This document shows positions 1 through 64,000 of a stretch of 64,000 bases of DNA, in pieces. Every line of letters starts with the position of its first letter. The first letter of the stretch is position 1. The notes beneath the pieces are model-generated. The model was not told the origin of the DNA, searched no databases, and saw only the letters and a list, made by a program, of their open reading frames with translations. Location of the stretch: contig NZ_JNKW01000008.1 of NCBI RefSeq assembly GCF_000702205.1, forward strand, positions 1-64,000, given 5' to 3'. The translations under genes and the position numbers were made by a program. Origin of the DNA: Lachnospira multipara LB2003. Its GTDB lineage: Bacteria > Bacillota > Clostridia > Lachnospirales > Lachnospiraceae.

Positions 1-29
1 ATTCGCAATCCGCTTCGCTTCTTGCTCAC

Positions 30-120
30 GAACGCAGCCGATGCTTTCGCATCGTATCATAGAATAGCAAGCTATTCTATGATTAACAAAAACACATTCG
101 TGTTTTTGTTAGCTGCGTTC
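30..120 (-). repeat. multi-hairpin repeat-like element overlapping the 3' end of an ABC exporter gene
   Basis: Four perfect inverted repeats are packed here. An outer 9-bp stem (GAACGCAGC at 30-38 with 112-120) encloses three hairpins: 40-53 (5-bp stem, GAAA loop on the minus strand), 56-83 (13-bp arms, 2-nt centre) and 85-110 (11-bp arms, 4-nt loop). Folded as minus-strand RNA this is a four-way junction. The stop codon of the upstream ABC gene and its last three codons lie in the element, so it supplies the end of that protein. The downstream flank (1-29) reads as a charged peptide-like stretch resembling one I remember from short annotated ORFs in Lachnospiraceae, which would fit a dispersed repeat. 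Copy number cannot be judged from one copy. Confidence 0.7.
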
Positions 121-1935
121 AAACTGTGAATTATACAGGTCGGCATAGAAGCCTTTTCTTTCTAATAATTCGTCATGGGTTCCTTGCTCTATAATATCGC
201 CATCTTTCATAACTAGAATCATATCTGCATCTTTAATTGTTGATAATCTATGGGCAATTACAAAACTTGTTCTTCCCTTCATGAGATTATCCATTGCCTT
301 TTGAATTCTAATTTCTGTTCTTGTATCTACTGATGATGTTGCTTCATCTAAGATTAGAATTGGATTATCTGCAAGAATTGCTCTTGCAATTGTAAGAAGC
401 TGCTTTTGTCCCTGAGAAACATTACTTGCATCTTCATTTAATTCCATATCATATCCGCCTGGAAGGGTTTCAATAAAATGATGTGCATGGGCGGCTTTAG
501 CGGCTGCTATAACTTCTTCATCTGTAGCATCAAGACGTCCATATCTGATATTTTCCATTATACTTGCCTTATAAGCCCATGTATCCTGTAATACCATACC
601 AAAGGCATCTCTTAATTCACGTCTATTAAAATCTCTAATATCGTGACCATCGATTTTTATGCTACCACTATCAACATCGTAAAATCTCATAAGAAGCTTA
701 ACCATAGTTGTTTTACCTGCACCCGTTGGACCAACTATAGCTACCTTTTGTCCAGGTTTTACCTTAGCACTAAAGTCCTTAATAATTGTCTGGTCTTTAT
801 TGTATCCAAATTTAATATGTTCGAAATCCACATAACCTTTAATATTCTTAGCAGATACAGGATTTGGAACTTCCTGCTCTTCCTCTTCCTCATCTAAAAA
901 TTCAAATACTCTTTCAGAGGCTGCAGCCATTGACTGTACCTGATTTATAACCTGAGCGATTTGCTGTATTGGCTGAGTGAAGTTTTTAACATATTGAATA
1001 AAGGCCTGTATATCACCAATTGAAATCCTACCCTTTATTGCAAGTAGTCCTCCAAGAAGTGCCACTGCAGCATAGCCTAAATTACCTACAAACTGCATTA
1101 TAGGCATCATCATTCCTGAGAAAAACTGCGATTTCCAAGCTGAATTATATAGCACATCATTAGTTTCATTAAAGTCTCTAACGAAGTCATTTTCCTTGTT
1201 AAATGCCTTAACTACTAAATGTCCACCGTAAGTTTCCTCAATTGTACCGTTTATCTTACCTAGGTATTCCTGTTGAACCTTAAAAAACTTCTGGGATTTC
1301 TTGATTACAAAAGAAATAAGTCCCATGGAAATAGGTAAAATAATTATTGCAATTAAAGTCATGTGAACAGAAATACTTAGCATCATAACAAGTACACCTA
1401 TTAATGTGGCAACACTAGTTATAATCTGAGTAATACTCTGGTTTAAGCCCTGGCTTAAAGTATCTACATCATTAGTAATTCTTGATAAGATTTCACCGTA
1501 AGTTCTTGTCTCGAAATACTTCATTGGCATTCTATTTATTTTTAAAGAAATCTCTTTTCTTAACTGATAACTTACCTTTTGAGTAATTCCAGTCATTATA
1601 AAGCCCTGAATTAAGCTAAATACTGCACTTAATACATATAGACCTAATGTAAAAAGAAGAATCTTTGCGATTTTTTCAAAATCAATTCCACCAACACCAG
1701 AAATCTTATTTACAAGTCCTTCTGATAAAACTGTTGTAGCTCTACCTAAAATCTTAGGTCCAAAAACTGAAAAGACCGTTGAAATGGCAGCCATTACCAT
1801 AACAATAAAAATGGCAAATTTAAAACGTGATATATAAGACATCAACTTGCCAATAGAGTCCTTTAAATCCTTTGGTTTTTCACCTGGTACCATGCCTCTT
1901 CCTGGACCCCTTCTTGGTCTATTATTCTCTGCCAT
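109..1935 (-). CDS. heterodimeric ABC exporter, ATP-binding/permease subunit B
   Basis: Half-size ABC exporter of the MdlB/LmrD/BmrD class: an N-terminal block of six membrane helices followed by a nucleotide-binding domain. Walker A is GPTGAGKTT near residue 400; the signature is the unusual NVSQGQ instead of VSGGQ; Walker B ILILDEATSSVD keeps the catalytic glutamate; a switch histidine IAHRLST follows. The start at 1935 is preferred over the ATG at 1962 because GGAGGTGATAAAA sits just upstream. The frame begins 14 bp inside the preceding ABC gene, so the two are translationally coupled and should form a heterodimer. The substrate cannot be told; drugs, peptides or lipids are typical. The last codons come from a multi-hairpin repeat. 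Confidence 0.93.
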   Translation of the reverse strand: MAENNRPRRGPGRGMVPGEKPKDLKDSIGKLMSYISRFKFAIFIVMVMAAISTVFSVFGPKILGRATTVLSEGLVNKISGVGGIDFEKIAKILLFTLGLYVLSAVFSLIQGFIMTGITQKVSYQLRKEISLKINRMPMKYFETRTYGEILSRITNDVDTLSQGLNQSITQIITSVATLIGVLVMMLSISVHMTLIAIIILPISMGLISFVIKKSQKFFKVQQEYLGKINGTIEETYGGHLVVKAFNKENDFVRDFNETNDVLYNSAWKSQFFSGMMMPIMQFVGNLGYAAVALLGGLLAIKGRISIGDIQAFIQYVKNFTQPIQQIAQVINQVQSMAAASERVFEFLDEEEEEQEVPNPVSAKNIKGYVDFEHIKFGYNKDQTIIKDFSAKVKPGQKVAIVGPTGAGKTTMVKLLMRFYDVDSGSIKIDGHDIRDFNRRELRDAFGMVLQDTWAYKASIMENIRYGRLDATDEEVIAAAKAAHAHHFIETLPGGYDMELNEDASNVSQGQKQLLTIARAILADNPILILDEATSSVDTRTEIRIQKAMDNLMKGRTSFVIAHRLSTIKDADMILVMKDGDIIEQGTHDELLERKGFYADLYNSQFERS

Positions 1936-4093
1936 TTTTATCACCTCCCTCAAGTTCTTCACTGGATAACTGTGAACTTGCTATTTGTCTGTAAGTTTCA
2001 CATGATTTTAAAAGCTCTTCATGTGTTCCCTTTCCCACAATTACACCGTCATCCATAACAAGAATTTGGTCTGCGTGAAGGATAGTACTAATTCTTTGTG
2101 CAACAATAATAACTGTAGAATCCCCCACATTTTTCTTAAGTTCAGATCTAACCTTTGCATCTGTCTTTAAATCAAGAGCAGAAAAACTATCATCAAATAT
2201 ATAAATAAGTGGCTTTTTAGCAATGGCTCTAGCAATTGAAAGTCTCTGTTTTTGTCCACCAGATACGTTAGAACCACCCTGTGCTATGCTACTTTTATAT
2301 CCGTCACTTTTCTTATCAATAAATTCAGTGGCCTGGGCAATACTTGCGGCATTAATAACATCTTCCATGCTTGCATTATCTCTACCAAATTTAATATTAG
2401 ATTCAATATCACCTGAGAAAAGCACACCCTTTTGAGGAACTATACCAATTAGATTTCTTAAATCCTCAAGTTTAAGGTCTTTAATATCCACACCATCTAT
2501 TGTAATCTTACCTTTTGTTACGTCATATAGACGAGGAATAAGATTTACAAGAGTTGATTTACCACAACCTGTGCTACCAATAATTGCAGTTGTCTGACCA
2601 GGTCTTGCCTCAAAATCAATATCGGATAAGACATTAGCCTTAGCATTAGGATACATAAAATCCACATGTTCAAACTTAACCAAGCCCGATTTTTTCTCAA
2701 TATTCTTAGTTTCTTTACTTTCCTGAATGCTTGATTTTGTAAGTAATACCTCATCAATTCTGTCAGCTGCAACAATAGCTCTTGGAAGCATAATTGAAAG
2801 TGCACTTAACATAAGGAATGACATTACAATCTGTATTGCATATGTAAGGAATGCAGTCATTGTACCGACTTGCATAACACCCTGGTCAATCTTATTAGCT
2901 GAAACCCAGATAATAAGCACCGATAAACCATTCATTAAAACAGTCATTACAGGCATCATAAAAGTCATAGTTCTATTAGTAAAAAGAGTTGTTTTTGTAA
3001 GGTCTTTATTAGCCTCATCAAATCTTTCCTCTTCGTGAGTCTCTCTACCGAAAGCTCTAATTACTGAAATACCAGTTAAGATTTCTCTTGAAACAAGATT
3101 TACCCTATCCACAAGTTTTTGCATAGCCTTAAACTTAGGCATTGCAATTGCCATAAGTAAGCCTACAAAAGCCATAATTACAACTATTGCAAGTCCAATA
3201 ACCCAGCCCATTCCTGCACCTGTGTTATAAACTCTAATAACGCCACCAATACCAAGAATTGGAGCATATAGAATCATTCTTAACATAAGTACTGAAACCA
3301 TCTGAATTTGCTGAACATCGTTAGTTGTTCTTGTAATAAGGGATGCTGTTGAGAATTTATCCATCTCAGCATTAGAAAAACTCATAACGTTAGTGTATAA
3401 CTGGCGTCTTAAATCTCTACCAATTCCAGCACCTACCCTTGAAGCAAATAAACCTACAAGAATTGTTGTAACAGCAATAATAAGAGCCATTCCAATCATC
3501 TTAAGACCTGCAATTAAAAGGTATGATGTCTGGTATTTTTCCATATCAAGACCAGCTCTTTTCATGGAGTTTTTAGAAAAATTAATAGCACTTGATTTAA
3601 CTAATTTAGAACCCATTGTATCGTAAGTTTTTTGAAATTCGCTTCGAATACCGGTAACCATTTGCTGCATAGCTTCTGGACTTTGTAGCGCCTGACTAGC
3701 TGCATTAGAGCTAGTAGAATCACTATTTTCCATTTTGTCCTTAACAGAATTAATGATCACTGCTATAAAAGACATCTTATCATCTAGTTCATCAAGTTTT
3801 TTACTGTCCTTAACATTAAGACAATAGTTATTAGAATCTGCATTAAAGTCATAACTTTCCTGCCAGATATCTCTTTCTTCATCATTCATAAAAAACGATG
3901 CAAAATCATAATCTTCCTTTGTAATCTCGTCAGGTAAAACATGACTTACACCACCATTAATAATACCCACATCAATAATATTAGATGTATATTGTGGTAA
4001 TCCAAGATCGCAATATGCCTGAAGTCCTAAAAGTGCAATAATAATTATTATTGACTTCCAGTATGGCAATAATGCCTTTACAATTCTATTCAT
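1922..4093 (-). CDS. heterodimeric ABC exporter, ATP-binding/permease subunit A
   Basis: Partner half-exporter of 723 residues (MdlA/LmrC/BmrC class). It is longer than usual because about 150 polar residues (roughly 40-190) sit between the first and second membrane helices, giving a large extracytoplasmic domain. Walker A GSTGCGKST and signature NVSGGQKQR are canonical. Walker B reads IYIFDDSFSALD, with Asp where the catalytic Glu should be, and the switch His is Gln (VAQRIST). This is the classic non-catalytic site of heterodimeric exporters. It would pair with the deviant SQGQ signature of the partner, leaving one active and one degenerate ATP site. The start is set by AAGGAGAAAGT. Confidence 0.93.
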   Translation of the reverse strand: MNRIVKALLPYWKSIIIIIALLGLQAYCDLGLPQYTSNIIDVGIINGGVSHVLPDEITKEDYDFASFFMNDEERDIWQESYDFNADSNNYCLNVKDSKKLDELDDKMSFIAVIINSVKDKMENSDSTSSNAASQALQSPEAMQQMVTGIRSEFQKTYDTMGSKLVKSSAINFSKNSMKRAGLDMEKYQTSYLLIAGLKMIGMALIIAVTTILVGLFASRVGAGIGRDLRRQLYTNVMSFSNAEMDKFSTASLITRTTNDVQQIQMVSVLMLRMILYAPILGIGGVIRVYNTGAGMGWVIGLAIVVIMAFVGLLMAIAMPKFKAMQKLVDRVNLVSREILTGISVIRAFGRETHEEERFDEANKDLTKTTLFTNRTMTFMMPVMTVLMNGLSVLIIWVSANKIDQGVMQVGTMTAFLTYAIQIVMSFLMLSALSIMLPRAIVAADRIDEVLLTKSSIQESKETKNIEKKSGLVKFEHVDFMYPNAKANVLSDIDFEARPGQTTAIIGSTGCGKSTLVNLIPRLYDVTKGKITIDGVDIKDLKLEDLRNLIGIVPQKGVLFSGDIESNIKFGRDNASMEDVINAASIAQATEFIDKKSDGYKSSIAQGGSNVSGGQKQRLSIARAIAKKPLIYIFDDSFSALDLKTDAKVRSELKKNVGDSTVIIVAQRISTILHADQILVMDDGVIVGKGTHEELLKSCETYRQIASSQLSSEELEGGDKNGRE

Positions 4094-4109
4094 ACTTTCT
4101 CCTTAATAT

Positions 4110-5267
4110 TTAGTAAATTAACACTGCTTGAGAAAATTGTGCCCTATATCTTAATTTAAAGGCAGTCAGTGAATATTCTACGTAATTATCCTTTAAAGGA
4201 TCTGCCATAATCACCCTGTCATTTTCTCTATCAAAACCAATTAGGACAAGACAATGTTCACCTTTTATAAATCCCATTGGTACGCCCTCATAATTCCATA
4301 TCTGTGAATGATCACCTACTGATTTCATATCCTCAGTTCCCCATACAATAACCGGGTATCCTGCCGCTACCAAAGCTAATAATCCATCAACATCTGTTCC
4401 TGAAATATTGCCAACCTTTAAATTAGTATTTCCTGAAAGTTCCAAATATTCATCTGCCGCATTACATATGGCCTCTGCCATACATCCAAAGCTATGGTCT
4501 TCTCTAACATTTCCAATAAATTTTGTAAAAATATTATCGCCATAATCACCTGTTTCAAGGCAATCCACAAGCTTATCCTTATTAATGTCCACACCATGAT
4601 AATTTAAAACCATGGCAAGAGATGAAATTTCACATCCTGATGGCAAATCCACTTTCTGTGATAGAAGAGGAAATCCCTTAATAACATATTTATCAGAAGC
4701 AACCGCACCAAATGTTGTATGAATTTTATGGTTATTATATAAGTTACCAACCCAAGTTGGCTTAGTGCTTGAAAGATAATCGTTTCTTACATATCCTTCT
4801 TTTGTGTCTGTCTCTACTTTAGTGTAACGCTCACCAACCTCCTTTATAATAACTTCATCACCATAATAAAGTTCACTAGCTTTACTAGCTCTGTCATTAC
4901 CTGCTGTTCTTATCCAACAGTAAATTAGTGCATATGCCCTTTGTCCATCCTTACTAGTAACTAAACTGCCCTCTTCTAAATCATCGACACCATTATTACC
5001 TAGTTCAACACTAACCATAGTTGGTGCCTTTGTAGCTGTCGTATCAAAAAAACTATAATTTTCGCTGTCTTCTTCTACAGTTGCTCTATCAGCCGCTATA
5101 CTTGGCACATCAAAAATAGCAATCTTAATACCCTTCTTTTCCAATCCCCTCTTAATACTATCTGCAAATAAAGTAAGGATCACAACTACTAACGGAATGC
5201 CAATTATCAAAGCCGCTTTTCTTACGCTTTTTCTTAGTTTATAACGCTTCTTTTTCCTTTTTTTCAT
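4110..5267 (-). CDS. membrane-anchored SH3-like / C39-family cysteine peptidase
   Basis: A very basic N-terminus (KKRKKKRYK) is followed by one membrane helix (about residues 18-38), so the rest is probably outside the cell. A central SH3-like segment (about 100-170) precedes a C39_2-type papain-like domain. The probable nucleophile is the Cys in LPSGCEISSLAMVL near residue 210, with His in GEHCLVLIGFD and Asp in MADP near the end. Such proteins are annotated as C39 peptidases, but substrates are mostly unknown. The start at 5267 follows GGGGGAATTTT and lies inside the end of lgt (29-bp overlap), so it is coupled to lgt translation. Confidence 0.8.
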   Translation of the reverse strand: MKKRKKKRYKLRKSVRKAALIIGIPLVVVILTLFADSIKRGLEKKGIKIAIFDVPSIAADRATVEEDSENYSFFDTTATKAPTMVSVELGNNGVDDLEEGSLVTSKDGQRAYALIYCWIRTAGNDRASKASELYYGDEVIIKEVGERYTKVETDTKEGYVRNDYLSSTKPTWVGNLYNNHKIHTTFGAVASDKYVIKGFPLLSQKVDLPSGCEISSLAMVLNYHGVDINKDKLVDCLETGDYGDNIFTKFIGNVREDHSFGCMAEAICNAADEYLELSGNTNLKVGNISGTDVDGLLALVAAGYPVIVWGTEDMKSVGDHSQIWNYEGVPMGFIKGEHCLVLIGFDRENDRVIMADPLKDNYVEYSLTAFKLRYRAQFSQAVLIY

Positions 5268-6072
5268 AAAATTCCCCCACAAATTTATGATTAATAACTA
5301 AAAGAACCACTCCTAAAACTACTGCAATTACTGATATAAACTGAGATGTTGATAAGACTCCAATACTACCTCTAACATCTCCTCTAAAAAATTCAATTAT
5401 AAATCTACCTACTCCATATGTAATAAAATAAATAAGTCCCACATCTCCAGCAAGAAAATGTTTTTTGTTACTGTCTTTATTTTTAAGATTTTTCCAAGCT
5501 GTATAGCCAAACTTATATGCAATAAACATTAATAATGCCATATTTAAAAAATCTCCACAGGCACTCATTAACTGAGTTGGGACAAGTCTGACACCTGCAG
5601 GGGCAAAACCAGAACTTTCTGGGAAAACCACACCAAATCTACTAGTTGTTACCTCTCCATAGCAACATCCTGCAAGAAAACATCCAAGTCTGCCAAATCC
5701 CTGTGCTAAGGCAATTTCAGGCATAACAAGGTCAAAATATTCCCCAAAGTTTAGCTTTTTTATCTTACAATAAATTATATTAAATAATACACCAAATATA
5801 ATTCCGCCATAAACCACAAAACCTGAAGAACCTAAAACCTCAAGGGGTGCCTCTAAAAAGGTCTTAAATTCTACAATTACATATAAAAGTTTAGCTCCTA
5901 AAAATCCGCCAATTCCTGCAATTAAAGCAATATCAATAACGGACTCATCTCTTAATTTATATTTCTTAGCTCTAAATTCCGCCACAAAAATAGCTAAAAT
6001 AAAGCCTATAGCAATCATTAGGCCATAGCCATGGATTGTTACTCCTCCAATGGTAAAAATATCTGTCTTCAT
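5239..6072 (-). CDS. lgt: prolipoprotein diacylglyceryl transferase
   Basis: Lgt transfers diacylglycerol from phosphatidylglycerol to the lipobox cysteine of prolipoproteins in the membrane. The sequence has about seven hydrophobic helices and Lgt landmarks: the N-terminal HGYGLMIAIGF stretch, the central GRLGCFLAGCCYG segment (the usual GRxGNFxN is replaced by a Cys-rich form common in Clostridia) and GVGRFIIEFFRGD near the C-terminus. The length of about 277 residues is normal. The start at 6072 follows GGGAGGAAGA; the upstream ATG at 6090 overlaps that site. The gene lies between a CxxCxxxCC protein and a C39-like peptidase, apparently one operon. Confidence 0.93.
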   Translation of the reverse strand: MKTDIFTIGGVTIHGYGLMIAIGFILAIFVAEFRAKKYKLRDESVIDIALIAGIGGFLGAKLLYVIVEFKTFLEAPLEVLGSSGFVVYGGIIFGVLFNIIYCKIKKLNFGEYFDLVMPEIALAQGFGRLGCFLAGCCYGEVTTSRFGVVFPESSGFAPAGVRLVPTQLMSACGDFLNMALLMFIAYKFGYTAWKNLKNKDSNKKHFLAGDVGLIYFITYGVGRFIIEFFRGDVRGSIGVLSTSQFISVIAVVLGVVLLVINHKFVGEFYEKKEKEAL

Positions 6073-6090
6073 TCTTCCTCCCAAAATCAC

Positions 6091-6810
6091 TTAGATATCA
6101 GCTAAGTTTAACTCTTTATAAGCTTTTTTAAGTCTCATAGAAAACTCTCTGTAAAAACCAGTTAAATTCTTAGCTTTGTAGCAAGTAGTATAAAAGGTCT
6201 TTAGGTTATACATATTAAAAATATGTCTGTTATTATCATCTAATCCACTTAAATTAGTTCTTACATCTGTTAAGTACTTGTGCCACAAGCAGCTAAATTT
6301 CTCATACTCTTCAAGTTCACTAATTCCAAGCCACTTCTTAACTTTAACTTTTGTTAATCCCTCTTTATGACACTGATTAGTCTGCAAAATATACTTAAAA
6401 TTATCCGGTCCCATCCATGCTCTACCAAGTGGAAACATTCTACAAATTCCCGGTCTATTCTTATGTACACTGCATCTGTCAAATTCATCTAGAAACTGAC
6501 AGGACTTTGTTTCATTGTCCATTGTAATATTAGGAAGAATAACGCCATCAACAATATTTAAAGCAATCTTTTTAGAATCCACTAAGTCATTAAAAGATAT
6601 AGTCTCTCCTATCTGCTCTTTATTCTCATCAAAAAACCTGCCAATAGTAAGCTCAAAAATATCCCTTGGATCTAGTACAATGCTTTTGTCCATATTCTTA
6701 CAGCATAAAGCCCTACATCCACTGCAATTATTAGTCTCTGCTTTAACTAAATCATTGCTTTCATATAGCTTTCCATCAGAGATTTCTTCTAAGGTTGTTT
6801 CTCGTATCAT
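6091..6810 (-). CDS. YkgJ-family CxxCxxxCC cysteine-cluster protein
   Basis: The N-terminal part carries CSGCRALCC (CxxCxxxCC) near residue 30, and a second cysteine group follows in CQFLDEFDRCSVH and RPGICRMFPLGR, with another Cys in NQCHKEG. This pattern defines the YkgJ/UPF0153 family, thought to bind zinc or an Fe-S cluster; the function is not established. The length of 239 residues is longer than minimal members. AGGAGAGAAA precedes the chosen start at 6810. It is first in an apparent operon with lgt and the C39-like peptidase, but I see no mechanistic link. Confidence 0.85.
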   Translation of the reverse strand: MIRETTLEEISDGKLYESNDLVKAETNNCSGCRALCCKNMDKSIVLDPRDIFELTIGRFFDENKEQIGETISFNDLVDSKKIALNIVDGVILPNITMDNETKSCQFLDEFDRCSVHKNRPGICRMFPLGRAWMGPDNFKYILQTNQCHKEGLTKVKVKKWLGISELEEYEKFSCLWHKYLTDVRTNLSGLDDNNRHIFNMYNLKTFYTTCYKAKNLTGFYREFSMRLKKAYKELNLADI

Positions 6811-6978
6811 TTTCTCTCCTAATTTTACCATATTTGTTATTTTTTTATCCAGCTAAATGCACTATTTTAGCCAAAAAGCTTTGTTTTTGATTATAGCATT
6901 ATTGATTTTACTATGCTACAATTAGTACCGTTGTTTAATAAAAAATTTATTAGACTTTGTTTAAGGAGATTACTAAAT

Positions 6979-7992
6979 ATGAAAAAGGAAAAAATTATCA
7001 CTTTTGGTGAACTCATGATGAGACTTTCACCTGAAAACAATGAGCGTTTTACACAAGCTCACTCTTATGAAGCAGTTTATGGCGGTGGAGAAGCTAACAC
7101 AGCTGTTTCATTAGCTAATTTCGGAGTTGATGTAGACTACGTTACAAAGCTCCCAAATCACCCAATCGGTCAAAGTGCCGTTAACTCTCTTCGTCAATAT
7201 GGTGTCGGTATTGACTCTATCGTTAGAGGTGGCGATCAAATAGGTATCTATTTCCTCGAAAAGAAAACATCCCAGAGACCAACAAACGTAATATATAACC
7301 GTGCTGGTTCCGCATTCGCTCTTGCAAAAGAAAGCGATTTTAATTGGGATAAAATTTTTGATGGTGCAACTTGGTTCCATTTTTCAGGAATCACACCTGC
7401 AATTTCAGAAGAAATGGCTAAGATTACTATTACAGCTTGTAAAAAGGCTAAGGAACTTGGTCTTACAGTTAGCTGTGATTTAAATTACAGAAGCAAGTTA
7501 TGGACTAGTGAAGAGGCTTGCAAAGTTATGTCTGAAGTTTGCAAGTATGTTGATGTTTGTATTGCTAACGAGGATGATGCTATCGGTATCTTCTCAATGG
7601 ATCCAAGCAAGGCAGGGGATAAAGAAAAGAACGCATATATCGCTGAAGAACTTACTAAGATGTTCCCTAACTTTAAGTGCGTAGCTTCTGTATGGAGAGA
7701 AGAAAAAACAATTACAACATTCAAGCTTCAGTCAATGATTTATAAAGATGGTACAGCTTACTATAGTAAAGAATACTTTATGAATATCCTTGATTATATC
7801 GGTGCAGGTGATGCTTATTGTGCTGGTATTATCTATAGCTTTATCAATGAATATGATACTCAGAAAGCAGTTGAATTCTCAAATGCAGCAAGTTGCTTAA
7901 AGCACACAGTATCTGGTGACTTTAACTTAGTAACTGTTGAAGAAGTAAACAAACTTGCATTTGCAAAAGCTGGAAATGAAGTTTCAAGATAA
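6979..7992 (+). CDS. kdgK: 2-keto-3-deoxygluconate kinase (PfkB family)
   Basis: PfkB-type sugar kinase of 337 residues. The N-terminus FGELMMRLSPENNERF and VYGGGEANTAVSLANFG match KDG kinases, which phosphorylate 2-keto-3-deoxygluconate during pectin and glucuronate breakdown. The C-terminal ATP/anion-hole motif is IGAGDAYCAG with the catalytic Asp. AAGGAGAT at 6963-6970 sets the start at 6979; the reading frame is open further upstream but without a ribosome site. It is a single plus-strand gene between minus-strand neighbours, so no pathway partner is adjacent. Another PfkB sugar specificity is possible. Confidence 0.85.
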   Translation: MKKEKIITFGELMMRLSPENNERFTQAHSYEAVYGGGEANTAVSLANFGVDVDYVTKLPNHPIGQSAVNSLRQYGVGIDSIVRGGDQIGIYFLEKKTSQRPTNVIYNRAGSAFALAKESDFNWDKIFDGATWFHFSGITPAISEEMAKITITACKKAKELGLTVSCDLNYRSKLWTSEEACKVMSEVCKYVDVCIANEDDAIGIFSMDPSKAGDKEKNAYIAEELTKMFPNFKCVASVWREEKTITTFKLQSMIYKDGTAYYSKEYFMNILDYIGAGDAYCAGIIYSFINEYDTQKAVEFSNAASCLKHTVSGDFNLVTVEEVNKLAFAKAGNEVSR

Positions 7993-8012
7993 ATAAAAAA
8001 GTTGCATAAAAA

Positions 8013-8037
8013 CCAAGCTATGGAAAACGTAGCTTGG
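8013..8037 (+). other. inverted repeat downstream of kdgK
   Basis: CCAAGCTA and TAGCTTGG (8 bp, 9-nt loop) lie 20 bp after the kdgK stop. No T-run follows on the plus strand, so it is at best a weak terminator or 3' processing structure. Confidence 0.3.
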
Positions 8038-8052
8038 AAAATAAACTGTAAA

Positions 8053-8084
8053 AACGCCCCTTAAGTATAATCTTAAGGGGCGTT
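8053..8084 (-). terminator. rho-independent terminator of trpB
   Basis: A perfect 13-bp stem AACGCCCCTTAAG / CTTAAGGGGCGTT with a 6-nt loop lies directly after the trpB stop. The minus-strand transcript continues into a T-rich tail. A weaker T-rich sequence on the other side may let it also stop kdgK transcription. Confidence 0.85.
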
Positions 8085-8087
8085 ACT

Positions 8088-9317
8088 TTAATATTCTACA
8101 TCACGAATTCCGTATTTTTCAATAATATAATCCATATCCTTATCACCACGACCTGAAAGGTTAATAAGAATTGAACCCTTACCCATCTTCTTAGCAAGCT
8201 TTATTGCATATGCAACTGCATGGGAACTTTCAATGGCAGGGATAATGCCCTCAAGTCTTGAAAGTGTATAGAATGCATCAATAGTCTCTTCATCATCTAC
8301 AACATCATACTTAACACGGCCTAAATCACGAAGGAAAGCGTGCTCTGGACCTGAAGATGGATAATCAAGTCCGCTGGCAATTGAGTAAACTGGAGCAGGT
8401 TCTCCATTTTCATCCTTTAACATAATAGAATTAAAGCCATGCATAATGCCCTCAGTTCCATAAGTTAAGCTAGCTGCGTGATCCCCAAGCTTTGGACCAC
8501 GACCAAGAGGTTCAACACCATAAATATCCACAGGATAATTTAAGAATCCTGAGAACATACCCATTGAGTTAGAACCACCACCAACACAGGCTACTACTGC
8601 ATCTGGAAGTTCTCCTGTCATTTCAACAAACTGCTCTCTAGCTTCAATACCAACGATACTCTGAAAATCACGAACCATCATTGGGAATGGATGTGGGCCA
8701 ACGCAAGAACCGATACAATAAATTGCGTCCTTATATTCTCTTGCATATGCTGCAAATGCAGCATCTACAGCCTCCTTTAAAGTCTGAAGACCATCTGTAA
8801 CAGAAATCACATTAGCACCAAGAATCTTCATTCTAGCCACATTAGGAGCCTGTTTCTTAATATCAACAGCACCCATGTAAATATCGCATTTTAAGCCAAA
8901 ATAAGCTGCAGCTGTAGCAAGAGCAACACCATGCTGGCCTGCGCCTGTTTCAGCGATAATCTTAGATTTTCCCATATATTTTGCAAGTAAAGCCTCACCC
9001 ATACAGTGATTAAGCTTATGGGCACCAGTATGATTTAGATCCTCTCTCTTAGCATAAAGCTGAACATTACCAATCTTACTTGATAATCTCTCAAGATGAG
9101 AAATTGGTGTAGGTCTACCCTGAAATTCCTTACGAATACGACGTAATTCATTAATAAACTTTCTAGACTTACAGATTGTAAAATAGCTCTCTGTAATTTC
9201 ATTCATAGCAGCCTGAAGTTCATCTGGAATGTAAGAACCACCATAAGGTCCAAAATATCCCTCTTCATTTGGATAGTTCTTGAAATAAGTATCGAAATTC
9301 ACGTCATTAAAATTCAT
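8088..9317 (-). CDS. trpB: tryptophan synthase beta chain (stand-alone)
   Basis: PLP enzyme that condenses indole with serine to give tryptophan. Landmarks are [10 protein letters not shown] near the N-terminus, GRPTPI, the PLP-lysine motif [20 protein letters not shown] with the catalytic Glu, [14 protein letters not shown], and the phosphate-binding GGGSNSMG. The length of about 409 residues is close to TrpB1 enzymes. No trpA or other trp gene is adjacent, so it may work with a distant TrpA or salvage indole. The start at 9317 is favoured because the ATG at 9329 is part of the GGAGG site. An 18-nt identical copy of part of its 5' coding region lies near 10.5 kb. Confidence 0.92.
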
Positions 9318-9331
9318 CTCTTCCTCCATTC

Positions 9332-9411
9332 TGTGACAACAATAGTCGTCACAAATCCCTAAATTTTTTACATTTACTACAATTATTATTTCTTAGGGAT
9401 GTTATATTATA
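9332..9411 (-). promoter_or_regulatory. trpB promoter and structured leader
   Basis: On the minus strand TTGCTT (9428-9433) and TATAAT (9406-9411) are 16 bp apart. Transcription would begin near 9400, where ATCCCTAA begins; its complement TTAGGGAT closes a 5'-terminal stem (9393-9400 with 9355-9362). A second hairpin, 9332-9353 (TGTGACGAC / GTTGTCACA in RNA sense, one G-U pair), sits just ahead of the ribosome site. No T-box or known tryptophan leader signature was recognised. Confidence 0.45.
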
Positions 9412-9484
9412 AAAGTTTATCACTTTAAAGCAATAAAAACAATGTGAATTCCGTAAATAATTAATATATTTCCTATGCATTTGG

Positions 9485-10333
9485 CTAAAATCCTAGGTCA
9501 TATTTATTTATAATCTTATTGTATTTATCAAGTAACCCCGAATCTAATTCGTTATATTTAGAAACAAAACTTGTATATGAACCTGATGGATTTACAACCA
9601 TAGATACAAAAGAATACCAATCATCATAGAAATCTTCTATTTGATTATATGCATCTTTCCATTCCTCCGGTGGATTTGCTAACAGTTTCATATCCGTCGT
9701 AATTTCAGACTGTTTCTTACTTAAATTATCTATCTTCGTTTCAAAACTTTTCGTTGTATATAAATCAACTAATGCATTATTAAAATCATCATAAAACTGT
9801 CCATAACTATTCTTTGTATATTGATCAGTTTCCGTATCACTCGTACTCCAAATACTATTATTCCATACTTTTCCAACTAATGATCCGCAAGATTCAGCAT
9901 CTGCAGCAACGCTAATCATGTCATACATTATATTTCTTGCATTTATTCTATATTCTTCACTTACCCTTGATGCTTCTTCTATTGATTCTTGTTCTCTTTT
10001 TTGCTTTACAATATTATCATTTATCTTTAAGCAAATCAGAACAACTGCAATTACAACAACCGTACCTATAACAGAAAAAAGTAATTTTTTATTTAAATGA
10101 AATTTAACGCTTACCTTAGTTAATTCAACCTTTTGTGCATCCGGTTTCTTTGTATCATCTAAAAATTCTACAGGACATCCACAATATGGACATTCTTTTT
10201 CTGTGTTACTTATGTATTTTCCGCATTCTTTACATAAAACTACATGATTATTTAACTCAAAACCACAATGTACACATTTTGACGCTTTATCTGAAATTTC
10301 TTTTCCACAATTAGGACATAATATAATTGCCAT
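9485..10333 (-). CDS. double zinc-ribbon, single-pass membrane protein
   Basis: Unknown function. The N-terminus has two treble-clef zinc ribbons: CPNCGKEISDKASKCVHCG (residues 6-24) and CKECGKYISNTEKECPYCGC (about 34-53). A basic linker and one membrane helix (about 88-106) follow, then a charged, mostly helical domain of about 170 residues that is predicted to be extracytoplasmic. This zinc-ribbon plus TM plus variable domain plan is common in Clostridia. The start follows TAGGAGGTTAAT. The next gene upstream has the same plan. Confidence 0.75.
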   Translation of the reverse strand: MAIILCPNCGKEISDKASKCVHCGFELNNHVVLCKECGKYISNTEKECPYCGCPVEFLDDTKKPDAQKVELTKVSVKFHLNKKLLFSVIGTVVVIAVVLICLKINDNIVKQKREQESIEEASRVSEEYRINARNIMYDMISVAADAESCGSLVGKVWNNSIWSTSDTETDQYTKNSYGQFYDDFNNALVDLYTTKSFETKIDNLSKKQSEITTDMKLLANPPEEWKDAYNQIEDFYDDWYSFVSMVVNPSGSYTSFVSKYNELDSGLLDKYNKIINKYDLGF

Positions 10334-10467
10334 ATTAACCTCCTAGGTACATTTATTGTAATATTATTATACCATTAGAATGTGTAATATTAAACAGCTT
10401 CTTCCAGCTAAAATGTTCCGATATACACAATCATAGAAGATTTTCTTTTTAGACCTATATATTAAAA

Positions 10468-10491
10468 AGCTCACATGAAATCATGTGAGCT
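10468..10491 (-). terminator. rho-independent terminator
   Basis: A perfect 11-bp stem AGCTCACATGA / TCATGTGAGCT with a 2-nt centre is followed on the minus strand by TTTTTAAT. It ends transcription of the gene at 10546-11847, about 55 bp after its stop codon. Confidence 0.85.
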
Positions 10492-10497
10492 CAGTGT

Positions 10498-10530
10498 TTC
10501 ATTTGGATAGTTCTTAAAAAGTGTCAAATT
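10498..10530 (-). pseudogene. relic of a trpB 5' coding region
   Basis: Positions 10498-10515 match trpB positions 9264-9281 exactly over 18 nt, and partial similarity continues to about 10530 (minus-strand reading gives KNYPNE as in TrpB residues near 12-17). It lies between a stop codon and its terminator and has no start or open frame of its own. It is best explained as a fragment left by duplication or recombination. Confidence 0.5.
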
Positions 10531-10545
10531 TCCATAGGGAGTGCC

Positions 10546-11847
10546 TTACTGCCAATATAACTCATGCAAATTCAAATATTCTGTCTGGAAACTCTTACTT
10601 GGATCATTTAAGCAGTCAAATTTAAATGAGAAATAAATGTCTTTATTCTTAATGTCCGTAAATTCCTCATCATAAGAATATACTCCACCAGTTTCAAAAA
10701 CAGTATTCCTTGGTAAAAACTCGTCATAAAGTCCATATGTTGATGATAGTGTTTTATTATTTATTTTTAAATCATTATCATTAACTTCAAAGTCGTAATC
10801 CGTTTTATTATGAATTAAGAACTTAAATCCATCATCATCATAATTTATATATTTATTATTATCTTCAGCCTTGTTGTAAGTACTATAAATATCCACATAT
10901 TCATTAGAATAAATCAATGCCTTACCTGTAAAATCATAGTCTGTATTAATAGTTGATGTAGTGCTTATCTCAATAGCTTCATCAGAATCATAAATCGACT
11001 CGCTATCCATATCATCTACATAAATGCTACTAAAAATCATATTTTTAATTTCACTTTTACTTACATCATATACTCTTTCATAGAATGTAACCGTCTTATT
11101 TTTTCTAACATTCTCATTGAAATAAATAAAAAAGGAATCATCGCTATAATCGTTAATGCATGTGGATTTTGCAACAACTTTAACATCCTTATCAGAATTA
11201 TTAACCACTTCAAATTCAACTTTAAATAAATTACTGTTTGAATATGATCTACTATCCTTATAGATGTTTTTTATAGTAAGCTTAATATCATCACTATCTA
11301 TTAATACACCGTCACCTTCAATTTGATAATCAACCAATTCATAATTCTCGTAAGATGCTTCGTTTAATTTGCTATCTTCATTGAATTTATTATCCATTCT
11401 AGGAACATATTTATCAAATAATCCCATAAGAGCAAATATTCCCAATACAACAAATGTTATTATAGCTAATCTCTTAGGAATTGAACCATTAGTTTTTTGA
11501 TTATTAGCACTTCCATATGTATCAAACTTATGTACCCCTTTGTTAGCTGTATCATCTACATAATTGAATTCATTCTCATATCGATGAATCCATTCTTCAT
11601 CAAACTCATAACTTGCGCCACAATTAGGGCATTTGCTCTCTTTAGCTGTATTCACCAATGATCCACAATAATCACATGTAAGAATTGGGCTTACAAACTT
11701 TTTATTTTTAAATTTCTTCTCATTTATGCTATTGTCAGTTCTAGTTCCATATCTTTTTTCAGTTTTTCTAGAAAGTAGTTGTTCTCTAACAAATCCCCCT
11801 ACAAAAACAATAACTGTAACAATAAGTAAAATTAATAATACTACCAT
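10546..11847 (-). CDS. membrane protein with internal zinc ribbon
   Basis: Unknown function, 433 residues. The order is: an N-terminal membrane helix (about 1-20), a zinc ribbon CDYCGSLVNTAKESKCPNCG (about 59-78), a second membrane helix (about 128-145), and an acidic, Tyr/Asp/Ser-rich C-terminal domain of about 280 residues. Two beta-rich repeats in that domain look like the telomeric-repeat-factor-like or DUF4352-type folds often attached to zinc ribbons; this is an impression only. AGAGGAGAAA sets the start. Its architecture parallels the neighbouring zinc-ribbon protein. Confidence 0.72.
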   Translation of the reverse strand: MVVLLILLIVTVIVFVGGFVREQLLSRKTEKRYGTRTDNSINEKKFKNKKFVSPILTCDYCGSLVNTAKESKCPNCGASYEFDEEWIHRYENEFNYVDDTANKGVHKFDTYGSANNQKTNGSIPKRLAIITFVVLGIFALMGLFDKYVPRMDNKFNEDSKLNEASYENYELVDYQIEGDGVLIDSDDIKLTIKNIYKDSRSYSNSNLFKVEFEVVNNSDKDVKVVAKSTCINDYSDDSFFIYFNENVRKNKTVTFYERVYDVSKSEIKNMIFSSIYVDDMDSESIYDSDEAIEISTTSTINTDYDFTGKALIYSNEYVDIYSTYNKAEDNNKYINYDDDGFKFLIHNKTDYDFEVNDNDLKINNKTLSSTYGLYDEFLPRNTVFETGGVYSYDEEFTDIKNKDIYFSFKFDCLNDPSKSFQTEYLNLHELYWQ

Positions 11848-11862
11848 TTTCTCCTCTTAATC

Positions 11863-12075
11863 CTATCTTTTTGACATTTTCTTTAGATACTCATCCTTTA
11901 ATTTGCATTCCTGTTTTAATCTTAGTATCTCATTTTCTAAATGTTCTACGTACTCTCTTGTTAATTTTACGCCACCCCTAACAGCTACGTCACTATGCTG
12001 TTCCATTTCTGATAGCCACTGTTCTAGGGATCTTTTTCTTATATTATTATATGTCTCATCTGGTCTTGTAAACAT
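11863..12075 (-). CDS. small coiled-coil hypothetical protein
   Basis: A 70-residue charged protein with an obvious amphipathic helix in the C-terminal half (EYVEHLENEILRLKQECKLK), so probably a short coiled coil. The start follows AAAGGAGTATTAAG and is one base downstream of the dehydrogenase stop, which makes co-expression likely. The family is not recognised. Confidence 0.65.
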   Translation of the reverse strand: MFTRPDETYNNIRKRSLEQWLSEMEQHSDVAVRGGVKLTREYVEHLENEILRLKQECKLKDEYLKKMSKR

Positions 12076-12076
12076 C

Positions 12077-13042
12077 TTAATACTCCTTTATTCTGTCCAC
12101 AACATGTGTTAATTCCTCATTTCTAGACCATCTTCTTAAATTATCCAGAAATATATTAACACATACTTCTATAGTATACTCATTTGTTAATTTTCCCGCA
12201 ATATGCGGTGTAATTATTAAATTAGCCATATCCCATAATTTAGAATTTTTCTCTATTGGTTCCTGTGAAAAAACATCAAGAGCAGCACCGTAAATCTCGC
12301 CTTTTTCAAGCATTTCAACTAATGCTTTTTCATCAACTGCCTGACCTCTGCCAACATTAATAACTATTCCATCATGTCCGATTTTTTCTAATTCTTTTTG
12401 TCCTACTAGATTATTAGTCTCCTTAGTAGCTGGCATACACATAATTACAATATCCCCTGCTTCTAAGACAGAATCTAATCTTTCTATAGTTTCAATCTCA
12501 TCAAAGTAACTAGCAAATTTTGTATTTATTTTACCTGATCTATTAATACCAATAATTTTACTTGGCTCAAAGGCTTTAAGTCTTTTAGCTGTATTTCCAC
12601 CAATATCCCCTGTTCCAAGAATTACAATTCTACTATCCTTAATTGTTCTTTGCCAAACTGGAGTCTCCCAAACATGCTCAAGTTGACCCTTTACAAAGCC
12701 TGCTTCTTTTCTTAAAAGCATAAGAAGCACCATAACTATATGTTCTGAAATAATAAGACCATATGCACCTGAAGAATTAGTTAAAATCACGTCATCCCTT
12801 AAAACTCCAGGCTTTAAAAAGACTTCAACCCCTGCAAAGGGTAGCGCAAGCCAAGACATTTGCTTGCATTCTGACACAATACTTGGAATATATCCAAAAA
12901 CTATATCCGCATTGGAAAGATGACCACTGGCCTCTGTCTCATTTTTATAAAAATTTATTTCATAATTTATTTCTTTAGCAACAGCTTCAATCTGTGCTCG
13001 TATTTTTTCATCAAAAGATGGGTTCACCACTGCGATTTTCAT
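12077..13042 (-). CDS. D-2-hydroxyacid dehydrogenase family protein
   Basis: NAD-dependent 2-hydroxyacid dehydrogenase of about 321 residues. It has the cofactor motif ILGTGDIGG near residue 145, catalytic Arg in INVGRGQAVDE, Glu in DVFSQEPIEKNS, and His in LIITPHIAG. The substrate (glyoxylate, hydroxypyruvate, phosphoglycerate or a branched 2-ketoacid) cannot be fixed from sequence. The start at 13042 follows GGGAGGCAAGATTT and begins the typical MKIAVVNPSF strand; the longer frame upstream lacks a ribosome site. Confidence 0.85.
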   Translation of the reverse strand: MKIAVVNPSFDEKIRAQIEAVAKEINYEINFYKNETEASGHLSNADIVFGYIPSIVSECKQMSWLALPFAGVEVFLKPGVLRDDVILTNSSGAYGLIISEHIVMVLLMLLRKEAGFVKGQLEHVWETPVWQRTIKDSRIVILGTGDIGGNTAKRLKAFEPSKIIGINRSGKINTKFASYFDEIETIERLDSVLEAGDIVIMCMPATKETNNLVGQKELEKIGHDGIVINVGRGQAVDEKALVEMLEKGEIYGAALDVFSQEPIEKNSKLWDMANLIITPHIAGKLTNEYTIEVCVNIFLDNLRRWSRNEELTHVVDRIKEY

Positions 13043-13119
13043 AAATCTTGCCTCCCTAATCACTTTATCAATATTATGACATAGGCAGATTTCATGGTAA
13101 AGGTGAAGATTTGCACTAT

Positions 13120-14279
13120 TTAACAACCATTCTGTTGAATAATTCTACGCTCTATCTCTTTAATTGGTTCAAACAATCCCAATAAAGTAAACGAACTGCT
13201 TGGATTCATATTTTTGTTTAACCATTCAGTATAGTCACAATCATACAGCAAGTGTTTTGTCAACCTAGTGTAATACTCATTCGATGGCATAGCTTTCAAC
13301 AATTTCTTTGACGCCTGATTCATCATTTCCTGTAATACACACTTTTCAACCTGTCCATCCTTTAATAGCTTGTATATCATATGGAAATAAAATATATCTC
13401 GCTCTTCACTCTGTGGATATTCTGATAGTATTTTATTCTCCTCAAACATTAATTTAAGAGTTTCATTTATTTCATCATCCAACTCAAAAACTCCTAGATA
13501 CTCCATCTGAATAACCCAGTCAAGCATTCCAAGATTAGTTGAATCTCCAGGTTCAGCATTAGCTCTTCTTGCATATTTTTATATTTCACCAACAAGCCAA
13601 TCACTCTCCATTATTTTCTGTTTCCAGTTATTCGCAAATATCAAATACTGCCCAAGCTGAAGAATAGTCTTCTTATCATTTTCCTTATACAGTTTGTACG
13701 CAGGAAAATCACCATAAATATTTTCTGCTTTTAAAAACGATGAAAAAACATTGTAAATCCAGCAAAAATACAAAACACTAAAAATACACTTGCATTTGTA
13801 TACTTTGTAATTAGCTCAGAAAATAACAATGTAGCGTATGCAACCATTGCTACGATTGCCTCTACAAAGGATATTATTGGTGCAAACAGTAATGCTCTAC
13901 TATATACTTTTCGAATTTTTTTAAATTGACTCTCATTGTTTACTGCTGGAAGATCTGGTATTGCTATTCCACCTCTAAGTGTTATTTTATTTGGATAAAA
14001 TATAAATTTCCATTTCTTATCATCCTTATAAAAGCCAAATAAAAATATAGCCACAAACCTAAGTGGAACCTTGTTTATCCAAAAATAAAATGCGTGAGAT
14101 AATTCATGAAGCGTAACAGAAAATAACATTGCTAATGCAAACAATCCGATTATAGTAGCATAGTCGATTCTATGTTTAAATAGCTTATCTATCTCAAACT
14201 CAGTCATAAATGTGCCAATTCCTATTCCAAATAAAATGGATATCACCAGAACTAAAATATATTGGCAAAACTTCTTCAT
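13120..14279 (-). pseudogene. broken M50-type (site-2) metalloprotease-like gene
   Basis: The first 182 codons encode a membrane protein with the zinc motif HELSH near residue 59, in LHELSHAFYFW. Two lesions follow. A one-base deletion in a T6 run (13743-13748 on the plus strand as A6) ends the frame early; adding one T joins it to the downstream frame. An in-frame TAA at 13579-13581 then interrupts that frame. Repaired, the gene would encode about 386 residues: M50-like helices plus a helical cytosolic tail. The ribosome site GAAGGAGAAATTGC is intact. The fragment at 13120-13527 has no convincing start of its own. Confidence 0.7.
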
Positions 14280-14318
14280 GCAATTTCTCCTTCAATATTC
14301 TACTTACATTTATATCAA

Positions 14319-14528
14319 TCATTTCGTTTCATCTTTTTCAACATAGGTCATCATCTTATTATAAAAAATAATATAAGAAATAAAAGCATATATTACAGCT
14401 CCACCAATAATAATATAATTATCAAAAATTCTTCCAATTATACACAATCCCAAGAAAACAAAAATCAATATTGCTATTGTTGTAACTTTGCTACGAATAT
14501 ATTTTTGTTTTAATTGCTTTTTAGTCAT
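14319..14528 (-). CDS. small two-helix membrane protein
   Basis: A 69-residue protein: a basic N-terminus (KKQLKQKYIRSK), two hydrophobic helices (about 15-35 and 38-57) and a charged tail ending DETK. The start is fixed by AGGAGGATAAGATT. It lies 39 bp ahead of the M50-like pseudogene and is probably in its operon. Function unknown. Confidence 0.65.
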   Translation of the reverse strand: MTKKQLKQKYIRSKVTTIAILIFVFLGLCIIGRIFDNYIIIGGAVIYAFISYIIFYNKMMTYVEKDETK

Positions 14529-14583
14529 AATCTTATCCTCCTATTAATAAAATACAACGGACAAATCACAAATATGACGGATA

Positions 14584-14620
14584 TAGATTAGAACCCTAAT
14601 CTACTCATCAAAAGCCTCCT
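14584..14620 (-). promoter_or_regulatory. six-codon ORF with strong ribosome site and overlapping hairpin
   Basis: AGGAGG at 14615-14620 precedes ATG at 14606-14608 and a six-codon frame (MSRLGF, stop at 14588-14590). The stop lies inside a perfect 8-bp hairpin (14584-14603, loop of 4). About 55 bp later the next small membrane gene begins. This could be a leader peptide with a downstream structure, or simply the start of a decayed gene. Confidence 0.35.
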
Positions 14621-14749
14621 CTTAAAAGAACTACTTATTCCATAAATTCATCATAATTTAATTCTTTAAATCTATTATACATATTTTTTTCACCTTGTCC
14701 AAAAGAAAAATAACAACATAACTAATAGCCAGCCCCAAATATATAAACA

Positions 14750-16608
14750 ATCGAGTAGGAGGAATTTCTCATGAGCGAGAAATTCCGACCTCTCACACCA
14801 CCGTGCGTACCGTTCGGTACACGGCGGTTCAATCAATTTAACAAGTAACACACCTTTCGGTGTAGTAATCTAACATTGAGATTAGTCCGAATGCGGCTAA
14901 TCTCTCATTGCTTATTGCATATGAGACAGCCGTCCCTCTGCAAACTCTGGCGATTCTGCTTCCGGCATAAGCAGCAGCATATGCCCGCTTCCTAGTTACC
15001 CCAAGCTTCAATAGGTTCTTTGCTCTGTTCTGTGGAGTTTTCCAATGCTTCCAAATACACATACGAAGTCTATATCTGATATTACTATCAAGTTCTTTAC
15101 AGAGTGTTTTCATACTTCCTATCTTGAAGTAGTTAATCCATCCTCTGATGAGTTGATTAAGTTTCTCTACTTTATAGCTGTTGCTAACGCCCCAACTACG
15201 ACATGTAAGTTCTTTCATTCTCTTCTTGAACTTTGCTACTGATTTCGCATGTGGTTTTGCTTTAAACTGATGCGCTCTTGAGTCAAAGTAGAATCCAAAT
15301 CCAAGATATTTAAGTCCTTGTGGTTTGTCCACTTTGCTCTTGGTCATGTTGACCTTGAGACCTAGTTTCTCCTCAATGAATCGAGAGATATTCCTCATGA
15401 CTCTATTAGCAGACATTTCACTACCAACCATGATGATGCAATCATCTGCATATCTTACAAAGTTGAGTCCACGCTTTTCCATCTCCTTATCAAGTTCATT
15501 CAACATGATATTCGCCAATAATGGCGAGAGATTTCCTCCTTGTGGTGTTCCCACAATAGAGTCCTCGTACTCATCATCAATCATGATTCCGCTGACTAGG
15601 TATTTCCTAACGATAGAAATAACATCTCCATCTTTAATAGTTCTACCTATGATGGTCATAAGTTTATCGTGATTTACTGTGTCAAAGAACTTTTCCAAGT
15701 CAATATCTACAATCCAGTCATTACCATCATTCATCATGTCGAGCGCTGTTAGGATTGCTTGCTGTGCACATCTATTAGGTCTGAATCCATAACTGTGGTC
15801 ATGAAATTTGTTCCTCATAGATTGGTGTTAAGACCTGTGCTATGGCTTGTTGTATGAATCTGTCTGTTACTGTTGGTACTCCTAGGTTTCTGACACCGCC
15901 ATCAGGCTTTGGTATCTCCACTCTTCGTACTGGCTGAGGTCTATACTTTCTTGTCCTCAACTGTTCTCTGATAATGTCGCCGTTCTTTTCAAGATGTTCT
16001 TTGAGTTCTGTGTACTTCATTCCGTCCACTCCCTCTGCACCTTTGTTTCGTACGACTTGCAGATATGCTCTGTTGAGATTATCGCTAGATAGTATCTGCT
16101 CCATTAGACTACTTGTGTCCATGCGTTCTTTCCTTTCCGCCTCGCTTGATTTGACCACCCTTTCCCCGATTGGTTACGGCAGATGTTGTCATTTCTGCAA
16201 CACGAGACATACTCAAACTTATTGATTGTTCACCCCTTCGCTCCATTTCCATTACAGAAACTTCTTCACTACTATGGGTTCGGCTGACTTCTCACAGTTC
16301 GTTGTTACTAGGCTAATGAAACCTCTGTGAGACCTCCACGCTTAAGATGCACGCTCTTTCTCTCCATATATCCGCCACATCTACTCTGCTACTACAAAGT
16401 GATAGTTATTAGACTTCATTGCTTTTGGCCAACTTATCTCTCATAGCCTAGCCTTATATGTGATTTCTGTCCGTCGGACCAGAGATTTGCTTGCAGCTTC
16501 CTTCAGATTCCGTCTCGCGGCGGACACCCTTGCTGTTCGGCTATACACTTCCCACTATCTGGGCGTGTTCGGGACTTTCACCCGTTAGAGCGCGCCAGGC
16601 GTGTAAAC
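14750..16608 (-). mobile_element. group IIC intron with degenerate-frame maturase
   Basis: The element contains a 5' ribozyme region (about 16123-16608), a maturase reading frame and 3' domains. Domain V is the hairpin at 14797-14829 with a short AACG loop. Domain VI is 14761-14786 (GGAATTTCTC / GAGAAATTCC), followed by CCTACTCGAT, which holds the likely branch A and the terminal AT at about 14750. Upstream it abuts the T-run of the padC terminator, the usual target of class C introns. The 3' end is placed within a few bases; the 5' end (about 16608) is estimated from the T6 run and is less certain. Confidence 0.85.
14838..16122 (-). pseudogene. ltrA: group II intron reverse transcriptase/maturase (frameshifted)
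   Basis: Reverse transcriptase with thumb/maturase domain and no endonuclease, as in group IIC. The catalytic YADD is intact (RYADDCIIM), as are TPQGGNLSPLL and the thumb motif RGWINYFKIG. The sequence is, from memory, nearly the same as the E. rectale maturase known as MarathonRT. One extra base in the AAATTT run at 15804-15809 shifts the frame between IYEEQ and FHDHSYGFRPNR; removing one base restores a continuous protein of about 427 residues. The start at 16122 follows AAGGAAAGAACGC. The frameshift may be real decay or a base-calling error. Confidence 0.88.
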
Positions 16609-16614
16609 AAAAAA

Positions 16615-16639
16615 GCAGTTCCTACTAAATAGGAACTGC
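16615..16639 (-). terminator. padC rho-independent terminator and intron target
   Basis: A perfect 10-bp stem GCAGTTCCTA / TAGGAACTGC with a 5-nt loop is followed on the minus strand by TTTTTTG (16608-16614). It lies 66 bp past the padC stop, and the group IIC intron starts at or next to the T-run. Confidence 0.88.
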
Positions 16640-16704
16640 AAAGGACTTTGTTTGATATTATATTGCGTTTTGTTATATTTTGTTAAGAATTATGACTGAT
16701 TAAA

Positions 16705-17250
16705 TTATTCAGCTTTTCTTGAGACATGCTTGTAGTTCTCATCATAGAACTTACCTGCTCTAATGTCATCTGTCATACCTTCGTATGGTGTCTCATTAAT
16801 GACATCATCATTATCAATTCCTGCATCTGCCATGTATGTGATTGTAGCAAATTCAGGAACTACATACTTAGGATATGTCTCATACTTCTCACGTGCTTCA
16901 TGCATTTTATCGATGTGCTTATTCTGGTAGCAAACTGTGATTTCAGGATGCTCTTTAACCCACTTAGGGAAGAAGATAACGCCGTTAATCTTACCTTCAT
17001 TAGGCATAAAATCAAGGGCAACATCTGTACCTGTAGGCTCAGTCCAAGTAACCTTATATATTCCGTCAGCTATTTTAAAAAGGTTAATTTCCTGATCTGT
17101 AACCCATCTGCCAGCAACCATTCCACCATGGATTCTATAGCAACATGTATGGTCGTTCTTACAATACCACTCATATTCCCAACCATTATCATATGTGTAA
17201 ATAAAATGTGTACCTATGAAATCTGATAATTCTTTAAATTCCTTTTTCAT
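16705..17250 (-). CDS. padC: phenolic acid decarboxylase
   Basis: Removes the carboxyl group of p-coumaric, ferulic or caffeic acid, detoxifying plant phenolics to vinylphenols. The 181 residues are close to the usual size. PAD landmarks include [19 protein letters not shown] near the N-terminus, [10 protein letters not shown], and the central [12 protein letters not shown] with the active-site Glu and DFMPNE. It is a cytosolic beta-barrel enzyme. The start follows AAAGGAGATAATT. It is divergent from a PadR-family regulator with a shared perfect palindrome, the standard arrangement for phenolic-acid induction. Confidence 0.95.
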
Positions 17251-17297
17251 AATTATCTCCTTTCTTAACTTAGATGCGTTTCGAAGTTTTTCATGTA

Positions 17298-17331
17298 AAT
17301 ATTAACATGTAATTAATGACATGTTAATATT
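17298..17331. promoter_or_regulatory. PadR operator containing overlapping divergent promoters
   Basis: A perfect inverted repeat AATATTAACATGT - 8 nt - ACATGTTAATATT. Its core ATGT-N8-ACAT is the known PadR recognition pattern. Because of the symmetry it holds a promoter on each strand: plus TTAACA (17302-17307), 17 bp, TAATAT (17325-17330); minus the mirror image. A bound PadR dimer would cover both. An additional plus-strand -10-like TATACT lies at 17345-17350. Confidence 0.85.
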
Positions 17332-17382
17332 CCGCTAATTATGTTATACTTAAATTACAAAATTGTCAACAAGGAGATTTTT

Positions 17383-17919
17383 ATGGCACAGAAAAACTTA
17401 CTACCTATGATTCTTTTAGGCTTAATAAATATAGATAAAAAAACAGGCTATGATTTAAAGAAGGATTTTGAAACAGAAATTGGAGAATTCTGGTCTGTAA
17501 AGCACAGCCAGATTTATCTTGAATTAAAGCGCTTAGAAAATGCAGGAGAAATCAAGTCTACTACAGGTTTTTATGGTAACAAGATAGAAAAAACATATTA
17601 TGAGATAACTAATAAGGGAAAAGAACACCTTGAAGATTGGCTTAAATCCTACACAGACATTCTATCTGTAAATAAAGACGAATTTGTATTAAAGCTCTAC
17701 TTCATAAAAAGCCGCCAAGACCCACGTCTTACGGATTTATTGCAGGAGCAATATAGACTACGCTCCAAAAAATTAGAGCATTTAAACGAACGAATGAAGT
17801 TAGTATTTCCAACTAAGGAATCTAAAAATGAAAACTTTGGCCACTACTTAATCCTAGACCATGCCATTAGAAGGGAACAAGAATATGTCAATTGGCTAGA
17901 GGAAATTCTAGAAAAATAG
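17383..17919 (+). CDS. padR: PadR-family transcriptional repressor
   Basis: A winged-helix N-terminal domain (MILLGLINIDKKTGYDLKK, KHSQIYLELKRLENAGEI with the recognition helix, then the wing KTYYEITNKGKEHLEDW) is joined to a helical C-terminal dimerisation domain, the full-length PadR type of about 178 residues. It should repress padC and itself until phenolic acids bind. AAGGAGATTTTT sets the start at 17383. It is divergent from padC, with a perfect shared operator. Confidence 0.92.
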   Translation: MAQKNLLPMILLGLINIDKKTGYDLKKDFETEIGEFWSVKHSQIYLELKRLENAGEIKSTTGFYGNKIEKTYYEITNKGKEHLEDWLKSYTDILSVNKDEFVLKLYFIKSRQDPRLTDLLQEQYRLRSKKLEHLNERMKLVFPTKESKNENFGHYLILDHAIRREQEYVNWLEEILEK

Positions 17920-17963
17920 AGCAGAATACTCTCTGTCAAATCTTATTTTAAATCTAATAAAAT

Positions 17964-17995
17964 GGCTGTCTAAGAAGGTTAATTCTTAGACAGCC
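17964..17995 (+). terminator. bidirectional terminator between padR and the DUF4143 ATPase
   Basis: A 13-bp perfect stem GGCTGTCTAAGAA / TTCTTAGACAGCC with a 6-nt loop; TTAGTTTTTAT follows on the plus strand and ATTTTATT on the minus strand. Confidence 0.82.
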
Positions 17996-18015
17996 TTAGT
18001 TTTTATATATTAACG

Positions 18016-19329
18016 CTATTCAAATATAGCTTTTTCTTTTCTCTTAAACCACTCTTCTGCAGCATATAAAGGGATGTTAGTTATTGTTTCTTGCTTTTTA
18101 TAAGCAGACATAGTCATCTTTATCCCTTTAAGTTCCTCATTCTCCTTCATGATAGTAGTTAAGCTCTTAGATCTTCTATTCTCTTCAGCCTTAACCTCTA
18201 ATGGATAAACCTCATCAAGCTGAATAACAAAATCTAACTCTAGTGTTGATTTCTCATTGGTATAATACATAGGGCATTCACTAGTTGCACTTACATATTG
18301 CTGACAAACGTATTGCTCTGTAAATGCCCCCTTATATTCAACAAAAGCCTTATTATTAACAAGCACATCCTTAGCCAAAGTATCAGACATTGCCCCTAAC
18401 AAGCCTAAATCACTAACAAATAACTTGAAAGCTGCTGTATCCTCATAAAATTTAATTGGCTTACACACCTTATTTATTCGATTAACCTTGTAAACTAGAC
18501 CTGTATTTACCAGCCATTGAATAGCATTCTCAAATTCCTTAGCTCTAGCCCCTTTCTTTAAACTTCCGTATAAAAACTTTTTGTTCTCCTTAGCTAGCTG
18601 TGATGGAATTGAATTCCAAACCATGTTAATCTTAGCTATTTCACTTGTTGGCGCATGTTTTGAAAAATCATTCTGATAATCGCTTAAAATCTGCTTCTGT
18701 AATCTTCTAACCATCTTTAAATCTTGACTATCTACATAAGTTTGTACAACTTCTGGCATTCCACCTACATAATAATATTGACGTAACAATTCTTTATACT
18801 TTTCAGATAATGGACTTAACTCGTCAAATTCTGATGTCCTTAAGAAATCTAGTAGTTTTTCTTCTCCCGTAGCCATAACAAATTCTTCAAAAGACATGGG
18901 ATATAGTCTTAATTCATCCACCTTACCAACTGGGTATTCTGTTCCCTCATGCAAATGTATACCAAGAAGCGAACCTGCAACAATAATGTGATAATCTCTT
19001 GCTTCCTCATTAAAATACTTAAGCGAGGTAATTCCCCTATCTAACTCTTGAATTTCGTCAAGAAAAATAAGTGTCTCTCCAGGAGTGATTGATTCATTAG
19101 AAATCGCCTCTAGTGTTCTAATCACTCTATCCATATCAAAATCTTTAAAAAGCTCTTTAACATCATTATTGTTATCACAATTAATATATACTAAATTCTT
19201 ATATTCTCTCTTAGCAAATTCTTTAACAATATAAGTCTTACCAACCTGTCTTGCTCCATTTAAAATTAAAGGCTTTCTGTTTTTGTTATTTTTCCAGTTT
19301 ATCAGCTTCTGATAAATCGTTCTTTCCAT
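18016..19329 (-). CDS. AAA ATPase with DUF4143 C-terminal domain
   Basis: An ATPase of the AAA_14/DUF4143 family, 437 residues. Walker A GARQVGKT is near residue 30 and Walker B LIFLDEIQE near 90, with sensor VAGSLLGI following. The C-terminal part (about 200-410) contains the DUF4143 region with a PD-(D/E)xK-like strand, LELDFVIQ ... YPLEVKAEEN, resembling a nuclease fold. These proteins are abundant in gut anaerobes, and their role is unknown; mobile-element or defence roles have been suggested. AAAGGAGGCAATT sets the start. The upstream region holds 33-bp tandem repeats. Confidence 0.88.
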   Translation of the reverse strand: MERTIYQKLINWKNNKNRKPLILNGARQVGKTYIVKEFAKREYKNLVYINCDNNNDVKELFKDFDMDRVIRTLEAISNESITPGETLIFLDEIQELDRGITSLKYFNEEARDYHIIVAGSLLGIHLHEGTEYPVGKVDELRLYPMSFEEFVMATGEEKLLDFLRTSEFDELSPLSEKYKELLRQYYYVGGMPEVVQTYVDSQDLKMVRRLQKQILSDYQNDFSKHAPTSEIAKINMVWNSIPSQLAKENKKFLYGSLKKGARAKEFENAIQWLVNTGLVYKVNRINKVCKPIKFYEDTAAFKLFVSDLGLLGAMSDTLAKDVLVNNKAFVEYKGAFTEQYVCQQYVSATSECPMYYTNEKSTLELDFVIQLDEVYPLEVKAEENRRSKSLTTIMKENEELKGIKMTMSAYKKQETITNIPLYAAEEWFKRKEKAIFE

Positions 19330-19374
19330 AATTGCCTCCTTTATCAGTATTTATAGCTATTCTTTAATTTAATA

Positions 19375-19506
19375 TTACACTTTTTCCTAGGAACTTTCAA
19401 GTTGATTTCACATTTTTTCCTACGAACTTTTGCCTTAATCTTACACTTTTTCCTAGGAACTTTTGCCTTGATATTACACTTTTTCCTAGGAACTTTTGCC
19501 TTGATG
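19375..19506. repeat. four 33-bp tandem repeats with an embedded palindrome
   Basis: Units start at 19375, 19408, 19441 and 19474. The last two differ only at the final base; the first two are more diverged. Each unit contains TTCCTAGGAA, a 10-bp palindrome (TTCCTACGAA in unit 2). As 33 is divisible by 3, all frames stay open, which creates a spurious minus-strand reading frame. The array lies 46 bp upstream of the DUF4143 gene start, so it could affect its promoter. Confidence 0.85.
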
Positions 19507-19574
19507 TACCAGTCTTGTACCAGTCAAGAAAAGTACGCTTTTGAAGTGTTAGTTTGCTTACACTGCATTCAAAA

Positions 19575-19594
19575 AAGGGGCTATAAAGCCCCTT
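19575..19594 (-). terminator. rho-independent terminator
   Basis: The stem AAGGGGCT / AGCCCCTT has a 4-nt loop and is followed on the minus strand by TTTT. It ends the gene at 19615-20100, 20 bp past the stop codon. Confidence 0.8.
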
Positions 19595-19614
19595 ATTATA
19601 CACATATAATTTTT

Positions 19615-20100
19615 TTAAATTGCAAAAACTAACATTTCTATAAGTAACATTAATATTATAATAAACACAACTATAGCTAAGAAAGCAAACTCTTTCTTAA
19701 ATAAGCCTGTACTATTATTCTTTCTACTTTGTTGCTTATTAGCTTGCTTTTTTCTTAGCCCCTTGTTTGCCTTAAATGCCGGTTTTATAGCCTTGCAGTA
19801 CAATGCATACGGATCTTTTGCCTTCATTGCATTAGCATAAAACTGCTTAATCCACTTTACATCATCCTTAGTTAAATCCACATCTTCATTAGTTTCATGA
19901 GCTAGCTTATTTCTAACCCAACGTAAATGCTTTAATCGCTTATAATCATCCCTCCAGGATGCAACATATCTCTCGCCATTATGAATTCTTTCCATTGCTT
20001 CAATATAATTTGTTATACCAGCATTTCCGCCAAACTCATCCTTTAAAAGCACATCAAGTCTTTTATATTCTTCAAAAAATTCCATTTCAAGTTTATTCAT
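19615..20100 (-). CDS. tail-anchored hypothetical protein (DUF6548-like)
   Basis: A helical cytosolic domain of about 110 residues, with the motif WVRNKLAHE seen in HEPN-like or AbiV-like folds, is followed by a basic linker (KKQANKQQSRKN) and a single C-terminal membrane helix (about 139-160), so the protein is tail-anchored. I recall similar Lachnospiraceae proteins annotated DUF6548; the name is a guess. Function unknown. The R-x(2)-AH motif is suggestive of RNA-cleaving HEPN domains, but the spacing RNKLAH fits only loosely. Confidence 0.65.
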   Translation of the reverse strand: MNKLEMEFFEEYKRLDVLLKDEFGGNAGITNYIEAMERIHNGERYVASWRDDYKRLKHLRWVRNKLAHETNEDVDLTKDDVKWIKQFYANAMKAKDPYALYCKAIKPAFKANKGLRKKQANKQQSRKNNSTGLFKKEFAFLAIVVFIIILMLLIEMLVFAI

Positions 20101-20176
20101 TTTGCCCTGCCTTTAAGTTTAATAAAAGCATTATATCATATACAAAAGCTTATACAAAATGTTCTCACTATATAAT

Positions 20177-20506
20177 TCACTTACTATCTTCTTTGGTAAA
20201 ACTCTTAGCTATATTTTTCAAAGATAACATAATATCAAACTCAAGTTCCTTTTTTTCTTCTTCCATTTCATTCCTTTTCCTTAAATAATAAAGAATCGTA
20301 GACGTAACCCAAGTACCAACAGAAGTAACTATATATATTACTAATAATTGTAATGCAGCTTCAAGTCTCTCCGTTATTACAATAGCATCCTCTATATCTT
20401 TTAGAGAACCTATCATCTGAAATGTACTGACAATTCCTAAAACAAGAATTATCCAGCCAAGAATAAAAATACTCATTTCTACAAACCTTGCAAATCCTCT
20501 ACTCAT
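20177..20506 (-). CDS. small two-helix membrane protein
   Basis: 109 residues: membrane helices at about 10-30 and 48-72, then a charged Lys/Glu-rich tail (RKRNEMEEEKKELEFD) likely helical and cytosolic. AAGGAG lies 11 bp before the start. The family is not recognised. It sits between the helicase and a tail-anchored protein, all on the same strand, but a palindromic element separates it from the helicase gene. Confidence 0.6.
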   Translation of the reverse strand: MSRGFARFVEMSIFILGWIILVLGIVSTFQMIGSLKDIEDAIVITERLEAALQLLVIYIVTSVGTWVTSTILYYLRKRNEMEEEKKELEFDIMLSLKNIAKSFTKEDSK

Positions 20507-20537
20507 AATTAATTCATCTCCTTTATGAAAAATTCAA

Positions 20538-20580
20538 TTTTTACTCGGTCACAACCGAGTCGGTCGCCACCGAGCAAAAA
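20538..20580. repeat. palindromic element, copy A (imperfect)
   Basis: It shares 26 consecutive bases with the element at 23651-23695 in the same orientation. Outer arms TTTTTACTCGGT (20538-20549) and ACCGAGCAAAAA (20569-20580) pair fully in minus-strand RNA with one G-U; the centre has diverged (CGCC instead of TGTG). It lies just after the helicase stop. Confidence 0.75.
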
Positions 20581-20593
20581 ATTTAACTATTAA

Positions 20594-23500
20594 TTACAAA
20601 TTCTCAACTTTTATAAAATGCCTCTCCTCATAATTATTACATTGAACATAAACACCATAACTTCCTAATTTAGCTTTTAAAGCTCCGCCACATTCTGGAC
20701 ATTTAATATTATATTCAAATATATAATTATCAACCAAATCTACTGTTAACCATTCATTGTTCCCACATTTCAGATTTGAACATTTTAAATATGGAGCTCT
20801 CTTACCTCTTGCCATGCCCATATATGCACCGCATTTCTTACATTTTATGTTATCCATTATATATGCTTTAAAGTCTCTACTAATATTTTTCTCGCCATAT
20901 TTTTGATATTTCTCAGATAATTTACTACCACTATCATTAGTTTCCAAATCAGTAAATTTAATTACAAGAGAAGCAAATCTTGAATTTCTTACTCTAAATA
21001 TAAAATTTTCTCTATTTTCAAATGAATACCCATTTTTTAAAGAAAACTTTGATTTTAATTTAGGAACACCATACCAAACAATTTCATCATCTATTACTAT
21101 TAGAGGAAAAATAGCATTTTCCGTTTCCCTTGTGATTTCTTTCCAGTCATCACTTAATTCATTAAAACATCTGGTTTTTACAATTATTTCCACACAATTA
21201 CTTCTAGTTTTATCTAATAATCTCTGAATTTTTTTGCTTTCGCCTAATTCATTAAAGGGTGCAGGTATACTAATTACAATTTTTTTCTTAGCATTTTCAA
21301 CATCATCAAAAAATTGATTTTCATAATCTCTAAAATTAATAATTACATTCTCATTTTTAAAAATATTAAATATCTTATAATCAACTATAATCCCCTCTTG
21401 TAAAATATGCTTTCTAAGTTTTTCAAATATATGGTTTGTTTGGTTTTTCCAAAATCTACTATCTCCAACAGCTATAAATTTTCCTCTAGCTCTTGTTATT
21501 GCAACATTAATAAGTCTAGTAACATTGCGGTTATCACCCTCATCAAGTAAAATACCTAATTTATTAGCAGGAAAATTTTCCACTATATCTAATATTATTA
21601 TGTCACGTTCTGAACCTTGAAATTGATGTATTGTTGCACATGTTACATTATCTTTTAGTTCCATAAGATTAATAAGAGATCTAATTAATCTTACCTGTGC
21701 AACATATGGCGCAATAATACCTATACTTACTTTTGGAGATTTAACACTCATAGCAATTCGAACCGAAACCATTGCTGAAACAATGTTGAAATGAGAATGG
21801 TTTTTATCCTTAGCAATAGGTGCATTTATTCCCTTTATGTCAACAAAAACCATGGAACTACCTTTAAAAGGTGCAATGTTAACTATATTTTCATTCTGAT
21901 TTTTATCAGGTGATTTTAATAATCCGCTATATATTTCTTTATTTGAAAACTTTGCAATTTTAGGATACATTCTTCTTTGCTCATTTAGCATAACAAGCCA
22001 TGGATGATAATTTATTCTATTAGCAGTATCAACAATCCCTAAATATCTAAATACATCTGTTCCTAGTTCTTTTTTTCTATCTGATTGAACTATGGGCGAT
22101 AACTGACGAAAATCTCCTACTAGCACTAAATGCTTATAAGTTTTCATTGCAGCATAAATTATCTGAGGCATATTAGCCATACTAACCTCATCAAACAAAA
22201 CATAATCATAAAAGCGATCATCAAATAAAGAATCCATAAAAACCTTCGTTATTGTAGTAGCTACAACACTTGCATTTAGTACATTTTGCTTTTCTTTATC
22301 TTTAATAATTGCCTTTATTTCTTTGAGCTTTTTTTCAGCTTCCTTATATTCAACTGAATTTACTTGTTTCTTTTTATTTAAACCATCCACTTCTTTAGTA
22401 TAAGATTCAAAAGTAGCCTTAAGTTCCGTCTCTGAGTCAAATGTATAAGTATACGATAGTGCCTCTCTTCTACTTAAAAGATCCTTATTTCTTGGATATC
22501 CATATCTTAAAATCTGTCCATTCTTGAAGGCATCATGTAAACCTAACTCATTTTTTCTCTCATATAATTTATTAATAACTCCATCAACAGAAATATTACT
22601 ATGAGATACTACTAAGATTTTTTTCTTAGAATGATATGCCTCAGCTATTATTGAAGCCATTGTATGCGTTTTTCCAGTTCCTGGAGGTCCCCATATTAAA
22701 GTAACTTGATTATTCAATGAAGATTTTACCGCTTCATCTAATCCAAATTTTAAATCCGATAATAATCTATTACTATCCACTAAAAGCAAACCTTCATGCA
22801 ATAAACTGGCACATATTGTATTATCCTTAAATTTATATTCACTAAGCTTATATGCTAGTTTTCTTGGAATCTCCCATGGTTTTACCAAGAGTTCTGCCAC
22901 ATTTATGTCATCACCAACATAACTTGTTAAAGAAAGCATTATTTGAGTATCCTCGCATGAAATAACATTACACGAAACTTTCTTTTGACCACTTAGTATT
23001 AATTCACCTTTTGTTGATTCAGGTAAATATATTTCATCCTGTGTCTCAAAATAATATGCGTAATAATCAGGTAACTTATGTACCATTTTCCCTGAAAACA
23101 ATTCATATTTTTTTCCACCATTCTTTGATAGAAAATAACTTTCTTCTTTTAGTGCACCTATATATCTATTTATAATAATATCGTCTGATTTTAAATTAAA
23201 AAATTTCTCTTCAGTATCCTCAACTCTTATATTATCTTTTAATTTCTTTAGTCGATTTTCGTCAACATCTTTAGTTTCCGACTTTTTCATTTTCCATATA
23301 CGACTTATGTCGTATTTATACATATAACTATATTCAGTCTTATATACTATATCTGTAAAACTCAAGTAAATATACGAATTCATAAAACTTATTTTGTCAC
23401 TAATATTATGTATAAGCTCAAGCTTTTTCCTATCTTTTGTATCATATGACTCATATTTAGAAACGAACTCGAATCGTTCATGATTTGCTGTTTCTAAAAA

Positions 23501-23611
23501 ACACTCATCTACACAAATAATAGTATTTAAACTCGTTAGAAATTCAAATGTTATAATTCTTGCTCTACTTGTTTCCGTAATTTTAGGTGCTAAAATCTTA
23601 ATCTTATCCAT
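20594..23611 (-). CDS. SF1 (UPF1-like, COG1112) helicase with degenerate PLD-like domain and zinc ribbons
   Basis: A 1005-residue protein. The N-terminal 300 residues are unrecognised. Helicase motifs follow: IWGPPGTGKTHT (I, about 305), FDEVSMANMPQI (II), VGDFRQLSPI (III), LNEQRRMYPKI (IV), IHQFQGSERDIIILD (V) and NVAITRARGKFIAVGD (VI). Residues of about 740-880 resemble a PLD-type domain (FFDDVENAKKKIVISIPAPF ... LIVIDDEIVWYG), but the HxK of the HKD motif is replaced by I and P, so it looks catalytically dead. The C-terminus has two four-Cys ribbons (CKKCG...CSNLKC; CPECG...C). Helicase plus PLD recalls Mokosh type II defence proteins. No partner gene is obvious. Confidence 0.85.
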   Translation of the reverse strand: MDKIKILAPKITETSRARIITFEFLTSLNTIICVDECFLETANHERFEFVSKYESYDTKDRKKLELIHNISDKISFMNSYIYLSFTDIVYKTEYSYMYKYDISRIWKMKKSETKDVDENRLKKLKDNIRVEDTEEKFFNLKSDDIIINRYIGALKEESYFLSKNGGKKYELFSGKMVHKLPDYYAYYFETQDEIYLPESTKGELILSGQKKVSCNVISCEDTQIMLSLTSYVGDDINVAELLVKPWEIPRKLAYKLSEYKFKDNTICASLLHEGLLLVDSNRLLSDLKFGLDEAVKSSLNNQVTLIWGPPGTGKTHTMASIIAEAYHSKKKILVVSHSNISVDGVINKLYERKNELGLHDAFKNGQILRYGYPRNKDLLSRREALSYTYTFDSETELKATFESYTKEVDGLNKKKQVNSVEYKEAEKKLKEIKAIIKDKEKQNVLNASVVATTITKVFMDSLFDDRFYDYVLFDEVSMANMPQIIYAAMKTYKHLVLVGDFRQLSPIVQSDRKKELGTDVFRYLGIVDTANRINYHPWLVMLNEQRRMYPKIAKFSNKEIYSGLLKSPDKNQNENIVNIAPFKGSSMVFVDIKGINAPIAKDKNHSHFNIVSAMVSVRIAMSVKSPKVSIGIIAPYVAQVRLIRSLINLMELKDNVTCATIHQFQGSERDIIILDIVENFPANKLGILLDEGDNRNVTRLINVAITRARGKFIAVGDSRFWKNQTNHIFEKLRKHILQEGIIVDYKIFNIFKNENVIINFRDYENQFFDDVENAKKKIVISIPAPFNELGESKKIQRLLDKTRSNCVEIIVKTRCFNELSDDWKEITRETENAIFPLIVIDDEIVWYGVPKLKSKFSLKNGYSFENRENFIFRVRNSRFASLVIKFTDLETNDSGSKLSEKYQKYGEKNISRDFKAYIMDNIKCKKCGAYMGMARGKRAPYLKCSNLKCGNNEWLTVDLVDNYIFEYNIKCPECGGALKAKLGSYGVYVQCNNYEERHFIKVENL

Positions 23612-23650
23612 AAGTAACTCCTATACTTAAGCTCATTCTCAACATGTGAT

Positions 23651-23695
23651 AGTTTTACTCGGTCACAACCGAGTCGGTTGTGACCGAGTAAAACT
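23651..23695. repeat. palindromic element, copy B (perfect)
   Basis: A perfect inverted repeat with 22-bp arms around one central base: AGTTTTACTCGG begins the left arm at 23651 and CCGAGTAAAACT ends the right arm at 23695. T4 and A4 flank the GC-rich part, so it could terminate in either direction, including the capsule operon entering from the right. It lies 40 bp upstream of the helicase start; copy A lies just beyond that gene's end. Confidence 0.85.
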
Positions 23696-23715
23696 TAATA
23701 TCTACTTAAATTCAT

Positions 23716-24132
23716 CTAAAGCCCTATTATTAATCCCTTTTTACCATAAATATCTGTCTTTATCTTAGTCGTACTAATCTCTGGAGTTCTAGGCAAATAA
23801 ACCACATCCACTCCTTCATCCCTTAAGAAATCAAATTTTCCTTTCCAGTCATCTCCCATAACAAAAGTGTCGATGTGATACTCATGCATGTCATTTATCT
23901 TTTGTTCCCAATTTTCCTCAGGAATTACCAGATCAACATATCTAACTGCTTCAAGAAGCTGCTTTCTTTGCTCATATGAAAAATATGTCTTCTTTCCCTT
24001 ATCTATCTCATTAAAATAATCTGTTGATAAGGCCACAATTAAATAATCCCCCATCTCCTTAGCTCTTCTAAGTAAATTAATATGTCCGTAATGTAACAAG
24101 TCAAAAGTTCCGTAAGTTATAACTCTTTTCAT
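23716..24132 (-). CDS. tagD: glycerol-3-phosphate cytidylyltransferase
   Basis: Makes CDP-glycerol from CTP and glycerol 3-phosphate. It has the nucleotidyltransferase motif GTFDLLHYGH at the N-terminus, the MGDDWKGKFDFL segment and RTPEISTTKIK near the C-terminus, and the standard length of about 138 residues. The start at 24132 follows AAAGGACTGAAAGCT. It is the last gene of the polysaccharide operon, directly after licD, which suggests phosphoglycerol substituents on the polymer rather than a full teichoic acid pathway; no tagF-type polymerase is present in the window. Confidence 0.93.
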   Translation of the reverse strand: MKRVITYGTFDLLHYGHINLLRRAKEMGDYLIVALSTDYFNEIDKGKKTYFSYEQRKQLLEAVRYVDLVIPEENWEQKINDMHEYHIDTFVMGDDWKGKFDFLRDEGVDVVYLPRTPEISTTKIKTDIYGKKGLIIGL

Positions 24133-24187
24133 AGCTTTCAGTCCTTTCTTAAGCAACCACTACAAAGTAGTTCTCTCATTTTTACCA

Positions 24188-25033
24188 TTATAATAAAGTG
24201 ATTTCATCCCCAGCATAACCATGTTCAATATCAACAAATAACGGTTTATGTGTAACTCTCTTTTCCTTAGGAGGTAGTTGCATATAATCTCCAAATAAAT
24301 ATGTCAAAACTTTATCATAATCTTTAGGTCCGTAAAATTTATATCCTTCAAAATCATATAATGCTCTTTCTCTAAATAAAGAATGCTTACAGAAAGCTTT
24401 ATTAAAAGTTCCCATTATACAATAATCATCGCCTCGAAGATCTAGTTTTTTTCTTCTAGCATCTTCTTTACTTATAAAATCACTTCTAGAACTTAATAAA
24501 CATATAGATTTATTAATCACAAAATGAATAAAGTAACCTATAACAACACTTATAGGTTTTTTTATTCGTTTAACATAAGGCCAATCAAAACAAGAATTGA
24601 TAACATTAAATACAACTCTTCTATAGTATTCTATTTTTGAAGAAATTCGACCCATTTTTATTCTCTCTAAAGGGAAAATGTCTATAAAAATACCATGGTT
24701 AATATCTAAGCCAACATGTTCTTCCTGTAAAAAAACAGTATTAACGTCTCTGATTTTTATAAAAATATTCGGAGCATTTTTTTCAAATAAAACGTGCTGA
24801 GCTTTAAGATTTTCAGGAAGATACCTTACTCCCTCCTTTAAAAAGCGATCATAGTTTTCTCTAGTCATGCATATATCTATATCATCATCCCAGGGAATAA
24901 AACCTTTATGTCTAACTGCACCTAATAAAGTTCCATACATAATCATATATTCAATCCCCAATTTTTCACAAACCTTATGCACTTCAATCAAAATTTCTAA
25001 CTCTTTCTTTTGTAATTTTTTTAAATCATACAT
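24188..25033 (-). CDS. licD: LicD-family phosphotransferase
   Basis: LicD/fukutin-like nucleotidyltransferase fold that moves a phospho-substituent from a CDP-linked donor to a glycan. The motif MYGTLLGAVRHKGFIPWDDDIDICM (residues about 31-55) carries the metal-binding DDDID; a C-terminal YGPKDYDKVLTYLFGDYMQLP is typical. The classic donor is CDP-choline, but the neighbouring tagD makes CDP-glycerol, so phosphoglycerol is the likelier group here (inference). The ribosome site GAGGATAATTAG overlaps the end of the flippase gene. Confidence 0.9.
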   Translation of the reverse strand: MYDLKKLQKKELEILIEVHKVCEKLGIEYMIMYGTLLGAVRHKGFIPWDDDIDICMTRENYDRFLKEGVRYLPENLKAQHVLFEKNAPNIFIKIRDVNTVFLQEEHVGLDINHGIFIDIFPLERIKMGRISSKIEYYRRVVFNVINSCFDWPYVKRIKKPISVVIGYFIHFVINKSICLLSSRSDFISKEDARRKKLDLRGDDYCIMGTFNKAFCKHSLFRERALYDFEGYKFYGPKDYDKVLTYLFGDYMQLPPKEKRVTHKPLFVDIEHGYAGDEITLL

Positions 25034-25037
25034 CTAA

Positions 25038-26432
25038 TTATCCTCGTTTTAACATAGTTTTTATCTCTTCAAGATTAATAATTACAAACAAAATAATTAC
25101 AAAAACAGATATGATAAATATAAACTTATATTTTAGGAAGGACACCACAATTGCTTCCAATAAAACCAATACAGAATTTGTCGCTATTTTTCTCCAATCA
25201 AATGATAAGTTTAATAATTTATCAACATTTATCATTCTAATAAAAGCTAAAATCATATATGAAATAACTGTTCCTATTACAGCACCCCAAACACCAATAT
25301 AAATAATAGCTATACAGCTAATCAATAAATTTGTAATTGCTGCAATTAAAGTTGTAACCATATTATTAACAGATAATTTTAATGCTCCATACATGCTTCC
25401 ACAATAACCAGAAAGCGCATAAAAAACTGCGCCCGTTATAAGCAAAGGAGCAAACTGACTGCTCTTTTCATATGCTTTTGAACTTATATAAATATACATA
25501 AATGGTCTTATAAATATACATAAAAAAATAGCCACTAAAAAAACCAAAAACGAATACATTTTAAAAACCTGCATATAAAAATTCTTATCATTACTAGAAT
25601 CCATTTCTGTTATGGAGGATATTCCCCAAGCCTGTTGAAAAATAGTAATAAAAACTGATAGTAATGACGGAATTTTAGATGCGACAACATAAACCCCTAA
25701 TGCTGCTTTTCCAACCAAAATTTCTAATATAAATTTATCCGACGATTGTATTACCCACCAAGAAATATTATTTAAAATTAATGGTGCCGAATACTTTACC
25801 ATATCTTTAGCTAGGCTTAAATCAAAAACTGCATTTTTTAATTCTTTATATAAATTAGCAACAACAAAAATTAAAACAGCTATGATAACGCAAGAAATCA
25901 CATATGACAAAACATATCCTTCTATTCCAAGTTTCAAATGCGCCACAAATAAAATATTTAAGCTTGCCATTAAAAATGTTTGTAATATACACATAAATGC
26001 GTACATTTTTTTCTTATTAACAACCCTTAAATAATTCAACTCTATATCCAATAAAATACTTGCTGAAATATAAATAATTATGTGCCATTTCCATTCACTT
26101 ATAGTTTTATATAGCGAAAATAGGTTTAAACAAAATAGACATACAAATGATCCTATAACCCATACTATCATTCCCACTAAAAGTACATCCTGTGGTCTAT
26201 CTTTCCTATATAACCCAAACCTTAAAACAGCATCAAATATAACTATAGAAAAAAACGGAATAGCTAACTGAGAAATTGTAAAAATTAAATCAGATACTCC
26301 GTATTCTTCTGGTAACAAGTAATGTGTATATAATGGAACAAGTAAGAACATAATTGCTTTTGAACCGATACTGCCAATAGCAAATATAATAAGGTCACTA
26401 AATAACATTTTAAATTTATTATTCTTTGACAT
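25038..26432 (-). CDS. polysaccharide flippase (Wzx-like, MOP superfamily)
   Basis: 464 residues with about 12-14 hydrophobic helices and the N-terminal signature IGSIGSKAIMFLLVPLYTH ... LLPEEYGVSDLI common to oligosaccharide flippases. It would move the undecaprenyl-linked repeat unit outward for polymerisation. The ribosome site is GGGAGAAAA. It lies between the Wzy-like polymerase and licD in a tightly packed operon. Confidence 0.92.
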   Translation of the reverse strand: MSKNNKFKMLFSDLIIFAIGSIGSKAIMFLLVPLYTHYLLPEEYGVSDLIFTISQLAIPFFSIVIFDAVLRFGLYRKDRPQDVLLVGMIVWVIGSFVCLFCLNLFSLYKTISEWKWHIIIYISASILLDIELNYLRVVNKKKMYAFMCILQTFLMASLNILFVAHLKLGIEGYVLSYVISCVIIAVLIFVVANLYKELKNAVFDLSLAKDMVKYSAPLILNNISWWVIQSSDKFILEILVGKAALGVYVVASKIPSLLSVFITIFQQAWGISSITEMDSSNDKNFYMQVFKMYSFLVFLVAIFLCIFIRPFMYIYISSKAYEKSSQFAPLLITGAVFYALSGYCGSMYGALKLSVNNMVTTLIAAITNLLISCIAIIYIGVWGAVIGTVISYMILAFIRMINVDKLLNLSFDWRKIATNSVLVLLEAIVVSFLKYKFIFIISVFVIILFVIINLEEIKTMLKRG

Positions 26433-26456
26433 TTTCTCCCTACTCTCTCTTAGTTT

Positions 26457-27557
26457 CTAAACTAATTTCGCATTATGAGAAGTAACATGAACTAATTGAT
26501 AAGCAATCAAGCCTACAAAAAAGAAAATCCACACTAAATCCCATATATCTACTACATTTTCTTTATAATTCTTATCATTAAACCTAACAATTGGATAAAC
26601 ATTAAATGAAAGAAAAATACTATATCTTATCAAAAATTGTTCTGAATTAATTGCACCAATTACAAACATTAGGCTACATAAAAAAAACTTAGTTGAATTA
26701 TCTAATACAATCTTTTTATTATATATCTCAGATAAAACGTACACTACTATAATCAGGAAAAATATAAACAAGGCATATATCGGTCTACTATCTGCGTAAC
26801 CAGATAAACCTCCTAATGTATATACATTAATCATACGTCCATAATAATTTATTAAATAAATATTTGATTCACTCATATAACCAGATAATAAAGTTACAAT
26901 AACACTCCAAAAAGGCAGTATAATAATTGCTTTATTATAACGTTTATATAATTCATAAAATAATCTTAGAATAATAACGCCACTACTGCCAGGATGAACT
27001 AAAACTCCAAAAATGTAAATTGGAATTGATATTATTTTATTCTTACTTATATCTAAATAGATTCCCAAAGATATTATTGCAAAAGCAAGAGTTTGCCTTA
27101 CCCCAGAAACCGTTAAAGCAATATTATTCATTGCAAAATGAAGTAAAATTATTACAAAAATATCTCTGCTCTTAATTTCATCCCCTAAATAATCTGTAAC
27201 AATATATCCTAAAATAAAATACTCTATAAATATGGCAATAAATTGCAAAAAAGCATTATTAGGTAATAACGAAATCAAATAAAACAACAAAACACTTCCG
27301 TATTGATTTTTATAAATACTATACTTTAATAAATACTTAATGCCTTCTTTTCTAGTTATATCTAAAACAACATAATGTCTATACAAGTCCCATTCATATG
27401 GAGGAACAATATGGTAAGCAATAATACCATAAGCTAAACCCAATGCCACAAAGCTAAAAAAGACGTATTTTTTTTTGATTTTTATAGATTTTACCCACCC
27501 CACAATGTAAAACAATATAAATTCAGCAATATAAATAAATGATAATTCTAATAACAT
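26457..27557 (-). CDS. EpsG/Wzy-type polysaccharide polymerase
   Basis: About 366 residues with about 10 membrane helices. The stretch PPYEWDLYRHY, with conserved acidic and Arg residues near residue 55, and GVLVHPGSSGVI with a conserved His in a loop, fit the EpsG family of polymerases. It would join repeat units outside the membrane. GGGGGAAAAG sets the start at 27557. The assignment rests on topology, length and position next to the flippase. Confidence 0.82.
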   Translation of the reverse strand: MLLELSFIYIAEFILFYIVGWVKSIKIKKKYVFFSFVALGLAYGIIAYHIVPPYEWDLYRHYVVLDITRKEGIKYLLKYSIYKNQYGSVLLFYLISLLPNNAFLQFIAIFIEYFILGYIVTDYLGDEIKSRDIFVIILLHFAMNNIALTVSGVRQTLAFAIISLGIYLDISKNKIISIPIYIFGVLVHPGSSGVIILRLFYELYKRYNKAIIILPFWSVIVTLLSGYMSESNIYLINYYGRMINVYTLGGLSGYADSRPIYALFIFFLIIVVYVLSEIYNKKIVLDNSTKFFLCSLMFVIGAINSEQFLIRYSIFLSFNVYPIVRFNDKNYKENVVDIWDLVWIFFFVGLIAYQLVHVTSHNAKLV

Positions 27558-27594
27558 CTTTTCCCCCACTTATTAATGCTTATAAAGCTATCCT

Positions 27595-28677
27595 TTATTC
27601 TAAATATATTCTTTCAAGTTTCTTATATGCTTTATCAATATTATAACCAGCTTTATCAATCTCATTTTTCATGTCTCTTTTTTTCAATTTAATCAATGAA
27701 TCTAATAACTCTACCCAAACAGCAATAGGTTTCTTTAAGGAACAAAAATAACATAAATCTGTAATTTTCACTTCCTTAGTTACAGCCCCTGAAATCAAAC
27801 AAGGTATTCCTGCAGCTTGAGCTTCAATAACTGATAAAGGCAACCCTTCAAAAAAAGAAGGTAAAACAAATACATTGAAGCACTGTATAATTTCATTTAC
27901 ATCACTTCGACTTCCCATTAAAAATACATTTTTTTCAATTTTCTTTTCTTCTATCATTTCTTCTATTCTTTTTAAATCCTTGCCATCTCCAATTAAAACA
28001 AGTATTGAATTTTTATTTCGCTTATAATATTCTGAAAAAAGTTCAATCAAAAATTCTTGATTTTTGGGATAATTAAAATTTCCAACATGTCCTATTATTG
28101 TCTTATTATCCCATGAAAACTTTCTTCTTATTTTCTCTTCAATATCATTCTTATAAGCAAATTTTTTAAAATCTATTGCATTGACTACCAAACTATAATG
28201 TCTCTTACCATATAACCAATAAGCACTTTTCCTAGAACATGCCAAATACTTTGTAGTAACCATCGGTAATAAAAGTCTTAATATTTCCTTTTCTAAAAAT
28301 TTATATCTTGATTCAAACAAATGGTTAGTGCTATGACAATGACAAATTCTCTTCTTTACTCCAGCAACTCTTCCTACTAACAATGGAAAAAAACTCATTG
28401 CATCCATATTTACATGAATTACATCATAGTTACCATTTTTCATAATTTCATATGTCTTTTTAATATTCAAAACTAAATTTTGCTTTTTAGATGGCACTCT
28501 ATATATGTAACTTCCATTTGATTTAATTTCTTCATCATAGTAAGCTTCTTTATAACCATGACACAAAAAATCAATATGAATCTTTTCCTTATCAATTTTT
28601 CTATAATAATTCATAAGCATATTTTCTGTTCCTGCAAGTATCATTGATCCAGAAACTACAATAAGAACTTTTTTCAT
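27595..28677 (-). CDS. glycosyltransferase family 4 (GT-B)
   Basis: A cytosolic GT-B enzyme of 360 residues. The N-terminus VVSGSMILAGTENMLMNYYRKI is the usual GT4 start with the glycine-rich loop; the C-terminal donor site is VFVLPSFFEGLPLSVIEAQAAGIP with the EX7E motif (E-G-L-P ... E). It adds one sugar of the repeat unit; donor and acceptor cannot be told. A 15-bp gap to the upstream GT2 gene indicates co-transcription. Confidence 0.9.
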   Translation of the reverse strand: MKKVLIVVSGSMILAGTENMLMNYYRKIDKEKIHIDFLCHGYKEAYYDEEIKSNGSYIYRVPSKKQNLVLNIKKTYEIMKNGNYDVIHVNMDAMSFFPLLVGRVAGVKKRICHCHSTNHLFESRYKFLEKEILRLLLPMVTTKYLACSRKSAYWLYGKRHYSLVVNAIDFKKFAYKNDIEEKIRRKFSWDNKTIIGHVGNFNYPKNQEFLIELFSEYYKRNKNSILVLIGDGKDLKRIEEMIEEKKIEKNVFLMGSRSDVNEIIQCFNVFVLPSFFEGLPLSVIEAQAAGIPCLISGAVTKEVKITDLCYFCSLKKPIAVWVELLDSLIKLKKRDMKNEIDKAGYNIDKAYKKLERIYLE

Positions 28678-28692
28678 AATTAATCCACCTAT

Positions 28693-29682
28693 TTAAGCTA
28701 TATTTAAGTTTCTTTTAAGCTTATATAATCCTCTTATTAGATAACTTGTAATTAAGTAATTGCGACACAAAGCCCAAACAATCATTTTTCTCTCAACTGG
28801 TAATATATCTGAGAATAACAATTTTTTCTCATTTCTTTTTAAGCATCTTAATAAATAGTCTTTTTCCTTTTTATATTTATTCTCTTTATGACTAATAGCT
28901 AATCTTACCAGCAAACCCATATATGCTCTAGCACAATTTATTCGAGCATAAGATTGCCATGTATATGATTCATTACTACACGCATCATTAACATGATTCC
29001 ACACAGTAATTAAATCCATTTGTTTTTTTGAAAACATTTCACTCGAAATGCTTTCACCATTATTTCTATAATAGTAAATAGCACTACTATCAGTAACTAT
29101 CTTTTTTGCATTTTTTAAAGCATAGAAAAATCCTTCTACATCTTCATTAATTAATCCATTAGGAAATTTCATATTCCTAACAACATCTCTTTTATACACT
29201 TTATTAACCGCATAATGAATTGTCTTTCGACTATTTACTTTAAAAAATAATTTTGCATATTCATTACGATTATATATTTTTATATCCTTAAAGGCCTTAT
29301 TATCGTCATTTATTACATCGCTATTTTTTCTTACAATTTGACCACAAGAAATATCTGCTTTATATTTGACGATATTATTCATCAATATTTGAAACATATC
29401 CTTAGCAATCCAATCATCAGAATCTATAAAGCTTATAAATTCTCCTTTTGAAATTTTCAGACCTAAGTTTCTTGCTGCACTCAATCCCTCATTATTCTTA
29501 TGAATAACTTTAACTCTATTATCCTTTAATGCATATTCATCACATATATAAGAGCTATTATCTTTAGAGCCATCATCTATTAAAATCAATTCAAAATCCA
29601 TATAAGTTTGATTTAATATTGAATCAAGGCACTGTCTTATATACTTTTTTTCATTATAAACTGGAACAATTATGCTAAGCAT
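28693..29682 (-). CDS. glycosyltransferase family 2 (GT-A)
   Basis: A GT-A enzyme of 329 residues: LSIIVPVYNEKKYIRQCLDSIL at the N-terminus, IDDGSKDNS, the DxD-type motif SFIDSDDW near residue 90, and a later NEDVEGFFYAL acidic motif. It is typical of capsule and exopolysaccharide clusters and uses an unknown NDP-sugar. The C-terminus is basic and amphipathic, so it probably sits on the membrane. The ribosome site is TAGGTGATTAA. Confidence 0.92.
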   Translation of the reverse strand: MLSIIVPVYNEKKYIRQCLDSILNQTYMDFELILIDDGSKDNSSYICDEYALKDNRVKVIHKNNEGLSAARNLGLKISKGEFISFIDSDDWIAKDMFQILMNNIVKYKADISCGQIVRKNSDVINDDNKAFKDIKIYNRNEYAKLFFKVNSRKTIHYAVNKVYKRDVVRNMKFPNGLINEDVEGFFYALKNAKKIVTDSSAIYYYRNNGESISSEMFSKKQMDLITVWNHVNDACSNESYTWQSYARINCARAYMGLLVRLAISHKENKYKKEKDYLLRCLKRNEKKLLFSDILPVERKMIVWALCRNYLITSYLIRGLYKLKRNLNIA

Positions 29683-29694
29683 TTAATCACCTAC

Positions 29695-30882
29695 TCAATC
29701 AACTATTAAATCAATAATTCTCTTATAACTAGTTTTTCTATCAAATTGTTGTTCTGCTAATTTTCTTGCATTTATACCTCTTAATTCATCTCCTAATTCG
29801 TCAATAATAGCATTCTTTAAAGCTTCAACATTTTCTGCTTCAATATTGACTCCAATATCATATTTATTAACAATATTACAGAACACAGGATTTTCTAATG
29901 TATTAATTATCGGTTTACCTGATGCAAGATAATCACCTATTTTATTCACTATACTTTGTGGTGCACCTTTAACAAAACTATTAATTACTATGTCTGATTT
30001 ATTCAAAACAGCCGCCATTCTATCATAATCAACATATCCCCAGAAATGGATATTTTGCATATTTTTACTGTACGCTTTTAATTCATCTATCATGCCACCA
30101 GTTCCAAGTATCTGTGCATGTATATTTTTATCCGATAAGTCATTAACCGCATCAATTAATGTTTTTATGTCATAACTATTACTAATTGAACCTGTATATG
30201 TTATCCAATACTCATTATCATTTTTTTGAATATATTTTTCATTTTCTAAAACGCCTCTATCAAATGCATCTAAATCGCAGCCAACATAAACAGTTTCATT
30301 TGGAATATTTCTTTTTCTCTTTTTAAATGCTCTACTTGTATAATCCTCTGAAGTTCCTACAACTGCACTTGCATTGTTATATGCTTCATCTGCATCTTTT
30401 TCTATTTTTTTCAAAAATAATTTTCTTATTTTATTATTTTTTACATACCTATACATCGCCTCAGGCCATAAATCTTCTACATCGACAATAAAAGTTACGC
30501 CTTTTTTTCTACATTGATTTGAAACAAGTTTTGCTATTCTATTGGACGGAATTGTAAGATAAACAACATCTACATTATCTAATCTATTTTCTAAATACTT
30601 GCTTACTCTATAGCTTGATACTATATTGCTTAATATTCTTCTAATAGAAATATTATGATGATATTTTGGAGACTTTATAAATGTTATTTTAAACGGATGA
30701 TCTTGCTTTAAAATTACCTCTTTATTTCTTTTGCTTTTCGTAAAATGTTGAAAATCTGAGGTAACACATTCTAACTCAACACCAGCTTTTACAAGCATTT
30801 TTGCAAGATCAAATATTCTTGAAGGTCCTGGTTCCCCCGGAAACCATAAATAACCTAGTGATATTATCATAACCCTCTTCAT
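29695..30882 (-). CDS. glycosyltransferase family 4 (WbuB-like)
   Basis: GT-B enzyme of about 395 residues. It opens MKRVMIISLGYLWFPGEPGPSR, with the acceptor-side loop typical of WbuB-like transferases, then a Rossmann donor domain with WITYTGSISNSYDIKTLIDAV and SGKPIINTLENP. It probably adds the second sugar after the priming enzyme, given its place directly behind it. The start at 30882 follows GGGGGAATTTG; the longer frame upstream is unsupported. Confidence 0.88.
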   Translation of the reverse strand: MKRVMIISLGYLWFPGEPGPSRIFDLAKMLVKAGVELECVTSDFQHFTKSKRNKEVILKQDHPFKITFIKSPKYHHNISIRRILSNIVSSYRVSKYLENRLDNVDVVYLTIPSNRIAKLVSNQCRKKGVTFIVDVEDLWPEAMYRYVKNNKIRKLFLKKIEKDADEAYNNASAVVGTSEDYTSRAFKKRKRNIPNETVYVGCDLDAFDRGVLENEKYIQKNDNEYWITYTGSISNSYDIKTLIDAVNDLSDKNIHAQILGTGGMIDELKAYSKNMQNIHFWGYVDYDRMAAVLNKSDIVINSFVKGAPQSIVNKIGDYLASGKPIINTLENPVFCNIVNKYDIGVNIEAENVEALKNAIIDELGDELRGINARKLAEQQFDRKTSYKRIIDLIVD

Positions 30883-30902
30883 CAAATTCCCCCAATTATT
30901 TA

Positions 30903-32270
30903 TCATCCTATCTTTCTTTCAGCTTCTCTAATTAAGTCACTTTTTCTTTTTTCAAATCCTTCACTTGCTTCAGGAATAAAAACTGTTTTTACTGTAAGTA
31001 AAAGCAATTTAATATCCAATATAAAACTCATATCTTTAATATAAATTAAATCTAATTTAAGCTTATCCTCAGGATTTGTGTTATATTTTCCGTAAACCTG
31101 TGCATAACCTGTAATGCCGCTTTTAACTCTTTTTCTGTACTTGAATTCAGGTAATTTTTTTTCATAAACTGACACATGAGCAATTCTTTCAGGTCTTGGT
31201 CCAACCAAACTCATTTGTCCGATTAATACATTAAAAAGCTGAGGTAACTCATCAATCCTGTTTTTTCTAATTTTCTTTCCTACTCTAGTAATTCTATCAT
31301 CATCTTTAACTGCCGGCATAAAGCCATTTTCTTCAGCATTCACCCTCATACTTCTAAACTTAAGCACCTTAAAAACTCTTCCATTTATTGTCTCTCGCTC
31401 TTGTTTAAAGAAAACTGGGCCACCGTCATCTAGCTTAATTGCAATAGCAGTTACAAGCATAACTGGGCTTAAAATAACTAATAACATGAAAGACGCCAGA
31501 ATATCAAAGGCTCTCTTTACAACATAAAAAGCCTTTCTATCATCAAATGAGTCATAATGCATGATAGGTGTATCAATAAAGTGCTTAATTTCACAATTTC
31601 TTAGAAGTAAATCTTCAATATCCGGCACAAAATAAAAGGACTGATTAGTTTCCACACAAAACTTGATAAATTCATTTCTCTTATTTCTTGTAATACCTAC
31701 AAATATAACTCTCTTAACGTCCTTCATTCTATTTTTGATTATAGAATCATTTTCATTAACGATTTTACTAATATTAAACATGTGCGAATACTTTCGTAAA
31801 AGCTTACTTGTAAAATCCACAACCTCGTCTTCAGAAATATTTGCCCCGTAAATCACCAAAGTTTCAAGTGGTACGATTAGGGCTATTAACATTTTCTTAG
31901 TAATAAAAACTATTGCTAAGCTAGATGTTAACTGCAAAATGTAAATAATTAATCCTGGCACAAAACTAACATAATAATTAGCAATTATACAAGCCAAAAC
32001 ATAAGCTAATAAATCTGACAAAGATAGGCTTATAAACTGAGAAAGGGTGGTTTCCCATATTGTGTTTGACGCAAAATCATAAGCTCTATATAGTTTTGCC
32101 AAGTATCTATAGCAAATGTAAAACATAATAACAAAAGCTACCATTCCATAATTTCTAAACTTTTGGAAGGCAAACTTGTTGTAATATTCTATCCAAACAT
32201 ATGCAAAAAGCCCAACATTTATAACTGTAAGTATTGCTGTTGCAAGCTTTGTTATTAACTTATTTTCCAT
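30903..32270 (-). CDS. undecaprenyl-phosphate sugar phosphotransferase (priming enzyme)
   Basis: A polyprenol-phosphate hexose-1-phosphate transferase of the WcaJ/CpsE class, about 455 residues. It has four to five N-terminal membrane helices, a central CoA-binding-like domain (LVIYGANISEDEV), then the catalytic region: a membrane re-entrant helix (KRAFDILASFMLLVILSPVML), GPVFFKQERETINGRVFKVLKFRSM, IRKNRIDELPQLFNVLIGQMSLVGPRPE and GITGYAQVYG. It starts repeat-unit assembly on undecaprenyl phosphate and is the first gene of the operon. The start at 32270 follows GAGGTTAGGAC; the frame open to 32348 crosses the leader terminator and is not used. Confidence 0.92.
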   Translation of the reverse strand: MENKLITKLATAILTVINVGLFAYVWIEYYNKFAFQKFRNYGMVAFVIMFYICYRYLAKLYRAYDFASNTIWETTLSQFISLSLSDLLAYVLACIIANYYVSFVPGLIIYILQLTSSLAIVFITKKMLIALIVPLETLVIYGANISEDEVVDFTSKLLRKYSHMFNISKIVNENDSIIKNRMKDVKRVIFVGITRNKRNEFIKFCVETNQSFYFVPDIEDLLLRNCEIKHFIDTPIMHYDSFDDRKAFYVVKRAFDILASFMLLVILSPVMLVTAIAIKLDDGGPVFFKQERETINGRVFKVLKFRSMRVNAEENGFMPAVKDDDRITRVGKKIRKNRIDELPQLFNVLIGQMSLVGPRPERIAHVSVYEKKLPEFKYRKRVKSGITGYAQVYGKYNTNPEDKLKLDLIYIKDMSFILDIKLLLLTVKTVFIPEASEGFEKRKSDLIREAERKIG

Positions 32271-32333
32271 AGTCCTAACCTCATTAAACAAATTAAAAGT
32301 TACTATGGTAATAAGTATCCTACAAAAATAAAA

Positions 32334-32357
32334 CCTGTAAGAGCCCACTCTTACAGG
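32334..32357 (-). terminator. leader terminator of the polysaccharide operon (putative attenuator)
   Basis: A perfect 10-bp stem CCTGTAAGAG / CTCTTACAGG with a 4-nt loop is followed on the minus strand by TTTTATTTTTG. It stands about 60 bp upstream of the first gene of an eight-gene operon and on the same strand, so transcripts from an upstream promoter must read through it. A smaller stem (GTATC ... GATAC) precedes it in the leader. A candidate -10 TATAAT is at 32465-32470. Confidence 0.75.
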
Positions 32358-32512
32358 GGTTTTATGTATCCTCCCCTGATACCTAATTACACCATTATCA
32401 AGTTAAGTATATCAAGTTGTCCAATCACGTATTTTCACTAACTAGTTAAATTATTGCTATTCTTATTATACAAATAAATTATTAAAAAAACAATACTACA
32501 GTAAACAAAAAA
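32358..32512 (-). promoter_or_regulatory. leader/promoter region of the polysaccharide operon
   Basis: A 155-bp AT-rich stretch between the surface-protein terminator and the leader terminator. It must hold the operon promoter; the best visible -10 is TATAAT at 32465-32470 on the minus strand, with no good -35. No ORF was found. Confidence 0.4.
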
Positions 32513-32543
32513 CCTTCGCGCTAGACTATCTCTAACGCGAAGG
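32513..32543 (-). terminator. terminator of the surface protein gene
   Basis: The stem CCTTCGCG / CGCGAAGG extends inward by four further pairs after a mismatch and is followed on the minus strand by TTTTTTGTTT. It lies about 80 bp past the stop codon of the gene at 32624. Confidence 0.8.
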
Positions 32544-32623
32544 CTTCATTTATCATTCTAATTGCCACACCCTAATTAATTGTATGCATAAAGCTATAAG
32601 CTTTAAGGTATATCTTGTATATT

Positions 32624-34009
32624 CTATTTATCAGAATCTTTCTTATTTCTTATAACTGTATATGCACCTACAGCTACTAGGCAAACAGCTGCAACTACTA
32701 AGATAATAACATATAGCTTAGCATTTGACTCATCACCAGTCTGTACTGAATCCACATCAGCTGCAACCTCACCTGTGCTTTCAACTACAGCAGTAGTTGT
32801 TTCTACTACATAATCTGTATCAGCTGCAACTTCACTTGTCTCTGTTGATTCTTCAGTAGAAGCTTCTGTTACTTCCTCTGTTGATTCTTCAATAGGAGTT
32901 TCTGTTGAAGCTTCTGTTGTAGTTTCTGGTTCAGTAACTACTGGAGTTGGAACTTCTGTTGTAGTCTCTGGTTCAGTAACTACTGGAGTTGGAGCTGTAA
33001 ATAATGAAACTGTAAAGTTCTGTACATTCTGAGATTCTGTTACTGTAAATGTTGCTGAATCTGTTTCATTACTTCTAGATCTACTAGCTTCAACTGTATA
33101 TGTACCTGCAGGTAAATTCTTAACACTTAATGTACCTGATGTACTATTATTATCCTGTGGATCAGAAACTTCGTTAGATACTGTACTTTCTGGATGACCT
33201 ACATGTCCACCACCACTTGAAGAACCATAATTAAAACTTGTTTCATAATCCATATGATCTGTTTCTGGATTTACATAAACATCAACATATCCATTAGCAT
33301 CAGGTGCTACATAGTTAATAACCTGATCAGACATTATTGCAAGATATGATTCTGAAGAATCACTTCCAAATCTTTCTTCTACACCATATGAAACTCTATT
33401 ATCACCAATACCTTTTGATTTACCATTCTCATCGAAATCTTTTGGCCAATATTCATTTAATCTAATATGTACCTTAATATATTGTGTTGGAGTAGCTGAT
33501 ACTTTATAGTAATGTGCAACATTACCACTGCCATCTAACCTAAATGAAAAATCACTTGCAATAGGTGTTACTGTGCCAAAATTGTTATAATAATTATCAA
33601 TAGCAATCTTCTGCTCTTTATCTCCATCAAATACAAATTTAACTGCTGAATCATTACCAAAAGCAGGATTTACTGTTGAATATAATCCAAATTGACCTGC
33701 TGGTACAGTCTTAGTATCTAGTGCATCTGCCATTGTAAAATCATGATCTGAATAATGAGCTGATGCTTCATTACCGGCATTCCAAGAAGCTATAGCTTTG
33801 CCATCGCTATTTCTCAATTTCATGCTTGAACTTGCTAAGTTCTTACCTGTAGCATTATCCAAAACATTTAGATTAATAGTATTGTAAGGAGCTCCAAGGC
33901 TCTTACTTGCTGCTTTACTTGTTGTAGAGAAATTGCCAAAAACAATAGCACCTGTCATAATAGCTGCTAAACCAAAACTGGCAATCTTTGATAAAGTAGT
34001 TTTTCTCAT
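32624..34009 (-). CDS. sortase-anchored cell-surface protein with Thr/Glu/Pro-rich stalk
   Basis: 461 residues. A signal peptide (KTTLSKIASFGLAAIMTGAI, cleavage near residues 33-36) leads to an Ala/Ser/Tyr-rich domain of about 250 residues, then a prealbumin-like segment (GTLSVKNLPAGTYTVEASR). A stalk rich in Thr, Glu and Pro follows with near-perfect repeats PTPVVTEPETTTE. The C-terminus is VQTGDE, a hydrophobic helix and RNKK, a sorting signal of the QTGD type used by sortases of gut Clostridia in place of LPxTG. The ligand is unknown. The ribosome site is GGAGGTATAAAGA. Confidence 0.85.
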   Translation of the reverse strand: MRKTTLSKIASFGLAAIMTGAIVFGNFSTTSKAASKSLGAPYNTINLNVLDNATGKNLASSSMKLRNSDGKAIASWNAGNEASAHYSDHDFTMADALDTKTVPAGQFGLYSTVNPAFGNDSAVKFVFDGDKEQKIAIDNYYNNFGTVTPIASDFSFRLDGSGNVAHYYKVSATPTQYIKVHIRLNEYWPKDFDENGKSKGIGDNRVSYGVEERFGSDSSESYLAIMSDQVINYVAPDANGYVDVYVNPETDHMDYETSFNYGSSSGGGHVGHPESTVSNEVSDPQDNNSTSGTLSVKNLPAGTYTVEASRSRSNETDSATFTVTESQNVQNFTVSLFTAPTPVVTEPETTTEVPTPVVTEPETTTEASTETPIEESTEEVTEASTEESTETSEVAADTDYVVETTTAVVESTGEVAADVDSVQTGDESNAKLYVIILVVAAVCLVAVGAYTVIRNKKDSDK

Positions 34010-34229
34010 ATTCTTTATACCTCCAATTTATATCCCGCATATTACCAATTATGTCTACCCAAGATGTCAATTGCGACCAAACTATACTAGCAAAAAATAA
34101 AATATCCAGCAATAAAAACGAATAATCTTATTTCTTACAGTTTTGTAAGGCTATTATTTACTACATTTGTCAGAAACTAGGAAACTATTCTAGTTTCCCA
34201 AAACCAACAATCTTTTAATTAAATACCTA

Positions 34230-34712
34230 TTACTTGCCAATTTTTCTCATTAAATTAACCATTTCAATTGCGCCCTCACCGCATTCAAATCCTTTATTAC
34301 CGGCCTTAGTTCCCGCTCTTTCAACTGCCTGTTCGATTGTATCTGTTGTTAATATGCCAAACATAACAGGAACACCTGTATCTAGTGAAACACTTGCAAC
34401 ACCTTTTGATACTTCTGCACATACATAATCATAATGGCTTGTAGCACCTCTAATCACAGCTCCAAGGGCTATAACTACATCATATTCCCCGGATTCTGCC
34501 ATTTTTTTACAAGCAATTGGAATTTCAAAAGCTCCCGGAACCCAAGCAAGAGTTATATCATCCTCTGATACATTGTGTCTTACTAAACTATCATTAGCAC
34601 CCGAAATAAGCTTACTTACAATAAACTCATTAAATCTCGCAGCTACAATTCCAACTCTAATCCCTTTTCCTTCTCTTTTCTCATCAATTAATCTTCCTTC
34701 TAATACTCTCAT
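34230..34712 (-). CDS. ribH: 6,7-dimethyl-8-ribityllumazine synthase
   Basis: Condenses 5-amino-6-ribitylamino-uracil with dihydroxybutanone phosphate, the step before riboflavin synthase. At 160 residues it has the usual size; landmarks are [20 protein letters not shown], the catalytic-His loop [14 protein letters not shown] and [12 protein letters not shown]. It forms an icosahedral shell in the cytosol in known members. It is the last gene of the rib operon, 32 bp after ribBA. Confidence 0.96.
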
Positions 34713-34744
34713 AATAAATCTTCCTTTCTAATTATCTTTATAGA

Positions 34745-35950
34745 TTACACTTCACTTAATATATGACCCATTCGTGTCTTTTTTGTTCTTAAATAAACCA
34801 TATCATATGCTGTTGGCATTATTTGAATTGGTACTCTTTCCTTAATTTCTAGATCATAATCTTCTAACTGATATACTTTGTCCGGATTATTGGTAAGAAG
34901 TCTTAAACTTTTAGCTCCTAAGTCTCTTAAAATCTGTGCCCCTATATGGTATTCACGCATATCCCCTGGAAAGCCTAATGCTAAATTTGCTTCAAGGGTA
35001 TCCATCCCCTTATCTTGAAGTGCATATGCCTTTAGTTTATTTACAAGTCCAATTCCCCTGCCTTCCTGTCGCATGTAAAGTAGAACTCCTCTGCCCTCTT
35101 TTTCTATTGCACGCATTGCATAAGCAAATTGTTCTCCACAATCACACTTTAAAGAACCAAAAGCATCTCCAGTTAAGCACTCGGAATGTACACGACAAAG
35201 TAAATCTCTGCCATCTCCCATATCTCCCTTAACAAGGGCTACATGGTGTTCTCCACTTACCTTATCAACATATGCATGAGCCATAAATTCACCATACTTT
35301 GTTGGCATTCTTGTAATAGCCACACATTCCACGAGTTTTTCATGAACCTTAATGTAATCCTGTAATGCCTTTATTGTTATATATTTAAGGTCATATTTTT
35401 TTGCAAGCTTTCTTAACTCGTCAGTTCTCATCATATTTCCATCATCTCTCATAATTTCACAACAAAGTCCTACTTCCTTAAGTCCAGCAAGCCTGCATAA
35501 ATCAACTGTAGCCTCAGTATGTCCATTTCTTTCAAGTACGCCATTAGGCTTTGCAAGAAGTGGAAACATATGACCAGGTCTTCTAAAATCACTAGACTTA
35601 GCATTATCATCAACCACTGCACGAGCTGTATAAGCTCTTTCCCTAGCAGATATTCCTGTAGTTGTGTCCACATGATCTATTGAAACAGTAAATGCTGTTT
35701 CATGATTGTCTGTGTTATTCTTAACCATCTGAGGAAACTCTAGCTTCTCACAGTATTCCCTACTCATAGGCATGCATATTAAGCCCTTTCCAACTGATGC
35801 CATAAAATTTACATTCTCAGTGCTAGCATGCTCTGCAGCGCATATAAAATCTCCTTCATTTTCTCTGCTTTCATCATCTGATACCATAATAACTTCGCCT
35901 CTTTTTAAGGCTTCTAGTGCAGCTGGCACACTACTATACTCAGACTCCAT
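34745..35950 (-). CDS. ribBA: bifunctional DHBP synthase / GTP cyclohydrolase II
   Basis: The N-terminal half (about 1-200) makes dihydroxybutanone phosphate from ribulose 5-phosphate; [19 protein letters not shown] holds the acidic metal site. The C-terminal half opens the imidazole ring of GTP; it has [22 protein letters not shown] with three zinc cysteines and [13 protein letters not shown]. The length of 401 is normal. AAGGAGAATTTTTAG sets the start. It supplies both riboflavin precursors in the operon. Confidence 0.97.
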
Positions 35951-36016
35951 CTAAAAATTCTCCTTCCTAATTTCTCATATTTTCTTATAATTTCTTATTA
36001 TTTCTTAATGTAGGGC

Positions 36017-36664
36017 TCAAACAAATCCGTTTCTTAGCAAGCTATCCATAGTTAATCCTTTATTTGTATCCTTTGTATTTCCCATTAAAAATTTAGCTAT
36101 ATACTTTCCTATAATGTCATTTTCTAGATTTACTAGGTCGCCTATTTTTTTCATAAAAAGAATTGTGTTATTCATAGTATGAGGTATTATGCTTACCTCA
36201 AAGCTATCCTTATCTACATCCGTAACTGTTAAGCTTATTCCATCTATAGTAATTGACCCTTTTAATACTATCTGACCTGCAATCCTCTCACTTGTCAAAA
36301 TCCTATATCTGTACGCTGTTAGATCCTTTTGTATACTCTTTATTTTTCCTATACCATCAATGTGTCCAGAGACTATATGTCCACCAAACCTATCTCCTAG
36401 AGCCATGGCTCTTTCAAGATTTAGCATATCTCCTGCTTTTAAATTACAAAAAGAAGAGTGCATCATGGTCTCATGCATAACATCTACGCTAAATGTATCT
36501 TTATCTAAATGTGTTACCGTAAGGCAGACACCATTTACGCTAATTGAGTCTCCTAGTCTTGTTTTTTCAAGAACTTTTTTAGCTTTTATCTTTATACTTG
36601 CACAGTTTTTTCCGCCTTTTATCATCTTAACATGTCCAATTTCTTCAATTATCCCTGTAAACAA
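36017..36664 (-). CDS. ribE: riboflavin synthase alpha chain
   Basis: Dismutates two ribityllumazines to riboflavin. It has two lumazine-binding repeats: MFTGIIEEIG ... SVNGVCLTVTHLDKDTFSVDVMHET, and the second from about residue 98 (SGHIDGIGKI ... GISLTVTDVDKDSFEV). It starts with TTG at 36664, preceded by AAAGGAAGTGG; the canonical N-terminus MFTGIIEE confirms this codon. A C-terminal tail of about 15 residues goes beyond the fold. The name ribC is also used. Confidence 0.96.
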   Translation of the reverse strand: MFTGIIEEIGHVKMIKGGKNCASIKIKAKKVLEKTRLGDSISVNGVCLTVTHLDKDTFSVDVMHETMMHSSFCNLKAGDMLNLERAMALGDRFGGHIVSGHIDGIGKIKSIQKDLTAYRYRILTSERIAGQIVLKGSITIDGISLTVTDVDKDSFEVSIIPHTMNNTILFMKKIGDLVNLENDIIGKYIAKFLMGNTKDTNKGLTMDSLLRNGFV

Positions 36665-36734
36665 TTTACCACTTCCTTTCTTTAAAATTTACTCTAAAAT
36701 TGTCTACATTTTCTTAATGTTTAAAAAATCATTC

Positions 36735-37880
36735 TTAAGAATACTCCATATCCCCCTCTAAAAGTAGGTCCTCTCCAAGCCTAGAAACCTTTAAATTACC
36801 CACTTTAAAGGCATCTTTGGGACTAGCAATTCCTAGTCCTGACACAGCTGTTATGGCATCCTTTCCACCAAAGATCTTAGGTGCAATGTAGACTTGAATT
36901 TTGTCTACAATCCTTGACTCAAGAGCCTTATAATTAATCTCTCCACCACCTTCTATAATTAAACTATCAATTCCTTTCTCTCCTAAATAATTAATGGCAT
37001 CCACTAAATTTACCCTTCCCTCATAATCTGCTTCTAAGCTAACAACATCTACTCCAAATTTCTTATAACTTTCTATCCTATCCTTATCTTTAGACACTGT
37101 CATAATAAGGCTTTTATAACTAGTCGCCGTCTTAACGAAATTAGAATCAAATGGGGTCCTTAAATTACTATCTAGAACAATTCTTAAAGGATGTCTTACT
37201 TTTTCTAATGTCTCATTTCTACAATTTAGCATTGGATCATCCTTTAAAAGTGTTCCAATTCCTACTAAAATTGCCATATTCTTATGTCTATCCATATGAA
37301 CTTTTTGTCTTGCCTCATCTCCTGTAATCCACTTTGATTCGCCTGTATAGCAAGCTATTTTTCCATCAAGAGTCTGTGCCCACTTTAATGTCACAAGTGG
37401 TTTTTTATATCGCATATAATGAAAAAAAATGTCGTTTATTTCCAAACACGCCTCATTTAGAATAGGACCATCTACTTTAATCCCAGCCTCTTCTAAAATC
37501 TTAATTCCCTTACCACAAACTTTAGGATTAGGATCAAGAGCTCCAACTACAACTCTTGTAATACCAACTTCTATAATTGCCATTGTACATGGTGGTTGCT
37601 TTCCATAATGACAGCAAGGTTCAAGAGTCACATAAATAGTTGCTCCCTTTAAATCCTTCTCATTGCCTTTAATTTTGCAATCCTTAATTGCTTCCCTTTC
37701 AGCATGTAATCCTCCACATGCCTTGTGATAACCTCTTCCTATGATATGTCCATTTTTTACAATAACCGCTCCAACCATAGGATTAGGATTAGTAAATCCT
37801 AGTCCCTTTTTAGCAAGTTTTATGGCCTCTAGCATAAAATCCTCGTCCTTATATAATCTTTCCCTATTCATTCTTTCCAC
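36735..37880 (-). CDS. ribD: bifunctional riboflavin deaminase/reductase
   Basis: The N-terminal cytidine-deaminase-like domain has GGLHAERE and EPCCHYGKQPPC (the zinc His and two Cys), with NPNPMVGAVIVKNG before it. The C-terminal reductase domain has LKWAQTLDGKIA and SLIIEGGGEI. It carries out steps two and three of the pathway. The start is GTG at 37880, nine bases after AAGGAG; the next ATG is too far from the ribosome site. It is the first gene of the operon after an FMN riboswitch and two terminators. Confidence 0.96.
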   Translation of the reverse strand: MERMNRERLYKDEDFMLEAIKLAKKGLGFTNPNPMVGAVIVKNGHIIGRGYHKACGGLHAEREAIKDCKIKGNEKDLKGATIYVTLEPCCHYGKQPPCTMAIIEVGITRVVVGALDPNPKVCGKGIKILEEAGIKVDGPILNEACLEINDIFFHYMRYKKPLVTLKWAQTLDGKIACYTGESKWITGDEARQKVHMDRHKNMAILVGIGTLLKDDPMLNCRNETLEKVRHPLRIVLDSNLRTPFDSNFVKTATSYKSLIMTVSKDKDRIESYKKFGVDVVSLEADYEGRVNLVDAINYLGEKGIDSLIIEGGGEINYKALESRIVDKIQVYIAPKIFGGKDAITAVSGLGIASPKDAFKVGNLKVSRLGEDLLLEGDMEYS

Positions 37881-37898
37881 TTACCACATCTCCTTAAA

Positions 37899-37932
37899 AA
37901 AAAGCCTTGAAGAATATTCTTCAAGGCTTTTT
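37899..37932 (-). terminator. second terminator/stem-loop ahead of ribD
   Basis: A perfect self-complementary stem: GCCTTGAAGAAT / ATTCTTCAAGGC flanked by five A and five T, 17-bp arms with no loop bases. On the minus strand the T-run leads directly into the ribD ribosome site AAGGAG. Confidence 0.8.
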
Positions 37933-37990
37933 AATGCTATTATATTTAGCACTTTCTAATAATCCACCAATATTTTTTAGAATAAAAAAA

Positions 37991-38014
37991 CGCTCTGGAA
38001 ATAAATCCAGAGCG
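37991..38014 (-). terminator. FMN riboswitch expression-platform terminator
   Basis: The stem CGCTCTGGA / TCCAGAGCG with a 6-nt loop is followed on the minus strand by TTTTTTTATT. It lies about 25 nt after the aptamer and is the expected FMN-dependent terminator. Confidence 0.85.
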
Positions 38015-38041
38015 TCTGTTGCTACTAAATATAACAAATCT

Positions 38042-38145
38042 TCTACCATCCAGACTTTACTGTCGGCCTTGGAATCTCACCAAGTCATGCATTACTGCTC
38101 GCGGGCTTTACCGCCGGTGTGGAATTTCACCACGCCCCGAAGAAT
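38042..38145 (-). ncRNA. FMN riboswitch (RFN element)
   Basis: The minus-strand sequence has the conserved RFN blocks in order: ATTCTTCGGGGC, GGTGAAATTCC, ACCGGCGGTAAAGCCCGCGA, GCATGACTTGGTGAGATTCC and CCGACAGTAAAGTCTGGATG. It stands between a strong promoter and the rib operon. FMN binding should favour the downstream terminator and turn the operon off. Confidence 0.97.
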
Positions 38146-38160
38146 TATTCAATTAAGTAC

Positions 38161-38189
38161 ACTATACATTCACATATAATCTATGTCAA
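38161..38189 (-). promoter_or_regulatory. rib operon promoter
   Basis: On the minus strand TTGACA (38184-38189), 17 bp, TATAGT (38161-38166): a near-consensus sigma-A promoter ending about 16 bp before the aptamer. Confidence 0.85.
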
Positions 38190-38241
38190 TATATTTTTGA
38201 TATTATTCGCTTTTCTTAATGACAAAATCTATCACTATCTT

Positions 38242-38610
38242 CTAAACACCTCTTAACTGATCCCTAGAATACTTCTTGCCATTAAGTACAATATAACCTT
38301 GTGTTGGTTCTTCATGTACAACATAGCGATTATTACCCATAGAATATTCTAATCTGTGCTTATGTCCATACTTTCTTTCACATGTTAAATCCTGTCCTCT
38401 TGGAACTGTATGACCATCGCTAGATACAGTATATGAGTTTCTTAGTTGTTGTAAATTTTTTTCAGTGGTAGTTTTTGCCCTATTTCTTTGGTTATAGTTT
38501 CTTTGATTAATATTTCTTTGATTGTTATTTTTGCTATTTTTCTTATTTTTATTAGAAAAAATACCAAGAAATATTATTATTAACCAAACAACACCAAGGA
38601 CACCTTCCAT
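38242..38610 (-). CDS. small membrane-anchored protein with Asn-rich linker
   Basis: 122 residues: an N-terminal membrane helix (about 3-18), then an Asn/Gln/Arg-rich linker with near repeats QRNINQRNYNQRN, then a C-terminal domain with two His/Cys-containing segments (CERKYGHKHRLEY, HEEPTQGYIVLNGKKY). The start codon is two bases from the end of the SPFH gene, so they are coupled. The family is not recognised; a role with the SPFH protein is inferred from position only. Confidence 0.65.
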   Translation of the reverse strand: MEGVLGVVWLIIIFLGIFSNKNKKNSKNNNQRNINQRNYNQRNRAKTTTEKNLQQLRNSYTVSSDGHTVPRGQDLTCERKYGHKHRLEYSMGNNRYVVHEEPTQGYIVLNGKKYSRDQLRGV

Positions 38611-38612
38611 AT

Positions 38613-39521
38613 TTACTTAATCTCCTTAACTGATTCTACTAAACCTGCAAGATTCTGAATTTCTGAAGGAACAATAATCTTTGTAGCCTGTCCATCTGCA
38701 ACCTTTTCAAGAGTTTCTAAGCTCTTTAATCTAAGAACTGTCATATCAGCTCCAGCCTGCTTTAATTTTTCAATACCATATGCGTTAGCATCCTGGATTG
38801 CTCTGATAGCTTCAGCCTTACCTTCAGCTTCCTTAATTTCCTTTTCCTTCTGAGCTTCAGCAGCAAGAATTGTTGCCTGCTTTTCAGCCTCAGCATTAAG
38901 TACTGCTGATTCCTTACGACCTTGAGCCTCTAAGATCATAGACTGCTTCTCACCTTCTGCAGTAAGAATTGCAGCTCTCTTCTCTCTTTCAGCTTTCATC
39001 TGCTTCTCCATTGATTCACGAATAGCAGCTGGTGGATTAATGTTCTTTAATTCTACTCTATTAATCTTAATTCCCCAAGGATCTGTTGCTGCATCAATTG
39101 TTTCAAGCATCTTAGAGTTAATCTGATCTCTTGATGTAAGAGTTTCATCAAGTGTCATATCACCAATGATGTTACGAAGTGTTGTTGCAGTTAAATTCTC
39201 AATAGCAATGATTGGACTTTCAACTCCATATGTATATAACTGTGGATTAAAAATCTTAAAATACACGATTGAGTCAATCTGCATTGTAACATTATCCTTA
39301 GTAATAACTGGCTGTGGTGCAAAATCTGCAACCTGTTCCTTAATTGTAACCTTTCTTGAAATTCTATCAATGATTGGTATTAATAAATGAATACCTGCAG
39401 CCCATGTTGTCTTATATCTTCCTAATCTTTCAATTACATAGGCATTTGCCTGTGGCACAATTCTAATTGACATTAATAATAGTAAAACTAGAATTGCCAA
39501 AATAACAACTATTGCTGTCAT
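38613..39521 (-). CDS. SPFH/band-7 membrane protein (QmcA-like)
   Basis: 302 residues: one N-terminal membrane helix (ILAILVLLLLMSIRIVPQ), the band-7 domain (VIERLGRYKTTWAAGIHLLIP ... VDSIVYFKIFNPQ...DMTLDETLTSRDQIN), then a long Ala/Glu/Lys coiled coil (about 165-250) with repeats such as ILTAEGEKQSMILEAQGRKES. Such proteins assemble cage-like membrane microdomains that bind proteases such as FtsH. The ribosome site is GGAGGTAATAAAT. Confidence 0.93.
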   Translation of the reverse strand: MTAIVVILAILVLLLLMSIRIVPQANAYVIERLGRYKTTWAAGIHLLIPIIDRISRKVTIKEQVADFAPQPVITKDNVTMQIDSIVYFKIFNPQLYTYGVESPIIAIENLTATTLRNIIGDMTLDETLTSRDQINSKMLETIDAATDPWGIKINRVELKNINPPAAIRESMEKQMKAEREKRAAILTAEGEKQSMILEAQGRKESAVLNAEAEKQATILAAEAQKEKEIKEAEGKAEAIRAIQDANAYGIEKLKQAGADMTVLRLKSLETLEKVADGQATKIIVPSEIQNLAGLVESVKEIK

Positions 39522-39627
39522 ATTTATTACCTCCGTTTTTTTAAAGCTTTTGCTTATTTATGTTATTATAATATCATTATCTATCAATTTTTAAAATAAC
39601 TTTTTTTATACGATTAGCACAAAAAAA

Positions 39628-39657
39628 TGCCAGCTTTGCATTATTGCAAAACTGGCA
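39628..39657 (-). terminator. terminator after the TrxR-like gene
   Basis: The stem TGCCAG-C-TTTGCA / TGCAAA-A-CTGGCA (13 positions, one mismatch, 4-nt loop) is followed on the minus strand by TTTTTTTGTG, 35 bp past the stop codon. Confidence 0.8.
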
Positions 39658-39691
39658 AATTCTTCAATTAAATCACTTTATCACTTATAGT

Positions 39692-40543
39692 TTACTTTTT
39701 TGCAGCTAAATATGTTACAGCTGACAGAGCTGCTACATTTCCCTCACCAGCTGATTTAACATACTGGTATGGAAGTCCTGTAATATCGCCACATGCAAAG
39801 CATCCAGCTATATTAGTTGACATATCTCTATTAACCACAACATGAGCTCCATCAGTCTCAAGACCAGGTACTAACTGTCCTGGTGAAATTGCATCACGTA
39901 AGACAAATACACAATCAACTACAATATCTTCTCCATCAGACTTTACAACTCTCTTATCATCTACTTTTAGAATCTCTGATGGCTTTACATTTACCACCTT
40001 AACTTTATCTGGTAAATCAGTAGCTTCTTTATACATTGGTACATATGTTACATTAGCACAAACTTCAGAAAGGAATGCTGCTTCCTCTTCTTCCTTCTTA
40101 CTATAACCAATAACTGCCACATCTTTACCCTTATATAATGGTGCATCGCATGTTGCACAATAACTTACTCCACTACCAAGTAATGCATCTTCTCCAGGAA
40201 TTGCCTTACCTGTAACCACTCCAGTAGCTAAAATAACTGCAGATGCTTCATACATCTCATTACCGCCCTGAATACCAAAAAAGTCACCCATATCATAAAT
40301 AGTACTTACTCTATCTTCTGTAATTTCAATTCCAGCAAGTTCTAGATGCTTACTAAAGGCATTAGCGAGTTCCTGACCTGATACATTTGGTAAACCTGGA
40401 TAATTAAGAATGGCATGAGCTTTACTAACCTTTGCGCTTTGTTTACTACCAATAATTATAAAATTCTTTCCTCTATTCTTAAGTGTTAAAGCTGCAGAAA
40501 CTCCACCAGGTCCTGTTCCTATAATTGCAACATCATATCTCAT
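39692..40543 (-). CDS. thioredoxin reductase-like flavoprotein lacking an NADPH motif
   Basis: Low-molecular-weight TrxR fold, 283 residues. The FAD motif AIIGTGPGGVSAA is near the N-terminus, the redox pair is CATC (SYCATCDAPLYKG), and the second FAD motif is AGCFACGDITG. In the NADPH domain the usual GGGDSAVEEA is IGYSKKEEEEA and the HRR basic motif is absent (VTYVPMYKE). This fits the clostridial ferredoxin-dependent flavin thioredoxin reductases (FFTR) rather than an NADPH enzyme; that step is inference. It follows a glutathione peroxidase gene by 63 bp, suggesting it feeds a thiol peroxidase system. Confidence 0.85.
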   Translation of the reverse strand: MRYDVAIIGTGPGGVSAALTLKNRGKNFIIIGSKQSAKVSKAHAILNYPGLPNVSGQELANAFSKHLELAGIEITEDRVSTIYDMGDFFGIQGGNEMYEASAVILATGVVTGKAIPGEDALLGSGVSYCATCDAPLYKGKDVAVIGYSKKEEEEAAFLSEVCANVTYVPMYKEATDLPDKVKVVNVKPSEILKVDDKRVVKSDGEDIVVDCVFVLRDAISPGQLVPGLETDGAHVVVNRDMSTNIAGCFACGDITGLPYQYVKSAGEGNVAALSAVTYLAAKK

Positions 40544-40606
40544 GATTTATTCCTCCTATCCTAGCTGTTGTAAATAATTGTACATAAAAATTGCTACTTA
40601 CACAAT

Positions 40607-41149
40607 TTAAATTAAGCTCTTAACGCACTCTGCCACATCACTCATCTTAGCAGTTGGCTCAAATCTTGCCACTACTTCACCATCTCTATTTACAACAAAC
40701 TTTGTAAAATTCCATTTAATTTCTGGATTGTTCTTATAATCCTTATCTATCTTCTTTAACATAGCGCTCATTGCAAGAGCCTTAGGTCCCTTACCAAAAC
40801 CTTCAAAGCCCTTCTGGCTCTTTAAGTACTTAAATAGAGGAAGAGCTCCTTCACCATTAACATCACTCTTCTTGTACTGTGGGAACTGTGTCTTATACTT
40901 TAAAGTACAGAACTCATGAATTTCCTCATCTGTACCTGGTGTCTGTCCAGCGAACTGATTACAAGGAACATCAATAATTTCTAGGCCCTTATCATGAAAT
41001 TCTTCATAAATTGCCTCTAAATCCTTATACTGTGGTGTAAAGCCACATCCTGTTGCTGTATTAACTACAAGGCAAACTTTACCTTTAAAATTAGCCATTG
41101 AAACTTCTTCACCTGCTGGTGTTGTTACTGAATAATCATAAAAACTCAT
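40607..41149 (-). CDS. gpx: glutathione/thioredoxin peroxidase
   Basis: 180 residues. The peroxidatic Cys is in NTATGCGFTPQY (Cys, not selenocysteine), with Gln in CNQFAGQTPGT and Trp in IKWNFTKFVVNRDG completing the tetrad. The bacterial Cys enzymes use thioredoxin rather than glutathione, consistent with the TrxR-like gene directly downstream. The ribosome site is TGGAGGTAAGAT, behind a near-consensus promoter. Confidence 0.94.
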   Translation of the reverse strand: MSFYDYSVTTPAGEEVSMANFKGKVCLVVNTATGCGFTPQYKDLEAIYEEFHDKGLEIIDVPCNQFAGQTPGTDEEIHEFCTLKYKTQFPQYKKSDVNGEGALPLFKYLKSQKGFEGFGKGPKALAMSAMLKKIDKDYKNNPEIKWNFTKFVVNRDGEVVARFEPTAKMSDVAECVKSLI

Positions 41150-41259
41150 ATCTTACCTCCATTTTCACAGAAAATATATACTTGTAATAAGACTAGTAGT
41201 CGTCAATTTAAAGCCCCACTACAACTATATTTTTCATCTCTTTGATTGATTGCAATTAG

Positions 41260-41288
41260 ATTGTACACAATTAATATTTTTTTGTCAA
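41260..41288 (-). promoter_or_regulatory. gpx promoter
   Basis: On the minus strand TTGACA (41283-41288), 17 bp, TACAAT (41260-41265), leaving a leader of about 100 nt before gpx. No clear PerR box was seen. Confidence 0.8.
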
Positions 41289-41308
41289 CATTTATTTTTA
41301 AAATAAAA

Positions 41309-41348
41309 AACCATCACTAAGAATCTCTTGTATTTCCTAGTGATGGTT
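41309..41348 (-). terminator. terminator of the flavodiiron gene
   Basis: The stem AACCATCACTA / TAGTGATGGTT with an 18-nt loop region is followed on the minus strand by a T-rich run (TTTTATTTT), 12 bp past the stop codon. Confidence 0.78.
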
Positions 41349-41359
41349 TAATTATTATT

Positions 41360-42529
41360 TTACTTACCTGCCTCAATTACAGCATCAATTAAGGCATCTA
41401 ATTTAGCATAGTCTGCCTCTTTAGCCTTTGCCATAATTGTAACCATGTCCCCAATTGTTTCTACATTCTTATATCCTTCAATATAAGATTTCATCTTTCG
41501 TCCAGCTGTTGGACCCCATGATCCATTCTCAATAATAGCTACTTTTCTATTCTGATATGTCTTATATGATAAATCCATTAAGAAATATTCCATTGGTAAA
41601 AATACACCGCCATCATAACTTGAAGCTGCAATTACCATTCTATCGTACTTAAATGCATCCTCAACAGCCTCTGACATATTATCTCTTGTAAGGTCAGCAA
41701 ATGCGATTTTTTCGCCTTTTTCCTGTAACTTTTTAGCTACATATTTAGCAACGACTTCGGTATTACCATGAATTGAAGCATATGCTACCAAAACGCCCTT
41801 TTCTTCTGGCTTATAACTACTCCAAATATCATAAAGATTAATATAGTATTCTATATTCTCTGATAAAACAGGTCCATGCAACGGTGCAATTATCTTGATA
41901 TTTAAATTAGCTGCTTTTTTTAGAAGAGTCTGTACTGGTGCACCGTACTTGCCAACAATATTGAAATAGTATCTTCTAGCTTCGCAAGCCCAATCATCAT
42001 CTTCAATAGACAATGCACCGAATTTGCCAAAGCCATCAGCACTAAAGAGCACACCTTCGCTTTCCTCATAAGTTACCATTACTTCTGGCCAATGTACCAT
42101 TGGAGCCATAATAAATTTTAAAGTATGTGAGCCAAGCTTTAGCTCATCCCCTTCCTTAACAACTAACTGCTTATGTTCTAAAAGGTCTGCATAATTAGCT
42201 CCAAGAGAAAAAGTCTTAGCATTACCAACGATTTCCACATCTGGATATTCCTTAAGGAAAGCCTCTACACTTCCCGAATGATCAGGTTCAAAATGCTGAA
42301 TCACAAAATAATCTGGCTTTCTGTCATTTAATACCTTTTTAACATTATCTAGCCATTCATCCTGACCTCTTTCATCAACGCCATCCATTACTGCAATCTT
42401 ATCATCAAGAATCACATATGAGTTGTAAGATACGCCATCAGGAATCTCATACTGACTTTCAAAAAGATATAAATCCTTATCGTCAACTCCAACATACTTT
42501 ATACTATCTGTAACAAAATTACCCTTCAT
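41360..42529 (-). CDS. fprA: A-type flavodiiron protein (oxygen/NO reductase)
   Basis: 389 residues. A metallo-beta-lactamase-like domain supplies the diiron ligands: HFEPDHSGS (H-x-E-x-D-H), MVHWPEVM, FSADGFGKFG (bridging Asp) and PLHGPV. A C-terminal flavodoxin domain begins AYASIHGNTEVVA. It reduces O2 to water or NO to N2O with rubredoxin or coenzyme as donor, protecting anaerobes. There is no rubredoxin fusion and no rubredoxin gene adjacent. Confidence 0.95.
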   Translation of the reverse strand: MKGNFVTDSIKYVGVDDKDLYLFESQYEIPDGVSYNSYVILDDKIAVMDGVDERGQDEWLDNVKKVLNDRKPDYFVIQHFEPDHSGSVEAFLKEYPDVEIVGNAKTFSLGANYADLLEHKQLVVKEGDELKLGSHTLKFIMAPMVHWPEVMVTYEESEGVLFSADGFGKFGALSIEDDDWACEARRYYFNIVGKYGAPVQTLLKKAANLNIKIIAPLHGPVLSENIEYYINLYDIWSSYKPEEKGVLVAYASIHGNTEVVAKYVAKKLQEKGEKIAFADLTRDNMSEAVEDAFKYDRMVIAASSYDGGVFLPMEYFLMDLSYKTYQNRKVAIIENGSWGPTAGRKMKSYIEGYKNVETIGDMVTIMAKAKEADYAKLDALIDAVIEAGK

Positions 42530-42597
42530 GTTCTACCTCTACTTTCCTTTATTAAATTGTCACGTACAATTTCGTCACTATTATAATTATACTTAAA

Positions 42598-43989
42598 TTA
42601 TAGCTCACCTGTAAAGATTGTTTTTAACATTTTAGCTAGAGTTATTTTATTTCCCTTATAAAGTGATGTAGTTGTATATAATCGTCCTGACGCAAATACT
42701 AGAGCTACTGTAACTACTACTGTTGTTACTAAAGAAATTATCAAGTATGTGCTTGATATTCCACCTAAAATTGCATATCCAGGTACGACTAAAGCTGCTG
42801 TAAATGGAATTGCTGCTGTCCAAAGTGCACAGTCGCCACCACTTAAAACTCCGCCATATAATACACCAAAATAAGATGCTAATAAAACGAATATAAAAAT
42901 GTAATTTGAATTAGCTGCTTCTTCTCTTGTGGTTGAAATTGATCCACCAATAGCTGCAAGAGCTGAATATAACATAAATCCAAGTACCAATATAACAATT
43001 CCAGCTAGAACATTTAATGGCTTAAATAAATCATATTCCATCATATGCTTTATAAAGTAAATTGCTATTAAGTTATTATCTGGATAGAAGTGTTCTGTAA
43101 TAAGCATAGCTGCTCCAAAACCTACAAAGCCACTTATTGTCCATATTACTATCTGTGCAATAGCTGCAAGATTAAGTCCTAATAATTTTCCTGCTGCAAG
43201 AGCTTCTGGTTTTATTGACACAAGAATTGTATCCATAAGCTTATTCTGTTTTTCAAGTACAAGAGACTGTGAAACGCTCTGGCAATAAAGTAAAACCATA
43301 AAGTAGAAAACTAAAAGATTTATAAATGGAATTATAAACTTTAGAACTTCTATAATTTTATCCCTAATATATGAATCCATTACGTCCTTTTTTCCATTGC
43401 TTAACTCATCATCCTTTGTAACACCTGAATTAAAGCCTGTTTCATTATAAGTTTTTACCTGGCTATTAGTTGCCACAACACCTATTTGTTCTATACTAAG
43501 TCCCGAAGCCATAATAGCTATTGGACTTTCGTACTGTGTTAAAAATGTGTTGAAATTATTTACATCTGGTGCATCTAAATCATCTGGTGTAATTATTTCT
43601 GAAACAAAGCCATTATCTTCTTTAGAGAACACTAAAACAGCTGTCTTCATTCCCTGTGCCACATTTTCTGAGGCATGTCTTAAAGCCACATCTACATTTT
43701 CTTCATTAATATATTTAATATTATTATATCCATCTACATTTAAATAATTAAGTGCATTAAAATCCACATATGAATCACTGATTTTATTAACTACGTAAAA
43801 ACTCTCAATTCCGCAGCTTTCAAGTGTTTCTTTCTCGTCTTTTTTCTCATTGGCACCCATTATCATAAAAACAATACTTGGCACAATTAATAAAACCAGA
43901 GCAACAACTATTGTCATAATCTTAAATGTCATTGTATCTGCCATATTTTTGAAGGTAAACTTTAATACTTTTCCAAAATTCTTAAACAT
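42598..43989 (-). CDS. ABC-2 type permease (NatB-like), second copy
   Basis: 463 residues: one N-terminal membrane helix (about 24-47), a large extracytoplasmic domain of about 170 residues, then a six-helix ABC-2 domain with VSQSLVLEKQNKLMDTILVSIKPEALAAGKLLGLN. The upstream permease has the same plan and motif, so the pair should form a heterodimeric channel with the NatA-like ATPase. It begins 8 bp inside the upstream gene. Confidence 0.88.
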   Translation of the reverse strand: MFKNFGKVLKFTFKNMADTMTFKIMTIVVALVLLIVPSIVFMIMGANEKKDEKETLESCGIESFYVVNKISDSYVDFNALNYLNVDGYNNIKYINEENVDVALRHASENVAQGMKTAVLVFSKEDNGFVSEIITPDDLDAPDVNNFNTFLTQYESPIAIMASGLSIEQIGVVATNSQVKTYNETGFNSGVTKDDELSNGKKDVMDSYIRDKIIEVLKFIIPFINLLVFYFMVLLYCQSVSQSLVLEKQNKLMDTILVSIKPEALAAGKLLGLNLAAIAQIVIWTISGFVGFGAAMLITEHFYPDNNLIAIYFIKHMMEYDLFKPLNVLAGIVILVLGFMLYSALAAIGGSISTTREEAANSNYIFIFVLLASYFGVLYGGVLSGGDCALWTAAIPFTAALVVPGYAILGGISSTYLIISLVTTVVVTVALVFASGRLYTTTSLYKGNKITLAKMLKTIFTGEL

Positions 43990-45412
43990 TTGATACCTCC
44001 TCTTTGCTTCGTGCTATTTCAATAATGTCCTTAATTTTAGCCTTTTTATTATCTCTAAGAATAAGCACTCTATAAACCTTAGCACAAAGCATAAATAAAA
44101 GTGCTACCGCAATCATCTGAATTATAAGCGACACTATTACCTCTAATAAAGAAATCTGTCCAACCATGTAAGTAACAGGTGCTAAATAGCAAGAAAATGG
44201 TGGAATAAAGCTTAATACTCTTACAACTGTTTCATTAAAGAATGTTGGTCCAAACATAGCTACAAAACCCACAATAATATTAACAAAAGAAACAACCTGA
44301 GTACTTGTTTGAATATCTTCCTGCTTAGCACAAGCAGAGCCAAGAATTCCAGCAAATATAGCATATATCAAATATGAGAAAATTAATGATATAAGTACAA
44401 CCACTACAGCAATTGCTCCATGATCAAATATTGCTGAAAAATTCATAATATTACTTACAGGTCCCTTTGCATCTAAATACTTAGCACATATCTTATTAGT
44501 TACTAGTGAACCTAAGCATCCAAATATAACAATTGAGAATACATAAATCATAACTGATACAATCTTACCCATAATTAGTGCAAGTGGTCTTACACTTACA
44601 AGAATTGTTTCTGCAAGTTTTGAAGATTTTTCCTCCATAACCACTGTAATAATGTATGAAATTGAAAGAGATACCACAATTATCATAATCATTACAAACT
44701 GATAAGATAGTTCATAAATCTCCTCTTCTGAATACTTATCCTTTAAGGCATCATGATATTCTGTATCAGTAACTGCATCCTTTGTATTAAAACCTGACAT
44801 TACAGACTCTAAATCTTCCTTAGAAATACCTGTACTTGTATATCTTGCCTCATTAAAGCATGTTTCAATATCATTAGTTATTTCTTCTAAGGAAGCATCA
44901 CTAATAAGTGAATTATCTGAAACTACACCATTTATTGTAAAACTATTAGTCTCCATATCGATTCCAATATACACCTTAACAAGGGTATCTGCTGGTGTAA
45001 CCTCATCTCCAAAGCTATCAGATAGACTTACTGAATTTTCAAAATCACTAACTGCCATGTCAAAATCATTCGCATTATCTACTACTGATAAATAAATATT
45101 TTCTAGTCTTGAATCTAAACTCTTAACTACATCATCATAAGACATTTCGATTGGTGTACCATTAAAAAGCACTAAACCATTAATTTTATCAAGCTGCTCA
45201 GTCTTTATTTCACCTGAAGCAAATGAAGAGCCTGCAGCCATATTCTTAGATGTAGAAAGCATCTGAATTGGTCCAATTGCACACATAAATACAATCATAA
45301 AAATCCAGCTTATAAGATATGCCTTACTTTTAAACATCTGACCAAGTGTAAATCCTAATACTGATTTAAAGCCCTTTAGATTGTAAATATTTTCCTTAGT
45401 CGACTTTGCCAT
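43982..45412 (-). CDS. ABC-2 type permease (NatB-like), first copy
   Basis: 476 residues with the same plan as the next gene: an N-terminal helix (about 34-52), a large external domain, then six helices including ISYIITVVMEEKSSKLAETILVSVRPLALIMGKIV. NatB-like exporters move Na+ or small compounds; some relatives act in antimicrobial resistance. The start codon touches the stop of the ATPase gene (1-nt overlap). Confidence 0.88.
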   Translation of the reverse strand: MAKSTKENIYNLKGFKSVLGFTLGQMFKSKAYLISWIFMIVFMCAIGPIQMLSTSKNMAAGSSFASGEIKTEQLDKINGLVLFNGTPIEMSYDDVVKSLDSRLENIYLSVVDNANDFDMAVSDFENSVSLSDSFGDEVTPADTLVKVYIGIDMETNSFTINGVVSDNSLISDASLEEITNDIETCFNEARYTSTGISKEDLESVMSGFNTKDAVTDTEYHDALKDKYSEEEIYELSYQFVMIMIIVVSLSISYIITVVMEEKSSKLAETILVSVRPLALIMGKIVSVMIYVFSIVIFGCLGSLVTNKICAKYLDAKGPVSNIMNFSAIFDHGAIAVVVVLISLIFSYLIYAIFAGILGSACAKQEDIQTSTQVVSFVNIIVGFVAMFGPTFFNETVVRVLSFIPPFSCYLAPVTYMVGQISLLEVIVSLIIQMIAVALLFMLCAKVYRVLILRDNKKAKIKDIIEIARSKEEVSNV

Positions 45413-46491
45413 TATCTATCACCTGCCTCTGTATTGCCTACTTCGCTATAATCGTCATACTCTCCATCAGAGTCAGATAAGTTCTTAGAATATTGGATAT
45501 CAGATTCTCCAACTTCCTTTACAAAAATCTCATGAAGTGATAATTCACTAAGATCAAACTTAACAACAGTAATGTTATTATTTACTAATTCCTTTAAAAG
45601 CGAATTTGCCTGTGCATCACCTTCAACTTTACAAGTATAATCATTGTCTTTTTTATTAATTAAACGAACCCCTGTCTTATTGATAAGTTCTGTAATATCC
45701 TGCTCTGTCTTAAGATTTAAATTAACTCTACCGTATGATTTCTTAATCTCATTAAGATTGCCTGAAACAACTGGCTTTGCATGTGAAAGAATAGTTAAAT
45801 CAGTACAGAACTCTTCTACTACTTCCATCTGATGGCTAGACATAATAATATATTTGCCAGCTTCAACCTGTTCTCTAATAACATTCTTTAAAATATCTGT
45901 ATTTACAGGATCTAAGCCTGAGAATGGTTCATCTAATACAAGAAGTTCAGGATCAGATAACATAGCAATTAAGAACTGAATCTTTTGCTGATTACCCTTT
46001 GATAACTGATCTGCACTCTTTGGCTTAATTCTTTTTGGTGCTCTTCCTCTTGAAGCAAATAAGCCTTTTGAACCTGTATTAACCTGGAATTTTGTTGATG
46101 AATTACCTTCAAAATGAGGATAAATATATTCTTCTACTTTAAGCTTTCTAGCCCAATATCTAATTCTCTTATCAAGTTCTTTACCTGTAACACCTCTTAA
46201 ATTACCAAAATACTTAATCTGATCTATTAAAGAGTACTTTGGATAAAGACCTCTCTCCTCAGCTAAATAACCAATATTACATGTATCAAAATTAAGTGGC
46301 TTATCATTCCATGTTACTTCGCCACCATCTTTCTCTAACATACCAAGAATCATTCTAATAGAGGTAGTTTTACCTGCTCCATTACTTCCCAAAAGAGCAT
46401 ATACTCCCGGCTTATCAATTTGGAAACTAATATTGTCTACAACTGTCTTATTCCCATATCTTTTTGTCAAATTCTTTACTACTAGTCCCAT
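45412..46491 (-). CDS. ABC transporter ATPase (NatA-like)
   Basis: 359 residues. Walker A is ALLGSNGAGKTTS near residue 35, the signature LSKGNQQKIQ, Walker B LLVLDEPFSGLD, switch His in MSSHQMEV. An extra stretch of about 20 residues (NSSTKFQVNTGSKGLFASRG) lies before the signature and is unusual for NatA. A C-terminal extension of about 120 residues (DUF4162-like) follows the NBD. GAGGAGGTC sets the start. It energises the two permeases encoded next. Confidence 0.92.
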   Translation of the reverse strand: MGLVVKNLTKRYGNKTVVDNISFQIDKPGVYALLGSNGAGKTTSIRMILGMLEKDGGEVTWNDKPLNFDTCNIGYLAEERGLYPKYSLIDQIKYFGNLRGVTGKELDKRIRYWARKLKVEEYIYPHFEGNSSTKFQVNTGSKGLFASRGRAPKRIKPKSADQLSKGNQQKIQFLIAMLSDPELLVLDEPFSGLDPVNTDILKNVIREQVEAGKYIIMSSHQMEVVEEFCTDLTILSHAKPVVSGNLNEIKKSYGRVNLNLKTEQDITELINKTGVRLINKKDNDYTCKVEGDAQANSLLKELVNNNITVVKFDLSELSLHEIFVKEVGESDIQYSKNLSDSDGEYDDYSEVGNTEAGDR

Positions 46492-46524
46492 ATGACCTCC
46501 TCGTTTTATTTTTATTTTAAAAAT

Positions 46525-46553
46525 ATTGTAATTTATAGATATATTTTTGTCAA
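46525..46553 (-). promoter_or_regulatory. promoter of the NatA-like operon
   Basis: On the minus strand TTGACA (46548-46553), 17 bp, TACAAT (46525-46530), giving a short leader of about 30 nt before the ATPase start. Confidence 0.82.
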
Positions 46554-46584
46554 ATATATTCTATAAATTTTTGATGAATAAAAA

Positions 46585-46649
46585 AGGCATAATATGCACG
46601 ATTCATAAGCAACCAGTAAATAATTGCCAATTTCGTGCATATTATGCCT
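46585..46649 (-). terminator. long-stem terminator after the FNT channel gene
   Basis: A perfect 17-bp stem AGGCATAATATGCACGA / TCGTGCATATTATGCCT encloses 31 nt. T-runs follow on both strands. It lies 92 bp past the stop codon at 46742. Confidence 0.7.
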
Positions 46650-46741
46650 AATTTTTACGTTTATTTATTTGTTTTTATTTGAAAAAAATTGTTTATATTC
46701 TTTCCAAACCAAACTAAATTCAAGCTGCTCTAAGATGTCCG

Positions 46742-47563
46742 TTAATTAGTTTTTTTATAGATTGTATAATAAACAAGTCCTACAAATAACATACCACCTA
46801 GTATATTTCCAATAGCTACAAATAAGAAATTGTGTAACATGGAAACTACATTTAAATTTGAAAGTTGTTCTGCTGTAATTCCGTATAATTTACTAGCTGC
46901 ATCTGCATAGTTAGAATTATCCTTAGCTAATAAACCGATTGGAATATAATACATGTTAGCAACAACGTGTTCAAATCCACCAATTACAAATGCAAAAATC
47001 GGGAAGAAAATTGCAAGAATCTTACCAGCAACTTCTTTAGAAGAAGCTCCCATAAGAATAGCCATACATACAAGTATATTGCATAATATACCTGATGTGA
47101 TTGCCTTAACTGGTGTTATTGTAGCTTTACCCAATGCAACTTTAATAGAATATGCACCAAGAGCCCCTGATGTATAATCTAAATTGCCACTGTAATATAC
47201 TAATAATGTAATTATCAATGAACCTATTAAATTAGAACAGAATACGATTACAAGATTTCTTAGCATGTTGATAAATCTGATTTTTTTATCATGATAAGCC
47301 ATTATCATAAGGCAGTTACCTGTAAATAATTCGCCACCTACTAAGACAATCATAAGTAATCCTACAGGGAAGATAACACCTGCTAATGTTCTTGCGAGTC
47401 CTACATTGGAAATAGCATGTACTGCTGTATTACTTGTAGCACCACCAAGTGCAATAAACATACCAGCAAGAATTCCCATAAGCACTAATCTTTCAAGTTT
47501 CATAGTGCTTTTCTTAACTGCTCCGTTAATATTACTTTGAATTATCTCTACTAAATTATTCAT
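46742..47563 (-). CDS. formate/nitrite-transporter (FNT) family channel
   Basis: 273 residues with six helices in the FNT pattern: LERLVLMGILAGMFIALGGATSN, VGGELFTGNCL (the omega-loop region), GILCNILVCMAILMGASSKEV and FVIGGFEHVVANMYYIPIGLL with the conserved central His. FNT pentamers conduct formate, nitrite, lactate or hydrosulfide. The start overlaps the upp stop (TAATG), with only a weak ribosome site, so it is translationally coupled to a pyrimidine-salvage gene, an unexpected partner. Confidence 0.9.
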   Translation of the reverse strand: MNNLVEIIQSNINGAVKKSTMKLERLVLMGILAGMFIALGGATSNTAVHAISNVGLARTLAGVIFPVGLLMIVLVGGELFTGNCLMIMAYHDKKIRFINMLRNLVIVFCSNLIGSLIITLLVYYSGNLDYTSGALGAYSIKVALGKATITPVKAITSGILCNILVCMAILMGASSKEVAGKILAIFFPIFAFVIGGFEHVVANMYYIPIGLLAKDNSNYADAASKLYGITAEQLSNLNVVSMLHNFLFVAIGNILGGMLFVGLVYYTIYKKTN

Positions 47564-48207
47564 TATTTTGTACCGAAAATTCTATCTCCAGCATCACCTA
47601 AACCTGGACAAATATAAGCATCTTTATTTAATTCTCTATCAAGAGCACCAACATAGATCTGTACATCTGGATGAGCCTTATGTAATCTTTCAAGACCTTC
47701 TGGAGCAGCAATGATACACATAAACTTAATTGTCTTACCACCGCTCTTCTTAATCTGATCGATAGCATCGATAGCTGAACCACCTGTTGCAAGCATTGGA
47801 TCTGTTACAACGATTGTTCTTTCTTCGATTGGATGAGGAAGCTTGCAGTAATATGGAACTGGCTCATGAGTTTCTTCATCTCTGTACATACCAATATGAC
47901 CAACCTTAGCTGATGGAACAAGGCTTAATACACCTGGAACCATACCAAGACCAGCACGTAAGATAGGAACGATAGCAAGCTTTCTACCTGCGATCATTGG
48001 TGTCATACATGTCTCGATTGGTGTATCAATTTCAACAAGTTCTACTGGAAGATCTGATAATGCTTCATAACCTTCAAGCATAGCGATTTCTTCTACTAAC
48101 TTTCTAAATTCGTTAGTACCTGTTGCCTTATCTCTAAGTAAAGAAATTTTATGTTGGATAAGAGGATGTTTAAAAACTACTACATTTTCTTCGTTTTCGA
48201 AATTCAT
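47563..48207 (-). CDS. upp: uracil phosphoribosyltransferase
   Basis: Converts uracil and PRPP to UMP. 214 residues with the family motifs [13 protein letters not shown], the PRPP loop [17 protein letters not shown] and the uracil-binding C-terminus [17 protein letters not shown]. The ribosome site is AAGGAGAATTAAT. It lies 11 bp after the uracil permease gene and overlaps the FNT gene by one base. Confidence 0.97.
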
Positions 48208-48218
48208 ATTAATTCTCC

Positions 48219-49631
48219 TTAATTTTCTTTTTTATTATCTTTGTTCATTACATAAACACCACGACTCTGGTCTCCTTCTGGGTTAGTACCAAAGTTATAG
48301 TCATTACCTGGTAAAATTGCATTAAGTAAAATACCAACTATAGCCGCAATTGCAAGACCTGTAAGTGTAATCTCAGCACCTGCAATATTAAATGATAAAC
48401 CGCTAGAAAAACCTAAACCACAAACGAAAATTACACCTGCAATAATTAGGTTTCTAGATTTAGTTAAGTCAACCTTATTCTCTACAACATTACGTACACC
48501 GATAGCTGAAATCATACCATAAAGCATGAATGAAACACCACCAATAATTGCTGTTGGCATTGTAGCAATAATTGAAGAGAACTTTGGAATAAATGAAAGA
48601 ATTATAGCAAATACAGCTGCAATTCTAATAACTCTTGGATCATGTACTCTTGAAAGTTCAAGAACACCAGTATTCTCACCATATGTTGTATTAGCAGGAC
48701 CACCTACTAAACCAGCGAATGCTGTTGCAAGACCATCACCCAATAATGTTCTATGAAGACCTGGATCCTCGATAAAGTTTTCTTCTACTGTTGCAGAAAT
48801 AGCTGACATATCACCTACATGCTCCATCATAGAAGCAATAGCGATTGGTGCCATAACTAATATTGCTGTAATATCAAACTTGCATAACTGGAATGCTGGT
48901 AAACCTACCCACTTAGCAGATGCTACTGAAGAGAAGTTAAGAATAGCACTACCGTCAGGGTTTGTAACTCCAAATGCGTTAAGAATTAATGCAGCTACAT
49001 AAGAAATCACTACACCCATAAGAATAGGAATAATCTTGAACATTCCTTTACCCCAGATGTTAAATATAATTATAACACCTAAAGCTATAATTGCTAATAA
49101 CCAGTTTGTTGATGCACTTGTAATAGCAGATCCAGCAAGGGATAAACCAATACAAATAATAATTGGACCAGTAACAACAGGTGGTAAGAATTTCATAACT
49201 CTATTAACACCAACTAACTTTATAATTAAAGCAAGTACAAGATATAGAGCACCAGCGACTACAATACCACCACAAGCATATGCTGCCTTGTCATTAGCTG
49301 ACATAGTAGCATACATACCATTATTTAAATTAGCAACTGTGCTAAAACCACCAAGGAAAGCAAATGATGAACCAAGGAATGCAGGAACTTTCATTTTAGA
49401 GCATACATGGAACATTAATGTACCAACACCTGCACAGAATAAAGTAACAGAAACAGTTAAACCTCTTGTTAACTCTTCTCCACAAGCAGCGCTAAAATAA
49501 CCCGCTACAAGAACAGGAACAAGAATTGTTGAGCCAAACATTGCAAACATATGCTGTAAACCAAGAATTAACATCTTAGGAATACCTAGCTTTCTTGCAT
49601 CACGAATTGCTCCGATATTTTTCTCACTCAT
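48219..49631 (-). CDS. uraA: uracil/xanthine permease (NCS2 family)
   Basis: About 470 residues with about 14 helices. UraA landmarks are [19 protein letters not shown] (helix 1), [15 protein letters not shown] with the substrate Glu/His, [28 protein letters not shown] and [20 protein letters not shown]. It is a proton-coupled uracil importer that feeds Upp. The start at 49631 follows GGAGGTCACT. A strong promoter and an unusual start region precede it. Confidence 0.95.
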
Positions 49632-49652
49632 AGTGACCTCCAATAATGTAAA

Positions 49653-49761
49653 AATGTCCCGGGCGATATTAGAAAGCCTGTAAAATGCAGGTTTTGCTTG
49701 ATTATATAAGAAAAATTTCCTATTTAAAAATCAAGTCCACTAAAAAATCGCCTAGGACATT
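49653..49761 (-). promoter_or_regulatory. uraA-upp leader with three-way-junction-like folding potential
   Basis: AATGTCC-CG-GGCGA (49653-49666) is complementary to TCGCC-TA-GGACATT (49748-49761). Between them lie two hairpins: CTTGATT / AATCAAG (49697-49703, 49729-49735, with an inner AT-rich stem) and CCTG / CAGG (49677-49691). Given the predicted start at about 49752, RNA would keep only the GGCGA / UCGCC part of the closing stem, followed by six U. On the minus strand TTTTT and the uraA ribosome site follow the last strand. It matches no riboswitch I know. Confidence 0.55.
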
Positions 49762-49787
49762 ATAAAGTAAAATCATAGCTTTTTCAA
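49759..49787 (-). promoter_or_regulatory. uraA-upp-FNT operon promoter with U-rich initial transcript
   Basis: On the minus strand TTGAAA (49782-49787), 17 bp, TATAAT (49759-49764). The initially transcribed sequence is GGCGATTTTTTAG. A GATTTTTT start is what makes the E. coli codBA and upp promoters UTP-sensitive. Confidence 0.75.
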
Positions 49788-49862
49788 ACTAGAATTTAAA
49801 AAACTTTTTTTGTAAAGAATTGTCTGACTATTTAAAAGTCCTTCCTAAATAGTAGGACTATA

Positions 49863-50723
49863 TTAGCCACCTAAAACACTACTTGCAACTGACTGTAATA
49901 AACCATGTGATGATGTATTACTTGTCTGCTCTGGTCCATTATTGTTAACCATTGTTGTTCCACCCATTGTAGGTGCCATAAGAACCTTACCTGTTCCTCT
50001 ATATACATTAACAAAACCTTCACCACTTAAGCCTGAACCAATTAAAGACTTTGTAGATTTCTCAACTGAAAACTGTAAAGAACCTGACCAAGCAATTGCC
50101 ATGTTACCATCAATTCTGATTTCGTCATTTTCCATTACTACTTCAAGTAATTCTTCTCTTGGGAAATTACTTTCAAGAACAGCTGCACCCTGTCCTGTTA
50201 AGCAAAGGTTAAATAAACCTTCACCACCAAGAGCTGCAGAACTTAAATTAGTACGTCTATTAATTGACTCTTGGATATTAGCATCACAAGCAAGGAATAA
50301 ACCATCATCTAATACCATACCCTGTGGACCCCAACTTGCAACATCTTCAATAAGAAGGTGATTATAAGTTGGTTCTAACATTAAATAACCAGCGCCCTGA
50401 TAAATTGGCTTAACAGCTGATTCACCAGTTACAGATGCCTTAACTACCTTACCCATTAATCCGCCAAGGCCGCCAACATTAGTATTCATCTGAATTCCAC
50501 CAGTGTGCCACTGCATAGCACCAGCCTGAATCTTAACTGCTTCACCATTAAGAGTACATAAAAGCTGTCTTCTCTTAACGTTCATCTTCTGCATAAAATA
50601 AGCTGTTGCAGCTGTATAAGGTGTAACAGACTTATCTTCCTGATGTTCAATTATCTGATAATGTCCATGTTGAGCAATTAATTTAATGTTATTGTTGTTA
50701 AAAAGATTATTAACTTGTATCAT
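49863..50723 (-). CDS. AIM24/TIGR00266-family protein
   Basis: About 286 residues of beta-rich sequence with glycine-rich turns, matching AIM24-family proteins: QAGAMQWHTGGIQM, KPIYQGAGYLMLEPTYNHL, GEGLFNLCLTGQGAAVLES and EGFVNVYRGTGKVLMAPT. Its function in bacteria is unknown; in yeast mitochondria AIM24 affects inner-membrane organisation. No signal peptide or membrane helix. The start at 50723 follows GGGAGGCAAAA; the ATG at 50738 lies within that ribosome-site region. Confidence 0.88.
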   Translation of the reverse strand: MIQVNNLFNNNNIKLIAQHGHYQIIEHQEDKSVTPYTAATAYFMQKMNVKRRQLLCTLNGEAVKIQAGAMQWHTGGIQMNTNVGGLGGLMGKVVKASVTGESAVKPIYQGAGYLMLEPTYNHLLIEDVASWGPQGMVLDDGLFLACDANIQESINRRTNLSSAALGGEGLFNLCLTGQGAAVLESNFPREELLEVVMENDEIRIDGNMAIAWSGSLQFSVEKSTKSLIGSGLSGEGFVNVYRGTGKVLMAPTMGGTTMVNNNGPEQTSNTSSHGLLQSVASSVLGG

Positions 50724-50947
50724 TTTTGCCTCCCGCATATTTTATTTAAAGCTTAAATCGCTTCATTGAGATAATAGTATCATAAGACATAGATCAAAAA
50801 AAGTTAAAATTTGTCTCTTTAAGGCTCAATTCGTGCAGAAACGCTCAAAATACGGAATTTTTAATATGTTAAAAATGTATTTTTTATTTCTGTGCTTACT
50901 TTTTAATCATTTTCAATCATTTTTTGTTTGTTTTTGATTGTTTTTGA

Positions 50948-50987
50948 TTGACACTGATGTGTCAAAGTGTTATTTTATAAGTATAAT
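50948..50987 (+). promoter_or_regulatory. fru operon promoter and operator
   Basis: A perfect repeat TTGACAC - TGAT - GTGTCAA (50948-50965) overlaps the -35 area of a promoter whose -10 is TATAAT (50982-50987). This is the probable site of the DeoR-type regulator encoded next. Two TTTTTGATTG direct repeats lie immediately upstream. Confidence 0.7.
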
Positions 50988-51044
50988 ATACTATTAAATT
51001 CTAGATTTTATTCATGTATATATATATATGAGAAAGGAGCCAAC

Positions 51045-51815
51045 ATGCTTACCAAGGAAAGACACGATTTAATTGTAAAAACTGTTAATGAGAATAATAC
51101 CGTTACAGTTGCACAGCTAGTAGAACAACTTGGTGTGTCTGAAGCTACTGTTCGTAGAGATTTAAACGCCCTTGATAGAAAGGGTCTTATCATTAAAGTG
51201 TTTGGTGGCGCAACAGCTATTCAAGAACCAACAAGAGTTAAGGAATTTAACGTTCCAGAAAGAGCTAAGATTAACATAGAAGAAAAGGATACAATTGCTA
51301 AATACGCAGCATCCCTAATTCACGATGAAGATCTTGTTTTTATTGATTCTGGTACAACAACTCTTAAGCTTATTGATTATCTTAAAGGAACTAAAGCAAC
51401 TTTTGTTACTAATGGTATCGTCCATGCAGCAAAGCTTGCATCTAAAGGATATAAAGTTTATATCGTTGGAGGACGCATTAGACAAGAAACAGAGGCAATT
51501 GTTGGTCCTGAATGTATAGATAGCATCTATAAATATAACTTTACTAAGTCTTTTCTAGGTGCTAATGGAATCACAAAAGAAGCTGGATTTACAACTCCAG
51601 ATGTGGATGAGGCCTTAATTAAAACTAAAGCCATAGAACGTTCTTATACAAGCTATGTTTTAGTTGACCACACAAAATTCGGTCTTATCTCAACAATTAG
51701 TTTTTCAAATCTCAACGGAACAAGTATTATTACTGATTATGTTCCAGAGACTTTTAAATATTTTAAGAACCTTACAGTTATAAAAGAACTTAATAAAAAG
51801 AATAATTCTAATTAA
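51045..51815 (+). CDS. fruR: DeoR-family regulator of the fructose operon
   Basis: About 257 residues. The N-terminal helix-turn-helix is KERHDLIVKTVNENNTVTVAQLVEQLGVSEATVRRDLNALDRKG; the C-terminal sugar-phosphate sensor domain has FIDSGTTTLKLIDYL, TNGIVHAAKLASKG and ADHTKFG-like VDHTKFGLIS. It should repress fruR-fruK-fruA until fructose 1-phosphate accumulates. AAAGGAGC sets the start at 51045. It is the first gene of the operon. Confidence 0.93.
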   Translation: MLTKERHDLIVKTVNENNTVTVAQLVEQLGVSEATVRRDLNALDRKGLIIKVFGGATAIQEPTRVKEFNVPERAKINIEEKDTIAKYAASLIHDEDLVFIDSGTTTLKLIDYLKGTKATFVTNGIVHAAKLASKGYKVYIVGGRIRQETEAIVGPECIDSIYKYNFTKSFLGANGITKEAGFTTPDVDEALIKTKAIERSYTSYVLVDHTKFGLISTISFSNLNGTSIITDYVPETFKYFKNLTVIKELNKKNNSN

Positions 51816-51838
51816 GCTTTTAGAAAGGAGGACAACAA

Positions 51839-52765
51839 GTGGTATACACTATTACTTTTAATCCTGCACTTGATTATGTAATGCGTATGGATTCACCTCT
51901 AGATATTGGTGAAACTAATCGTAGTCAATCAGAAGAACTTTACTATGGTGGTAAGGGAATTAACGTTTCAGTTGTACTTAATGAGCTTGGCGTATCTAAT
52001 GTTTCTTTAGGATTCATTGCTGGTTTTACAGGGGATGCTATTGATGCTGGTGTAGCTAAGATGGGTGTAATTACTGATTTCATTAAATTACCTAAGGGTA
52101 TTTCAAGAATCAATGTAAAGCTTAAGGCAAGTAAAGAAACAGAAATCAATGCTCAGGGACCTGATATTGATGAAGCTTCTATTGACGCTTTATTTGAGAA
52201 GATTAACAAGATTAAAGATGGTGATTGTATCATTCTTGCAGGAAGTATTCCTAAGACTTTACCAGACGATATTTACGAAAGAATTCTTAAGACATTAGAA
52301 GGTAAAGATGTAATCAAGGTTGTTGATGCAACTAAAGATTTACTTATGAAGGTGCTTCCATATAAACCATTTTTAATTAAGCCAAATCAGGCAGAACTTG
52401 GTGAACTCTTTAACGTAGAAATAACAACAGATGATGAAATTATAAAGTATGCACGTATCCTTCAAGAACGTGGAGCAAAAAATGTATTAGTATCATTAGG
52501 AAAGCGTGGCGCTTTACTAATCCCAGAAACAGGTGAACCAATAAAGATGGGTGCTCCTTCTGGAAAAGCAGTTAACACTGTAGGATCGGGGGATTCTATG
52601 GTAGCTGGTTTCTTAGCTGGATATCTTCAAACTAAAGACTATTACGAAGCTTTAGCCCTAGGCTCAGCTGCAGGTTCTGCAACAGCAGTTTTACCTGGCT
52701 TAGCAGACAAAAAAACAATTGATATCCAGAGAGAGAAAATTAATAATGGCGATTTTATTTGTTAA
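51839..52765 (+). CDS. fruK: 1-phosphofructokinase
   Basis: PfkB-family kinase converting fructose 1-phosphate to fructose 1,6-bisphosphate. 308 residues: ITFNPALDYVM at the N-terminus, YYGGKGINVSVVLNELG, LIKPNQAELGELF and the ATP site NTVGSGDSMVAGFLAG. It starts with GTG at 51839, after GAAAGGAGGACAACAA, 23 bp behind fruR. Tagatose 6-phosphate kinase is the alternative, but the operon context favours fruK. Confidence 0.94.
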   Translation: MVYTITFNPALDYVMRMDSPLDIGETNRSQSEELYYGGKGINVSVVLNELGVSNVSLGFIAGFTGDAIDAGVAKMGVITDFIKLPKGISRINVKLKASKETEINAQGPDIDEASIDALFEKINKIKDGDCIILAGSIPKTLPDDIYERILKTLEGKDVIKVVDATKDLLMKVLPYKPFLIKPNQAELGELFNVEITTDDEIIKYARILQERGAKNVLVSLGKRGALLIPETGEPIKMGAPSGKAVNTVGSGDSMVAGFLAGYLQTKDYYEALALGSAAGSATAVLPGLADKKTIDIQREKINNGDFIC

Positions 52766-52815
52766 GTACATCTTAAACAAATAATTTAGCATATAAGATT
52801 GGAGGTTTTTATATT

Positions 52816-54720
52816 ATGAGAGTAACAGATTTACTTGATCCTAAAGGCATCCGCTTAGGCGCTAACCTTAAGGATAAGGACGATGCAATTGCACAATTAA
52901 TTGCATTGCACAACTCAGTTGGAAATCTTAATGATTCCGAAGCTTTTACACAAGCTATCAAAACTCGTGAAGCAAAAGGTACTACAGCAGTAGGCCAGGG
53001 AATTGCTATTCCTCATGGTAAGTCGAGTGCAGTTAAGAAAGTTGGTTTAGTAGCTATTACTGCTCCAAGCGGCGTAGACTATGAAGCACTTGATGGACAA
53101 CCATCTAACCTTTTATTTATGATTGCTGCTCCAGACTCAGCAGCTGATACTCACTTAGAAGTATTATCACGACTAATGACAATGCTTATGGATCCTGAAT
53201 TTGATAAAATTTTAGTAGAAGCTAAGACTACAGAAGAATTCTTACAGGCAATCGATAAGAAAGAAACAGAAAAATATCCTGATGAAGTTTCAGATAAGCC
53301 AGCTAATAATAACGCTAGCGCTGGATATCAGGTTCTTGCTGTAACAGCTTGTCCAACTGGTATCGCTCATACATACATGGCTGCAGAAGCTCTCGAACTT
53401 AAAGCTAAAGAACTTGGCATCTCTCTTAAAGTCGAAACAGACGGCTCTGGTGGTGCTAAGAATGTACTTACAGATGAAGAAATCGCAAATGCAGAATGCA
53501 TTATTGTAGCTGCAGATCGTAACGTAGAAATGGCTCGTTTCGATGGTAAGAAAGTTATAAAGGTTCCTGTATCAGATGGAATCCATAAACCAGAAGAATT
53601 ACTAAAGAAAGCTATTGCCGGTAATGCAAGCGTATACTCTCATAAGGGTGGAAGCTCATCTAGTGAAACAAAATCAGGCAATTCTGCTTATAGACATCTT
53701 ATGAATGGTGTATCACACATGTTACCATTCGTAGTTGGTGGCGGTATTTTAATTGCCATTGCCTTCTTACTTGATGATTACTCAATTGATCCAAAAAACT
53801 TTGGTGTTAACACACCTGTTGCTGCATGGTTTAAGAATGTGGGTGGTTTCGCATTTTCATTCATGCTCCCAATTCTTGCAGGTTATATTGCAATGAGTAT
53901 TGCTGATAGACCAGGCCTTGTAGTTGGTTTTGTCGGTGGTTATATGGCTTCAGTTGGTTCTACATTTGCTGCTCCTGGTGGTGATCAGACAGCTATCGCT
54001 GGTTTCCTTGGTGCTTTACTTGCAGGTTTTGTTGGTGGTTATATTGTTCTTTGCTTAGAAAAATTATGTGACCATTTACCAAAAGCAATTGATGGTATTA
54101 AACCAGTACTTATTTATCCATTAATTGGTACATTATTAATGGCTGTTGTTATGTGTGCATTTAACCCTATTGTAGCTATTATTAACAATGGTATCTCAGA
54201 TGGTTTAAGTTCACTAAATGGTGCAAGTAGTATTTTAGTTGGTATTATCGTAGCTGGTATGATGGCTATTGATATGGGTGGTCCATTCAATAAAGCATCT
54301 TACGCATTTGGTTTAGCAGCAATTTCAAACGGTAACTATGATGTAATGGCTGCAGTTATGATTGGTGGTATGGTTCCTCCACTCGCAATTGCTCTTGCTA
54401 CTACATTCTTCAGAAATAAATTTACAGAAACAGAAAGAAAGAACGGTCCTGTTAACTACGTAATGGGTCTTTGCTTCATTACAGAAGGTGCAATTCCTTA
54501 CGCAGCAGCTGATCCAATCCGTGTAATTCCATCATGTATTATTGGTTCTGCAACAGCAGGTGCTCTTTCTATGGCATTTAAGTGTACACTTATGGCTCCA
54601 CACGGTGGAATCTTCGTATTCCCTGTAGTTGGACATTGGGCAATGTATTTATTAGCCCTTGCTATCGGTTCAGTAGTAGGTTGCTTATTACTTGGTTTAC
54701 TTAAGAAAAAAGCTAATTAA
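52816..54720 (+). CDS. fruA: fructose PTS transporter, EIIABC fusion
   Basis: 634 residues in the order IIA-IIB-IIC. IIA (about 1-150) carries the phosphorylated His in GIAIPHGK. IIB (about 172-270) carries the Cys in VTACPTGIAHTYMAAEAL. IIC (about 295-630) has nine to ten helices with GGPFNKASYAFG and FITEGAIPYAAADP. It imports fructose as fructose 1-phosphate for FruK. The ribosome site is TGGAGGTTTTTATATT; no separate FruB is needed. Confidence 0.97.
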   Translation: MRVTDLLDPKGIRLGANLKDKDDAIAQLIALHNSVGNLNDSEAFTQAIKTREAKGTTAVGQGIAIPHGKSSAVKKVGLVAITAPSGVDYEALDGQPSNLLFMIAAPDSAADTHLEVLSRLMTMLMDPEFDKILVEAKTTEEFLQAIDKKETEKYPDEVSDKPANNNASAGYQVLAVTACPTGIAHTYMAAEALELKAKELGISLKVETDGSGGAKNVLTDEEIANAECIIVAADRNVEMARFDGKKVIKVPVSDGIHKPEELLKKAIAGNASVYSHKGGSSSSETKSGNSAYRHLMNGVSHMLPFVVGGGILIAIAFLLDDYSIDPKNFGVNTPVAAWFKNVGGFAFSFMLPILAGYIAMSIADRPGLVVGFVGGYMASVGSTFAAPGGDQTAIAGFLGALLAGFVGGYIVLCLEKLCDHLPKAIDGIKPVLIYPLIGTLLMAVVMCAFNPIVAIINNGISDGLSSLNGASSILVGIIVAGMMAIDMGGPFNKASYAFGLAAISNGNYDVMAAVMIGGMVPPLAIALATTFFRNKFTETERKNGPVNYVMGLCFITEGAIPYAAADPIRVIPSCIIGSATAGALSMAFKCTLMAPHGGIFVFPVVGHWAMYLLALAIGSVVGCLLLGLLKKKAN

Positions 54721-54732
54721 TAGTCAAATTTC

Positions 54733-54761
54733 TTAACAATTTTAAAGTTATTTGTTATAAT
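54733..54761 (+). promoter_or_regulatory. ptsH promoter
   Basis: TTAACA (54733-54738), 17 bp, TATAAT (54756-54761). It lies 13 bp after fruA, so ptsH has its own promoter besides read-through. A CAATGCAA motif is repeated at about 54771 and 54781 in the leader. Confidence 0.72.
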
Positions 54762-54823
54762 AATTTTAGACAATGCAAGTCAATGCAACTTTACATATTA
54801 GTTTATACTAGGAGGATTTGATT

Positions 54824-55087
54824 ATGGTATCACAGACACTTAAGATTGTGAATGAACAAGGCATGCATATGAGACCAGCAAGTGTTTTAAGTCAGAAGAT
54901 GACTCCATTTGCAAGTACTGTTACAATTCACTTCAACAACAACACATACAACGCTAAGAGCGTTATGGCTCTTATGAGCGCTTGTTTAAAGTATGGTTCA
55001 GAATTTACTCTTGAAGTAAGCGGACCAGATGAAGAAGAAGCAATGGCTGCAGCTGTTGAAATTATCAACGCTGGCCTTGGTGACTAA
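54824..55087 (+). CDS. ptsH: phosphocarrier protein HPr
   Basis: 87 residues. His-15 lies in GMHMRPASVLSQKM, where the usual LHARP is MHMRP; the regulatory Ser-46 site is kept in NAKSVMALMS. It receives phosphate from PEP via enzyme I and passes it to EIIA domains such as FruA. ATG at 54824 is 8 bp after AGGAGG; the upstream in-frame TTG is too close to the ribosome site. ptsI is not in the window. A Crh-like regulatory paralogue is unlikely because the His is kept. Confidence 0.93.
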   Translation: MVSQTLKIVNEQGMHMRPASVLSQKMTPFASTVTIHFNNNTYNAKSVMALMSACLKYGSEFTLEVSGPDEEEAMAAAVEIINAGLGD

Positions 55088-55093
55088 ACAAAA

Positions 55094-55121
55094 AAATAGC
55101 TAATTCAGTACTTAGCTATTT
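55094..55121 (+). terminator. stem-loop after ptsH
   Basis: AAATAGCTAA / TTAGCTATTT with an 8-nt loop starts 6 bp after the ptsH stop. The T-tail is short, so it is probably a weak terminator backed by the stronger one downstream. Confidence 0.6.
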
Positions 55122-55174
55122 AATAATAATTTACACAAATATTTATATTCTTTTTTCATTTAATTTCCTTTATA

Positions 55175-55219
55175 AAAACCCAAAGAATATTACTTTAAAA
55201 AGTATATTCTTTGGGTTTT
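55175..55219. terminator. bidirectional terminator between ptsH and the response-regulator gene
   Basis: AAAACCCAAAGAATA (55175-55189) pairs with TATTCTTTGGGTTTT (55205-55219); a T-rich tail follows on both strands. The stem abuts the stop codon of the minus-strand gene. Confidence 0.82.
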
Positions 55220-56029
55220 TTATAATGCTTTATTAATTTTATCGGCTATCTCTTTATCGTGCTTAGCAAAGAATTTATCGATATTTTCTATTACAGTTTC
55301 CTTTGACTGTGACTTAAGTAAATAAGCCTCTGGCTTAGGTTTTAAGGATAAAACCTCCATTACACTCTCTTTATCTGATTTTGAAGTTAAAAACATAACT
55401 GGAATATTAGCCGTATCTTTTTCACTCTTAATCATTTCATAAACCTTAGCACCTGATATTACTGGCATTTCATAATCAAGTAATATTAAATCCACCTTAT
55501 TTGTAGCAAGAAATGTTATGGCGTTCATCCCCGAATTAACCATAAACACCTGATATTTCTCTTCTAGCCAGCCTTTCATAGTCCTAAGCATTGTACCGTC
55601 ATCATCACATACAAGAATTCTTTTCTTCTCTTCAAGTTTATTACGTTTATCCATAACTTCTTCAAGAACAATAGTAAGATTCTTAATATTTATAGGTCTT
55701 TTAAAGACTCCTGATATATTATCCTCATTAATGGCAAATTTAAGACTTTCCACCTCTTTACTATTACCAATTAAATATAACAATCTATTCATGTCATCCT
55801 TAATAAGGCTATTTAAAAAACGAAGGTTCGTCTCGTCATTTTCATCATCTTTATCATATTCACGTTCTAGAAACATTATAAATAATTCTGGCAATTCCCG
55901 TATTTGCTCGATTGATTCCTGTGAAGTTTCTGCTCTAACCACATTAAAGTGTGCGTTTACAAGTTCCTTCTCAATTGCACCAACCATAAAAGAATTGTTA
56001 TCTCCCAATAACAGGACCCTTTTATCCAT
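55220..56029 (-). CDS. tandem receiver-domain protein (first receiver degenerate)
   Basis: 269 residues with two receiver folds and no output domain. The second (about 137-260) is canonical: LVCDDDGTM (acidic pocket), LILLDYEMP (phospho-Asp) and MFLTSKSDKES, with a Lys near YLLKSQSKE. In the first (about 1-125) the acidic pair is LLLGDNNSF and the phospho-Asp position reads LFIMFLERE, so it is probably a pseudo-receiver. The ribosome site is GAGGTTATAATTT. The gene is followed on the same strand by nothing else before a terminator, so its partner is probably the receiver-HPt protein upstream. Confidence 0.85.
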   Translation of the reverse strand: MDKRVLLLGDNNSFMVGAIEKELVNAHFNVVRAETSQESIEQIRELPELFIMFLEREYDKDDENDETNLRFLNSLIKDDMNRLLYLIGNSKEVESLKFAINEDNISGVFKRPINIKNLTIVLEEVMDKRNKLEEKKRILVCDDDGTMLRTMKGWLEEKYQVFMVNSGMNAITFLATNKVDLILLDYEMPVISGAKVYEMIKSEKDTANIPVMFLTSKSDKESVMEVLSLKPKPEAYLLKSQSKETVIENIDKFFAKHDKEIADKINKAL

Positions 56030-56172
56030 AAATTATAACCTCACTTTTATTAAATTCCCTAACTCTCTCCTAATATTAATTTTACTAAAAATAGCCATAT
56101 TTGCAAGGAAAAATTTACATTTAGTCTTGTTATTAAAGCTTTGATAGACAAGCGTATATTATTAATAATACA

Positions 56173-57165
56173 TTAATTTAATTTATCCTTTACACTATCT
56201 AATAGCTTATTAATTCCATCAATATCAACAGCCGCTACTAGTGGAATTAGACTATTATAAATATCTTCATATTCAGACGGAATAGCATATTTTTCTAGCA
56301 TGTCCATGATTGAATCTACACCGTCAAAATCAAAAGCTTCCACTAATTCATGTAAACTTCTAAAAGCCTCTTTTAGACTCTCCACATCTATTTTCTTTTT
56401 AGCATTGTCACTATCCTTATCTTCTCCTAAGATACTGCTTATCCTCACCTTTAGCTCTAATAAATCATTTAAAAAATCTGGCGTCAAATTCTTTATTGTT
56501 TCTTTTTCACCCTTATTACCCATCTCTTCTAGGTAAGCTGCTCTATTAGATATATCCATGGCACCTATAAGTCTTGCAGAACTCTTAATTGAATGAACTA
56601 GAATAACATAATTTTTAATGTCTTCTTCCTCATAGTATTGTTTCAAGGCCTCATATCTAGCATCTATAGAAATCAAGAAGTTTTCCATTATTTCCTTTAA
56701 CATATCCTCATCGCCGCAATTAGTTAATGCCATATCATAATCAATTTTCTTTACTTCTAGACTCTTTAGCTTGTAAGAAGGTATATACTTTAATAGCAAT
56801 TCTTCTAGCTTTACTCCATCCACGGGCTTATTAATAAAATCTGTAAATCCTTCCCTTAAATACATATCCTTAGCATCAGCTGCATCATTAGCTGATAATA
56901 CAATTGCTGGAACACCCTTATTTTTATTATTTATATTGTCATTCATATTATGCAAAAACTCTATTCCACTCATATTAGGCATTTTATGATCAATTAACAT
57001 ACAATCATATCTAACTTTTGTAATAAGATTTAATGCCTCATCCCCGCTAGTTACAGCGTCTATAATAATATCTGAATTTTTTAAAAGACCTTTTAATGCA
57101 ATAAGATTTATTTCTGTATCATCTACTGCAAGAATTCTTGCCTTAGTTTGGTTAGTATCTGTCAA
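56173..57165 (-). CDS. receiver-HPt phosphorelay protein
   Basis: About 330 residues. An N-terminal receiver (ILAVDDTEINL, CMLIDHKMPNMSG, VLSANDAADAK) with a canonical phospho-Asp is followed by a histidine phosphotransfer domain: LVHSIKSSARLIGA matches HxxKxxxxxxG. A charged helical tail of about 100 residues ends the protein. It has no kinase domain, so a hybrid kinase elsewhere must feed it. The ATG at 57174 directly abuts its GAGGGG site; the in-frame TTG at 57165 has proper spacing and is preferred. It could pass phosphate to the tandem receiver protein encoded next. Confidence 0.85.
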   Translation of the reverse strand: MTDTNQTKARILAVDDTEINLIALKGLLKNSDIIIDAVTSGDEALNLITKVRYDCMLIDHKMPNMSGIEFLHNMNDNINNKNKGVPAIVLSANDAADAKDMYLREGFTDFINKPVDGVKLEELLLKYIPSYKLKSLEVKKIDYDMALTNCGDEDMLKEIMENFLISIDARYEALKQYYEEEDIKNYVILVHSIKSSARLIGAMDISNRAAYLEEMGNKGEKETIKNLTPDFLNDLLELKVRISSILGEDKDSDNAKKKIDVESLKEAFRSLHELVEAFDFDGVDSIMDMLEKYAIPSEYEDIYNSLIPLVAAVDIDGINKLLDSVKDKLN

Positions 57166-57257
57166 ATAAATCATCCCCTCTACTTTATAATCACGTTCTT
57201 TTTACAACTATGTAAATTATAGCAACAAAAAAGGCTGTTTACAATGCTTATAAACCA

Positions 57258-58742
57258 TTATAGATTTGAATATCCCATTAAATATTCATCAACTTCTTTT
57301 GCACATGCCCTTCCTTCAGCTATAGCACGAACTACTAAAGACTGACCAAGATGCATATCTCCTGCAGTAAATACCCCATCTACGCTTGTTTTATGACCGT
57401 CAATAGCAGTTTTTACATTAGTTCTTGCATCAACTTCAACCTTAGCATCATCAACAATATATGATTCTGTTCCAAGAAAACCCGCTGCAATAAGAACAAT
57501 ATCAGCTGGAATTTTCTTCTCTGTTCCCTCTATTGGAAGCATTGATATTCTTCCAGTCTTTGGCTCTTTTTTAGCTTCAAGGCTAATAAGAACAACTTCT
57601 TTTAAGCTGCCCTTCTTATCCTTAATAAATTCCTTAACTGTTACCTGATAAACTCTTGGATCCTTACCAAACTTATAGATAGATTCTTCCTGTCCATAAT
57701 CTACCTTTAATACTTTTGGCCACTCAGGCCAAGCATTTGACTCTAGTCTAGTCTTTGGTGGCTGTGGCATCATCTCAAGCTGAGTAACGCTTTTTGCCTT
57801 AAGTCTAATACTTGTAGCAACACAGTCATTACCTGTATCGCCACCACCAATAATAACTACATTTTTATCCTTAACAAGCTCATATGGCACATTTTTAAAA
57901 TTACTGTCCAGAAGCTTTTTAGTTACATTTGTAAGAAAATCTACTGCAAAATAAATTCCAGTTGCATCTCTACCAGGAGCGTTAATATCTCTTGCTTTTG
58001 AAGCGCCACATGCAAGAACAACTGCATCATATTGCTTCTTTAATTCAGACATATGAATATCCTTGCCTACATTTACATTGCAAATAAATTTAACCCCCGC
58101 ATTCTCTAATAACTTAACTCTTCTATCAATAACAGACTTATCAAGTTTCATATTAGGAATACCATATCTAAGTAAACCACCTACTCTGTCGTTTCTTTCA
58201 TACACAGTTACATCATGGCCTCTTCTATTAAGGAGCTGACAAACTGCTAAGCCAGAAGGGCCACTACCAACTACAGCTACCCTTTTACCTGTTCTTACAT
58301 GTGGAGTCTTCTCCTCAACCAAACCATTTTCAAAAGCATATTCGATAACTGCCTTCTCATTTTCCTTAATACTAATTGCTTCATCATGCAAGCCACAAGT
58401 ACAAGCTGCTTCACATAATGCTGGACAAACTCTACTTGTAAATTCAGGAAAACTATGTGTCATGGAAAGTCTATAATAAGCCTCTCCCATTCTTCCTCTA
58501 TAAACTAAATCGTTCATTTCAGGAATTAAGTTATGCAATGGACATCCAGACATCATGCCAGATATCATATTACCATTTTGGCAAAAAGCAACACCACAAT
58601 CCATACATCTTGCTGCTTGATTTCTTTGTTTATTTAAAGAAAGTCTTTCATGAAATTCACCAAAATCATTGATTCTTTCAATTTCAGATCTAACCTTTCC
58701 CACTTCTCTTTCAATTTTTAAAAAAGCTGACATCTGTCCCAT
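57258..58742 (-). CDS. gltD: glutamate synthase (NADPH) small subunit
   Basis: 494 residues. The N-terminal Cys motifs CMDCGVAFC and CPLHNLIPEMND, and CPALCEAACTCG, bind [4Fe-4S] clusters. FAD site VAVVGSGPSGLAVCQLL and NADPH site VVIIGGGDTGNDCVATSIR follow, with a C-terminal TAGDMHLGQSLVVRAI. It feeds electrons to GltB. The start overlaps the gltB stop (TAATG), giving coupled translation. Confidence 0.96.
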   Translation of the reverse strand: MGQMSAFLKIEREVGKVRSEIERINDFGEFHERLSLNKQRNQAARCMDCGVAFCQNGNMISGMMSGCPLHNLIPEMNDLVYRGRMGEAYYRLSMTHSFPEFTSRVCPALCEAACTCGLHDEAISIKENEKAVIEYAFENGLVEEKTPHVRTGKRVAVVGSGPSGLAVCQLLNRRGHDVTVYERNDRVGGLLRYGIPNMKLDKSVIDRRVKLLENAGVKFICNVNVGKDIHMSELKKQYDAVVLACGASKARDINAPGRDATGIYFAVDFLTNVTKKLLDSNFKNVPYELVKDKNVVIIGGGDTGNDCVATSIRLKAKSVTQLEMMPQPPKTRLESNAWPEWPKVLKVDYGQEESIYKFGKDPRVYQVTVKEFIKDKKGSLKEVVLISLEAKKEPKTGRISMLPIEGTEKKIPADIVLIAAGFLGTESYIVDDAKVEVDARTNVKTAIDGHKTSVDGVFTAGDMHLGQSLVVRAIAEGRACAKEVDEYLMGYSNL

Positions 58743-61700
58743 TATGCAATGCCTCCATTCACGAATTCTCTAAATGCTTCTATTTTTGCTGTCTCTGGAT
58801 CTGTACCTGTTTCCATTTCCTTAGCAATAAGACGTAACATTTCCTTATAGTCAACAGGAATTATTTTCTTAAATTTATAAACATATTTATCAAAATCATC
58901 AAGAATTAGTTTTGCTTTAGCTGAATTTGTTGCCTTGTAATGTTCAGTAATTAAGCGTCTTAATTCATCCTTATCTTCTTTATAAGTCAATGATTCCATA
59001 CTAACTAATTGCTTATTAACGTTTTTATATAGCTTGCTTTCTTCATCAAGTACGTAAGCTACACCACCGCTCATACCAGCTGCGAAATTCTTACCTACAC
59101 TACCGAGTACAACTACAACACCACCAGTCATATATTCACAACCATGCTCACCAATGCCTTCTACAACAGCTATTGCACCTGAGTTACGTACCGCAAATCT
59201 CTCTCCTGCCATACCTGAAATAAATACCTGACCTGATGTTGCACCATAAAGAGCCACATTACCAACAATTATGTTCTTGCTTGGATCATATTTTGCATTG
59301 CTTGGTGTAGAAACAATTAATTTACCACCAGATAGTCCCTTACCCATGTAATCATTACTATCTCCTGTTAAATTTAAAGTAAGTCCCTTTGGAATAAATG
59401 CACCAAAACTTTGTCCACCAGAGCCATGACAGTTTATAGTAATGCTTCCATCCTCTAAGCCATCCGGATATTTTTTTGTAATGCAAGAACCAAGTAATGT
59501 ACCAAAAGTTCTATCAACACTTGATAAATTAACATCTATGCTTACCTTTTGACCATTTTCAAGAGCCTTCTTTACTTCTGCAGATTTTAATACAATACTT
59601 TCGTCCTTAGTCTTCTCAAGTTCAAATTTAAATGCATTCTTTTCATCATGAACAATCTTATTCTTTCCTGTGAATAGAAGAATTTCTGATAAATCAATCT
59701 TCTTTTCTTTATCTGTTAAATTATCCTTAACCTTTAAAAGGTCTGTTCTACCAACAAGCTCCTCAACTGTTCTAATTCCAAGACTTGCCATTATTTCTCT
59801 TAACTGTCTTGCAATAAAAATCATAAAATTCTCTACATATTCTGGCTTACCAGCAAAACGCTTACGAAGCTCAGGATTCTGTGTTGCAACACCCATTGGA
59901 CATGTATCAGACTGGCACTGGCGCATCATAACACAACCAAGTGTTATAAGTGGAGCTGTAGCAAAACCGAACTCTTCTGCACCAAGCATTGCAGCAATAG
60001 CTACATCTCTACCACTCATAAGCTTTCCATCAGTTTCAACGATTACCCTATTTCTAAGTCCATTAGCAAGTAATGTTTGATGAGCTTCGGCTAGTCCAAG
60101 TTCCCAAGGAAGGCCTGCATTATGAATTGATGAAAGTGGAGCAGCACCTGTACCACCATCATATCCTGAAATTAATACGACAGTTGCACCAGCTTTTGCA
60201 ACACCTGCAGCAATAGTACCAACACCTGCCTCTGATACCAACTTAACTGATATTCTTGCATCTTTATTTGAGCATTTTAAATCATAAATAAGCTGAGCTA
60301 AATCTTCAATTGAATAAATATCGTGATGAGGTGGTGGAGAAATAAGGCTAACTCCAGGTGTTGAATGTCTAGTTTTTGCAACCCAAGGATAAACCTTCTT
60401 ACCTGGCAAGTGTCCACCTTCACCTGGCTTAGCACCCTGTGCCATCTTAATCTGGATTTCCTTAGCACTAACTAAATACTTACTTGTAACACCAAATCTA
60501 CCACTGGCAACCTGCTTAATAGCAGAGCTTCTATCATGTGTAGTGCCTGCAGATAATAATCTTTCATCACTTTCTCCACCTTCACCACTGTTACTCTTTC
60601 CATGTAAGTGATTCATAGCAATTGCAAGAGTTTGGTGTGCTTCCTCTGAAATAGAACCATAGGACATAGCACCTGTCTTAAATCTTCTTACAATACTTTC
60701 TTCACTTTCAACCTTATCAATATCAATACCCTTCTTAGGTAAATTAAAATCAAGTAAACTTCTTAGATAACCTGTTTTTTCTTCATCTACCATCTTAGTG
60801 TATTCCACGAACTTATCATAATTACCTTCTCTTGTTGCAGTCTGTAACATATGAATTGTCTTAGGATTGTATCTATGATGTTCACCCTGTGATCTGCTCT
60901 TATGTCTACCCATAGCAGATAACTCATAGTTAGTATCAAGACCAAGTGGGTCAAAAGCCTTACTATGCTGCTCATCACAAGCTTTTTCAATGTCTGATAA
61001 GCTAATACCACCTACTCTACTTACTGTTCCTGTAAAGTATTCATCAATAACTTCCTTAGAAACACCAATAGCTTCAAACATCTTACTACCCTGATATGAC
61101 TGAATTGTAGAAATACCCATCTTTGAAGCAATTTTTACAATACCAAAAAGCACAGCATTGTCATAATCTTCAACAGCTGCATAATAATCCTTATCTAATA
61201 AGCCCTCATCAACTAACTGACCTATTGTTGCATGTGCAAGATATGGATTTACAGCAGAAGCACCATAGCCTAAAAGTGTGGCAAAATGGTGTACTTCTCT
61301 TGGTTCACCAGACTCAACAACAATTGACATAGCAGTACATTTCTTAGTATCAACTAAATGCTTATGAACTGCAGCAACAGCAAGTAATGATGGAATTGCA
61401 ACGTGGTTCTCATCAACGCCCCTATCTGAAAGAATAAGAATATTAGCGCCTTCTCGATAAGCCTTATCAACCTCAACAAATAAGTGGTCTAATACTCTCT
61501 TCATTGGAGTTCTCTTATAGAACAAAATAGGAACCTTAGCTACTCTAAATCCGTCCTTGTGTAAATTTTCAATTTTAAGCAAGTCAAGATCTGTAAGGAT
61601 AGGATTATTTATTTTTAGAACCTGACAGTTCTCTGGTTTTTCCTCTAATAAATTACCATTAGTACCAAGATATACTGTTCTTGATGTTACAATTTCCTCA

Positions 61701-63295
61701 CGAATTGAATCTATTGGTGGATTTGTAACCTGAGCAAATAACTGCTTAAAATAATAAAATAATGGCTGATATTCCTTAGATAAAGCTGCGATAGGTGTAT
61801 CAATACCCATTGATCCAATTGCCTCTGTTCCATTTAAAGCCATTGAAAGAATACTATCATGGTAATTTTCCCAAGTATAACCAAAGGCCTTTTGAAGTCT
61901 TTGTCTTTCTTTAAATGAATAGCTAGTTACCTTCTTATTTGGAATTTTTAATGCACTTAGTGGAAGAAGGTTACTATCTAACCATTCGCCATATGGCTTA
62001 CTTTTAGCATACATTTCTTTGATTTCTTCATCGTAAATAATCTTGCCTTCCTTAGTATCTACAATAAGAAGCTTACCTGGATGAAGTCTCTCTTTTTTTA
62101 CAATATGGCTTTCGTCTAAATCAAGAACACCAACCTCAGATGAAAGAATAAGTCTTCCATCATCCATTACATAGTATCTAGATGGTCTAAGACCGTTTCT
62201 ATCAAGAATTGCACCAAATACATCACCATCTGAGAATAGGATAGAAGCTGGGCCATCCCAAGGTTCCATCATTGTTGCGTAATATTGATAAAAATCTCTT
62301 TCTTCATAAGAAAGTGTTTCATTATGAGACCAAGGTTCAGGAATCATAATTGAAGCAGCAAGTGGAAGTGGCATGCCGCTCATTACAAGGAATTCTAGAG
62401 CATTATCAAGCATTGCTGAATCTGAACCATTTTGTGAAATGACAGGAAATACCTTAGTCATATCCTCTAAACTAAAGGCATCAGAATGCATAGTTTCCTC
62501 TCTAGCAAGCATCTTATCTACGTTACCTTTAATTGTATTAATCTCACCATTGTGTACAATTAATCTGTTTGGATGAGCTCTCATCCAGCTAGGCTGTGTA
62601 TTAGTTGAGAAACGTGAGTGAACCATTGAAATTGCAGACTTATAACTTTCATCTTCTAAATCTGTAAAAAATGTTCTTAACTGACCAACTAAAAACATAC
62701 CCTTATAAACTATAGTTCTACATGACAATGAAACAACGTAAGTATCTGTACTACTTTGCTCAAATTCTCTACGAATAATGTAAAGCATTCTATCAAAATC
62801 TAAATCACTAGCACATTCCTTTGATCTTTGAATAAAAACTTGATAAATTGAAGGCATACATTCCTTTGCCTTACTACCAAGAACATCAGGATTTGAGTCA
62901 ACCTTTCTCCATGCAATAATCTTTAAACCGCTTTTTCTAACGATAATTTCAAACATAGATTTTTCTCTACGCATATCAAGTTCATTTTGAGAGAAGAAAA
63001 ACATACCAACACCGTAGTTTCTCTCACTAGGAAGTTCAATGCCCTCTTCTTTTAGCTTTTTTACAAAAAATTCGTGTGGAATTTGAGTTAAAATACCAAC
63101 GCCATCACCAGTCTTACCCTCTGCATCTTTACCAGCACGATGTTCTAGTTTCTCCACTATAGATAATGCATCACTGACTAATTTGTGATTTTTTCTACCT
63201 TTAACATCAATTACTGCACCGATACCGCAGTTATCATGTTCAAAAGACGACCTATATAGGCCTTTTTCCTCAACTTGTCTTAATAAATCATTCAT
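58742..63295 (-). CDS. gltB: glutamate synthase large subunit
   Basis: 1517 residues. After a propeptide of about 22 residues the catalytic Cys begins CGIGAVIDVKGRKNH, the class II glutaminase. The FMN/synthase domain follows, with GGHLPGKKVYPWVAKTRHSTPGVSLISPPPHHDIYSIEDLAQLI and the 3Fe-4S Cys motif CVMMRQCQSDTCPMGVAT. A C-terminal GXGXG beta-helix (about 1250-1450) ends it. It makes two glutamates from glutamine and 2-oxoglutarate. The ribosome site is GGAGGATTATA. Confidence 0.97.
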   Translation of the reverse strand: MNDLLRQVEEKGLYRSSFEHDNCGIGAVIDVKGRKNHKLVSDALSIVEKLEHRAGKDAEGKTGDGVGILTQIPHEFFVKKLKEEGIELPSERNYGVGMFFFSQNELDMRREKSMFEIIVRKSGLKIIAWRKVDSNPDVLGSKAKECMPSIYQVFIQRSKECASDLDFDRMLYIIRREFEQSSTDTYVVSLSCRTIVYKGMFLVGQLRTFFTDLEDESYKSAISMVHSRFSTNTQPSWMRAHPNRLIVHNGEINTIKGNVDKMLAREETMHSDAFSLEDMTKVFPVISQNGSDSAMLDNALEFLVMSGMPLPLAASIMIPEPWSHNETLSYEERDFYQYYATMMEPWDGPASILFSDGDVFGAILDRNGLRPSRYYVMDDGRLILSSEVGVLDLDESHIVKKERLHPGKLLIVDTKEGKIIYDEEIKEMYAKSKPYGEWLDSNLLPLSALKIPNKKVTSYSFKERQRLQKAFGYTWENYHDSILSMALNGTEAIGSMGIDTPIAALSKEYQPLFYYFKQLFAQVTNPPIDSIREEIVTSRTVYLGTNGNLLEEKPENCQVLKINNPILTDLDLLKIENLHKDGFRVAKVPILFYKRTPMKRVLDHLFVEVDKAYREGANILILSDRGVDENHVAIPSLLAVAAVHKHLVDTKKCTAMSIVVESGEPREVHHFATLLGYGASAVNPYLAHATIGQLVDEGLLDKDYYAAVEDYDNAVLFGIVKIASKMGISTIQSYQGSKMFEAIGVSKEVIDEYFTGTVSRVGGISLSDIEKACDEQHSKAFDPLGLDTNYELSAMGRHKSRSQGEHHRYNPKTIHMLQTATREGNYDKFVEYTKMVDEEKTGYLRSLLDFNLPKKGIDIDKVESEESIVRRFKTGAMSYGSISEEAHQTLAIAMNHLHGKSNSGEGGESDERLLSAGTTHDRSSAIKQVASGRFGVTSKYLVSAKEIQIKMAQGAKPGEGGHLPGKKVYPWVAKTRHSTPGVSLISPPPHHDIYSIEDLAQLIYDLKCSNKDARISVKLVSEAGVGTIAAGVAKAGATVVLISGYDGGTGAAPLSSIHNAGLPWELGLAEAHQTLLANGLRNRVIVETDGKLMSGRDVAIAAMLGAEEFGFATAPLITLGCVMMRQCQSDTCPMGVATQNPELRKRFAGKPEYVENFMIFIARQLREIMASLGIRTVEELVGRTDLLKVKDNLTDKEKKIDLSEILLFTGKNKIVHDEKNAFKFELEKTKDESIVLKSAEVKKALENGQKVSIDVNLSSVDRTFGTLLGSCITKKYPDGLEDGSITINCHGSGGQSFGAFIPKGLTLNLTGDSNDYMGKGLSGGKLIVSTPSNAKYDPSKNIIVGNVALYGATSGQVFISGMAGERFAVRNSGAIAVVEGIGEHGCEYMTGGVVVVLGSVGKNFAAGMSGGVAYVLDEESKLYKNVNKQLVSMESLTYKEDKDELRRLITEHYKATNSAKAKLILDDFDKYVYKFKKIIPVDYKEMLRLIAKEMETGTDPETAKIEAFREFVNGGIA

Positions 63296-63309
63296 TATAA
63301 TCCTCCATT

Positions 63310-63338
63310 AAGCGCCCCTAGATAACCTAAGGACGCTT
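63310..63338 (-). promoter_or_regulatory. gltB upstream hairpin
   Basis: In minus-strand RNA, AAGCGUCCUUAG pairs with CUAGGGGCGCUU over 12 positions including two G-U pairs, with a 5-nt loop. It lies 4 nt ahead of the GGAGG site of gltB and has no T-run, so it could modulate gltB translation or RNA processing. Confidence 0.4.
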
Positions 63339-63381
63339 ACCCATATAATATTAAATTTCGTGAATAACTAGAACATATCTA

Positions 63382-64000
63382 TTATTCTACATCTTGTAAT
63401 GCATCAAAGTCTTCTTCACCAGTACGAATCTTAATTACCTTACTTACTGGGTATACAAAGATCTTGCCATCACCAATTTTTCCTGTGTAGAGAGCTTTCT
63501 TAGCCGCTTCAACAACGCTTTCAACTGGTATTTTAGAAACAACAACCTCAAGCTTAATCTTTGGGAGAAGTGTCATATCCATTTCAACACCTCTGTACAT
63601 CTGGCCGGCACCCTTTTGAATACCACAACCTGTTACCTGAGTTACTGTAATTCCTGTTACTCCAAGCTCATTAAGTGCACGCTTAATCTTGTCGTATCTT
63701 GATAACTTAGTTACAATAACAATCTTGTTCATGCCAGTTTCTAGACTTGTACCAGCAAGATTACTACTTACATTTACTACTGGAACGGCTGCATCCTTAG
63801 CTGCTTTGCTTGCTAAATCATATTCATCAACACCAAGGCTTGTATTTTCATTAGCATCCATATATGACTCTGTTGCATCAACAATTGAAAAACCAGCATA
63901 TGCAGATGTGAGACCGTGTTCCATAACATCTAAGCCCTCAATTTCTTCTTCCTCTGAAACTCTAAGGCCGATTGTCTTTTTAATTATTGCGAATGTTATT
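63382..64000 (-). CDS. ammonium transporter fused to a P-II protein (partial, runs off the window)
   Basis: The frame stays open to the window edge. Residues near the edge (ITFAIIKKTIGLRVSEEEEIEGLDVMEHG) are the cytosolic C-tail of an Amt channel. After a linker of about 60 residues a P-II domain begins MNKIVIVTKLSRYDKIKRAL (about 63732). It ends with the P-II signature TGKIGDGKIFVYPV. The T-loop reads AGQMYRGVEMDMTLLPK, so the Tyr used for uridylylation in GlnB is not at its usual place. An internal ATG at 63924 is not a genuine start. Ammonium uptake ahead of gltB-gltD fits nitrogen assimilation. Confidence 0.85.
   Translation of the reverse strand, partial: ITFAIIKKTIGLRVSEEEEIEGLDVMEHGLTSAYAGFSIVDATESYMDANENTSLGVDEYDLASKAAKDAAVPVVNVSSNLAGTSLETGMNKIVIVTKLSRYDKIKRALNELGVTGITVTQVTGCGIQKGAGQMYRGVEMDMTLLPKIKLEVVVSKIPVESVVEAAKKALYTGKIGDGKIFVYPVSKVIKIRTGEEDFDALQDVE

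Follow-up and report, generated by a model that had tools for sequence, protein, structure and literature searches.

Fusions of a helicase to a nuclease recur among phage-defence proteins, in which the presence of a PLD domain is commonly taken as a sign of cutting. In the 64,000-nucleotide stretch of the Lachnospira multipara LB2003 genome analysed here (the window), one gene joins a helicase to a PLD-like domain whose catalytic residues are replaced. Why would such a domain be kept? Our analysis suggests that the dead PLD domain has been retained for another job, possibly phage defence.

Gene organisation and helicase core

The helicase gene starts at an ATG at position 23611 of the minus strand, and its frame is open over 1005 codons. 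The gene, its upstream signals and its N-terminal and helicase parts are as follows:

20594 to 23611, minus strand: whole gene for a 1005-aa helicase that carries a pseudo-PLD domain and two zinc ribbons
23618 to 23622, minus strand: Shine-Dalgarno-like AGGAG, six bases 5' of the helicase ATG
23651 to 23695, minus strand: 45-base palindrome in the gap that separates the helicase gene from its upstream neighbour (22-base arms, 22/22 paired, one central base)
23189 to 23611, minus strand: lineage-specific N-terminal segment, residues 1-141 (model pLDDT below 50)
22742 to 23188, minus strand: helix, six-strand barrel and two helices, residues 142-290 (secondary structure of the model and Foldseek)
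21446 to 22741, minus strand: SF1 helicase core (AAA_11, AAA_12), residues 291-722 (Pfam, Foldseek)
22667 to 22690, minus strand: Walker A, GPPGTGKT, residues 308-315 (invariant in alignments of relatives)
22181 to 22192, minus strand: Walker B, DEVS, residues 474-477

We read the palindrome as terminator-like; its 27-base core is present in a single copy in the genome.

A preliminary description of the gene had proposed an SF1 helicase of the COG1112 type, and a helicase of this COG1112/UPF1 type is confirmed by the Pfam matches to AAA_12 (4e-32) and AAA_11 (3.7e-30) and by Foldseek. The predicted structure aligns to IGHMBP2 and UPF1 over about 670 columns (E 1.2e-31 for IGHMBP2), and these two are the nearest solved structures to the helicase part. 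According to our reading of the model, residues 142-290 form the UPF1-type 1B barrel and stalk. By sequence and model, the protein has the helicase motifs, barrel and stalk of a UPF1-like SF1B enzyme, and its ATPase/helicase core is UPF1-like with Walker A and Walker B intact. The roughly 300 N-terminal residues in which an unseen domain had been suggested therefore consist of this barrel and stalk and of residues 1-141, for which the predicted structure gives no confident fold.

A predicted PLD fold without its catalytic residues

The C-terminal part contains the following features:

20948 to 21349, minus strand: pseudo-PLD domain, residues 755-888 (profile comparison, predicted structure, alignment)
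21089 to 21112, minus strand: degenerate HKD, IFPLIVID, residues 834-841 (H replaced by I834, K by P836, D841 kept)
20765 to 20842, minus strand: zinc ribbon 1, ligands C924, C927, C944 and C949 (Pfam, sequence)
20618 to 20701, minus strand: zinc ribbon 2, ligands C971, C974, C991 and probably H998 (Pfam and sequence; H998 from reading the alignment)

No PLD domain is among the 25 families listed of the 34 matched by the window protein in Pfam. A PLD fold in residues 755-888 is supported by comparison with a profile of intact PLD relatives (hhalign probability 95.8%, E 7.6e-9) and by the predicted structure, in which Foldseek/VIA aligns 125 residues to NucT (E 4.5e-5, Z 12.5, rmsd 3.3). The domain also matches TrmBL2 (Z 12.0), Nuc (Z 11.8) and FAM83B (Z 11.5). 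Profile and model together bear out the inactivated PLD-like domain of the preliminary description, and the structure prediction proposed there gave a recognisable fold for both 142-290 and 755-888.

Compared with the motif HxK(x)4D(x)6GSxN, the window protein retains D and G alone. The change of the HKD histidine to isoleucine and lysine to proline had been described correctly; in addition, the serine is a valine and the asparagine a proline. An intact HKD elsewhere in the protein, named earlier as a reason to abandon this reading, was sought with the pattern HxK(x4)[DN], and zero occurrences were found anywhere in the protein.

The loss is shared. Among the 21 aligned branch members, the window protein being one of them, neither H nor K occurs (0/21 each); the serine is found in one (L002) and the asparagine in one (L003), while D841 is kept in 21/21; in the relatives with an intact motif H, K, D, G, S and N are all present (9/9). 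Judging from this alignment, the catalytic H and K are lost branch-wide, in all members aligned. Proline occupies the K column in 17/21 and the N column in 19/21 members. Other, non-catalytic residues are also kept, namely D770 (20/21), W846 (18/21), G848 (18/21) and R873 (19/21), and together with the recurrent prolines they indicate that the domain is under constraint and not simply decaying. In the tree, the 21 nuclease-dead rows form one side of a branch with a support of 72/97, which is not decisive, and the nine-row clade containing the window protein has a support of 100/99.

For the pair L007/L104, the dN/dS is 0.18 in the pseudo-PLD tail and 0.05 in the helicase, so by this estimate the tail is under purifying selection in this pair, the sole one with a usable dN/dS: the other pairs are either near-identical or have a saturated dS in one or more parts. 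The L006/L009 tail gives 0.08 at a saturated dS of 3.8.

The Pfam family Zn_ribbon_Top1 matches the C-terminus in two stretches (5e-6, 26.7 bits, under the cut-off of 32), and H998 is the probable eighth zinc ligand. The two topoisomerase-like ribbons had been described as added; they are present, but by our reading the intact-HKD relatives L018, L020, L027 and L029 also have two ribbon-like Cys clusters C-terminal to the PLD domain, so the ribbons are not an addition in the window protein. Such clusters are retained, again by reading, in 10/20 other branch members (L003, L005, L013, L030, L098, L099, L100, L102, L107, L108).

Distribution and gene neighbourhoods

The gene is rare and patchy, even inside one genus. 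At E 1e-30, it was found in 0/97 other relatives and in 0/21 other genomes of the same genus, and it occurs in 2/199 other genomes of the family and 8/397 of the phylum. The wide conservation expected of a housekeeping gene, which had been named as evidence against a defence role, is thus not observed. A single-sequence scan of genome contigs gave no relative, and a scan with a four-row alignment gave 70 loci, the majority matching the helicase alone. Among viral sequences, 12 loci were found: ten match the helicase at 20-24%, and the other two are short matches at 39%. Phage records gave six matches, each below 40% coverage. These scans thus gave no sign of a phage-borne gene. A match was found in 231 plasmid records, and three of the 20 listed (L002-L004) match over more than half of the query.

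Beside the window gene lie genes of polysaccharide type and a single AAA-DUF4143 gene, which belongs to the candidate defence class PDC-S01 and is a weak defence candidate; no clear defence gene was found among the neighbours scanned. DUF4143 has three matches in the Lachnospira multipara LB2003 genome.

Six of the nine members of the window's clade have defence genes in their vicinity. L108 has a type I R-M system (MTase_I 5.1e-182, two specificity subunits, REase_I 8.9e-97) and SoFic, L107 has DUF262, and L098 has BREX genes upstream (a PglX piece, PglZ, BrxA) and is flanked on both sides by a gene for a type IV REase. L102 is close to HmaB and HmaC, L016 to PDC-S37 (8.5e-303)/Hhe (7.7e-150), and L019 to mREase_IV (5.4e-206). 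No defence gene could be placed at L030 (one neighbour scanned) or L097 (batch scan). Control loci also have defence-model matches (mad3 twice, AbiEi, AbiEii, AriA), and since these are known per set and not per locus (four of the nine clade loci in the batch against an uncounted share of 10), the contrast between clade and controls is not clear. Two matches among the neighbours were rejected: the DpdF model cross-matches a topoisomerase-III-like gene of L099 (G573:C23:40345) and was also matched in 10/14 control genomes; RT was read as the window's own group II intron ORF and discounted.

The proposal of a candidate defence protein is therefore partly supported, by the neighbours of close relatives and not by those of the window gene itself.

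Explanations for the inactive domain

The best explanation, which we hold to be evenly poised, is that the protein belongs to a branch of bacterial helicase-PLD proteins whose nuclease is dead, and that in the window's clade these proteins serve mainly in defence. We read the window protein as probably a defence-linked RNA/ssDNA translocase. The helicase would move along RNA or single-stranded DNA like UPF1-like enzymes. Instead of cutting, the pseudo-PLD domain and ribbons would grip nucleic acid, form a dimer surface or provide a docking site. In its defence role the protein may either displace or remodel invader nucleic acid itself or pass it on to a nuclease whose gene lies elsewhere, in many cases close by. 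A conserved branch with the fold kept, catalysis lost and a two-proline signature makes defence without a nuclease of its own testable.

A less probable alternative, though one with some weight, is an accessory helicase of ordinary RNA/DNA metabolism (R-loops, stalled ribosomes or forks) without a defence role, in which the PLD remnant and the ribbons merely bind nucleic acid. This agrees with UPF1 and IGHMBP2 as nearest solved relatives, with the polysaccharide-type neighbours of the window gene, and with branch members outside defence loci: no defence gene was recognised beside the Bacillaceae-type members whose neighbours were read (L006-L008, part of L009, L104 and L002, with L010 and L011 left out), and L100/L101 adjoin, by reading, dnaB- and purA-like genes. 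However, the absence from the 21 other genomes of the genus and the defence genes near most of the clade members speak against it.

More tentative still is a specific form of the defence explanation, in which the PLD fold with its two new active-site prolines would have become a docking or sensing module, and the helicase a mobile sensor handing invader nucleic acid to, or licensing, neighbouring nucleases (type I R-M, type IV REase, BREX, Hma-type).

We consider it improbable that the PLD domain is still enzymatic with a rearranged active site. D841 is invariant, and in the part of PMC12839542 available a K-to-R change in the HKD domains of BrxL is considered to preserve activity. However, proline for lysine is non-conservative, H and K are absent from all members and S and N from all but one each, and D770, D841 and R873 are the sole charged residues conserved at 75% or above in the branch domain.

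To about the same small degree, a nuclease or sensor in residues 1-141 might substitute for the PLD domain. This segment is genuine, with the Shine-Dalgarno-like AGGAG in front of it, and shares 27.6% identity over 4-121 with the start of the L108 protein (E 4.9e-7). However, the N-terminus of L107, of similar length, has no significant match to it (E 2.2), and the best matches among PDB sequences, a putative DNA binding protein at E 0.085 and a second match at 0.57, are unusable. According to the alignments, the segment is missing from L030, L005, the Bacillaceae-type members and L003 (on a cyanobacterial plasmid), and therefore cannot account for the missing HKD across the branch.

A decaying gene with a relic PLD part is very unlikely. 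The tails are of low identity, and the tail evolves faster than the helicase (L007/L104), which would fit decay, but the 1005-codon frame, the conserved non-catalytic residues, the two recurrent prolines and the Cys clusters kept in half of the other members argue against it.

Comparison with known systems

In PADLOC, the matches to the Mokosh proteins MkoA and MkoC are both partial. The best match of the helicase part is MkoA of type I (PDLC03920, 5.6e-59), confined to the helicase (residues 293-732 against 622-1093 of 1112 in the model). MkoC of type II (PDLC03924, 1.6e-36) shares the plan of a COG1112-type SF1 helicase followed by PLD in one chain; its best stretch is residues 540-816 against 771-1047 of 1136, not full length, and four intact-HKD relatives reach 1105-1119 of this model, also short of full length. 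MkoC requires its PLD domain, and Mokosh type II is, as we understand it, defined by a C-terminal PLD nuclease with an intact HKD. With H and K changed to I and P, and S and N to V and P, the window protein falls outside this definition, so that the type II plan proposed earlier stands for the order of domains and not for the nuclease. It also differs from MkoC in its two C-terminal zinc ribbons; we know of no such ribbons in MkoC. A separate, MkoB-like PLD gene was not among the 25 families listed of 46 matched by the neighbours (three scanned singly, 12 in batch). A PLD-like domain is given for both Mokosh types in the accessible part of PMC10952713. Mokosh-like calls made from the helicase profile alone will take in proteins unable to cut as presumed.

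UPF1, IGHMBP2 and UPF1-like helicases have the same core with 1B barrel and stalk, and to our knowledge none of the UPF1/IGHMBP2 type carries a PLD domain. We found no description of a helicase with such an inactive PLD domain in the literature within reach, which included few subscription papers. In the model, the domain has a fold similar to the FAM83 (DUF1669) pseudo-PLD and the TrmB/TrmBL2 PLD-like domains. FAM83 is a eukaryotic scaffold and TrmB/TrmBL2 an archaeal regulator/chromatin protein, and unlike the window domain neither is linked to a helicase. The available part of PMC6008594 describes FAM83 proteins as pseudo-PLDs that anchor CK1.

CnuH of CoCoNuT is accompanied by McrBC homologues and CnuE according to the portion of PMC11090510 at hand, unlike the window gene, beside which neither McrB/McrC homologues nor CnuE were recognised (ORF starts read, selected neighbours family-scanned). 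In the same portion (PMC11090510), the CnuH proteins are described as UPF1-like helicases that work with effector nucleases as partners in predicted defence systems of bacteria, and an inactivated nuclease domain has a precedent in these systems.

Domain organisation and genomic setting

The protein under study is a UPF1-like helicase followed by a PLD-like domain and two zinc ribbons, encoded by the following gene.

20594-23611, minus strand, window gene, encodes 1005 residues

The gene starts with ATG, with AGGAG six bases before it, and its single match in its own genome is itself. Its G+C content is 28.4%, compared with 33.1% for the window. A 45-base palindrome (22 of 22 arm positions matched) lies upstream, with a 27-base core found at a single site in the genome. 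It looks like the terminus of the polysaccharide-type block that precedes the window gene, which would then probably be a separate transcription unit. This block (23716-30906, same strand) contains a cytidylyltransferase gene and LicD-like, flippase-like and glycosyltransferase-like genes, the latter three named by reading. Elsewhere in the window, a tandem array of a 33-base unit (19372-19505, 4.1 copies, 85% matches) separates the AAA-DUF4143 gene from a DUF6548 gene, and a group II intron type reverse transcriptase at 14838-16158 looks broken, being split over the overlapping ORFs 14838-15818 and 15799-16158 on the minus strand.

The SF1 helicase core covers residues 291-722 (Pfam AAA_11 and AAA_12), both Walker A and Walker B are intact, and the nearest solved chains are UPF1 and IGHMBP2. 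According to the whole-protein model (mean pLDDT 76.6, pTM 0.71), residues 142-290 form a helix, a six-strand barrel and two helices, a prediction consistent with the 1B barrel and stalk found in UPF1-like helicases; a section of PMC11090510 reports an OB-fold on a helical stalk for this family. Residues 1-141 have a pLDDT below 50. This segment is no annotation artefact, because the protein of the same family at locus L108 matches window residues 4-121 (E 4.9e-7). The N-terminus of the L107 relative is similar in length, and its match to the window protein is without significance.

A PLD fold without catalytic residues

Among the 25 listed of the 34 Pfam families matched by the window protein there is no PLD domain, whereas four relatives with an intact HKD motif (L018, L020, L025, L065) match PLDc_2. 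When the PLD parts of nine branch members, without their ribbons, were compared as a profile with that of seven intact relatives, the probability was 95.8% (E 7.6e-9) and the motifs lined up. The model of residues 738-1005 (mean pLDDT 76.3, pTM 0.53) resembles NucT (E 4.5e-5, Z 12.5, rmsd 3.3, 125 aligned residues), Nuc (Z 11.8) and Zucchini (Z 11.7). It is also similar to TrmBL2 (Z 12.0) and FAM83B (Z 11.5), for neither of which do we know of any PLD enzyme activity. Taken together, the helicase, the barrel, the inactive PLD fold and the ribbons can be regarded as established by sequence and prediction.

Residues in the HKD motif columns of intact relatives (L018, L020, L025, L027, L029, L034, L042, L057, L065; n=9) and of the branch (window, L002, L003, L005, L006-L011, L013, L016, L019, L030, L098-L100, L102, L104, L107, L108; n=21)
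H: intact 9/9; branch 0/21 (S, P, V, W, T, I, N or F)
K: intact 9/9; branch 0/21 (P 17, S 2, G 1, gap 1)
D: intact 9/9; branch 21/21
G: intact 9/9
S: intact 9/9; branch 1/21 (L002)
N: intact 9/9; branch 1/21 (L003; P 19, I 1)
Other residues retained in the branch: D770 20/21, W846 18/21, G848 18/21, R873 19/21

The preliminary description had noted that the catalytic His and Lys are replaced in the window protein; this is confirmed and strengthened, as both are gone in all 21 branch rows. The predicted loss of catalysis is thus a property of a branch. To our knowledge, no PLD enzyme is active when H and K are missing. The only usable pair for dN/dS, L007/L104, gave a value of 0.18 in the tail against 0.05 in the helicase, all other pairs being saturated or nearly identical.

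The table omits five helicases that lack a PLD domain, L101 (a near-copy), L103 and L012 (both fragments), the broken genes L004 and L041, and L015, which the tree shows as a separate loss. In the Nostoc plasmid relative L004 (5920-8607) an in-frame stop interrupts the gene, and L041 is split over two frames; intact relatives exist. L015 (8512-11412, a Frankiaceae MAG) has AER in place of HxK, keeps its Cys clusters and groups with the intact rows, and has lost the HKD independently, making this a second loss.

Trees were built from the helicase core only, with long branches flagged by the program. In the first tree (37 rows) the window protein pairs with L030 (support 100/99), followed by L005, L016 and L019 (98/97), within a 14-row set without HKD (91/91). 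In the second tree (36 rows, new loci added) it groups with L030, L107 and L108 (100/99), inside a nine-row clade that also contains L016, L019, L005, L098 and L102 (100/99). Another group of ten rows consists of the Bacillaceae-type members with L002, L099 and L100 (97/97). A branch separates the 21 rows from the others, though its support (72/97) is not decisive. Since the trees are unrooted, loss rather than gain of the HKD rests on its general conservation in PLD enzymes.

Zinc ribbons

The two ribbons had been described as added in the window protein, which is not so: the intact relatives L018, L020, L027 and L029 have, by reading, two ribbon-like Cys clusters after the PLD domain. Of the 20 other branch members, 10 also have such clusters by reading (L003, L005, L013, L030, L098, L099, L100, L102, L107, L108), with Pfam support for some, and the clusters are absent from L002, L006-L011, L016, L019 and L104. 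Given their presence in intact relatives and in part of the branch, the ribbons are old and have been lost in places. In the ribbon-less Lachnospiraceae relatives L016 (8568-11564) and L019 (10070-12982), a related UvrD/HelD-like protein of ~1000 residues comes next, a possible partner helicase.

Occurrence and neighbouring defence genes

The window gene is an accessory gene. Excluding the window genome from all counts, it was absent from 97 relatives at E 1e-30 (21 of the same genus) and found in 1 of 290 genomes of the class at E 1e-40; with the profile at E 1e-90, there were matches in 2 of 199 genomes of the family and 8 of 397 of the phylum, including a partial match in G437 and a fragment in G499. 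Misses are possible in the class, phylum and family searches, which scored just the two to four top candidates in each genome. The 1095-residue frame at L096 (G437:C1:2183383-2184792) matches the helicase part of the profile (4.7e-94).

Defence genes lie near six of the nine members of the nine-row clade, the scanned neighbours of L016 and L019 having been picked by eye. The L098 locus contains:

L098 1009-4779 (G751:C37), BREX-type genes, PglX matched only as a C-terminal piece, PglZ in two ORFs
L098 5029-12302, helicase relative between type IV REase genes

The two type IV REase genes match the same model, PDLC03657 (G751:C37:12035-12937 and 18490-19296; the upstream one 1.5e-91). The PglX piece, the split PglZ and BrxA lie upstream, and the state of the first two makes the BREX-type system look degraded, or affected by assembly errors. 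The L108 helicase adjoins a type I R-M operon (MTase_I 5.1e-182; specificity subunits 8.8e-61 and 2.9e-34; REase_I 8.9e-97, partial at the edge of the stretch) and a SoFic-like gene (1.6e-39). L107 neighbours a protein read as DUF262-type (Orf5 8.2e-49, HEC-06 2.6e-46), L016 an Hhe-like/PDC-S37 protein (7.7e-150, 8.5e-303) and L019 a type IV REase (5.4e-206). The neighbours of L102 are HmaB (1.2e-72) and HmaC (2.1e-68), named DUF1156 and DUF499 by Pfam; part of PMC12839542 places DUF499 ATPases with an N6-methylase in BREX-related systems. No placeable defence gene was found at L030 (one neighbour protein scanned) or L097 (scanned within the batch only). Near the window gene lies a PDC-S01 match (6.3e-175), an AAA-DUF4143 candidate, and DUF4143 has three matches in this genome. 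On cyanobacterial plasmids, the dead-PLD helicase of L003 (Aulosira, 1155-5588) adjoins an MkoA-like helicase (2.9e-116), and L004 has a HEC-05 gene nearby (8.9e-101).

We scanned 85 neighbour ORFs from nine loci (window, L097-L100, L102, L104, L107, L108) with PADLOC at E 1e-30, and likewise 114 control ORFs from ten stretches chosen by position (nine spanning 18 kb each and one 4.9 kb) in the same genomes, except one from a same-genus genome. The controls matched 12 families, equal to five proteins (two mad3, AbiEi, AbiEii, AriA) if same-name models hit one protein. The neighbours matched 46 families; the 25 listed, with SoFic from a single scan, amount to at least 13 proteins (six at L098, two at L102, one at L107, four at L108), counting same-name models once and excluding PDC-S01 (two), an RT hit and a DpdF match discounted as a cross-match. 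Defence genes are therefore in excess by protein, with no clear excess by locus: among the matches listed they are confined to four of nine loci, and control hits may fall in one to five of ten. Because of this, the defence role of the window protein is one that we infer.

Comparison with known systems

The helicase would move on RNA or ssDNA, the ribbons and pseudo-PLD domain would bind, and the protein may serve defence, with a partner or stand-alone. A dead PLD fold acting as a platform has a precedent in FAM83, which anchors CK1 (part of PMC6008594), and inactivated nuclease domains within helicase-bearing predicted defence systems are described for CoCoNuTs in a section of PMC11090510. 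The conserved nuclease-dead branch is a real, testable oddity.

Among named systems, Mokosh type II comes closest. In an excerpt of PMC10952713 both Mokosh types are listed with a PLD-like domain, and a passage of PMC11291487 states that Mokosh degrades viral transcripts. The preliminary description had proposed the Mokosh type II plan, and the plan is indeed common to both; however, the window protein has neither an intact PLD nuclease nor a profile match over the full length, and is therefore not filed under Mokosh type II. The interpretation given in that description thus finds partial support. The window protein represents a new form of helicase-PLD protein.
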